Shown: positions 1 through 35,076 of the stretch, in pieces | How positions within the stretch are numbered: the stretch's first letter is position 1 | How the letters are laid out: each line of letters starts with the position of its first letter | Assembly (NCBI GenBank): GCA_017447265.1 | Contig: JAFSOA010000002.1 | Location: 1 to 35,076 of the forward strand | DNA length: 35,076 bases | Origin: Bacteroidales bacterium | GTDB lineage: Bacteria > Bacteroidota > Bacteroidia > Bacteroidales > UBA932 | Reading direction: 5' to 3' | Notes under the pieces: model-generated | Seen by the model: only the letters and a program-made list of their open reading frames with translations | What the model was told of the DNA's origin: nothing | The model's database searches: none | Program-made: the position numbers and the translations under genes

Positions 1-971
1 ACCATCTGTGTCGCGCAAAAGAAATGGAATTATTACGGATCTGCGAAAAGCAGCGTGATGACCAGACCTATCTCACCCATTCTGTTGATCTCATCTTTAT
101 CTCATTGGATTGGCGCGAAAGGGACCGTTCATCTATCTCATTCCTTTCGCGGCAGGGAATCCAGCAAATTTCCCCAAAAAGCAGTCACGAAAGGGAAAAA
201 GCGGCGCCCAGATGCCTTTCGTGACAAGGTCGACGACGCAATGACGGGGGTTATCGAAATGAATCCTTCATCCAGGCGCTTCCAGCGCAGGGCTGGCAGC
301 ATGGAAACCGTTTTCGTGTACATCGCCCACCCGTTTTTTCCGCTGAGCCCAGAAAGCCGTTAACGACGAAGTGATGTCGCTCAGCTTCTACCTGAAAATC
401 TGGGACATCTGTCGCTGCTGAGAACGGTCGACCATTCGCACCCGGATTACTGCGGAGGTTTAACCGAAGAGCGTTCCCGGCTGATTCGTCGAAGAACTGA
501 GGCCCCAGCCAGCCGCGCTGGCGGATGGCGCTTGGAAGCCGCTACCAAGCGACAACCGCTCACGATAAACTAATGAAGTGTCTGGCTCCGGTGGTCTTGG
601 CTGCAATCCAGAAAGCAGGCGCACTAGAATCCCTGGAATTACGGCTCATTCGCTCCGCCCATGAGCAGGCACCAGTCAAAAAGAACGTGATAGACAGCAT
701 TGTCCAGTTCCTGCAGATGGGAACCTGAACCGTCATCGGCGACTTCGAACGGGTCTACCGCATCCTCGACTCAATTCGAACCGTCCATTTCCGTCAAAGT
801 GTGCCCGCTTCATCGCGCCAAAGTGCATCCTGAAGGCAATCATCTGGGCGCAACCTACTTATCGTAGCGGGTGTGCACACTTCACTCCGACCATACGGAT
901 ACCCAAATAGACCCACTCCGGGCACACTTTGGCGGAAAGAACCGCAGAGCCACATGTATTTGGGTGCACTA
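1..971. other. Gene-poor accessory region with insertion-sequence-like repeats
   Basis: I see no convincing gene in this stretch. The open frames at 55-363 and 525-728 (plus) do not resemble any family I know and have no promoter of the Bacteroides type in front of them. What can be seen is repeat structure. There is a perfect 11-bp inverted repeat (184-194 with 215-225), and the 19-bp inverted repeat described separately at 788-938. The base composition and lack of coding signal suggest a decayed mobile element or an old insertion point, but this is inference. Confidence 0.5.
788..938. repeat. 19-bp inverted repeat, insertion-sequence end-like
   Basis: The left arm at 788-806 (TTTCCGTCAAAGTGTGCCC) and the right arm at 920-938 are reverse complements with one mismatch. 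Between them lie two further related blocks containing CCAAAGTGCA and GTGTGCACACTTC. Repeated short motifs near an end are typical of several insertion-sequence families, IS21 among them, but no transposase gene is visible beside them. The right arm's last 15 bases (ACACTTTGGCGGAAA, 924-938) occur again in the same orientation at 5298-5312. The element may therefore be an IS remnant or a small non-autonomous unit. Confidence 0.45.
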
Positions 972-1511
972 TCAATAGCTGAAATTGATGGATTGTTGTT
1001 CCAGTCGCTCAATCTCTTTTTTCAGTTTGAAGAATCTGACAGTATTTATTATCAGTAGAATCGGGGCTGCAACGGCACCGAATGCGACAACAAGAACAAC
1101 TCTGATTATTCCGCGAATGAGCATATTAAACAGTCCTCCATCATCGGATAAACGGTCATCAATATCATCCAATGCTTTCTCCCGATCACTTCTTTTGGTT
1201 AATTTCCACGCAGTAGGAATACCTCCGATACCGCAAATTACAATTGCAGTAAAAGCGTCTTGAGTACTCAGGTAGATAGTAAGGCCAATTATGAGGCATA
1301 CTAAGATGATCGCACTCTTGATTATCAATTTGTTTTTTTCTTTCTTGTCATCCTCCAGCAAAAAATCGATGGTCTGTCTATTGCAATCGCGACACATCGC
1401 TTTTTCATCAAAAGTATACTCTGTTTTGTCGATACACTCTTGACATAAACCTTTTCCGCATTTTCCACATTGGGCAACAGCGGCCCTTTCTTGGTGATAA
1501 TAACAATTCAT
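972..1511 (-). CDS. B-box-like zinc-finger membrane protein
   Basis: This is a 179-aa protein of unknown function. The N-terminus holds a regular set of metal ligands: C3, H6, C15, C18, C23, C26, C40 and C43. The spacing is that of a B-box-like treble zinc finger as found in small bacterial membrane proteins. Behind it come a hydrophobic segment at about residues 62-80, a shorter one around 85-97 and a third around 132-155. A charged, helix-prone tail (KLKKEIERLEQQ) closes the protein. It is probably anchored in the inner membrane with the zinc finger in the cytoplasm. The gene stands alone, about 200 bases upstream of an unrelated terminator, in a more A+T-rich part of the window. No function should be inferred beyond a possible scaffold or binding role. 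Confidence 0.7.
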   Translation of the reverse strand: MNCYYHQERAAVAQCGKCGKGLCQECIDKTEYTFDEKAMCRDCNRQTIDFLLEDDKKEKNKLIIKSAIILVCLIIGLTIYLSTQDAFTAIVICGIGGIPTAWKLTKRSDREKALDDIDDRLSDDGGLFNMLIRGIIRVVLVVAFGAVAAPILLIINTVRFFKLKKEIERLEQQSINFSY

Positions 1512-1662
1512 AGAATTATTGTTTTGGTATTTGCCTACTCTATTATGGTTTTTCAGCTACCACCCTTTTGTTATTGTTCAGACTATGGAATAATCCAGCC
1601 TTGGTTTACGATTAATATAAAGTTCTGTCTCTTCAAGTGACATTGATTTATTGTCATTGTTC

Positions 1663-1702
1663 AAAAACCGGACGCCATGAATACTCGCTCCACGGCGTCC
1701 GG
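1663..1702 (-). terminator. Rho-independent terminator of the lipoprotein operon
   Basis: A perfect 9-bp stem (CCGGACGCC at 1668-1676 with GGCGTCCGG at 1694-1702) is followed, on the minus strand, by five T (1667-1663). It lies seven bases past the stop codon of the gene at 1710-2957 and so closes the operon that starts at 4960. Confidence 0.9.
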
Positions 1703-1709
1703 AGCCAGA

Positions 1710-2957
1710 TTATTTTTGTTTTGACTGGATGGTTTTATCCATAGCGAGCCGTGCCACCTCAAAGGCCGTAGATAAAGATTCCGATTGGGGATTCCATGTA
1801 GTATTACCACTTAGGCTGTCTGAATCCTTGAAAACACGAAAAACGCCTTCTTCCATTAAGACTCCATCAGGGTCAGCACCTTTCTCAACCATGCCAAATG
1901 CGTAATACAGGTTGCGGATTCCATCAGAAGATTTAATTCCCGAGATTATTAGGACAGTTCTGTATGGAATCCCCCAAGACGTTCCTTCTGTTGAAAAGTA
2001 TGCTGAAAAACAATCATAAGAGCCGCAAATAAACGCCCCTTCACCTTTACTGCTTGCATTCTTCTGATATTCTTCGTAGTTCAAGGTGTTGTTTTTGAAA
2101 TCTTGATCGCTGAAACGAATAGTAATCGGATTTACCTCCGTCCCGGGGGCATATCCGCCTCCCGACCCATCAGTATAATCTTCACAATAAACAGCTGTAA
2201 AAGGCGACACATAGTATGTACCTCGAACATCCGGTGGAAGTATTCCATTGTATATGGGCATGTACACCTCTAATTCTTCTTGTAACTCTTTGGGCAAGAT
2301 GGAGGCCATGCGTGGATCAGGCTGTTGATTCAAGTCAATTCCAAGTGTCGTTCCATCCAACAAGACAAGTGTGAGCACTCCACCTGAGAATATCACATTT
2401 TGGAAAAAACTGTCACCACCCTTCCCTGTCGCTTGTACAAGATTCCCACGAAAATCAGTCACATAAGAGTAATTGATTCCTTGATCATAACTGACCATCC
2501 AGTAACCGTCTCCGCTAATCTTCAATATAGGAGTTGCTCCGTCTGAGCCCGATGCAGGGATCTTATTGCCATAGCTATCTGTTATCCAAGAGGTTGCCCC
2601 ATCTATGGTTTGCGTCCAATAGTACTGGTTACCAAATTGCTTGACACCAATTACCGGTGTCAATCCATCTGATCCTTTCGAGCCGTTCTTGATGGTGTAT
2701 GAGTTTCCATCAGAGAATGAGATACGGATTCCGTCGTTGATAGTAGTTACATTAGTAATGGCCAAGTTGTTGGAAAGGACATTTACCATGGAACTCATGG
2801 TGCTCAGGTCAGTATTCAATTTGCTGAGCGTAGATTCAATCGAATTGACACGCTGCTCCAGGCTATTCAGTTTTTGCCAGATTGCAGTATCGTCAAATGT
2901 CTCGCAGCCGCTCACAGACAAAAGCACTAACCACAGAGGTAATAATCTCTTTTTCAT
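1710..2957 (-). CDS. DUF4988-like surface lipoprotein
   Basis: A 415-aa predicted lipoprotein: a short signal peptide ends in the lipobox SVSGC (Cys 18). Next is a coiled coil (about residues 28-65, heptads LEQRVNSIESTLSKL). Glycine/aspartate-rich modules follow with the phrases FSDGNSYTIKNGSKGSDG, TPVIGV, YWTQTIDG and DGYWMVSYDQG. This order, coiled coil followed by DG-rich repeats, is the pattern of the Bacteroidota DUF4988 family of exported proteins. The C-terminal half (from about 230) is a beta-rich domain I do not recognise. It is the last gene of a minus-strand operon, 23 bp after the preceding gene and directly before a strong terminator. Likely location is the outer membrane; the ligand is unknown. 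Confidence 0.8.
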   Translation of the reverse strand: MKKRLLPLWLVLLSVSGCETFDDTAIWQKLNSLEQRVNSIESTLSKLNTDLSTMSSMVNVLSNNLAITNVTTINDGIRISFSDGNSYTIKNGSKGSDGLTPVIGVKQFGNQYYWTQTIDGATSWITDSYGNKIPASGSDGATPILKISGDGYWMVSYDQGINYSYVTDFRGNLVQATGKGGDSFFQNVIFSGGVLTLVLLDGTTLGIDLNQQPDPRMASILPKELQEELEVYMPIYNGILPPDVRGTYYVSPFTAVYCEDYTDGSGGGYAPGTEVNPITIRFSDQDFKNNTLNYEEYQKNASSKGEGAFICGSYDCFSAYFSTEGTSWGIPYRTVLIISGIKSSDGIRNLYYAFGMVEKGADPDGVLMEEGVFRVFKDSDSLSGNTTWNPQSESLSTAFEVARLAMDKTIQSKQK

Positions 2958-2980
2958 CGCATTAAGATTCGATTCTATAA

Positions 2981-3571
2981 CTACTCAAGGCTTTCTGTGA
3001 TCTTATGGACTTGCTCGTTGAGGGTCTCGACAATTTTTGATAATGTCTCACCCAAGTCTTTTTCTTCATTGATCGCCTCTTTTTTCTCTTTCTTATTGAG
3101 AGAACCATCATTCAATCGCTCTTTGGCCCGATCGTATTTCTTCAGCACCTGCCGTAAGGGATCGTTGTTGTCATAATTGGCGAATCCTTTGGCAGTTGAG
3201 TGAACCCGTAGGTTGGACAAAGTGTATGTAAACTCTTTTGTCCCATTCCCCGGCCAAGTTATCGTAAGGTCAAAAATTATGTTGTCAGAAAATTCTCCTG
3301 CGAAAGGATTATATGAAAACTTCGCATTGATCTCGGCTCCCTTGATGGAAATTGTCCGGGCTGCATCGTCAATGGATACTTTCTCAAAAGTAGAATTAAT
3401 ATAAGAGGTGATGCGTTTTACGGCCGTTTCCGCGCCACAGTCATAAGCGATCGTCCCTGTGATAAATGGTTCTCCTTCATCGTCTTTTGGGAAATCGTAG
3501 TTGAAGGTCTGCGCATAAAGAGAAAGCACCGTGATGCATGCTAAAACGAGGGAAAACAGAATCCGTTTCAT
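2981..3571 (-). CDS. Secreted DUF4468-like protein
   Basis: A 196-aa protein with a clear Sec signal peptide (MKRILFSLVLACITVLSLYAQ, cut after the AQ near residue 21, no lipobox). The body, residues 22-135, starts with a pattern (TAVKRITSYINSTF, then VSIDDAARTISIKG) that resembles the TBP-like fold domain DUF4468 of Bacteroidota periplasmic proteins. The assignment is by eye only. The C-terminal 60 residues are highly charged and helical (KKYDRAKERLNDGSLNKKEKKE). It is the third gene of four in the operon, 27 bp downstream of the barrel protein. It is probably periplasmic and of unknown function. Confidence 0.65.
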   Translation of the reverse strand: MKRILFSLVLACITVLSLYAQTFNYDFPKDDEGEPFITGTIAYDCGAETAVKRITSYINSTFEKVSIDDAARTISIKGAEINAKFSYNPFAGEFSDNIIFDLTITWPGNGTKEFTYTLSNLRVHSTAKGFANYDNNDPLRQVLKKYDRAKERLNDGSLNKKEKKEAINEEKDLGETLSKIVETLNEQVHKITESLE

Positions 3572-3598
3572 AAGTTTATGCTTTTAATGGGTTGATAA

Positions 3599-4075
3599 TT
3601 AGAAAAGGAAAGTCACGCCTAGGCGCAAATAGGACAAGTGGGTATAGCCCGCTTCAGCTGTAACTGCGAAATGTGGCGTGAAGAAATAGGAAGCGCCAGC
3701 CAGGAAAAGTGCTCCCACACCGGACAAATCATAGTATCTTCGGTATCCCAGACCTGCTTTTGCGTGTACTTCAAAGGCTTCATTGATGAAGAAATGGTAT
3801 CCGGCAAATGCCGATGCCTGGATCCAATGGCTATGGTAGTTCGCGTACTCAAACAATCCGCCAGCACCCAAAGTGCCGGCTCTGCCGAAGTCAACAATAC
3901 CATATTCTCCGGATAAACCAACAGGCGGTACCAATAGGTCTGACCACACGTAGGGGAGACCGACGGTTGCCTGGATCAGGAAATTCCCCGAAGAATAGGG
4001 ATTGTCCTGTGCATAGGTTTTGCTCGCGACTGCGCACAACGCGAGAAGCGCAACAACAAGAATCGTTTTTTTCAT
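3599..4075 (-). CDS. Small outer-membrane beta-barrel protein
   Basis: A 158-aa predicted outer-membrane protein. I start it at the ATG at 4075 (MKKTILVVALLALC...), because the longer frame to 4108 only adds eleven residues before a textbook signal peptide, which ends ASKTYAQ. The mature part alternates hydrophobic and polar residues with frequent Tyr/Phe/Gly, and it ends in FLF, the usual terminal aromatic signature of proteins inserted by the BAM complex. About 135 mature residues would make a barrel of about eight strands (OmpA/OmpX-like size). It is the second gene of the operon, 36 bp after the first. Function unknown. Confidence 0.7.
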   Translation of the reverse strand: MKKTILVVALLALCAVASKTYAQDNPYSSGNFLIQATVGLPYVWSDLLVPPVGLSGEYGIVDFGRAGTLGAGGLFEYANYHSHWIQASAFAGYHFFINEAFEVHAKAGLGYRRYYDLSGVGALFLAGASYFFTPHFAVTAEAGYTHLSYLRLGVTFLF

Positions 4076-4111
4076 AAGTAAATATGGGTTGTTAAGTATT
4101 CTGGACAACTA

Positions 4112-4960
4112 CTATTTCTCAATGGACTCAATTTGCCAGCCTCTATCTGCATAGTAAATGAAAGTGACTGGAACAACGATGTGCTCATTGTTATACACAT
4201 TGTTGATGATTCTTCCGAATGGCGTTACCTCATAGCTTTCCAACACAGCTTGCGCAGTTGCCCTGTTACCGTCAATCAATATATTACGAACATCCGTAAC
4301 CCTGATTTTGAAAGCGTTGAGAACGATTCGAGAAATGTTTTCCTTTGATTTGAGTTTCTCGTAATCCGACAACTCCTTTTGTGTACTGTCTACTACTGCC
4401 GGGGCCGTTTCGACAGCTTCATCGTAGACTTCGCAGCCTGGGTCTTCATCGTTTTCTCCAAACTCATCAAGCTGCACCTGATCTTCAGGCCAAGTGCCGC
4501 GTTCACCGTTAATAAGGAACCTGTCTTTCGGCCTCTCTTTTTTTGTATTGCCCTCCTGAATGAGTTTTTTTCCGGTTTTGGTCAGCTCCACAGTGACGAA
4601 ACATTTCATTACGTCAACTGTTCTGTAGGCCGTCTGATACGTGTCGTAAGAGCCAAAATATCCGGTTTGCCTTACCTTTTTTTGGAATGACCGCCTCTCG
4701 GGTTTGGGAACCCTTTCGACATTGTACGTTATTACTCCGTTGGCAGCCAACTTACGAAGCTGGAACCGCGTCTGGTCGCTGTTTTCTTCATAATAGCCTG
4801 CTTTCAGGTCAGTTGTGGATAAGGTGGCGCCCATATACCCCAATTCCTCTTGAACAAGTTTCCTGGCCTGTCCTTTACTCAACTCTTTTTGCGATTGGCA
4901 TCCGGTCAGCAGCATCCCGATGCAGCATGCAAATAAAGCGCTCTTGATTATTGTTTTCAT
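4112..4960 (-). CDS. Predicted lipoprotein, first gene of operon
   Basis: A 282-aa predicted lipoprotein. The signal peptide ends in a good lipobox (LLTGC, Cys 21). I do not recognise the family. The mature part has a helical start (KELSKGQARKLVQEELGYMG), a basic beta-rich middle (around residues 75-130), an acidic linker (DEFGENDEDPGCEVYDEA, about residues 165-182) and a C-terminal alpha+beta segment ending YYADRGWQIESIEK. That ending resembles the SnoaL/NTF2-like or DUF-type lumenal domains that pack against a membrane partner, but this is a weak impression. It is the promoter-proximal gene of the four-gene operon 4960-1710, all of whose products appear to be exported. Confidence 0.65.
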   Translation of the reverse strand: MKTIIKSALFACCIGMLLTGCQSQKELSKGQARKLVQEELGYMGATLSTTDLKAGYYEENSDQTRFQLRKLAANGVITYNVERVPKPERRSFQKKVRQTGYFGSYDTYQTAYRTVDVMKCFVTVELTKTGKKLIQEGNTKKERPKDRFLINGERGTWPEDQVQLDEFGENDEDPGCEVYDEAVETAPAVVDSTQKELSDYEKLKSKENISRIVLNAFKIRVTDVRNILIDGNRATAQAVLESYEVTPFGRIINNVYNNEHIVVPVTFIYYADRGWQIESIEK

Positions 4961-5418
4961 AATCTCCTCTTTTCCAGGGCGACTCTACTGGACCTTGATA
5001 ATAATAGAAAGTGTGAGCCACCTTAGACTAATCTCCTCGGTTGGCTCTGGACTGCCTCGACAGTAAGAATAGTACAAGGATAACCCACACTGCTATAATG
5101 ATGGCAGAAAGCCATAATTATAACCGGATGAGCGCCTTCGCACTTCCAAACTGCCTTAGAATTGTCCAGATTCACCGAGTCGGAAAAGCTAAACGCTTTC
5201 TGTATGTTCTGTCTCGAAAGACTTTACAAAAATACGATTATGAATCGGATTTTGCAATTATTTTTCGTACTATGAGCCCAGATAGCCTCCATCATGAACA
5301 CTTTGGCGGAAATCCTTTATGCTTGCTTTTCATAAGAATTATTCGCATCTTTGCAAAGAAATGCGACATCGTAAAGTCATCAAGTCGGTGACGTGTGATT
5401 GTGGAGCGAGATAAGATT
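4961..5418. other. Intergenic region with divergent promoters and repeat copy
   Basis: No gene is convincing here; a plus-strand frame of 116 codons (5041-5391) looks like chance. The region carries the minus-strand promoter at 5227-5257. A 15-base copy (5298-5312) of the repeat found at 924-938 is present in the same orientation. A plus-strand promoter-like site for the transposase remnant consists of TTG at 5323-5325, 20 bases, then CATCTTTG at 5346-5353. Confidence 0.55.
5227..5257 (-). promoter_or_regulatory. Promoter of the exported-protein operon (minus strand)
   Basis: Read on the minus strand there is TTG (5257-5255), 20 bases, then TATTTTTG (5234-5227). This fits the Bacteroides -33/-7 consensus (TTTG, about 19, TAnnTTTG). 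Transcription would begin near 5220 and give a leader of about 260 bases to the start codon at 4960. A weaker -7-like match (TATCCTTG on the minus strand, near 5083) lies closer. Confidence 0.6.
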
Positions 5419-5696
5419 ATGATGACAATGCATTACCCTTACTCTGGCCAATCTGGCTATTTTCACCTTTGCTCTGACGGAGAACTGACGCCGCAATTCA
5501 TCTCCTGCGACGAGGATTATCGTGTGGTATTCAACCTGATCGGTGTCAGTGCCACCCATGCCGACGTGTCTGTCCTGTCCTTTTCCATCGAAGATACCCA
5601 TCTGCATGCCCTGCTCTTTGGATCCAGAGAAGGCTGCTTCCGCTTCAAGTCCGCTTTTGAAGGATCAGCGGAAAAAGTGTACCCTGTGACCCCTCG
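5419..5696 (+). pseudogene. 5' remnant of a REP-associated (HUH/Y1) tyrosine transposase
   Basis: From the ATG at 5419 the frame reads MMTMHYPYSG... and contains FHLCSDG, then CDEDYRVVFNLIG, then SFSIEDTHLHALLFG. This order matches the N-terminal half of IS200/REP-associated Y1 transposases: the opening strand, the 'DEDY.. F' helix, then the metal-binding HUH motif, here H-L-H. The catalytic tyrosine helix that should follow is absent, because homology stops near 5680. The frame then runs without a stop into the HlyD gene. The simplest reading is a truncated transposase gene that happens to be in frame with its neighbour. A real fusion is unlikely because a promoter-like site and a good start codon lie between them. 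Confidence 0.6.
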
Positions 5697-5709
5697 CGCT
5701 TTCAGCGCG
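5695..5709. repeat. Small palindrome downstream of transposase remnant
   Basis: CGCGCT-TTC-AGCGCG forms a 6-bp hairpin directly after the transposase remnant. A close relative (GGCGCT-TGC-AGCGCC) occurs at 17594-17608. REP palindromes are the substrates of this transposase class, so these may be surviving REP-like elements. They may also be chance hairpins in GC-rich DNA. Confidence 0.35.
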
Positions 5710-5737
5710 GATATAATCGGGTTTCAATTTTTTTTCA

Positions 5738-5745
5738 TACCTTTA
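5738..5745 (+). promoter_or_regulatory. Promoter -7-like site of the export operon
   Basis: TACCTTTA (consensus TAnnTTTG, one mismatch) ends six bases before the ATG at 5752. No good -33 box is seen; there is a T-rich stretch at 5728-5735. If active, the transcript would begin at or within a few bases of the start codon. Confidence 0.45.
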
Positions 5746-5751
5746 CGATTT

Positions 5752-6618
5752 ATGAGTGATTCGAATCCATTCTCTAACGATAGCCGGCAGCAAAACCTCC
5801 AGTCGCCCGAGGAGATCGGGAGCGTGCTGAAGGTGACGGCGCTGCCAACCTATCTGCTGGCCCTGACGGCGCTGCTGCTGATCGGTGCCGTTTTCGTATG
5901 GGGCTTCCTGGGCACCGTTTCTGACAAGGTGTACTACAGCGGCGTGGTCTTTCCGTCGCAGGGAACCGCCGATGTCTCGCTGCCCAACAAGGGAATGGTG
6001 CGTACCGTCTTCGTACACAATGGAGACCACGTGATTCCGGGACAGTCGGTGGCGCTCATCTCAATGGATGAAAGCTACAGCATCCTGACGAGCACCGTCG
6101 ACGGCACCGTCATCTATACAAAGGTGGACAATGAGCCATTCGAGGCATTCGAGCCCATCATCAGCGTCATCGACGGCAACGGGCCGCAGACGCAGCGCGC
6201 GATGCTCATCGCTTATATCGACAATGCCGGCCAGCGCGACTTGCGTGTCGGAATGAGTGCTCAGATCTGGCCGGAAAATGAGAAGCGCGATGAGATCGGC
6301 TATGTCAGGGGCCGCGTCACGCGCATCGACCGCTATCCCGTAGCTGCGGAAGAGGTGCGCCAGACGCTCAAAAGCGATGAACTGACCCGCCGCCTGCTCG
6401 AATCGGGAGAGATGATGTACCGTGTCAATGTGGAGATGCTTCCCAATCCGGAAGACGATTCGAAATACGACTGGTCGTTCGGCGAGCCCGAAGACATCAG
6501 CATGGACGTCGGCACCTACTGCTCGGTGCTGACCGAGACGAGGCGCCGCAGCATGTTCCAATATCTGTTTGAATCGGCCAGGACAGTGTTCCGGTCCGCA
6601 AAACTCCGCACTGAATGA
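5752..6618 (+). CDS. NHLM-type HlyD membrane-fusion protein
   Basis: A 288-aa periplasmic adaptor. I choose the ATG at 5752 (MSDSNPFS...), not the open frame reaching back to 5395, because everything upstream belongs to a transposase remnant. The N-terminus has the pattern of the HlyD proteins of NHLM (nitrile hydratase-like leader microcin) export systems: LQSPEEIGSVLKVT followed by one membrane helix (about residues 32-54) and WGFLGTV. Behind it lie the split lipoyl/barrel-sandwich halves (GMVRTVFVHNGDHVIPGQ and a second half around SILTSTVDGTVIY) and a beta-barrel region with GMSAQIWP. The gene overlaps the next one by four bases (ATGA). It probably links the two downstream ABC transporters to the outer-membrane channel. 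Confidence 0.8.
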   Translation: MSDSNPFSNDSRQQNLQSPEEIGSVLKVTALPTYLLALTALLLIGAVFVWGFLGTVSDKVYYSGVVFPSQGTADVSLPNKGMVRTVFVHNGDHVIPGQSVALISMDESYSILTSTVDGTVIYTKVDNEPFEAFEPIISVIDGNGPQTQRAMLIAYIDNAGQRDLRVGMSAQIWPENEKRDEIGYVRGRVTRIDRYPVAAEEVRQTLKSDELTRRLLESGEMMYRVNVEMLPNPEDDSKYDWSFGEPEDISMDVGTYCSVLTETRRRSMFQYLFESARTVFRSAKLRTE

Positions 6619-8366
6619 AAACGGGGCGAAATGATTCCCGTCCGGACTCGATGTCGACGCTGACGCTCATCCGCCGCTTCAACCGCGGCTGCCAGGGCTT
6701 GTTCGTCGTGACCGTCCTGCTCCTGGTCGGGGATATGGCTTCCTATCTTCTTCCGCCTTTCTTCCAGCAGATATTTACCGACAATATCATCACACACAAG
6801 AATCCGGAGTGGTTCGGGCCGTTGATGGCCGTCTATATCCTGCTTTTCGTCCTGGAGGTGATGATCTGGCTGCTGCTGAATCCCCTTCGCAGGAGGGAGC
6901 TCGCCAAACTGGGCGTCAGCGCTTCTTCCCGCTATATCCTGAGCCTGCTGCAGTTACCCATGAGCGCCATTGACCGTTTTTCTTCCGGAGAACTGGTCGC
7001 GCGCTACTCCAGCATCAAGAACGTGGTGACGACGATGGACCGTTTCTCCTACGCGCTCGTCCTGGTTATTCGTCCGGTCATCTGTGCCTGGCTGCTGATG
7101 CTCTACAGCTGGAAACTGGGACTCGTGGTGATCTTCTCGATGGTGCTGCTGGTGATCGTGATGCGGACGACGTCGCGCAGCATCAAGAAGAAAGCCCGGA
7201 GTTCGGAGGTGACAGATGCCCGTCTGCAGGGCATGACGATGACGGGCCTCAAGAATATCGAGACGATCAAGTCGATGGGAGGAGAACATATCTTCTATGC
7301 CGAATGGGAGAAGACCTATGTGACCGCGCTCAACGCGCGCGTGCGCACGGCGATTACGACGATGGGCATCGGCTCCCTTCCCCTGCTGGTCCTGAACCTG
7401 TGCAACGCCTTGATCCTCTGCCTCGGCGCCTGGTATATCCTGCAGGGTGAGCTGACGCCCGGTATGCTGCTAGCTTCACAGGCCCTGGCAACCAGCATCA
7501 CCTTCCCCATCAATTCGGCGGTGAATGCAACCCAGGAAGTCTACCGCTCCCAGGCCGCCATGGAGCGACTGGAAGAGGTGGAGGCGGCCTGCGGGGACCA
7601 TCGCCTGAAAATCCCTGCCATCAACGATCTGCCGGAACGCCCCAAACTCCGGGGAGAAGTGGAACTGCGCAATGTCACCTTCGGTTATGACCGCAGCCTG
7701 CCTCCGATTCTCAAGAACTTTTCGATGAAAATCCGTCCGAGCGAAAAAGTCGCTTTCGTCGGTTTTTCCGGTTGCGGCAAGAGTACCATCGCCAAACTCA
7801 TCTCCGGTCTCTATGAACCCTGGGAAGGAGAGGTTCTCCTCGACGGAATCCCCGTACAGCAGCTCAACCGGGCTGTCAAAAACAATTCCCTTTCGGTCGT
7901 CAACCAGGACATCACCCTTTTTGAAGGCACCATCGCCGATAATATCAAGATGTGGGACGATTCCATCGAAGATTTTTCGATGGTGCTGGCCGCCAACGAT
8001 GCCCAGATCCATCAGGACATCGCCAACCGTCCCGGTGCCTATCAGACCCTGCTGACCGAAAACGGCAAGAACTTCAGCGGCGGACAGCGGCAGCGCATCG
8101 AAATCGCCACCGCCCTGGCCAAGGATCCCACCATCCTGATCATGGATGAAGGAACCTCCGCCCTCGACTCCAAGACCGAACAGCTGGTCATGCAGCATAT
8201 CGGAAGCCTGGGCATCACCACCATCCTGATCGCCCACCGCCTGAGTACCATCCGTGACTGCGACTGCATCTATGTGATGGAACACGGACATGTCTTGCAA
8301 CAGGGCACGCACGAGGAACTGTTGCACCAGGAAGGACTCTACCACGAACTGATGAAATACGCCTGA
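6615..8366 (+). CDS. NHLM-type ABC transporter, permease-ATPase, without C39 peptidase
   Basis: A 583-aa half-transporter of the type-1 exporter fold. A six-helix membrane domain occupies about residues 15-320. The ATPase domain has Walker A GFSGCGKST (about 383-391), signature NFSGGQRQR (about 486-494), Walker B ILIMDEGTSALDS with the catalytic Glu, and H-loop LIAHRLST. It most resembles the first transporter of NHLM peptide-export loci. Those usually begin with a C39 cysteine-peptidase domain of about 150 residues that removes double-glycine leaders; here it is missing and the protein starts almost directly with the first membrane helix. The start overlaps the previous stop (ATGA), and the second transporter follows after three bases. 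The two ATPases may form a heterodimer. Confidence 0.85.
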   Translation: MKTGRNDSRPDSMSTLTLIRRFNRGCQGLFVVTVLLLVGDMASYLLPPFFQQIFTDNIITHKNPEWFGPLMAVYILLFVLEVMIWLLLNPLRRRELAKLGVSASSRYILSLLQLPMSAIDRFSSGELVARYSSIKNVVTTMDRFSYALVLVIRPVICAWLLMLYSWKLGLVVIFSMVLLVIVMRTTSRSIKKKARSSEVTDARLQGMTMTGLKNIETIKSMGGEHIFYAEWEKTYVTALNARVRTAITTMGIGSLPLLVLNLCNALILCLGAWYILQGELTPGMLLASQALATSITFPINSAVNATQEVYRSQAAMERLEEVEAACGDHRLKIPAINDLPERPKLRGEVELRNVTFGYDRSLPPILKNFSMKIRPSEKVAFVGFSGCGKSTIAKLISGLYEPWEGEVLLDGIPVQQLNRAVKNNSLSVVNQDITLFEGTIADNIKMWDDSIEDFSMVLAANDAQIHQDIANRPGAYQTLLTENGKNFSGGQRQRIEIATALAKDPTILIMDEGTSALDSKTEQLVMQHIGSLGITTILIAHRLSTIRDCDCIYVMEHGHVLQQGTHEELLHQEGLYHELMKYA

Positions 8367-8369
8367 GCT

Positions 8370-10475
8370 ATGGACAATCTGTTTTTCGAGCAATTGGTCC
8401 AGCGTATTGAAGGCGACCAGAAGGCCCTGAACGAGGCCTCCGACCTCTTCCGGGGAATGATCGACCGGAAGATATGGAAGCAGCTGACCCGGAAGAAAGA
8501 GATTCCGAAAGACCTCCACCAGCTGGAAGAGGTGTTCTACCGGAACCAGATCTTCTTCCGGCAGGTCCGGCTCGAGGGGGACTGGTGGTCGCGCTGCTCG
8601 GGAAAGATGCTGGCTTTTACGGAAGAAGAAGACGCCCCGGTCATCCTTACGCCGCGTTTCGCGGACTATACCTTTGTCCATCCCGTCACGGGCCGGCACT
8701 GTTCTGTCCGGAAAGACAGCGGTTGCCTCAAGAAGGACGCTTTCACGCTCTGTTATCCGCTGCCCGGCGGCGAACTGTCCGTCATGGCTTTCCTGAAATC
8801 TGCATTGCGGCAACTGTCTTTCCTCGATTACCTCTATGCTTTCCTGGCCTGCCTGGGCGTCGTGCTGCTGACGATGGTGACGCCGTATATCTGCAAGATG
8901 CTCTTTGGCGAAGTCATCCCTTCGGGTGACGCCGCCCAGCTCACCCCGATCGCAGTGCTGCTCTTCAGTGCTGCCGTCGGGCTGGTCATGGTGCAGCTGT
9001 CGCGCAATTTCCTGGTGGTACGGATGAAAGACAAGATCGAATATGCCATGCAGACGCCGTTGATGACCCGGCTGCTGATGCTACCTTCCTCGTTTTTCAA
9101 GCAATATGCTCCCGGCGACCTTTCGAGCCGTGTCCTGTCGGTGGTGCGCCTGTTTACGAAACTGACCGAGGACATGCTCTCCACCATCCTTTCGCTGCTG
9201 TTTACAGCCGTGATGTTCATCCAGTTCTTTACCTACGGCGGTCCCTTGCTGTGGACGGGCATTCTCGTGATGATCGTTTACCTGCTGGCCATCTACTGCG
9301 TCTACTATTTCAGGAAGCAGGTACAGGACAGTGCCAATGCCAGTGCCGCCAAACTGACCGGTGTCATCTACAACCTGGTGTCCGGCGCACAGAAGATACG
9401 GACCAACGGGGCGGAAATCCGCGCCTTCCGGCACTGGGCGGTGGCTTACGAACCTTCCGAGCCTTTCGGCAGCCGGTATCCGGCCATGTTCAATGTCGGC
9501 AGTTCCCTGAGTTACAATGCCCGCCTGCTGCCGCTGCTCGTGACGATGCTGGCTGCCTGGCACTATGGCCTGGGGCTCTCCGACTATATCGCCTACTGCA
9601 GCGTCCTGGCTCTCGCGACGGAGGCCATTGCCAAGTTTGAGCTGATTACCAAGGATGTGGCCTTGCTGGGCCCTGAGCTCAAGCTTTGCGAACCCATCCT
9701 GAAGGCTGAGTCCGAGGCACAATCCGGCAACATCCTCCTCAGGAACGTGAGCGGCAAGATCGACATCAGCGGTCTCAAGTTCCGTTATGCTGAAGACATG
9801 CCCTATATTTTTGACGGTCTCGATCTGCACATCAACCCCGGTGATTATGTCGCCCTCGTAGGCCCTTCCGGCTGCGGAAAGTCGACGCTCATACGCCTGA
9901 TGCTGGGTTTTGAGCAGGCCGAGAGCGGTTCCATCTTCTACGATGAGTACAATCTGGAAGATATCTCCAAGCCGAGCCTGCGCCAGTATTGTGTCAGCAT
10001 CTGCCTGCAGGACGGCCAGCTTGTGGAAGGCACCATCCGCGACAACATCCTTTTCGGCAATGTCTGGCAAAATGACGATGCCGTCTGGGAAGCGGTCCGG
10101 GGTGCATCGCTCGAAAAAGACATCCGGGACATGCCTCTGGGGCTGGATACGCCCATTTCCGCCGACGGGCAGGGCGTCTCCGGCGGCCAGCGGCAACGCA
10201 TCCTGATTGCACGTGCGCTCATCCGCAAGCCGCGGATCATGTTCCTGGACGAGGCTACGTCGGCGCTCGACAACATCAGCCAGCACAATATTGCCGAGAG
10301 CCTGGTCCGAATGCACTGCACGCGTATCACCATTGCACACCGGATGAGCACCATCCGGGAATGCAACCGCATCATCGTTCTCAACGGAGGCCGCGTCGTC
10401 GAGGACGGCAGCTACGACGAACTGCTGGCCAAAGGCGGCCTTTTCAGTGAAATCATCAAACGGCAGATCGTATGA
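8370..10475 (+). CDS. NHLM-type ABC transporter with N-terminal extra domain
   Basis: A 701-aa ABC exporter subunit. Residues 1 to about 145 form a soluble domain I cannot assign to an enzyme; it contains no C39 Cys-His pair. The second transporter of NHLM loci has a similar N-terminal extension, possibly cyclic-nucleotide-domain-like. The membrane domain spans about residues 150-425. The ATPase domain has Walker A GPSGCGKST (about 498-506), signature VSGGQRQR (about 603-610), Walker B IMFLDEATSALDN and H-loop TIAHRMST. All nucleotide-binding motifs are intact. It follows the first transporter by three bases and overlaps the TolC gene by four (ATGA), so the genes must be co-translated. Confidence 0.8.
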   Translation: MDNLFFEQLVQRIEGDQKALNEASDLFRGMIDRKIWKQLTRKKEIPKDLHQLEEVFYRNQIFFRQVRLEGDWWSRCSGKMLAFTEEEDAPVILTPRFADYTFVHPVTGRHCSVRKDSGCLKKDAFTLCYPLPGGELSVMAFLKSALRQLSFLDYLYAFLACLGVVLLTMVTPYICKMLFGEVIPSGDAAQLTPIAVLLFSAAVGLVMVQLSRNFLVVRMKDKIEYAMQTPLMTRLLMLPSSFFKQYAPGDLSSRVLSVVRLFTKLTEDMLSTILSLLFTAVMFIQFFTYGGPLLWTGILVMIVYLLAIYCVYYFRKQVQDSANASAAKLTGVIYNLVSGAQKIRTNGAEIRAFRHWAVAYEPSEPFGSRYPAMFNVGSSLSYNARLLPLLVTMLAAWHYGLGLSDYIAYCSVLALATEAIAKFELITKDVALLGPELKLCEPILKAESEAQSGNILLRNVSGKIDISGLKFRYAEDMPYIFDGLDLHINPGDYVALVGPSGCGKSTLIRLMLGFEQAESGSIFYDEYNLEDISKPSLRQYCVSICLQDGQLVEGTIRDNILFGNVWQNDDAVWEAVRGASLEKDIRDMPLGLDTPISADGQGVSGGQRQRILIARALIRKPRIMFLDEATSALDNISQHNIAESLVRMHCTRITIAHRMSTIRECNRIIVLNGGRVVEDGSYDELLAKGGLFSEIIKRQIV

Positions 10476-11887
10476 AAAAGTGGCTTGTCTTGATTCTTCT
10501 CTGCGGATGGCCGCTTCTCTGTCCGGCACAGAGCCTGGAAGAGGTGATCCGGCTGGCGCAGGACAGCGCGATCACCGCGTTCCAGAGCCGCTACGAATAC
10601 GAATACGCACAGGCAAAGCACGCGCGCTTCGAGGCGCTGCGCAAGCCGCAGCTGCAGCTGGACATCACGCCGAACTACCTGCACTTCGTCAACGACCTGT
10701 CGCGCTACTACGTGTATACCCGCGACTTCGACCGCTTCTCCACCGCCGCGCAGCTCAAGCTGACGCAGAAGGTCCTGGGCCTGGGCGGCGAGGCCTATGT
10801 GGGCAGCCAGGCCATCTGGAGCGAATATTTCGCCCGGGACAACATCGAGCGCCCGCGGGACTTCGTGGCGGCGCCCCTGGTGGTCGGCTACCAGCAGTCC
10901 CTCATGGGCTACAACCCCTATCGCTGGGAGAAGACCGCTGAAGACCAGCGGCTGGAAGCCGCCCGTAAGCAGCACGCCTACGAGCTGCACCGCATCGCCG
11001 AAGAGGCCACGCGCCGCTTCTTCCGGCTGGCCTGTGCACAAGGCAAGGTCGACATGTACGAACGCAACAAGCAGAATGCCGACACGCTCTACGCCATCGC
11101 CCGGGAAAAAGCCAGCATCGCCATGGTCACGCTGGCCGAGCTGCGTTCCCTGGAACTCCAGCGGCTCAACGCCACCAATGCGCTGATCAGCGCGCGCAAC
11201 GAAGAGCAACTGGCCCGCGAATCGCTGCTGGCCTACCTGCGCATCGACGACAGCGAGCGTTTCAGCCAGCGGCTGATCGTCCCGCACGATACCGGCGAGC
11301 TGCTCATGAGCGACGAAGAAGCGCTGCAGCTGGCTTTGAGCAACAGCCCCGCGCTGGAGCATCGGCAGCTTGCGCTGACGGAAGCGCGCCAGCAGCAGGA
11401 GAAGGCCCGCCGCGAAGCGGGCGTCAAGCTGGGCGTCGACCTCAACGTCGGCATGCAGCAGATGAGCAGCCGCTTCGTGGAAGCCTACGCCAAGCCGCAG
11501 TTCTACATGCTCGGCGCCGTCACGGTCAGCGTGCCGATCCTCGACCACGGCGCAGCCAAGAAGGGCTATGCGGCAGCCAGTTCCTGGAAAGCCCGGGAAG
11601 AAAAGGCGCTGCAGGAGGAAGAGCGCGCGCTCGGCGAGGACGTGCGCACGACGCTCGAGAATCTCCGGTCCCACCGGCAACTGCTGGCCCAAACGGCCGA
11701 GGCCGTCACCATGGCCGACGACGTGTTCCAGCTCATGGCCGACGACTACGCCAACGGCCTCTGCGACATCAATACCTACTCACTGGCGCAGAACCGGCGC
11801 GACAACGCCTACAACCAGTACCTGACGGCGCTGGCGGCGTACTGGACCACCTATTACCACCTCTTAACATTGACACAGCATGAATAG
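10472..11887 (+). CDS. TolC-like outer-membrane efflux channel
   Basis: A 471-aa outer-membrane factor. It has a signal peptide (cut after CPAQ near residue 20). Two similar halves follow, each of long alternating helices (for example LEEVIRLAQDSAITAFQSRYEYEYAQ and DEEALQLALSNSPALEHRQLALTEARQQQ). This is the internal duplication of TolC/OEP proteins, and the repeat ends in an asparagine/tyrosine-rich tail. The trimer would form the exit duct for the ABC pair. The start overlaps the preceding stop codon (ATGA) and its own stop overlaps the next gene by eight bases, so it belongs firmly to this exporter. Confidence 0.85.
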   Translation: MKKWLVLILLCGWPLLCPAQSLEEVIRLAQDSAITAFQSRYEYEYAQAKHARFEALRKPQLQLDITPNYLHFVNDLSRYYVYTRDFDRFSTAAQLKLTQKVLGLGGEAYVGSQAIWSEYFARDNIERPRDFVAAPLVVGYQQSLMGYNPYRWEKTAEDQRLEAARKQHAYELHRIAEEATRRFFRLACAQGKVDMYERNKQNADTLYAIAREKASIAMVTLAELRSLELQRLNATNALISARNEEQLARESLLAYLRIDDSERFSQRLIVPHDTGELLMSDEEALQLALSNSPALEHRQLALTEARQQQEKARREAGVKLGVDLNVGMQQMSSRFVEAYAKPQFYMLGAVTVSVPILDHGAAKKGYAAASSWKAREEKALQEEERALGEDVRTTLENLRSHRQLLAQTAEAVTMADDVFQLMADDYANGLCDINTYSLAQNRRDNAYNQYLTALAAYWTTYYHLLTLTQHE

Positions 11888-12725
11888 GCCTCTCATCTTT
11901 TTTGCCTTGCTGGCCACCCTGGCCGCCTGCCAGTCCCGTCCGGCCAAGGTGCAGGAAACCCCGCTGGAAGCGGCCGTCACGGCCGAAGAGCCCGTCGCCG
12001 CCGAGCCCCGGAACCAGAACCTGCAGCGGACCATCGAAGCCGAAGGCTTCTCGAGCAAGGGAACCATCGAGGCCGTCACGGAAGTACCCGTCTACAGCCG
12101 CATCAACGAGCAGATCGTCGAATTCAACATCGAGCTGGGCCAGCGCATTCGGAAGGGCCAGGTGGTCGCACGACTCAGCCAGGCTGCCCTGAACGACCGC
12201 ATCGCACGCGGCCAGGCCGAACTCGAGCGCGCCGAATACCAGTACCAGGCCGTTCTGATGGGCCAGGGCTACAAGCGCAACGAACTCGAGCAGGCGCCCG
12301 AGGACATCCGCAAGCAGGCCCGCATCAACAGCGGCTACAACCTGGCGGCGGCTTCGCTGCAGCAGTTGGAGCACGAGCGCAGCTACTGCACCATCACCGC
12401 GCCGCTGACGGGCGCCGTGAGTCGCATCGACGCCACGCTCTACAGCGCCGCCCTACCCGGCGTCGCGCTCTTCTACATCGTGGACACCGAACACCTGAAG
12501 GTCTGCTTCGACGTGCTGGAAAACGAACTGCACAAGTTCCAGCCCGGCACGAAGATCCAGGTGATTTCCGTGGCCTGGCCGGACGAAGTGCATCCGGCTG
12601 TCATCTCGGCCATCAGCCCGGTCGTCGAAAAGAACGGCATGGTCCATCTCGAAGCGACCCTCTCCCCGCACCCGCACCTGATGCCGGGCATGACGGCCAT
12701 CGTGACAATGGGGAATGCCGGATAA
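11880..12725 (+). CDS. Lipoprotein membrane-fusion adaptor (HlyD/RND type)
   Basis: A 281-aa adaptor with a lipoprotein signal (LAACQ, Cys 17). It has the first lipoyl half (VTEVPVYSRINEQIVEFNIELGQRIRKGQVVARL), a helical hairpin of about 60 residues rich in Glu/Gln/Arg, and the second lipoyl half (YCTITAPLTGAVSRID). A barrel domain ends with HLMPGMTAIVTMG. It differs from the HlyD-like protein at the start of the operon by being lipid-anchored and of the RND-adaptor layout. Two adaptors in one exporter operon are unusual; they may act in sequence or bridge to the TolC protein. It is the last gene of the operon; I see no strong terminator before the fabD promoter. Confidence 0.8.
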   Translation: MNRPLIFFALLATLAACQSRPAKVQETPLEAAVTAEEPVAAEPRNQNLQRTIEAEGFSSKGTIEAVTEVPVYSRINEQIVEFNIELGQRIRKGQVVARLSQAALNDRIARGQAELERAEYQYQAVLMGQGYKRNELEQAPEDIRKQARINSGYNLAAASLQQLEHERSYCTITAPLTGAVSRIDATLYSAALPGVALFYIVDTEHLKVCFDVLENELHKFQPGTKIQVISVAWPDEVHPAVISAISPVVEKNGMVHLEATLSPHPHLMPGMTAIVTMGNAG

Positions 12726-12746
12726 GGCCCCAAGTATGTCCCTTTT

Positions 12747-12777
12747 TTTGTGCCTTTGCTTTAATTGTCTATCTTTG
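12747..12777 (+). promoter_or_regulatory. fabD promoter
   Basis: TTTG (12747-12750), 19 bases, TATCTTTG (12770-12777): an exact match to the Bacteroides consensus. The start codon follows 35 bases downstream. Confidence 0.9.
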
Positions 12778-12812
12778 CGGCCGTAATTAATTTAGGTATA
12801 AAAGGCAATAAT

Positions 12813-13697
12813 ATGAAAACAGCATATGTGTTTCCGGGACAAGGTTCCCAGTTCGCCGGCATGGGGCAGGAGCTCTATGTGCGCGACCCGCAGGCCCGCG
12901 ACCTGTTCGACGCCGCCGACAGCATCCTGGGCTTCGGCCTGCGCGAGATCATGTTCAGCGGCAGCGATGAAGACCTCAAGGCCACGAAAGTGACCCAGCC
13001 CGCCGTCTTCCTCCACTCCGTGGCGCTCGCCCTGACCTCCGATATCCATCCCGACATGGTCGCCGGCCACTCGCTCGGCGAATTCTCCGCCCTCGTGGCC
13101 GCCGGCGCCCTCTCATTCGAAGAGGGCATCCGCCTGGTCTCCGTGCGCGCCCACGCCATGCAGCGCTGCTGCGAGGCCGTCCCCGGCACGATGGCCGCCA
13201 TCGTCGGCGGCACGACCGATGCCGCGCTGGTCGAAGAAGTGTGCCGCGAAACCCCCGGCACCGTGATCGCCGCCAACTACAACAGCGCGGCGCAGATCGT
13301 GATTTCGGGCGAAGCCGAAGCGGTGGCGGCTGCCTGCGCGGCGCTCAAGGAACGCGGCGTGAAGCGCGCCCTGCCGCTCCAGGTGGGCGGTGCCTTCCAT
13401 TCGCCGCTCATGGAGCCGGCCCGCCAGGAACTCGCCGAAGCCATCGAAAAGGCCGATTTCCAGACGCCCCGCTGCCCCGTTTATCAGAACGTGGACGCCC
13501 GTCCGCACACCGATCCCGCCGAGATCCGCCGCAACCTGCTGATGCAGCTCACCTCGCCGGTGCGCTGGACCCAGACCATGGAGAACATGCTGGCCGACGG
13601 CGCCGGCGCCTTCATCGAAGTGGGCCCCGGAACCGTCCTGCAGGGCCTGGCCAGAAAAATCGCCCCCGAGGGAACTGAAATCGGAGGAATGGCATAA
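12813..13697 (+). CDS. fabD: Malonyl-CoA:ACP transacylase
   Basis: A 294-aa enzyme of fatty-acid synthesis that transfers malonyl from CoA to acyl carrier protein. It begins MKTAYVFPGQGSQFAGMG, the typical FabD opening. The nucleophile elbow GHSLGEFSAL has Ser87, and the active-site His lies in GAFHSPLM. The length is normal. I start at the ATG at 12813, because the longer frame to 12765 lies inside the promoter. Its stop codon lies only eight bases before the next promoter -7 box, so it is a single-gene unit followed by nifJ. Confidence 0.95.
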   Translation: MKTAYVFPGQGSQFAGMGQELYVRDPQARDLFDAADSILGFGLREIMFSGSDEDLKATKVTQPAVFLHSVALALTSDIHPDMVAGHSLGEFSALVAAGALSFEEGIRLVSVRAHAMQRCCEAVPGTMAAIVGGTTDAALVEEVCRETPGTVIAANYNSAAQIVISGEAEAVAAACAALKERGVKRALPLQVGGAFHSPLMEPARQELAEAIEKADFQTPRCPVYQNVDARPHTDPAEIRRNLLMQLTSPVRWTQTMENMLADGAGAFIEVGPGTVLQGLARKIAPEGTEIGGMA

Positions 13698-13704
13698 TTT
13701 TTTG

Positions 13705-13712
13705 TATATTTG
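13705..13712 (+). promoter_or_regulatory. nifJ promoter -7 box
   Basis: TATATTTG matches the consensus TAnnTTTG. It lies eight bases after the fabD stop codon and gives a leader of about 33 bases to the ATG at 13749. The -33 region is inside fabD and is not a good match. Confidence 0.7.
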
Positions 13713-13748
13713 TAAGTTAGAAACATTTTTAATCCGAAATATAGTCGT

Positions 13749-16700
13749 ATGGCAAGAGAAAAGAAGTTCATCACTTGTGATGGCAATTTTGCCGCGGCTC
13801 ACGTGGCGTATCTGTTCAGTGAGCACGCGGCCATCTATCCTATCACCCCGTCTTCCACCATGGCCGAACTCGTTGACGAGTGGGCCGCTTTCGGCAAGAA
13901 GAACATGTTCGGGGAAGTTGTCAAAGTCACGGAAATGCAGAGCGAGGGTGGTGCCGCCGGCGCCGTCCACGGTTCCCTGCAGGCAGGCAGCCTGACCACC
14001 ACCTTCACGGCGTCGCAGGGCCTCCTCCTGATGATTCCCAACATGTACAAGATTGCCGGCGAACTGCTTCCGACCGTGTTCCACGTGTCGGCCCGTACCC
14101 TCGCCGCCCAGGCGCTCTCCATCTTCGGCGACCACCAGGATGTGATGAGCGTGCGCCAGACCGGTTTCGCCATGCTGGCCTCCGCCAGCGTGCAGGAAGC
14201 CATGGACCTGGCCGCCGTGGCCCATCTGGCCACCATCAAGTCGAGCGTGCCTTTCGTCCACTTCTTCGACGGATTCCGCACCTCGCACGAGATCCAGAAG
14301 ATTGAAATGCTGGAAGCCGAGGACCTGCGTCCGCTCGTGAGCGACAAGGCCCTGGCCCAGTTCCGTGCCAAAGCCCTCAATCCGAACAAGCCCGTCACCC
14401 GCGGTACCAACCAGAACCCCGACGTGTTCTTCCAGGCCCGCGAGGCATCGAACCCGTACTACGAAGCCGTCCCCGACATCGTGGCCCGCTACATGGGCGA
14501 GATCAGCGAACTGACCGGTCGCCACTACCTGCCATTCGACTACTATGGCGCACCGGATGCTGAAAACGTGATCGTGGCCATGGGCTCCGTCTGCGAGACC
14601 ATCAAGGAGACCATCGACTACCTGGCCGAGACCCGCGGCGAGAAGCTCGGTCTGATCACCGTCCGCCTCTATCGTCCGTTCTCCGCCAAATATTTCCTCC
14701 GCGTCCTGCCCAAGTCGGTCCGCCGCATCGCCGTGCTCGACCGCACCAAGGAACCCGGCGCGCTGGGAGAACCGCTTTACCTCGACATCAAGAGCGTGAT
14801 CGCCGACATGGGCGAGAACGCCCCGATGCTCGTCGGCGGCCGCTACGGCCTGTCCTCCAAGGACACCAGCCCGGCCCAGATCATCGCCGTGTTCGACAAC
14901 TTCAAGCTCCGCGAACCCAAGAACGGCTTCACCATCGGCATCGTCGACGACGTGACCTTCAAGTCGCTGCCGCTCAAGGAGGAAGTTTCCATCGTGAAGA
15001 AAGGCACCTATGAGTGCAAGTTCTTCGGCCTCGGTTCCGACGGTACGGTGGGTGCCAACAAGAACACCATCAAGATCATCGGCGACCACACCCCGAAATA
15101 CTGCCAGGGCTACTTCGACTACGATTCCAAGAAGTCCGGCGGTTATACCTGCTCGCACCTGCGCTTTGGCGACCAGCCCATCCACGCCCCGTATCTCGTG
15201 TCGACGCCCGACTTCGTGGCTTGCCACGTGCCTTCGTACCTCTACAAGTACGATGTGCTCAAGGGCATCAAGGAAGGCGGCTCGCTGCTGCTCAACAGCC
15301 TCTGGGACACCGAAGAGACCTTCGCCCGCATCCCCGACTTCGTGAAGAAGACCATCGTGGACAAGCACATCCGCCTCTATCTGATCAACGCCACCAAGAT
15401 TGCAGCCGAGATCGGCCTGGGCGGCCGTACCAACACCATCCTCCAGAGCGCCTTCTTCAAGATCACGGGCATCATCCCGTACGAAGAGGCCGTGGCCTAC
15501 ATGAAGAAAGCCATCGACAAGTCCTACGGCAAGAAGGGCGAGAACGTGGTGAAGATGAACTACGCGGCCGTGGACCGCGGCGGCGACTACGTGGAAGTCG
15601 AGATTCCGGAATCCTGGAAGAACGCCACGGGCCGCTTCGTCAACGCCAACTACAAGCGCCTGGCGCCGGAATTCATCCGCAACGTGGCCGACGTGGTGGC
15701 TGCCCAGAACGGCAACGACCTGCCCGTGAGCACCTTCGCCGGCGACATGGTCGACGGTACGATTCCCGCCGGCACCGCCGCCTACGAGAAGCGCGGCACC
15801 GCCGTGGAGGTCCCCGAGTGGAATCCCGCCAACTGCATCCAGTGCAACCAATGCGCCTTCGTCTGCCCGCACGCTGCCATCCGTCCGTTCCTGATGACGG
15901 CCGCTGAAGGCGAAAAGGCTCCGAAGGAGATCAAGCGCAAACAGGGCATCGCCCAGTTCAAGGAATATACCTTCACGATGCAGGTCTCTCCGTTCGACTG
16001 CACGGGCTGCGGCAACTGCGCCGACGTGTGCCCCGCCAAGGAGAAGGCCCTCGTGATGAAGAGCTTCGACAGCCAGAACGCCGAGCAGGCCAACTTCGAT
16101 TACCTGCACGCCAACGTGGGCTACAAGGACAACGTGGCTCCGAAGGAGCAGAACGTGAAGAACTCGCAGTTCGCCCAGCCGCTCTTCGAGTTCTCGGGTG
16201 CCTGCGCCGGTTGCGGCGAGACGCCGTACATCAAGGCCATCACCCAGCTCTTCGGCGACCGCATGATGATCGCCAACGCGACGGGCTGCTCGTCGATCTA
16301 CAGCGCCGCCTTCCCGTCCTCGCCGTTCTGCAAGAACGCAGCGGGACACGGTCCGGCCTGGCAGAACTCCCTCTTCGAAGACAACGCCGAGTTCGGTCTG
16401 GGTATGCACCTGGGTTCCGACCGCGTCCGCGAGACGGTGGCCGGCCTGATGCGTCAGGGCCTGGAGTGCAGCTGCTGCACTTCCGAGATGAAAGCGCTCT
16501 TCGACCAGTGGCTCGCCAAGCGCAACGACGCCGCGGCGACCCGCGAGATCTGCGACAAGCTCGTTCCGCTGATGAAGGAATGTGGCTGCGACACCTGCAA
16601 GAAGCTCCTCGAGCTCCAGAACTTCATCCCGGCCCGCAGCCAGTGGGTCTTCGGCGGTGACGGCTGGGCTTACGACATCGGTTACGGCGGACTCGACCAC

Positions 16701-17288
16701 GTGCTCGCATCCGGCGAGAACGTCAACGTGCTCGTGCTCGACACGGAGGTGTACTCCAACACGGGCGGCCAGTCGTCGAAGTCGACACCGGCCGGTGCCG
16801 TGGCGAAGTTCGCCACTTCGGGCAAGAAGATCCGCAAGAAGGATCTCGGCATGATGGCCATCAGCTATGGCTACGTGTATGTGGCGCAGGTCGCCATGGG
16901 TGCTTCCCAGGCGCAGTTCCTCAATGCCATCAAGGAAGCCGAGGCCTACGACGGACCGTCGCTGATCATCGCCTACGCGCCTTGTATCAACCACGGACTG
17001 AAGGCCGGCATGGGCCACAGCCAGATGGAGGAGAAGCGTGCCGTCGAGTGCGGCTACTGGCACCTCTACCGCTACAACCCGGCCCTCGAAGCCGAAGGCA
17101 AGAACCCGTTCACGCTCGACAGCAAGGCCGATCCCGATTGGAGCAAGTTCCAGGATTTCCTCAAGGGTGAGGTCCGCTACGCTTCGCTGATGAAGTCGTT
17201 CCCGGAGAACGCTGCCGAACTCTTCGCCAAGACCGAGGAATTCGCCAAGTGGCGTCTCTCGACCTACAAGCGTCTCGCGGGTGAATAA
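13749..17288 (+). CDS. nifJ: Pyruvate:ferredoxin (flavodoxin) oxidoreductase
   Basis: An 1179-aa single-chain enzyme that decarboxylates pyruvate to acetyl-CoA and passes electrons to ferredoxin, a central step of anaerobic fermentation. Domain order is that of NifJ/PFOR. First is the pyrimidine-binding domain with YPITPSSTMAE. The gamma and delta parts follow. Two 4Fe-4S motifs, CIQCNQCAFVCPH (about residue 696) and CTGCGNCADVCPA (about residue 750), come next, each with a spaced fourth Cys. The thiamine-diphosphate domain has CAGCGETPYIKAI, GGDGWAYDIGYGG and DTEVYSNTGGQ. Full length and intact. It has its own promoter and is closed by a strong terminator at 17318-17363. Oxygen-sensitive enzymes of this kind are the rule in anaerobic Bacteroidales. 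Confidence 0.97.
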   Translation: MAREKKFITCDGNFAAAHVAYLFSEHAAIYPITPSSTMAELVDEWAAFGKKNMFGEVVKVTEMQSEGGAAGAVHGSLQAGSLTTTFTASQGLLLMIPNMYKIAGELLPTVFHVSARTLAAQALSIFGDHQDVMSVRQTGFAMLASASVQEAMDLAAVAHLATIKSSVPFVHFFDGFRTSHEIQKIEMLEAEDLRPLVSDKALAQFRAKALNPNKPVTRGTNQNPDVFFQAREASNPYYEAVPDIVARYMGEISELTGRHYLPFDYYGAPDAENVIVAMGSVCETIKETIDYLAETRGEKLGLITVRLYRPFSAKYFLRVLPKSVRRIAVLDRTKEPGALGEPLYLDIKSVIADMGENAPMLVGGRYGLSSKDTSPAQIIAVFDNFKLREPKNGFTIGIVDDVTFKSLPLKEEVSIVKKGTYECKFFGLGSDGTVGANKNTIKIIGDHTPKYCQGYFDYDSKKSGGYTCSHLRFGDQPIHAPYLVSTPDFVACHVPSYLYKYDVLKGIKEGGSLLLNSLWDTEETFARIPDFVKKTIVDKHIRLYLINATKIAAEIGLGGRTNTILQSAFFKITGIIPYEEAVAYMKKAIDKSYGKKGENVVKMNYAAVDRGGDYVEVEIPESWKNATGRFVNANYKRLAPEFIRNVADVVAAQNGNDLPVSTFAGDMVDGTIPAGTAAYEKRGTAVEVPEWNPANCIQCNQCAFVCPHAAIRPFLMTAAEGEKAPKEIKRKQGIAQFKEYTFTMQVSPFDCTGCGNCADVCPAKEKALVMKSFDSQNAEQANFDYLHANVGYKDNVAPKEQNVKNSQFAQPLFEFSGACAGCGETPYIKAITQLFGDRMMIANATGCSSIYSAAFPSSPFCKNAAGHGPAWQNSLFEDNAEFGLGMHLGSDRVRETVAGLMRQGLECSCCTSEMKALFDQWLAKRNDAAATREICDKLVPLMKECGCDTCKKLLELQNFIPARSQWVFGGDGWAYDIGYGGLDHVLASGENVNVLVLDTEVYSNTGGQSSKSTPAGAVAKFATSGKKIRKKDLGMMAISYGYVYVAQVAMGASQAQFLNAIKEAEAYDGPSLIIAYAPCINHGLKAGMGHSQMEEKRAVECGYWHLYRYNPALEAEGKNPFTLDSKADPDWSKFQDFLKGEVRYASLMKSFPENAAELFAKTEEFAKWRLSTYKRLAGE

Positions 17289-17292
17289 TTGA

Positions 17293-17307
17293 CGGGGCGC
17301 TGCCCCG
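17293..17307. repeat. GGGGC/GCCCC palindrome after nifJ (REP-like)
   Basis: CGGGGC-GCT-GCCCCG, immediately downstream of the nifJ stop codon. Nearly the same hairpin (AGGGGC-TCT-GCCCCT) follows the alpha-2-macroglobulin gene at 34742-34756, and a third (CCGGGG-CACAT-CCCCGG) is at 17617-17633. No T run follows it, so it is not the terminator. Dispersed short palindromes behind genes are typical of REP-type elements. Confidence 0.5.
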
Positions 17308-17317
17308 AGCCCTCATC

Positions 17318-17363
17318 GTTCCATCCTCACCAGGGGCTTCCTGTGAGGATGGAACGTTTTTTT
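17318..17363 (+). terminator. nifJ terminator
   Basis: A perfect 13-bp stem (GTTCCATCCTCAC at 17318-17330 with its complement at 17343-17355), a 12-base loop, then G and seven T. A strong rho-independent terminator. Confidence 0.95.
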
Positions 17364-17415
17364 GGGGCATCCCATCCTCGTTTGAGGCCGTTTTTGAGGA
17401 CGGATTACTTTTTTA

Positions 17416-17448
17416 TTTGGAGATTTCATTGAAAAAACACTACCTTTG
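17416..17448 (+). promoter_or_regulatory. tRNA-His promoter
   Basis: TTTG (17416-17419), 21 bases, TACCTTTG (17441-17448), with the tRNA 5' end about 14 bases downstream. Confidence 0.75.
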
Positions 17449-17461
17449 CAGTCCCATTGAT

Positions 17462-17535
17462 GGTGGATGTAGTTCAGCTGGTAGAGCATCGGATTGTGGT
17501 TCCGAGTGTCGTGGGTTCGAGTCCCATCATCCACC
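17462..17535 (+). tRNA. tRNA-His (GTG anticodon)
   Basis: A standard cloverleaf: acceptor arm GTGGATG (17463-17469) pairs with CATCCAC (17528-17534). The D arm has AGTTCAGCTGGTAGAGC, the anticodon loop is ATTGTGGTT with anticodon GTG, and the T arm contains GGGTTCGAGTCCC. The extra G at 17462 opposite C17535 is the G-1:C73 pair that identifies histidine tRNA. CCA is not encoded. Confidence 0.97.
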
Positions 17536-17592
17536 CGCTAATCGCCGAGCCTTTTAGGCCCGGCGATTTTTTTGCGGGTGGATGATGGGACT
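17520..17592. repeat. Inverted 19-bp copy of the tRNA-His 3' end
   Basis: The last bases of the tRNA and its flank (17520-17538, AGTCCCATCATCCACCCGC) recur as an exact reverse complement at 17574-17592, enclosing the terminator. Together they can form one long nested hairpin. Mobile elements that insert in tRNA genes leave direct, not inverted, copies, so this arrangement is not an ordinary attachment site. Confidence 0.85.
17541..17574 (+). terminator. tRNA-His terminator
   Basis: ATCGCCG at 17541-17547 pairs with CGGCGAT at 17561-17567, extended inward by GCC/GGC, and seven T follow. A good rho-independent terminator directly behind the tRNA. Confidence 0.85.
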
Positions 17593-17593
17593 T

Positions 17594-17653
17594 GGCGCTT
17601 GCAGCGCCCTTTTCTACCGGGGCACATCCCCGGGCCCCTCGCGCGTTCGCGCG
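17594..17653. repeat. Cluster of three short palindromes
   Basis: Three hairpins stand in a row: GGCGCT-TGC-AGCGCC (17594-17608), CCGGGG-CACAT-CCCCGG (17617-17633) and CGCGCG-TT-CGCGCG (17640-17653). They lie between the tRNA and the next promoter and are not followed by T runs. They look like REP-type repeats rather than a terminator. Confidence 0.5.
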
Positions 17654-17718
17654 GCGCTTCGCTTTTATTTTCTTATTTATTTGCGGACCGTATCCTTTTC
17701 TTTTCGCAGAAGATTCTG

Positions 17719-17726
17719 TACATTTG
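17719..17726 (+). promoter_or_regulatory. Promoter -7 box of the AraC-type regulator
   Basis: TACATTTG is an exact TAnnTTTG. The start codon (GTG at 17731) follows after only four bases, so the transcript would be leaderless or nearly so. The -33 region is TTTTC-rich and a weak match. Confidence 0.65.
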
Positions 17727-17730
17727 TTCT

Positions 17731-18861
17731 GTGAAACAAGGTTTCATTATTGCCTGCACGGCCTGCGTGCTGCTTAGTTTGTGGCTCTCGCAGTACATTC
17801 CTGCCGATATTTTCGACAAGATTGTTTCCCCGCTTCTGTTCGCAGGTACTGTAGCCGTCGCCTTTTTTGGCGCGTTCCTGGTTTTTAAACACGCGGAGGG
17901 GATGCGCATGCGCAAGGCATGGGGCTGGGCTCTTCTGGTGTGGGGAATTGCGGACAGCTTCTACCTCCTGGGCTGGGCCCTGGCTCCCTCGCAGGTGATG
18001 GACATCGGGGCGCATAATCTCACCACGTATGAACTTCTCATAGGAAACGTGCTGGGCTGGGTGCTGCTGCTGTATCCCACGGAGGCGCTCAGGCCCGGAT
18101 GGATTTCTTTCAGGCATGTCCTGTGGCATCTGTTGCCCATGTTCTTGCTGGTGGCCCTGGACTACGTTTTCCCGTTCAGCCTGCGCTTTCTCATCACGCT
18201 CTATCCTATTGTCCTCATCGCGTTCCTGATTTCCCACGTCAGGGCCTACAGAACCTGGTGCGAGGAAAATTTCTCCACGCTGGATGACATTGATGTCCAG
18301 TGGCTTGTTCGCTATTTGTGGATGGTTGTCATGGTGGGGGGACTCTACCTGTACATTTGCCTGGCCCATCACCCCAGCCGCGGCTTTACCCAGCTGTGGT
18401 TCACCATCTTCATGTTTGCCTACAGCACGGAGCAAATCCTTTATCGCAAGGACCCGTGGGCGATGGTGCGTCGGCAGGAAAAGTCCCAGGAAGCAGCGCC
18501 GGAGGCCGGCTCCTCGCCCGAGCACAGTGAACTCCGCCAGAAACTGGACCGCTGGATGGAGCAGGAAAAGCCCTATGCCAATCCGGCTTTCCAGCTGGCA
18601 GACCTGAGGGCGGTCCTGCCCCTGAACCGGACCTATCTTTCCCAATTTGTCAAGGCGGAATACGGTTGCTCTTTCTACCAGTGGGTAAACCAATATCGCA
18701 TTGCGGAGGCCAAGCGCCTGAAACTGGCGCATCCGGGGCTGAAAACGGACGAGATTGCAGCGCGCTGCGGCTTCTCTTCCCGCACGGTTTTCTCCAACGT
18801 ATTCACCCGCGAGGAGGGCCTTTCGCCCCGCGAATGGTTTAAACAATGTAATCCTGCGTAA
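17731..18861 (+). CDS. Membrane-anchored AraC-type transcriptional regulator
   Basis: A 376-aa regulator. I start at GTG 17731 (VKQGFIIACTACVLL...). The frame extends further upstream to 17572, but that part crosses the tRNA terminator, palindromes and the promoter. The N-terminal two-thirds hold about seven hydrophobic helices, a layout common in Bacteroidota AraC proteins that sense at the membrane. The C-terminus (about residues 270-376) is a typical double helix-turn-helix: NRTYLSQFVKAEYGCSFYQWVNQYRIAEAKRLK, then TDEIAARCGFSSRTVFSNVFTREEGLSPREWFK. Its last codons are the start of a 51-bp repeat that stands in front of the peptide genes at 19005 and 22034. This makes it the best candidate for controlling those two cassettes, but that is inference. 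Confidence 0.85.
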   Translation: MKQGFIIACTACVLLSLWLSQYIPADIFDKIVSPLLFAGTVAVAFFGAFLVFKHAEGMRMRKAWGWALLVWGIADSFYLLGWALAPSQVMDIGAHNLTTYELLIGNVLGWVLLLYPTEALRPGWISFRHVLWHLLPMFLLVALDYVFPFSLRFLITLYPIVLIAFLISHVRAYRTWCEENFSTLDDIDVQWLVRYLWMVVMVGGLYLYICLAHHPSRGFTQLWFTIFMFAYSTEQILYRKDPWAMVRRQEKSQEAAPEAGSSPEHSELRQKLDRWMEQEKPYANPAFQLADLRAVLPLNRTYLSQFVKAEYGCSFYQWVNQYRIAEAKRLKLAHPGLKTDEIAARCGFSSRTVFSNVFTREEGLSPREWFKQCNPA

Positions 18862-18895
18862 AAAAATACGCCTGAAAAGACATTCTGCGTCAAAA
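18845..18895 (+). promoter_or_regulatory. Cassette upstream element, copy 1
   Basis: 51 bp, identical at 48 positions to 21901-21951. Both copies hold a pair of direct repeats of the form ATYCTGCGTMAA; here they are at 18851-18862 and 18882-18893, 31 bp apart (about three helical turns). Direct repeats on one face of the helix upstream of a -33 box are what AraC-type activators bind. The first bases are also the last codons of the AraC-type gene. Confidence 0.6.
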
Positions 18896-18910
18896 AACCG
18901 CTTCCGCCTA

Positions 18911-18942
18911 TTGCACGGGGGGGGGGTAATATTCTATCTTTA
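18911..18942 (+). promoter_or_regulatory. Promoter with a G10 tract in the spacer
   Basis: TTG (18911-18913), 21 bases, TATCTTTA (18935-18942). The spacer contains ten G in a row (18917-18926). Loss of one or two G would bring the spacer to 20 or 19, the best-known distance in this phylum. Homopolymer tracts between promoter boxes act as phase-variation switches in other bacteria. Confidence 0.55.
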
Positions 18943-19004
18943 CTACGATATTGCCAGGCGCGCTCTGGCTTCTCGTAAAGAGATACAACAACACACATAT
19001 CGAA

Positions 19005-19142
19005 ATGAAAAAAACAATCAAAACAACTTATGCTCCTCCGGCTTCAGAAGTCCTGGAGCTGAAGACGCAGGGCATCATCTGCGCCAGCGGTCTGGGTGAC
19101 CCCACCGATTATCCCGGTGTTCCTGATCCGTTTGGTTTTTAA
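19005..19142 (+). CDS. Short peptide with GIIC motif, cassette 1
   Basis: A 45-aa peptide, start ATG at 19005; a longer frame from 18951 crosses the promoter region. It begins MKKTIKTTYAPPASEV and continues with LELKTQGIICAS, then a Gly/Pro/Asp-rich tail. It shares the pattern Y-x-x-P-A-x-x-V-x-E-L-K-x-x-G-I-I-C-x-S with the 43-aa peptide at 22034. There is no signal peptide or lipobox. From memory, short proteins of the form MKK..Y..P...V.E often stand in front of fimbrillin-like lipoproteins in Bacteroidales; their function is not known to me. The lipoprotein gene follows after 18 bases. A leader-core peptide or a translation-coupling gene are both possible. Confidence 0.65.
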   Translation: MKKTIKTTYAPPASEVLELKTQGIICASGLGDPTDYPGVPDPFGF

Positions 19143-19145
19143 TGT

Positions 19146-19152
19146 AAGGAGG
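19146..19152 (+). promoter_or_regulatory. Strong Shine-Dalgarno site
   Basis: AAGGAGG eight bases before ATG 19161. Strong Shine-Dalgarno sites are rare in Bacteroidota, so this one is notable. It also decides the start codon. Confidence 0.6.
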
Positions 19153-19160
19153 ACATGATT

Positions 19161-20240
19161 ATGAAGAAAGTATTTGGATTCATTGGATTGGCCCTTGCAT
19201 TGGCCGCCTGCAACAATTTAGAATCAGTAAACAAGTTCGATCAAACTGCCGATGGTATTACCATTACCGCTACATTGGCGCCGAAGTCGGCATTCACAAA
19301 AGCCATAAGCGATCAGTCCACCTATCTTAAGGTGGATTGGGCCGTGGACGAGCATCTCGCCATCCTCTACACGAAGGACGGTAACCAAATGGCTGATGCC
19401 ACCATCACAGCCGTAGACGGTACCGGTGCCGCCACTATCACCTTCTCCGTTGTAGATGGCACGCCCGACAACACCGCTTGTACGATTATATATCCGAAGT
19501 CTGCTGCGAAGGACGACCATTCTGGCGTGAAACCTGCCGGTGTATTGTTGGCGTCTCAAGACGGCACCCTCAATGCCAATTTGGACGTTCGCGTGGGCGC
19601 GGGTACCATTCAAACGGCTACGCCCAGCCTGACTGTTACCACGCAGCCTGAGCCCCAGTTTGCAATCTTCAAGTTCACCACGAAGAATGAAGCAGGTTCA
19701 GCCACCATCAGCGTGAAACCGTTAGCTATTTCTATTGGTACGCTGGACTATACTGTCACGCCTTCGACGGCTACGAGCGAACTATATGTAGCCTTGCCGG
19801 CTGTTTCAAGCAAGACTGTTAGTTTCTCGGCCATAAACAGCAGCGATAGCAAGATGTACACTTGCTCCAAGAGTGTGACCTTCAGTGCAGGCAACTATTA
19901 TCAGTCCACCTTGAAGATGGCTCAGTCAACCAAAACATTCCTTATCGTATCAAAGGGAACGACTAATTTGAGTGGAGACAAACTCTTCTACTATACTCCA
20001 GGTGAAACCTATCAGGAGGCGGTGGATAACAATCCGGAGAACAAGGTTGACAGCTATGGATGGGGCACTTGGTCTAATGAATATAATCAGGCCACGATAT
20101 TTTTTAAAGAGAATGAGGGGTCGGGAACAATTCAGAAAGACATGAGCAGAAATGGAGTTAGAAATGCCTATTCTGGAGAGTTCGCATTGGGCAGCACTGT
20201 AAAGGCTGACGGTACCTACGTGTTTTTGGATACTTATTAG
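19161..20240 (+). CDS. Fimbrillin-like surface lipoprotein, cassette 1
   Basis: A 359-aa predicted lipoprotein. The start at 19161 (MKKVFGFIG...) is supported by AAGGAGG at 19146-19152, eight bases away; the ATG at 19155 is only two bases from it. The lipobox is LAAC (Cys 16 counted from MKK). The body has the look of fimbrillin/Mfa-type proteins: an opening beta strand with ITITATLAPKSAFTKA, the phrase VDWAVDEHLAILYTKDG, then ATITFSVVDGT and CTIIYPKSA. These are precursors of fimbrial subunits or other surface lipoproteins. It is preceded by the 45-aa peptide gene and followed by a hairpin at 20285-20317. The C-terminal 100 residues are not familiar to me. Confidence 0.8.
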   Translation: MKKVFGFIGLALALAACNNLESVNKFDQTADGITITATLAPKSAFTKAISDQSTYLKVDWAVDEHLAILYTKDGNQMADATITAVDGTGAATITFSVVDGTPDNTACTIIYPKSAAKDDHSGVKPAGVLLASQDGTLNANLDVRVGAGTIQTATPSLTVTTQPEPQFAIFKFTTKNEAGSATISVKPLAISIGTLDYTVTPSTATSELYVALPAVSSKTVSFSAINSSDSKMYTCSKSVTFSAGNYYQSTLKMAQSTKTFLIVSKGTTNLSGDKLFYYTPGETYQEAVDNNPENKVDSYGWGTWSNEYNQATIFFKENEGSGTIQKDMSRNGVRNAYSGEFALGSTVKADGTYVFLDTY

Positions 20241-20284
20241 TCTCCGCGCTTAATGCCCGAAGCCCTATTGGGCATAAAACCAAC

Positions 20285-20317
20285 CCGCCATCTCTTCAAA
20301 CCGCGAAGAGGTGGCGG
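20285..20317. terminator. Hairpin between convergent genes
   Basis: CCGCCATCTCTT (20285-20296) pairs with AAGAGGTGGCGG (20306-20317), one G-T pair. The sequence behind it is CTTTCATT, with only a short T run. On the minus strand a TTTT follows a few bases away. It probably terminates the cassette-1 lipoprotein gene and perhaps also the ATPase gene from the other side. Confidence 0.55.
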
Positions 20318-20448
20318 CTTTCATTATGCATCACAGACAAATTAATCACTCGAATAACACCGCAACCCCATATTGGAATCACGGTGTAAATCTAAAAGAT
20401 GCTTACGCAATGGGAGATCTGTCCTGTTCATCAGGACGGAGATTAATT

Positions 20449-21741
20449 TTACCATTTCAGGCAGCCTAAGGGGATGATTTTCACGCCGTCCTGGCGGGTG
20501 TATGCCATTGTGCCGCCTGTAAGGACGATGAGCTGGTCGGGTTCGCGGATGGGAACTTGCTTTTCGGTAAGGTTGTGTTCGCGGATGAGCTGGACAATTT
20601 CCTTCAGATGGGTGGCGCCTTCTTCTATCTCCTGGCTGCCGAGTTTGCATTCTATGAGGGCGTAGCGGCCGTCGCCAAGGTGGAGGACCAGGTCGGCTTC
20701 CAGGCCGTAGCGGTCGTGGTAGTAGGACAGTTCGCCGCCGAGGTTCTGGGAGTAGGCCCGAAGGTCCCTCGCACACATATTTTCGAAGATGAAGCCGAAG
20801 GTCTTCAGCTGGGTCTGCAGGGACTCGGGCGTGGCTCCGAGGGCTGCAACGGCGATGGACGGATCTGTGAATTCCCGCTTGAAGCCGCTGCGGATAGCAC
20901 TCTTGTTGCGGATGGGCGGGCACCAGGCTTCCAGGTCATTGATGACAAAGAGTTTGTTGAACGCGCCCACGTAGTTGTCGAAGGTGTCCATGGAGAGGTT
21001 ATATTCCTCCGAGGCCACGAGATCTGCGCGCATGGTGGATTTCTTTGCGAGAGTGGAAATATTCCTGGACCAGGCTCGGAGAATCATCCGGGCGGTGCGC
21101 TCGTCACGCTGGACGCCGTCCACGCGGGAGATATCATCGGCGCAAAGGGTGCCTACGTATTCTGCGGCGGTGAGGAGTTTTGCTTTGGGCGTTCTGGCAT
21201 ACAAGGATGCTGGCCATCCGCCGCGGCAGGCCAGAAAGATAAGGTCTTCCACGGATAGCGTAGATTGGGCACCGTCTATGGAGTAGTCCGGATTGTAGAA
21301 GATCTCCCGCAGGGAAATCTCTCCGCTGGATTCCTTGGATTCCCAGAGGCTCATGGGAAACATCTTCATCCGAGCGATACGTCCGGTACCGCTGTGCTTG
21401 ATCTTCTTCTTGTCCACGACGGTGGAACCGGTGAGGATGTAGAGGCCTACGTCTGAACGGCTGTCCACGGTGTCGCGGACAGCATCCCACAGGTTGGGGG
21501 CATCCTGCCATTCGTCGATGAGCCGGGGATTCTCTCCACGCAGCAGCAGCGAAGGTTTGGTGGCGGCTGTGGCCAGATATTCGGCCGCATTGTCCGCGTC
21601 CTGCATCTTGATGATGCTCTTGGCCTGCTGGGAGGCGGTTGTTGTCTTGCCACACCATTTGGGCCCTTCCACGAGTACGGCTCCGAAGGCATCCAGGCGG
21701 TCCGACAGCATTACGTCGGCGGCTCTCTCAAGATATTTCAT
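20449..21741 (-). CDS. DUF4143-type AAA ATPase
   Basis: A 430-aa protein of the AAA_14/DUF4143 type, widespread in gut Bacteroidales and often found as an accessory single gene. Walker A is GPKWCGKTT (about residues 26-34), and Walker B is in LIDEWQDAPNLW (about 94-105). A sensor-like YILTGS follows. The C-terminal domain has YGLEADLVLHLGDGRYALIECKLG, where the D and ECK residues form the arrangement of a PD-(D/E)XK nuclease-like core. Function is not established; an NTPase with nuclease-like tail is typical of defence or mobile functions. It lies between the two fimbrillin-like cassettes in opposite orientation. In front of it are a -7 box and three 23-bp repeats. Confidence 0.85.
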   Translation of the reverse strand: MKYLERAADVMLSDRLDAFGAVLVEGPKWCGKTTTASQQAKSIIKMQDADNAAEYLATAATKPSLLLRGENPRLIDEWQDAPNLWDAVRDTVDSRSDVGLYILTGSTVVDKKKIKHSGTGRIARMKMFPMSLWESKESSGEISLREIFYNPDYSIDGAQSTLSVEDLIFLACRGGWPASLYARTPKAKLLTAAEYVGTLCADDISRVDGVQRDERTARMILRAWSRNISTLAKKSTMRADLVASEEYNLSMDTFDNYVGAFNKLFVINDLEAWCPPIRNKSAIRSGFKREFTDPSIAVAALGATPESLQTQLKTFGFIFENMCARDLRAYSQNLGGELSYYHDRYGLEADLVLHLGDGRYALIECKLGSQEIEEGATHLKEIVQLIREHNLTEKQVPIREPDQLIVLTGGTMAYTRQDGVKIIPLGCLKW

Positions 21742-21764
21742 TTCAAATCAAGGTTTTCCGATCG

Positions 21765-21772
21765 TAAAGATA
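21765..21772 (-). promoter_or_regulatory. Promoter -7 box of the ATPase gene
   Basis: On the minus strand this is TATCTTTA, about 24 bases before the start codon at 21741. It fits TAnnTTTG except the last base. The tandem repeats begin 28 bases further upstream, where a -33 box and operators would lie. Confidence 0.55.
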
Positions 21773-21800
21773 CGTCTCTTTTCCCGGATTATCAAACATA

Positions 21801-21869
21801 ATCGGCGTTTTTGTGGCAAATCGATCGGTGTTTTTGTGGCGAATCAATCGGTGTTTTTGTGGTTAATCA
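21801..21869. repeat. Three 23-bp tandem repeats
   Basis: Three direct copies, 21801-21823, 21824-21846 and 21847-21869, of ATCGGYGTTTTTGTGG followed by a variable YRAATCR end; a further ATCG follows. They differ at only a few positions and have no spacers, so they are not a CRISPR array. Their place just upstream of the ATPase promoter suggests an operator or iteron-like binding site. Confidence 0.85.
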
Positions 21870-21900
21870 ATCGCGCGAGAAGTATAGGGTTCACATAATA

Positions 21901-21951
21901 AATGTAATCCTGCGTAAATAAAAAAGCCTGAAAAGACATTCTGCGTCAAAA
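21901..21951 (+). promoter_or_regulatory. Cassette upstream element, copy 2
   Basis: Matches 18845-18895 at 48 of 51 positions, including the bases that encode the final codons of the AraC-type protein (Cys-Asn-Pro-Ala-stop), although no AraC gene is here. The direct repeats ATCCTGCGTAAA (21907-21918) and ATTCTGCGTCAA (21938-21949) are again 31 bp apart. The short palindrome GCGTA..TACGC seen in copy 1 is not kept, so the direct repeats are the conserved part. Confidence 0.6.
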
Positions 21952-21997
21952 TCTGCCCGGGCCGCCCGCCTGGACAGATTATTTTTAATAAGTTTGT

Positions 21998-22005
21998 TAG
22001 ATTTG
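21998..22005 (+). promoter_or_regulatory. Promoter -7 box of cassette 2
   Basis: TAGATTTG, an exact TAnnTTTG, 49 bases after the second direct repeat and about 28 bases before the peptide start codon. No clear -33 box; unlike cassette 1 there is no G tract. Confidence 0.65.
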
Positions 22006-22033
22006 TCACATACGCAATCCCATACATACTATA

Positions 22034-22165
22034 ATGAAAGCAAAAAACAGAATCTTTTATGAAGCTCCTGCGACGGCAGTCGTGGAGCTGAAATTTGAGG
22101 GCATTATCTGCCAAAGCAATGTTAATGCTACGATGGATGGTGTCTTTAGCGTGGAGACGATCTGA
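22034..22165 (+). CDS. Short peptide with GIIC motif, cassette 2
   Basis: A 43-aa peptide, MKAKNRIFYEAPATAV, then VELKFEGIICQS, then a tail NVNATMDGVFSVETI. It is related to the 45-aa peptide at 19005: the first 28 residues follow the same pattern, while the tails after the GIIC-x-S motif are unlike each other. A conserved front and variable tail is what one would expect of leader and core, though other explanations (a regulatory leader peptide, for example) fit as well. The lipoprotein gene starts 43 bases downstream. No signal peptide is present. Confidence 0.65.
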   Translation: MKAKNRIFYEAPATAVVELKFEGIICQSNVNATMDGVFSVETI

Positions 22166-22208
22166 GGCCTCTTCCGTGAATCGCGTTTAACAAGAAAAAG
22201 AAGAACGA

Positions 22209-23531
22209 ATGAAAACTAAGAATATATGCAAGGCACTGGCATTGGCCATCCTGTTGCCGACCATGCTGCTGTCCACCGCTTGCAGCAGCGAGATCATCAA
22301 CAATGAGAATACCGACGGGAAAGGCTTCGCCCTTCCCGTAACCGTCAACGTAAGCCGTCAGTGCGACGACCCCGCTACCAAAGCCACGTATAACGCCAGC
22401 ACCAAGAAGCTCGAATTCAGCACGGGCGACAAGCTGTTTGTGAATGGTACGCACACAACCGCAGGCCAATTTGCCGGCACGCTGACGTGGACCTCGGGCG
22501 GAACCTTCAGCGGTACCATTACTACTCAGCATGAGTGGACCGATACTGCCGATGCTCTTTTTACAGCGGCTACTAAAATCAATGCCTACCTGCTGCCTGA
22601 TGGCTACGAGAGCACTGGCTTTTTAACGATTATTCCTTGGAATTCAGCAGAATATGACGATGATATAAGCACTGTTAACAGCAATGCTTTTGCCCTCACG
22701 TTGGCGGCTGGCATTGAGCAGCTCAGCCTGGAGAGCGCAAATGCATATTCCAGTGGCTTCGCTCTGACGCCCGTCAATGCCATCCTCAACTTCACCATCA
22801 GCGGCTTGACAGCCAGCACAGAGGTCGCTGTGGTTTTTTCAGACAGTCATGACACTGTTGACAAAAAAGTAACCACCGACGCTTCGGGCAATGCTAAGTT
22901 TGTTGTAGGTGTACTAGGAACAGGAGCTTATACAAATATCCAAAATTGCACGCTGACCGTGGGCGGCAAAAGCATAGCCCTTGCCAGCGGCAGCAAGACG
23001 CTCGAAAAAGGCAAGATTTACAACATCAGCAGAACTATACTAAGCATTACCAACCCCGTTGTGGGACAGGTTATCGGTAACGACGGCAAGAACTATGCTT
23101 ATGCCCACCTGCCAGGTGGTGTGACCGCCGTGGCCATGATCGCCTATGTAAATGGCAACAACGGCCTGGCCATCGCCATGGCCGACGAAAATAACGGCAA
23201 TTATATAATGTGGGATCCGGCCATGGCTGCCGCAGCCGCCCATGCGCCCAAATTCAGTAGCGGTACATGGAAGATACCCAGTCGGACCGACTGGAAGAAC
23301 ATGTTCAAAAAAGGATCTGGTTACGAGCAATATCTGTACAATCAACTAAACTCCGCTATTGAGAGCGCAGGAGGTACACCCTTTCCGCAGAAATCCTATT
23401 GGACGTCTACGGATGGAGGGGACAACACCAAATACATCATGGTATTCAATGATGGTACCTATGTCCATGACGGCAGCAGACAAGGCAAGGAACTTAAAAC
23501 AATCTGTGCCCGTTCCTGCCTCGCTTTCTAA
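22209..23531 (+). CDS. Fimbrillin-like lipoprotein with C-type-lectin-like tail, cassette 2
   Basis: A 440-aa predicted lipoprotein (lipobox STAC, Cys 25). Residues 40 to about 275 resemble fimbrillin-like proteins: KATYNASTKKLEFSTGDKLFVNG, then GTLTWTSGGTFSGTITT, FALTPVNAILNFTISGL and KIYNISRTI. The last 160 residues form a different domain: GQVIGNDGKNYAY at its start, WKIPSRTDWKNMF in the middle, and SYWTSTDGGDNTKYIMVF with CARSCLAF at the end. This is the pattern of FISUMP/DUF1566-type domains with a C-type lectin fold, found at the tips of Bacteroidales fimbriae. Related to but longer than its cassette-1 counterpart. Preceded by the 43-aa peptide gene. Confidence 0.8.
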   Translation: MKTKNICKALALAILLPTMLLSTACSSEIINNENTDGKGFALPVTVNVSRQCDDPATKATYNASTKKLEFSTGDKLFVNGTHTTAGQFAGTLTWTSGGTFSGTITTQHEWTDTADALFTAATKINAYLLPDGYESTGFLTIIPWNSAEYDDDISTVNSNAFALTLAAGIEQLSLESANAYSSGFALTPVNAILNFTISGLTASTEVAVVFSDSHDTVDKKVTTDASGNAKFVVGVLGTGAYTNIQNCTLTVGGKSIALASGSKTLEKGKIYNISRTILSITNPVVGQVIGNDGKNYAYAHLPGGVTAVAMIAYVNGNNGLAIAMADENNGNYIMWDPAMAAAAAHAPKFSSGTWKIPSRTDWKNMFKKGSGYEQYLYNQLNSAIESAGGTPFPQKSYWTSTDGGDNTKYIMVFNDGTYVHDGSRQGKELKTICARSCLAF

Positions 23532-23853
23532 ATAATCTGGGCTCACAAACCTGGCCGGAGGCTCACCGGCCGGGGAAAACCCTGCCGCCAAGCAGGCGCG
23601 AACAGCCGCAGGGGCTGACAGCGGGGCGACGATTTGTGAGCGGCAGGAAATACGCGGCCAAGCGGGAGTCCCGTCTCGTGACGGCGCTGGTTCTTCGACC
23701 GTTAGCGGAGCGTAGCGACAGCTAAAAGGGAGAAGTTCGCCGTCAAGGGACGGACGCGCAGGCGGCGCCTGCCGCGAACCATGAGGAGAAACGCTGTCAG
23801 CCCCTGCGCAGGGAGCGCCGGGAGACAGGATCAAAGTCACTCCTTCTCTACTT
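23532..23853. other. Structured intergenic element between convergent genes
   Basis: No gene is seen. The stretch is bounded by a perfect 17-bp inverted repeat (CGCAGGGGCTGACAGCG at 23607-23623, reverse complement at 23792-23808). Inside are further hairpins: CCGTC-TCGT-GACGG, CCGTC-AAG-GGACGG (near 23740-23752) and GCAGGCG-GCGCCTGC (near 23759-23773). To the left lies GGCCGG-AGGCTCA-CCGGCC. The internal arms CCGTC/GACGG could also pair with each other across the element. It could be a repeat element (MITE or BIME type), a structured RNA or a bidirectional terminator. Confidence 0.6.
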
Positions 23854-25170
23854 CTACCGGAAGTCGGCGTCGAACTGGATGGTCTGGGTGGGGAGGATGT
23901 AGTCGGATTCGATGGTGACGTCGTGGCCGTTGGTGACTTTGTTGACGTAGACCAGCAGCGTGTCGCCGGGAAGGAGCCCTTTGAGGGAGGTGTCGCTGCG
24001 GACACCGTCGACCGCCAGGAAGGCGTCGCGGTAGATGGGCGCGATGCCCGCGTTGGTGACGCAGGCGGCGGTTTGGCTGCCGTTGGCATACAAGCCGGTC
24101 AGGGCGAAATGGTAGCCGCAAGCCATGCTGGCTTCCTTGAATCGCTCAGCCGTGCCGTATTGACCGCCCGGCGCGTCGTTGGCGATCATGAAGGAGATGT
24201 GATACTTGGCCGAAGCCTGCTCCCAGGTCACGCCATACATGCCCGCCGGGTTCAGGAAGTTCTTCTGGTCGGCGGACGTATAGTAGCTGATCTCGCCGCC
24301 GCAGGCCCCCGTCTGCCAGCGGGTCCCTTTCCCGATCGCCTTCCAGCAGTTTTCATTGTAGTCGCCCTCGTGCTCCTTGTGCATGAAACTGTCGTCGAAC
24401 AGGCCGAAGGTCAGCGCCATCAGGGAAGCGTCGCCGACCACCGGCGAACTGTCGGCCGCGTCGATCGAAATGAGCCAGGGAATCTCCAGCACGCCCGCCA
24501 GGTAGCTCAGAAACTCTTTCTGGTAGGCCGCGGAGGGGAAATTGACACCCGGCCGGAGCGGCATGCCGTAGATATGATACTCGCTCCAGTGCCCGAAACC
24601 GACCTCGACGAAAGCGATGCGCGGGTCGTTCTTGTACATGGCGTTGAAATCGGCGTAGAACTGCTTGGTGAACCACTGCAGCTCGGCATTCGTCCAGTCG
24701 GCATACCAGGTGGGACCGTCTTCATTCTCGTAGAAAGTCTCCTGGTATCCCGGCAGCGCCTTGATGTAGGCCGGTACCGCCGTGGTGCCGGGGTTTCCGT
24801 CCACGCTCCGTTCGCCCGGATATTCGTAGCGGAAACGGACCACTGCCTGGTGGCCGCGCGAAGCCACCTCCTTGAGCCAGCTGTTGAAGCTGCTCCAGTC
24901 ATAGCGGAGCACATCCTTGTCTTTCCCGGTGACGACCTTGCAGGGAAGGCAGTACGCATATTCCAGCGAAATGGTCTTGCCGTAGGCGGCATGACGGTTG
25001 CTGGCGTTTTCGCTCCAGAGCACGAGGCCGGTGGAAGGCTGCACGGCATTGACCTTGCCCTGGATGGCGACGGGCGCGAACGAATCGTCCAGTCCGGACG
25101 GGAGATTCTTGTCGGCCGGCACGCAGGCAGCGGCGGCCAGTGTCAGCAGAAGAAGGGAGAAGTATCGCAT
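23854..25170 (-). CDS. DUF4832-like lipoprotein (predicted glycoside-hydrolase fold)
   Basis: A 438-aa predicted lipoprotein; the signal ends in AAAC (Cys 16). It resembles the Bacteroidota DUF4874/DUF4832 proteins, which are predicted TIM barrels related to glycoside hydrolases: GLVLWSENASN near the start, VVRFRYEYPGE, then FVEVGFGHWSEYHIYG, where the Glu residues could be catalytic. Near the end there is YANGSQTAACVTNAGIAPIYRDAF, followed by a C-terminal beta-sandwich (residues about 390-438). The substrate cannot be read from the sequence. It is co-transcribed with the preceding outer-membrane barrel gene (17-bp gap). Together they may bind and act on a surface or cell-wall polymer. Confidence 0.75.
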   Translation of the reverse strand: MRYFSLLLLTLAAAACVPADKNLPSGLDDSFAPVAIQGKVNAVQPSTGLVLWSENASNRHAAYGKTISLEYAYCLPCKVVTGKDKDVLRYDWSSFNSWLKEVASRGHQAVVRFRYEYPGERSVDGNPGTTAVPAYIKALPGYQETFYENEDGPTWYADWTNAELQWFTKQFYADFNAMYKNDPRIAFVEVGFGHWSEYHIYGMPLRPGVNFPSAAYQKEFLSYLAGVLEIPWLISIDAADSSPVVGDASLMALTFGLFDDSFMHKEHEGDYNENCWKAIGKGTRWQTGACGGEISYYTSADQKNFLNPAGMYGVTWEQASAKYHISFMIANDAPGGQYGTAERFKEASMACGYHFALTGLYANGSQTAACVTNAGIAPIYRDAFLAVDGVRSDTSLKGLLPGDTLLVYVNKVTNGHDVTIESDYILPTQTIQFDADFR

Positions 25171-25187
25171 GGTCTTGTATCTTACTG

Positions 25188-27014
25188 TCAGAATTTCCAG
25201 CTGAAACCGAGGAGGACGAGGCGGCGGTTGTGGAGGGTCTTTTCGACCCAGGACTCCGTCTGGTCCTCGGAATCAAATACCGCCTCGACCGGCATGTCGA
25301 GAAGGTCGCGCGCCTCCAGCGACACGATGAAGTGCTTGAACTCCTTCTGGGCCCGGGTGTTCAGCACGCAGTACTGCTTGAACAGGGCGAAGAAGGTGGC
25401 GACGGCGCTCTGGTATTTCATGTCGGCCGACAGGGTCCAGCCTTTGGAAAGGTGGGCGGCGATGTCGGCCTTCAGGCACCAGTCGGTCGATTTCTTGACC
25501 TTGTCCATGTCGCGCCAGGTACGGACGGTGTAGTTGTATTCCAAGCTCAAATTGGCGGTTATCAGCTTTCCGCGCCAGCCCAACTTCGGCGAGACGTTCA
25601 GGATGCGGCTGTCCGCGCCGTTCAGCCAGGTGAAGACCTTATAGCTGCGGTTGTCGATCTCCTCCCTGAACCAGGTCTGCTCGACCTCGTCGAGGCGCCA
25701 GGAAAAGGCGACGGAACTGGTCGCGATGAAACGCTTGTAGTTGAAATCGTAGGCCAGTTTGTACTCATCCGTCCGGGTGGAGCGGAGCGACTCGGAGCCG
25801 CGGTACAGCTGCTCGATGTAGCCGCCGCTGCGATCGAACCAGCAGACTTGCAGATAGGTCGGATGCTTGAGCGTCAGCTTGTTGGACAGCGTCAGTTTAT
25901 GGCGCGGATGGATCCGCCAGTCGATGTTTCCGTTTCCCACCAGATTGGGATGCTGCCATTTGACATTCTGGTTATGGATCGAATCGGTCAGTCTGCGTCC
26001 GTAGAGCGACAGTGCGTAGTCCAGGTGAACCCGGATCTTCTTCCAGTCGAGGTCCGCCACCAGATAGGGCTGGAAATCCAGGGATGCGAAATGGAACCAC
26101 TCCCGGATCGCGGTGGAATCACGCCACACGGGATTCTCTACCGACGCGTCCGGATCGAGGGTATATCCGCTGTTGTCATGCAGGGATCTGGTGGCGGTGA
26201 AGCGGAGGCCGGGATTGACCATCAGCCGTACCGGACGGCCGTTGAGCAGGGAATCGCGGTAATGGAGGATGGCCTTGAAAGTGGAGCTGTTGGAGTGTGG
26301 CGTGAGCTTGTAGCAAGTGAGCCAGGCATCATCTTCTCCCGGTTCATCTCCGGGCTGGACGCCGATCGTGGTATATATCGTCTGCTGCTGCTTGTCATTC
26401 AAGTCGAACGAAAGTTCACTGAACAGGACGCGACGCGAAAGACCGTTCAGTTCGTGGGAAGTGCGCATGCCGACGCTCGCCGTATGCTCCCAGGTGAAGG
26501 GAGCCTCCTGCGACATGCTCTCTTTCTTCGATTTCCAGCCGGCCCGGTAGGTCAGGTTGCTGTTCGCTTTGTAGTCCAGTTTGTAACGGGCCCAAAAAGC
26601 GAAGCGCTGCCCTTGCGCCGGCCGCCAGGTGATGTCCGAGCGATAATGTGCGTTGACGGGGATTTCCTCGCCCATCTTGACAATGGCGTTCATGTCGAGG
26701 CTTTCCCAATCGTCCTTCTTGTCGGTCTTGAAAGCAAGGTGGAAATTGTCGGTCGATTTATTCTCGATCTTTCCCTCCAGCAGCTGGGACCATTGCAGGC
26801 GGGGGCTGTTGTAATTGAGTTTCAGGGTAGTCTGCCCCAGTTCGTGAAAAATCACCTTCGGAACCTGATCATCGTCCTCGAAGAGTTCTCCCCGCAGGCT
26901 CTTCACGGCCCCGAAACCACCTGTCGCATTGACCGAGCCCGACCACTGCGCCCGCAGGACGGGTGCAGCCAGCAGTATCAGCAGCAAGAGGAGCGACAGG
27001 CGGAGACATCTCAT
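25188..27014 (-). CDS. Outer-membrane beta-barrel protein
   Basis: A 608-aa protein with a signal peptide (MRCLRLSLLLLLILL..., cut after LRAQ near residue 23). The whole mature part is made of alternating beta strands rich in Tyr/Trp/Arg, such as LEYNYTVRTW, and ends LLGFSWKF, the terminal aromatic pattern of outer-membrane barrels. It resembles the barrel part of TonB-dependent-receptor-like proteins of Bacteroidota, without a plug domain. The ATG at 27014 lies six bases after a -7 box on the minus strand (27021-27028). The DUF4832-like gene follows after 17 bases. Function unknown; likely a transporter or enzyme partner for the downstream lipoprotein. Confidence 0.75.
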   Translation of the reverse strand: MRCLRLSLLLLLILLAAPVLRAQWSGSVNATGGFGAVKSLRGELFEDDDQVPKVIFHELGQTTLKLNYNSPRLQWSQLLEGKIENKSTDNFHLAFKTDKKDDWESLDMNAIVKMGEEIPVNAHYRSDITWRPAQGQRFAFWARYKLDYKANSNLTYRAGWKSKKESMSQEAPFTWEHTASVGMRTSHELNGLSRRVLFSELSFDLNDKQQQTIYTTIGVQPGDEPGEDDAWLTCYKLTPHSNSSTFKAILHYRDSLLNGRPVRLMVNPGLRFTATRSLHDNSGYTLDPDASVENPVWRDSTAIREWFHFASLDFQPYLVADLDWKKIRVHLDYALSLYGRRLTDSIHNQNVKWQHPNLVGNGNIDWRIHPRHKLTLSNKLTLKHPTYLQVCWFDRSGGYIEQLYRGSESLRSTRTDEYKLAYDFNYKRFIATSSVAFSWRLDEVEQTWFREEIDNRSYKVFTWLNGADSRILNVSPKLGWRGKLITANLSLEYNYTVRTWRDMDKVKKSTDWCLKADIAAHLSKGWTLSADMKYQSAVATFFALFKQYCVLNTRAQKEFKHFIVSLEARDLLDMPVEAVFDSEDQTESWVEKTLHNRRLVLLGFSWKF

Positions 27015-27020
27015 ATCCTA

Positions 27021-27028
27021 CAAAGTTA
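27021..27028 (-). promoter_or_regulatory. Promoter -7 box of the barrel gene
   Basis: On the minus strand TAACTTTG, an exact TAnnTTTG, six bases before the start codon at 27014. The mRNA would start at or very near the ATG. No clear -33 box. It lies between the pbpC stop (27067) and the barrel gene. Confidence 0.6.
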
Positions 27029-27066
27029 AGAAAAAAGTGACGAATTGCGCATCCCGTATGCGGGGA

Positions 27067-29343
27067 TTACATGGCGCTGAAGCTGACGGCGGCGGAATGC
27101 CCGTTGGCGTCGACGACGGTCAGGACGTGGGGACCCGGGGTGGGGACGACCTTGATCTTGTGCTCGCCGTGGGCCGTTTCACCCAGGTAGTCGCCGTCGA
27201 GATGCCAGTAGAGCGTCGCTTGCGGATCGCTGTGGGCGGCGGAGAACACGACCCCCTGGCTTCGTGCGTCCAGCGCCACGGGCGCTGCGACCGTCATGCC
27301 GTTCTGCGGATAAATGATCTCGACCGCACCCGAAGCGCGGAAACCCGCGTAGTCGGGATGATAGGGCGGCAGCGGGCGGTAATCGCTGTGCGAGCGCATG
27401 TAATACCACTCCTGGGCGGGCGGCAGGACGAAGCGCGACACATGCCGGATGTCGGCCACCGGCCAGCAGTCGCTGTTGACCTGCCAGCGTTCGTCGGGAC
27501 TCAGGTGGACCAGCCGGTGGTAGGGACAGGGATCGGGGCGTTGCGGGGCGCGGGGCACCCATTCCGACACGACCCCGTCGGCTTCGCAGAGCGCGGTGGC
27601 GGGATGCCCGCTCAGGCGACAGCAGACCACCTCCTCCAGCTCGTCGCCGGGCCGTTCGAACCAGCGGGTGGGCGGCAGCAGGCTGAACAGGTCGAACATG
27701 ACCGGTGCGGCATAGCCCACGCCGGTGAGCAGCGGCCTCCCTTCTCCGTTGCAGTTGCCGACCCAGACCGCCACCACATAGTCGGGCGTGGCGCCCACTG
27801 CCCAGGCGTCGCGGTTGCCGTAGCTCGTGCCCGTCTTCCAGGCCACGGTGCGGCTCGAGTGGAAGGTATGCCAGTCGCCTTCTTCTTCCGGCCGGCTCAG
27901 TTCCGTGAGCACGTCGAAGGTGCACCAGACGGCGCCCCGCGAGAGCGGCGTCCGTCCGTCTTCGCCGTTGAGCCGCTGCGCCATGCGCGCATAGGCCGCG
28001 GCCAGGTCGCCGAGCTTGATCTCAGCGCCGCCCAGGATGAGCGAGAGGCCGTAGGTGTCGGCTCCGCGGGTGATGGTCGTGAAGCCCGCCTTCTGCAGCA
28101 GGTCGATGAATTTCTCCACGCCGTAGTCGTAGAGCATGCGCACCGAGGGTACGTTGAGGGAGCGCCGGATGACGTCGCGTGCGGGCACGGCGCCGTCGAA
28201 ACTGTGGTTGAAGTTGTTGGGTGTGAAGTCTTTGTAATGGAACGGGATGTCGGAGACCAGCATCCCGGGCAGGAGCTGGCCCTCGTCGAGCATCGCGCCG
28301 TAGAGCAGGGGCTTGAGCGTGCTGCCGCTGCTGCGGGGCGCCTGCACCACATCGACATGGTCGCCGTGGGCGCGGGAGCCGTGCCCGGCGTTACCGATAT
28401 ACACAACGGGCTCTCCCGTGTGGACGTCGAGGATCACGGCGGCCAGGTTGTGCACTTCGTTGGTGGCGAAGACCTCGTGGTGGCGCTGCACGATGGCTTC
28501 GGCGCGCTGCTGCAGGCTGAAGTCGAGCTGGCTCCGGTACAGGCGGTCACCCTGCTGCCTGCGCAGGGTCTCGAGATAGTGGAAGGCGATCTCGGGCAGG
28601 GGATGCGGCTTGTCGGGAAGGGGCTCGTCCTTGGCCAGTTCGCAGGCGAGTTCGTCGATTTCACCGGCCTGGCAGAGCTTGTCGAGCAGGAAGTTGCGCT
28701 TGGCCAGCAGGGCGTCGCGGCGGCTGCCCGGGTGGATGAGAGCCGGAGCGTTGGGCAGTACGGCCAGGGTGGCGCTTTCGGCCCAGGAGAGTTCGTCGGC
28801 CGGCCGGCCGAAATAGCGCCAGGCGGCGGCTTCGATGCCGACCACGTTGCCGCCGAACGGAGCGTTGGCGGCGTAGAGGGCGAGGATCTCGTCTTTGTCC
28901 AGATAGATTTCGAGCCGCAGCGCCAGCAGGGCTTCCAGCACTTTCTCGCCCACGGTGCGGGGCTTGTCGCCCCGGCTCAGGCGGATGGTCTGCATGGTGA
29001 GGGTGCTGGCACCGCTGCGGATTTCCCCGCTGCGGGCGTTGAGGCGCAGGGCGCGGGCCACGGCCAGCGGGTCGATGCCGGGATGCCGCCAGAAACGCTT
29101 GTCTTCGAAGGTGACGATGGCCTTGGCGAATTTCTCCGGCACGCTGCCGGCGGCGGGAAAGCGCCACTGCCCGTCGGCGGCGATGCGGGCGCCCAGCAGG
29201 TGCCCGTCGCTGCTCTCGAGCACCGCACAGACCGGATCGTCGAAAAGCCGTCCCGGACGCAGTGCAATGGCGATGCCCGAGAGCAAAGTCACCAGTGCGG
29301 CGAAAAGCAGCAGATTCTTTTTGTTATTCCGAAGCCAATTCAA
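27067..29343 (-). CDS. pbpC: Penicillin-binding protein 1C
   Basis: A 758-aa bifunctional peptidoglycan synthase. I start it at TTG 29343 (read as Met, then NWLRNNKKNLLLFAALVTLL), because no ATG precedes the membrane helix. The open frame continues far upstream only as the antisense shadow of the neighbouring gene. The glycosyltransferase domain (GT51) has the catalytic Glu in TFEDKRFWRHPGIDPLAVARA and GASTLTMQ. The transpeptidase domain has SSGSTLKPLLYG (SxxK), SLNVPSV (SxN) and WKTGTSYGNRDAW (KTG). At the end is a BiPBP_C domain with Cys-rich CCRLSGHPATALC in front. It is divergent from the alpha-2-macroglobulin gene, the partner of pbpC in many bacteria. Confidence 0.9.
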   Translation of the reverse strand: MNWLRNNKKNLLLFAALVTLLSGIAIALRPGRLFDDPVCAVLESSDGHLLGARIAADGQWRFPAAGSVPEKFAKAIVTFEDKRFWRHPGIDPLAVARALRLNARSGEIRSGASTLTMQTIRLSRGDKPRTVGEKVLEALLALRLEIYLDKDEILALYAANAPFGGNVVGIEAAAWRYFGRPADELSWAESATLAVLPNAPALIHPGSRRDALLAKRNFLLDKLCQAGEIDELACELAKDEPLPDKPHPLPEIAFHYLETLRRQQGDRLYRSQLDFSLQQRAEAIVQRHHEVFATNEVHNLAAVILDVHTGEPVVYIGNAGHGSRAHGDHVDVVQAPRSSGSTLKPLLYGAMLDEGQLLPGMLVSDIPFHYKDFTPNNFNHSFDGAVPARDVIRRSLNVPSVRMLYDYGVEKFIDLLQKAGFTTITRGADTYGLSLILGGAEIKLGDLAAAYARMAQRLNGEDGRTPLSRGAVWCTFDVLTELSRPEEEGDWHTFHSSRTVAWKTGTSYGNRDAWAVGATPDYVVAVWVGNCNGEGRPLLTGVGYAAPVMFDLFSLLPPTRWFERPGDELEEVVCCRLSGHPATALCEADGVVSEWVPRAPQRPDPCPYHRLVHLSPDERWQVNSDCWPVADIRHVSRFVLPPAQEWYYMRSHSDYRPLPPYHPDYAGFRASGAVEIIYPQNGMTVAAPVALDARSQGVVFSAAHSDPQATLYWHLDGDYLGETAHGEHKIKVVPTPGPHVLTVVDANGHSAAVSFSAM

Positions 29344-29355
29344 GCAATTATTCCC

Positions 29356-29363
29356 TATCTTTG
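29356..29363 (+). promoter_or_regulatory. Promoter -7 box of the alpha-2-macroglobulin gene
   Basis: TATCTTTG, an exact TAnnTTTG. The ATG is at 29404, so the leader is about 40 bases. This box stands inside the 5' leader of pbpC. Confidence 0.7.
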
Positions 29364-29373
29364 CAATATATAG

Positions 29374-29381
29374 CAAAATTA
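29374..29381 (-). promoter_or_regulatory. pbpC promoter -7 box
   Basis: On the minus strand TAATTTTG, an exact TAnnTTTG; transcription would start near 29370, about 27 bases before the TTG start codon. It overlaps the plus-strand leader, so the two divergent promoters face each other within about 25 bases and may interfere. Confidence 0.6.
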
Positions 29382-29403
29382 GGCAAAAATTAACTTGAAC
29401 GAT

Positions 29404-32400
29404 ATGAAAAAAATCACCTTTGCCATGATCATGGCGCTCGCATTCTTCGGCCTCTGCGCCTGCGGCGGCGGAAGCGAGGCCCCTGAAAGTGTAGCCGACT
29501 TCTCCCGGGAAATCCGGGTGGACGACCCGCTGACTGTACGTCTTTTCGACACTTTCAACCTGAAAGAGGACGACCAGACGGTGGCTGCGGCCCTGAAGGC
29601 CATCAGCGTGTCCCCGAAAATCGATTTCGATGTCCAGGTCGTCGATCCGCAGACCCTCTGCATCGTTCCGAAACAGCCGCTCGAATACAACACCGACTAC
29701 AAGGTGACGGCTGACTTCGGCGCCCTGGCCGGCAAGTCGGGCGGCAAAAAAACTTATACGGTCAAGACCCTCGCTCCGGTGCTGTTGTTCGACTACAGCA
29801 AGCTGACCGGCTATCCCGGCGTCGACGACCGCTTTCATATCGACGTGGAGATCACCTCGCCCGAGGTGCTCGACGACAAATACCTGGAGAGCGGCTTCTC
29901 CGTGAAGGGGGCCGACGCCCAGGTGTCCTGGGTCCATGGCGAGGACGGCCGTGCCCACAGCGTGACGGTGGGCAACATCGCGGCCACCGACAAGAAGGTC
30001 ATGCTGGAACTGGTCCACAACTGGCCCCGCTATGCCGCAGAAGGCTCCCGCCGCTTCGAAGTGCCCGTCAAGGGGCAGTTCAGCGTGGTGGACAGCGAGG
30101 TCAAGTCCGATCCCTACGGCTTCGAGATCGCCTTCTCCTCCGCCCTCGACCCCAAGCAGGATTTCAAGAGCCTGGTGTCGATGCCGGGTGCCGGACGCCT
30201 CTCCTTCATCGTCAATGAGAACGTGCTGAAGATCTCCCCGGCCGTCAAGGCGGAAGACAAGCAGTTCGTCTCCGTCAGCAAGGCCATCCGCAGCACCAAG
30301 GGCCAGAAGCTCGAAGAGGACTTCGACCGCTGGTTCGCGGTCCCTTCCGGCGAACCGATGGTCAAGTTCCTGTCGCGCGGCGCCGTGCTGCCTTCCTCGG
30401 GCGGCATGAACCTGCCCTTCCAGGCCATCAATTATGCGAAGGTGCGCGTGCGCGTGAAACGCATCTATGAAAACAACGTGCTGCAGTTCCTGCAGGAGAA
30501 CCGCCTCGGCGAGACCTATTGCTACACGGGCAACGTGGCGCGCGTGGTGCTCGACACCACCCTCACCCTCGGCGAGACCAACTCCGCGAAACTGCGCAAC
30601 CTCAATACCTACGGCCTGAATGTGGCCGACCTGGTGAACGTGCAGCGCGGCGCCATCTACCGCCTCGAGATCCGGGGCGTCGAGCCGCTGGCCGAGTTCC
30701 AGGAAGACTACTATGAGAGCGACTACTACTTCGGCAGCTACAGCGACTATGAGAACCGCGTGCGCAACCTGCTGGTCTCCGACCTGTCGGTCATCGCCAA
30801 GGGCTCCGAGAAAGGCGAGTACACGGTGTTCGTGACCGACATCCTCTCGGCACAGCCCGTCAGCGGCGCCAAGGTGACGCTCTACAACTCCGTCAACCAG
30901 GTGATCGCCGAAGGCAGCACCGGTTTCGGCGGCCGTTTCTCCTGCACGGTGAAAGACGACGAAGCCCGCACGGCCGTCATCAGCAAGGGCGAAGACAAGA
31001 GCTACCTCTCCATGGGCAGCGGCGCGGCCATCTCGATGAGCAGCTTCGAGGTGGACGGCAACGCTTCGCGCCAGGGCCAGAAAGGCTTCATCTTCGGTGA
31101 GCGCGGCGTCTGGCGTCCGGGCGACGATATCCACCTGACCTTCATCTCCATGCTCGACGAGGGCGTCCTGCCCGCCGGGCACCCGGTGACGGCCACCCTG
31201 AGCAACCCCCAGGGCCAGGTCATCGCCACGCAGGTCAACAACAGCGGCTTCGACGGCATGTACAGCTTCACCTTCACCACTTCTCCCGACGCCCCGACCG
31301 GCAACTGGGAGGCGGCCGTGACGGCCGGCGGCCAGACCTGGTACAAGACGGTGAAGATCGAGACGGTCAAGCCCAACAATATCGTCATCGACCTGAATCT
31401 CAACGATAAGCCCGTGGTTCCGGGCAACGACATCCGCGGCGATATAACCGCCCGCTGGCTGGTGGGCAACCCGGCCAAAGACCTGGAGACCCGTGTCGAC
31501 GTGAGCTTCACGCGCGGCAAGACCAGTTTCAACAATTACAAGAACTACGTGTTCGAAGACCGCTCGCGCAGCTTTACCGCCCAGGAAATGGATCTGTTCA
31601 AGGGGCGGACCGACGCCAACGGCAAGGTCTCGTTCCGCACCAATGTCTCCGCTACGGGCAACGACGTGCCCGGCATGCTGACGGCCCTTTTCACGACCCG
31701 TGTCTTCGAGAAGAGCGGTGATTTCAGCGTGGACCGCTATACCACGACCCTCTCGCCCTACGACACCTACATCGGCCTCCAGGTTCCGACGCAGGAGAGC
31801 GAATGGGGCGAGGATTATCTCGACAAGGCCCGCAGCCACAGCTTCAAGCTGGCCGCCGTGGACTACCAGGGCAACCCGGTGAAGCAGAACGTGAAGGTGA
31901 ATGTCGAGGTTTACAAGATGGGCTGGAGCTGGTGGTGGAGTTCTTCCGACGGCCTGGCTTCCTATGCGAAGGATTCGTACAATGCTCCGTTCAAGGAGCT
32001 GAGCGTGACCCTGACGGGCGGTGCCGGCGAGTTCAAGATGGACTTCTCGAAAGAGGAGAGCGGCTTCTGGTTCTTCCGCGTGGTCGATCCGAAGGGTGGA
32101 CACGCCACCTCTTCCGTGGTCATGGTCCGCGATTCCTATGAACAGGCCGGCGAGGGCAGCTCCGATGCTGCCATCCGCCTGCCGATGAGCCTCAACAAAG
32201 ACAAATTCAACGTGGGTGAGATGGCCCGGCTGGTCATTCCTTCGACCAGCGGTGCCCAGGCCCTGGTTTCGATTGAAAAGGGCGAACGCGTGCTCCGGTC
32301 GTTCTGGGTGGAATGCAAGGGCGACAAGACCGAAATCGAGATTCCGATCGAAGCCGGCATGGCTCCGAACGTCTATGCGAGCGTGACCCTCATCCAGCCT

Positions 32401-34743
32401 TACAACAATGCAGAAAACGATGCGCCGATCCGTCTCTTCGGCGTGCAGCGCATCCTCGTGGAAGAAGCATCCACGCACCTGCACCCGGTGATCGACATCG
32501 CAGCAGAGGTGCAGCCCGAGAAGGAAGTTTCCTTCACGGTGAAGGAACAGAACGGCCGTCCGATGAGCTATGTGGTGGCCCTGGTCGACGAAGGCCTGCT
32601 GAGCCTGACGCGCTACAAGACGCCCGACCCGTGGAAGTCGTTCTATGCCACCGAAGCCCTGGGTGTCCGCACCTGGGATCTCTTCGACCTGGTGATCGGT
32701 GCCTACGGCGCCCGCATGGAGCAGCTCTTCGCCATCGGTGGTGACGCCGAAGGCGACGTGGCCGTGACGCCCAACAACAAGGCCGACCGCTTCAAGCCCG
32801 TTTCGATGTTCCTCGGCCCCTTCACCTTGAAGGCCAAGGGCTCCGACAAGCATACAGTGAAACTTCCGCAGTACATCGGCCAGCTCCGGGCCATGGTCAT
32901 CGCCACGGACGGCGCGAACATGGGCGCTTCGGAGAAGAGCGTGATGGTCACCAAGCCGGTGATGGTCAAAGCCACGCTGCCGCGCGTGCTCGGCACGGAA
33001 GAGCAGGTGGGCCTGCCGGTGACGGTGTTTGCCAACAAGGACGGCGTAGGCCAGGTGACGGTGGAGGTGAAAGCCGAAGGCGCGCTTTCCGTGGCCGGCA
33101 GCAACACCGCGACGGTCAGCCTGCCCAGCGCCGGCGAGAAGCTGGTTTACTTTACGCTGAAGGCCTCCGATGCCACGGGTATCGGCAAGATCCGCACCGT
33201 GGCCAAGGCTTCGGGCGACAGTTCGACCGAAGAACTGGAGATCGATGTGCGCGACCCGAACCCGCGCAGCACCAATTCCGTCGTGAAGCTGGTGGAAGGC
33301 GGCAAGTCCGTCTCGCTGCCCTTCGCCCTGGCGGGCCGTCCCGGCACCAATGAGGTCGACGTGGAGGCATCCACCATTCCGCCGATCGACCTGGACTACC
33401 GCCTCGGCTATCTGACCGGCTATCCGCACGGCTGCCTCGAGCAGACGACCTCCGCCGCGTTCCCGCAGCTCTATCTGGGCGACCTCATCGAGCTCGACCG
33501 CGACCAGCAGACCCGTACGGGCGAGAATGTGAAGGCGGCCATCAACCGCCTGAGCTCCTTCGCCATCCCTTCGGGCGGCATGACGACCTGGCCGGGCACT
33601 TCGTCCTACCTGGGCGCCAATGTGTGGGCGACGATCTATGCCACCCACTTCCTGCTGGAGGCCCAGAAGGCGGGCTACTCGGTGCCGGCTTCGCTGAAGA
33701 AATCGAACCTTTCCTATATGAAGACCGTGGCTTCGGGCAAGAGCTACGATGCCGACAGCCGCGCCTATGCGCTCTATGTGCTGTCGCTGGCGGGCTCGCC
33801 CGACCGCAGCGACATGAACCGCCTGCGCGAAGATGTCGTGAAGCTGCCTGAATCGGCCAAGCTGCTGCTGGCGGGCGCCTATGCCATCGACGGCAAGAAA
33901 GACGTGGCCCGTTCCATCCTGCAGAGCAGCACGACCGGCTCGGAGCGCTACAACCGCTTCTCCGACAACTACGACAGCGAAGAGCGCCTGCAGGCCATCG
34001 CCGCAATGATCTACAATGTGGTGGGCGACAAGACGGCGGCCTTCCAGTGTGTGGAACGCCTGTCGAACTGGCTCAACAAACGCGACCATTACATGAGTAC
34101 GCAGAGCACGGCCTGGGCTCTCAACGCCGTGGCCGACTACATGAAGGTCAATGTGGTGGACGGTCTGGACGTGACGGTGAAAGCGGGCGGCAGCAGTTCC
34201 AAACTTCATGGCAAGAAGGCCATCGCCCAGGGCTCGCTCGATCCGGGCAGCGGCACTTCGCTCAACCTGGAGGTGACGAACAACTCCAAAGCCCCGGTCT
34301 ACCTGGTGGTCAGTTCCACCGGCATTCCGGAGAAGGGTGAGGAAGTGGCCCGTGCCGACGGCCTGCGCCTCGTGGTAACCTACACGCTGCCCGACGGTAC
34401 GCCGGTCGATCCGTCGAACGTCGAGCAGGGGACCGACTTCGTGGTCAACACCTATGTGACCAACACCAGTGCGACGACCGACTACACCAATCTGGCCCTG
34501 ACCCAGATCTTCCCGTCCGGCTGGGAGATTCACGTCGACCGCATCGACGGCTTCTACCAGGACTTCCGCGACGACCGCGTGTACTCCTACCTCTATCTGG
34601 GCCGGAACGCCACGTCGGTGGTCAAGACCCGGGTGACGGCCACCTACAAGGGCCGCTTCTACCGTCCTGCCACGATCTGCGAGGCCATGTACGACAATAC
34701 TGTCGGTGCCTCCGTCCCCGGCGGATGGTGTACGGTGTTTTAG
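29404..34743 (+). CDS. Bacterial alpha-2-macroglobulin, lipoprotein
   Basis: A 1779-aa lipoprotein of the alpha-2-macroglobulin family; ATG 29404, lipobox LCAC (Cys 20). These proteins trap proteases in the periplasm: cleavage of a bait region lets a thioester react with the attacker. The thioester motif is intact: GYPHGCLEQTTS with Cys1344 and Gln1347. Other family signs are GVWRPGDDIHLTF (about residue 568), VALVDEGLLSLTRYKTPDPW, and YIGQLRAMVIATDGANMGASEKSVMVTKPVMVKATLPR. The size fits the long bacterial type (about 1700-1900 aa). In many bacteria this gene lies beside pbpC, and here it is divergent from it. The pair is thought to guard the cell wall during repair. A palindrome follows the stop codon. 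Confidence 0.93.
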   Translation: MKKITFAMIMALAFFGLCACGGGSEAPESVADFSREIRVDDPLTVRLFDTFNLKEDDQTVAAALKAISVSPKIDFDVQVVDPQTLCIVPKQPLEYNTDYKVTADFGALAGKSGGKKTYTVKTLAPVLLFDYSKLTGYPGVDDRFHIDVEITSPEVLDDKYLESGFSVKGADAQVSWVHGEDGRAHSVTVGNIAATDKKVMLELVHNWPRYAAEGSRRFEVPVKGQFSVVDSEVKSDPYGFEIAFSSALDPKQDFKSLVSMPGAGRLSFIVNENVLKISPAVKAEDKQFVSVSKAIRSTKGQKLEEDFDRWFAVPSGEPMVKFLSRGAVLPSSGGMNLPFQAINYAKVRVRVKRIYENNVLQFLQENRLGETYCYTGNVARVVLDTTLTLGETNSAKLRNLNTYGLNVADLVNVQRGAIYRLEIRGVEPLAEFQEDYYESDYYFGSYSDYENRVRNLLVSDLSVIAKGSEKGEYTVFVTDILSAQPVSGAKVTLYNSVNQVIAEGSTGFGGRFSCTVKDDEARTAVISKGEDKSYLSMGSGAAISMSSFEVDGNASRQGQKGFIFGERGVWRPGDDIHLTFISMLDEGVLPAGHPVTATLSNPQGQVIATQVNNSGFDGMYSFTFTTSPDAPTGNWEAAVTAGGQTWYKTVKIETVKPNNIVIDLNLNDKPVVPGNDIRGDITARWLVGNPAKDLETRVDVSFTRGKTSFNNYKNYVFEDRSRSFTAQEMDLFKGRTDANGKVSFRTNVSATGNDVPGMLTALFTTRVFEKSGDFSVDRYTTTLSPYDTYIGLQVPTQESEWGEDYLDKARSHSFKLAAVDYQGNPVKQNVKVNVEVYKMGWSWWWSSSDGLASYAKDSYNAPFKELSVTLTGGAGEFKMDFSKEESGFWFFRVVDPKGGHATSSVVMVRDSYEQAGEGSSDAAIRLPMSLNKDKFNVGEMARLVIPSTSGAQALVSIEKGERVLRSFWVECKGDKTEIEIPIEAGMAPNVYASVTLIQPYNNAENDAPIRLFGVQRILVEEASTHLHPVIDIAAEVQPEKEVSFTVKEQNGRPMSYVVALVDEGLLSLTRYKTPDPWKSFYATEALGVRTWDLFDLVIGAYGARMEQLFAIGGDAEGDVAVTPNNKADRFKPVSMFLGPFTLKAKGSDKHTVKLPQYIGQLRAMVIATDGANMGASEKSVMVTKPVMVKATLPRVLGTEEQVGLPVTVFANKDGVGQVTVEVKAEGALSVAGSNTATVSLPSAGEKLVYFTLKASDATGIGKIRTVAKASGDSSTEELEIDVRDPNPRSTNSVVKLVEGGKSVSLPFALAGRPGTNEVDVEASTIPPIDLDYRLGYLTGYPHGCLEQTTSAAFPQLYLGDLIELDRDQQTRTGENVKAAINRLSSFAIPSGGMTTWPGTSSYLGANVWATIYATHFLLEAQKAGYSVPASLKKSNLSYMKTVASGKSYDADSRAYALYVLSLAGSPDRSDMNRLREDVVKLPESAKLLLAGAYAIDGKKDVARSILQSSTTGSERYNRFSDNYDSEERLQAIAAMIYNVVGDKTAAFQCVERLSNWLNKRDHYMSTQSTAWALNAVADYMKVNVVDGLDVTVKAGGSSSKLHGKKAIAQGSLDPGSGTSLNLEVTNNSKAPVYLVVSSTGIPEKGEEVARADGLRLVVTYTLPDGTPVDPSNVEQGTDFVVNTYVTNTSATTDYTNLALTQIFPSGWEIHVDRIDGFYQDFRDDRVYSYLYLGRNATSVVKTRVTATYKGRFYRPATICEAMYDNTVGASVPGGWCTVF

Positions 34744-34756
34744 GGGCTCTGCCCCT
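34742..34756. repeat. GGGGC/GCCCC palindrome after the macroglobulin gene
   Basis: AGGGGC-TCT-GCCCCT, starting inside the stop codon; closely related to the palindrome after nifJ (17293-17307). No T run follows it. Confidence 0.5.
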
Positions 34757-35040
34757 GACCCCGCCGCTACGACCTGCCATTACACAGGCTCTCGCAACGG
34801 CCTCCGCTAGCGCTTTTTAGGGTCTTGTCAAAAATATTTTTGAAAATAATTTTGCGGATTAAAAAAATTCGCATACCTTTGCAGCCCGTTTCGGAAAGAA
34901 CGGTAGTTCATTGAAAGAATAGGAAGAACAAGTACAAGCAAGTACCGATTTTAACACGATTAAAATCAGAAGAGCAAAGCGTTGATTTCTTTAAGGAATT
35001 GAAAGTTGCAGGGTCCGACTTGAGTTATATGAGAAATTAT
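34744..35040. other. rRNA operon leader region
   Basis: After the REP-like palindrome at 34742-34756 there is no gene. From about 34821 the DNA is very A+T-rich, as usual upstream of an rRNA promoter. A hairpin GATTTTAA-CACG-TTAAAATC lies near 34948-34969, within the leader RNA. Confidence 0.7.
34851..34881 (+). promoter_or_regulatory. rRNA operon promoter
   Basis: TTTG (34851-34854), 19 bases, TACCTTTG (34874-34881), an exact consensus promoter preceded by an A+T-rich stretch. The 16S gene begins about 160 bases downstream. Confidence 0.9.
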
Positions 35041-35076
35041 ACAATGAAGAGTTTGATCCTGGCTCAGGATGAACGC
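35041..35076 (+). rRNA. rrs: 16S ribosomal RNA, 5' end (cut by window)
   Basis: The last 36 bases contain GAGTTTGATCCTGGCTCAG, the universal start of bacterial 16S rRNA (the region of the 27F primer), then GATGAACGC. The gene continues beyond the window. Confidence 0.97.

Follow-up and report, generated by a model that had tools for sequence, protein, structure and literature searches.

Genes and repeats at the locus

The window, 35,076 nucleotides from the draft genome of a gut-type Bacteroidales bacterium (G000; 2.13 Mb, 78.66% complete), contains two units, each made of a short peptide gene and a lipoprotein gene, together with the gene for a membrane-embedded AraC-type regulator (Table 1). 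Upstream of each unit lies a copy of a 51-bp repeat (18845-18895 and 21901-21951); the copies are identical at 48 positions (94.1% over 51 bp; 91% over 56 bp). Both contain half-site 1, CTGCGTAAA (at 18854 and 21910), and half-site 2, CTGCGTCAA (at 18885 and 21941), with a spacing of 31 bp. The stop codon of the regulator (TAA, 18859-18861) falls within half-site 1 of copy 1, and each copy is followed by a peptide gene whose conserved head ends in GIIC and then by the lipoprotein gene. This arrangement had been described in a first-pass annotation of the DNA and is reproduced here.

Table 1. Position of the regulator gene, the predicted operators and promoters, and the neighbouring genes in the window
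Feature	Position	Strand	Basis or remark
tRNA-His (GTG)	17463..17536	+	ARAGORN; just upstream of regulator
Membrane-embedded AraC-type regulator, 376 aa	17731..18861	+	PF12833 E 3e-18; structure model
Predicted operator copy 1, half-site 1 (ATGTAATCCTGCGTAAA)	18846..18862	+	holds regulator stop codon
Predicted operator copy 1, half-site 2 (AAGACATTCTGCGTCAA)	18877..18893	+	31 bp from half-site 1
Hairpin region copy 1, between operator and -7 box	18897..18927	+	z -2.0
-7 box copy 1, TATCTTTA	18935..18942	+	5/6 match to TAnnTTTG; distance from half-site 2 TGCGT, 49 nt
Peptide 1, 45 aa; head ends GIIC, variable tail ASGLGDPTDYPGVPDPFGF	19005..19142	+	
Lipoprotein 1 (P0002), 361 aa	19155..20240	+	LPAM_1 E 0.0017, just under its cut-off
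AAA_14/DUF4143 ATPase, between units; not proposed as regulon member	20449..21741	-	Pfam
Predicted operator copy 2, half-site 1	21902..21918	+	site search and table
Predicted operator copy 2, half-site 2	21933..21949	+	site search and table
Terminator-like hairpin and T-run before unit 2	21950..21980	+	z -4.0
Probable -7 box copy 2, TAAGTTTG	21989..21996	+	6/6; 47 nt after TGCGT; alternative TAGATTTG at 21998
Peptide 2, 43 aa; head ends GIIC, tail QSNVNATMDGVFSVETI	22034..22165	+	
Lipoprotein 2 (P0003), 440 aa	22209..23531	+	

The pattern CTGCGTMAA matches four times in the window, each match being one of these half-sites (0.64 expected; four were reached in 1 of 100 shuffles). In the whole source genome, a search that the annotation had proposed, the 43-nt pair has two matches at up to three mismatches (reversed control, 0), and no further copy of the repeat was found. 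A looser pattern gave one extra match with three mismatches (C7:91114), which precedes an ArgR-like gene as judged by eye and was dropped from the site table as chance.

The regulator is modelled as about 7-8 long helices followed by a C-terminal HTH_18/AraC domain (pLDDT 78.7, moderate), and the long hydrophobic helices are taken as a membrane domain. The C-terminus scores above the Pfam cut-offs (HTH_18, 66.3 bits against 33.6; HTH_AraC, 34.8 bits against 26.6), and the best structural matches of the model in Foldseek are mostly AraC-family DNA-binding domains. The Pfam scan found no sensor domain, nor a soluble N-terminal ligand-binding/dimerisation domain like that of AraC; such a domain is not obligatory across the AraC/XylS family as a whole. 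Nine other AraC matches in the same genome, for which the alignment (24-39%) lies mostly in the HTH, were rejected as second regulators.

Relatives of both lipoproteins are found behind similar sites: lipoprotein 1 has a 93% identical homologue behind one in genome G397, and lipoprotein 2 has a counterpart in genome G352 that follows a lone site and is 48% identical over 281 aa. The peptide was rejected as a marker of the regulon, with eight family matches in the source genome and only two of them behind the operator. Further along the minus strand, the 2488-aa frame at 27067-34533 is a PBP1C-type gene continuing as an antisense open frame.

The paired half-sites and the regulator in related genomes

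Among 398 genomes of the family, the 43-nt pair with at most two mismatches occurs 19 times, always in regulator-bearing genomes (nine of 14), and in none of the 384 genomes without this membrane AraC protein (Fisher 3e-15, a value that is overstated, since related genomes are not independent and the patterns were built on sites that some of these genomes had already supplied). The reversed control matches in 3 of the 398 genomes with the strict pattern and in 12 with the loose one, none of them regulator-bearing. One match in G042 (C25:9515) and the matches in genomes without the regulator (20 genomes, loose; 4, strict) were dropped from the site table.

Linked regulators that are 51-57% identical retain a clear pair (G341, G352, G340), and those at 47-49% identity (G042-G045) have weaker ones; in G042-G045 and G647 the linked pairs are degenerate and were identified by visual inspection. 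The bases of the half-sites vary with the regulator group: in the window's group, 18 of 22 half-sites have G at position -7, and 34 of the 44 half-sites outside it have T there, which counts in favour of an operator. G033, one of 21 regulator orthologues, has a single half-site only, and no pair was found with either pattern anywhere in G357 and G320, where an orthologue is present. G046 has no pair beside the regulator gene and one elsewhere, the pair lies some distance from the gene in G327 and G397, and the gene of G392 is split between contig ends. Loci L060, L064, L048 and L013 have no pair beside the gene and were counted as misses.

Lone sites, unlinked to a regulator gene, are common in relatives. 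As judged by eye, 27 of the 33 tabulated sites precede either a protein that looks exported or a unit of peptide and lipoprotein; the other six have no close exported gene (both sites of G322, the linked site of G353, G392 C6, and the lone sites of G340 and G397). The genes behind the site include OmpA-like, NMT1 and other exported proteins. The first-pass annotation had named occurrence of the element without peptide genes as evidence against a regulatory link. Such sites do exist in relatives, but since they mostly precede exported proteins they point to a wider regulon and the link is not refuted. These sequence comparisons, in which the pair co-occurs with the regulator and recurs at unlinked loci, give good support to the annotation's suggestion that a single regulator serves both surface units.

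Could copy 2 instead be left over from a recent duplication, at this locus, of regulator and unit, the repeat having no regulatory role? The annotation had read copy 2 as keeping the last codons of a second regulator that was then lost; the copies lie 3 kb apart, the bases common to both specify the final four residues and the stop codon of the regulator, and some lone sites retain a few more bases like the regulator 3' end (the G353 lone site, G397 C84). However, the alignment between the window units is confined to the 51 bp, their peptide tails and lipoproteins differ, and, apart from the half-site, no trace of the regulator can be made out ahead of copy 2. Furthermore, the same DNA is kept with the 51-57% identical regulators, in different frames and at unlinked places; the stop codons of linked genes lie on half-site 1 in two reading frames, as the TAA of GCGTAA or the TGA of TTGAYTCTGCGTAA. 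The shared "last codons" are thus simply half-site 1, and with lone copies frequent in relatives, duplication with loss is unsupported. Conservation at lone sites largely refutes the relic reading, which we regard as highly improbable. It is possible that the operator module was copied from a regulator-linked site.

Promoter geometry and the hairpin

The geometry of the site was measured on 33 sites, which replace the first tests on 21. The half-sites are 31 bp apart in 25 of them, 32 in five and 30 in three, in support of direct repeats at three helical turns as first proposed. The -7 box was scored against TAnnTTTG and its distance counted from the TGCGT of half-site 2. A box with at least 5/6 agreement lies 47-49 nt downstream at 25 of the 33 sites, and a 6/6 box at 20, against means of 1.3 and 0.05 (maximum 8 and 1) in other 4-nt windows. 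The eight sites without a good box at this distance are both of G322, G398, the third of G352, G392 C6, the linked site of G340, and G397 C84 and lone. In the window, copy 1 has its -7 box at 18935; for copy 2, comparison with the other sites makes the box at 21989 more likely than the earlier choice at 21998.

A hairpin separates the operator from the -7 box. In copy 1, a -33-like TTG (18911-18913) lies in its loop and a 10-G tract occupies 18917-18926; the promoter of unit 2 has no TTG at the -33 position. The loop covers -33 in 31 of 32 distinct sites (17.2 expected from shuffles), a count made on a segment centred on -33 and so biased toward this result; hence the shuffle control and a longer off-centre segment, with which 27 were found and 10.1 expected. 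The set of 32 includes the linked site of G647, which is outside the 33-site geometry set. The z value is below -2 in 20 of the 32 (17-19 in repeat runs), and 16 resemble Rho-independent terminators in having both z below -2 and at least five T in the next 10 nt. The window copies have five (copy 1) and six (copy 2) T there.

At this spacing both half-sites (core AYYCTGCGTMAA) face the same side of the helix, and the cytoplasmic HTH domain probably binds them as a dimer. The predicted operator stands 47-49 nt from the -7 box and about 24 nt from a -33-like TTG, upstream of the core promoter, and this near-fixed distance fits an activator touching RNA polymerase. The terminator-like hairpin over -33 may shield the promoter against upstream transcription, which would make the unit dependent on the regulator. 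Alternatively, the regulator could be a repressor, the operator keeping the units silent, or it could mainly control something else. Some AraC-family proteins are repressors. However, the operator lies upstream of -33 and -7 at a fixed spacing and not over them, the usual place for an activator, and a hairpin before the promoter fits dependence on one. Both readings are unlikely, and the regulator probably acts as an activator, a choice judged from operator position alone.

On the basis of sequence comparison, the AraC-type protein is likely to use the 51-bp element as its operator and to act from there, upstream of the promoter, as an activator of exchangeable surface units. In response to an envelope signal, the regulator would turn on both units of the window; in relatives it would turn on between one and a few. 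One sensor thus probably governs a limited set of surface proteins that is reshuffled.

Probable exchange of units and comparison with known systems

Where units are homologous, the similarity often breaks off at the operator and at the EGxxC codons of the peptide. The alignment of three regulator-linked loci, 94-97% alike, runs from -1500 and ends at +49..51. Five related units in G352 and G392 account for eight of the ten EGxxC breaks. The peptide tails vary with their own lipoproteins (Mantel r 0.84), whereas the heads hardly match. This correlation could come partly from shared descent of whole units, and the DNA breakpoints are the stronger of the two indications. These breaks and the tail-lipoprotein match, which appear to be new here, look like cassette exchange on a module of operator, promoter and peptide head that would stay constant while peptide tail and lipoprotein vary, the unit being the exchangeable cassette.

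Is the element then itself a recombination or transposition site for unit exchange, its linkage to the regulator incidental? Alignments between loci do end at the operator edges, and several lone sites are near contig ends. Against this stand the tight phasing to the -33 and -7 elements, the absence of the pair (at most two mismatches) from the genomes without the regulator, and the second break place, inside the peptide gene and without an operator; no recombinase was seen beside most sites. We regard such a role as improbable and retain the operator reading. A tentative extension of it, which we hold to be rather less probable than not, is that homologous recombination uses the ends of a module of about 220 bp (operator, hairpin, promoter, peptide head) to dock lipoprotein cargo, each with its matching peptide tail, under one membrane sensor. 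This would be an expression-site system for surface variation, in which the 10-G tract of unit 1, between -33 and -7, could switch the promoter and the peptide would be a two-part adaptor with its tail a dedicated lipoprotein partner.

A single repeat in a draft genome thus leads to a regulon that can be tested, that of a membrane-embedded AraC regulator, with its operator and promoter geometry precisely defined in Bacteroidales. It suggests a possible route of surface-protein re-wiring, and the match between tail and lipoprotein opens the role of a widespread, unnamed small-peptide family to direct tests. A literature search by title and start of abstract, in which subscription papers were thinly covered, found no description of the regulator, the operator or the peptide family.

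Several known systems are comparable in part. The lipoproteins had been labelled fimbrillin-like, a label without Pfam or NCBIfam support: P0002 and P0003 differ from the FimA/Mfa fimbrillins of Bacteroidales in having no curated family match. Like these, P0002 is a lipoprotein with a beta-rich model (pLDDT 52, low confidence). Its two best Foldseek matches are the Bacteroides cell-adhesion structures 3ufi (E 7e-5; TM 0.26 and 0.31, with this low-confidence model) and 3t2l, and it also matches Parabacteroides 4jg5 and Gram-positive pilins; 3ufi, 3t2l and 4jg5 are members of the fimbrillin superfamily. TIGR04094, the YSIRK-adjacent regulator, is a Gram-positive family that by its NCBIfam name adjoins surface-antigen genes. 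The likeness is an analogy only, the regulator matching it in the HTH alone (E 1.3e-7; 31.0 bits against a 200-bit cut-off).

The invertible promoters of Bacteroides give variable expression of surface molecules and have the same -7 consensus, TAnnTTTG, according to one report (PMC4747536). Here, variation would come by cassette exchange and perhaps the G-tract instead: the inverted repeats spanning promoters of the window are short or weak (for example I12, 14 nt, 86%; I7 and I8, 17-20 nt, 75-82%), and longer inverted pairs across them are 72-81% alike with arms over 1.6 kb apart, unlike an invertible promoter. Hybrid two-component systems in Bacteroides resemble the proposed system in joining envelope sensing to an AraC/XylS-type output, as another paper describes (PMC10766802), whereas the Pfam scan of the 376-aa regulator found no kinase or receiver domain. 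A further parallel is with the AraC/XylS one-component activators (AraC, RhaS/RhaR, ToxT type), which likewise have a C-terminal double HTH (PF12833) and paired direct half-sites upstream of the promoter. Differently to these, the sensor here is modelled as a bundle of about 7-8 long helices in place of a recognised soluble ligand-binding domain, the half-sites are spaced by three helical turns, and the regulator gene ends within half-site 1.

Probable paired operator and AraC-type regulator

The first-pass annotation had proposed that one AraC-type regulator serves both surface units of the window, each a short peptide gene followed by a lipoprotein gene, and this central idea is well supported by the comparison between genomes: the regulator would act through a paired site on both units. 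The two 51-base copies of this probable operator are indeed nearly identical (48/51 positions; 91% over 56 in a separate comparison), with half-sites 31 bp apart in both, and the motif CTGCGTMAA occurs four times in the window (0.64 expected), always as one of the four half-sites. At up to 3 mismatches, the 43-nt pair has two matches in the window's own genome (G000; 2.13 Mb, 78.66% complete, with more copies possible in the missing part), both in the window, and it is absent from the 39 other genomes of the genus searched.

The same half-site pair is present in the DNA past the gene end of regulator orthologues. It was found downstream of 17 of 21 regulators (14 from the family search plus G040, G042-G046 and G647), a count that takes in weak pairs (G042-G045, G647), distant pairs (G327, G397) and G392, where the gene is split between contig ends. 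One half-site only is kept beside the gene in G033, and G357, G320 and G046 have no pair there. The regulator stop codon falls on a half-site in two different frames, as the TAA of GCGTAA (G000, G040, G279, G322, G353, G398; GAGTAA in G341) or as the TGA of TTGAYTCTGCGTAA (G352, G340, G033), which argues that conservation at the gene end is of DNA and not of codons. The proposal that operator copy 2 is a relic left by loss of a second regulator is thus not upheld.

A model of the regulator (18 sequences, pLDDT 78.7) places about 7-8 long helices, taken as membrane helices, ahead of the HTH. Foldseek retrieved AraC-family DNA-binding domains, and for the helical part weak matches only, to rhodopsin-like bundles (E 0.1 and above). 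Orthologues occur in 14 of 398 family genomes (E up to 1e-40), and because 12 of these belong to another genus, the window's copy may be acquired. An order sample yielded 2/295, one being G000; the named genomes held 8 regulator loci, at least two on contigs also in the 14-genome set.

Site and regulator co-occur, as judged with patterns derived from sites known beforehand in some of the tested genomes and with Fisher P values that are too small owing to the relatedness of the genomes. The pattern TGCGTNAA-N20..24-TGCGTNAA is found in 10/14 regulator-bearing versus 20/384 other family genomes (reversed control, 0/14 and 12/384). When up to 3 mismatches are allowed, the longer pair is found in 9/14 versus 4/384 (reversed control, 0/14 and 3/384), and with up to 2 its 19 matches fall in 9/14 versus 0/384. 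In a mixed set, 12/20 regulator-bearing genomes were matched versus 0/14 of genus g22, the latter chosen and not listed with an orthologue in the family search. AraC control of peptide-lipoprotein units may be a wider theme, since other AraC-type genes adjoin such units on contigs C19 and C16 of G000.

Features of the window and of compared loci
Feature	Location	Remarks
Transporter cluster	5395-12725	Two ABC transporters, outer-membrane efflux protein and HlyD-like protein, as for peptide export
tRNA-His repeat	17520-17592	3' end recurs inverted 29 bp downstream (22 nt, 95%), directly ahead of regulator gene
Regulator	17731-18861	AraC-type HTH
Operator copy 1	18845-18895	Ahead of unit 1
G-tract	18917-18926	10 G, between -33 TTG and -7 box of unit 1
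Tandem repeats	21800-21873	Three of 23 bp (GTTTTTGTGG core), between DUF4143 ATPase gene and operator copy 2
Operator copy 2	21901-21951	Ahead of unit 2
Inverted repeat	23607-23808	Long, imperfect, downstream of lipoprotein 2; similar stretch at G000:C16 start (by eye); perhaps a dispersed repeat
Locus L150	G000:C16:1-12000	Four TTGACGC repeats (about 6165-6250), spaced 20-22 bp, ahead of a peptide-lipoprotein unit; adjacent AraC-type gene divergent from the unit
Second G-tract	G000:C17:50645	Upstream of another peptide unit; homologue in G279:C20 with 7 G
Locus L153	G000:C19:51000-57000	Different AraC-type gene, hydrophobic N-terminus, with a peptide-lipoprotein unit right behind it
Locus L110	G397:C84, about 4680-4716	About 30 nt like a regulator-gene 3' end, before operator, behind SpoIIE-type gene; possible relic of copying
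Locus L165	G046:C7	Three consecutive half-sites at 31-bp intervals, ahead of a protein that looks secreted; homologue (by eye) regulator-linked in G647

Cargo and possible cassette exchange

Lone sites, without a regulator gene alongside, occur in G279, G322, G340, G352, G353, G392, G397, G042, G043 and G046. The genes behind linked or lone sites encode peptide-lipoprotein units, barrels of the OmpA type (PF00691, E 7e-12), an NMT1 protein accompanied by a dCache-SpoIIE protein, and further proteins whose N-termini look signal-like; judged by eye, an exported-looking gene or such a unit lies close behind 27 of 33 sites and none behind 6. The same cargo is not tied to one arrangement: the OmpA-type protein is linked in G040 and lone in G353 (DNA 86% identical from -16 to +902). 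Window lipoprotein 1 shares 93% identity with that behind a lone, imperfect G397 site, and lipoprotein 2 shares 48% over 281 aa with that behind a lone G352 site.

The most interesting extension is that surface cassettes appear to be exchanged on a module that stays constant, made up of the promoter and the peptide head, the part up to the EGxxC codons. From -1500 onward the linked loci of G279, G322 and G353 align at 94-97% identity, and the alignments break off at +49..51; G322 and G353 align again from about +514 (96%), and G279 from +2359 aligns with G322 at +60, as would be seen if the aligned pieces were separated by different inserts. Between the same flanking genes, a lone locus of G352 and one (lone2) of G392 share 95% identity between -227 and the last of the EGxxC codons, after which peptide tails and lipoproteins differ. 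Window unit 1 is 95% identical to its G397 homologue from inside the peptide gene onward, and BLAST gave no match upstream of that part. Among 26 units in the loci examined, matches of 100 nt or more gave 50 internal boundaries (23 ends, 27 starts): 10/23 ends fall between -8 and +10 nt of the point where the EGxxC codons finish, and 9/27 starts lie at the operator 5' edge (-227 to -216 on the same scale). Of these ten ends, eight trace to five related units of G352 and G392, and two are separate (G279 with window unit 2; G000:C17 with G279:C20).

Peptide tails resemble one another in step with their lipoproteins (Mantel r 0.84, p 2e-4); for heads the correlation is weak (r 0.16, p 0.016) and gone after accounting for tails (partial r -0.01). 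In these comparisons two lipoproteins were cut at 60 aa and pairs are not independent. The peptide core has a pN/pS of 0.49 (other frames, 0.78 and 1.44). Peptide-family matches number 8 in G000, 6-10 in five other genomes and 0 in G068, the majority not behind the regulator's operator.

Promoter geometry and hairpin

Half-site spacing across the 33 sites is 31 in 25, 32 in 5 and 30 in 3. A TTG, at what we take as position -33, lies 23-25 nt past the TGCGT of half-site 2 in 26/33 sites, window copy 2 not among them. At 47-49 nt a TAnnTTTG box starts in 25/33 (5 or 6 of 6 positions) and is perfect in 20/33; other 4-nt windows average 1.3 (maximum 8) and, for perfect boxes, 0.05 (maximum 1). TAnnTTTG is the Bacteroides -7 consensus (PMC4747536). 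Tracts of 9 or more G number only five in G000, and promoter phase variation is possible for the 10-G tract of unit 1.

Between operator and -7 box, a hairpin places its loop over the -33 position in 31 of 32 distinct sites, versus 17.2 expected from shuffles, a control run because the segment was centred on that position; a longer off-centre segment gave 27/32 versus 10.1. The hairpin z is below -2 in 20/32, and a T-run is also present in 16/32. Arm sequences vary from group to group, as would be expected of a terminator, not of a protein site.
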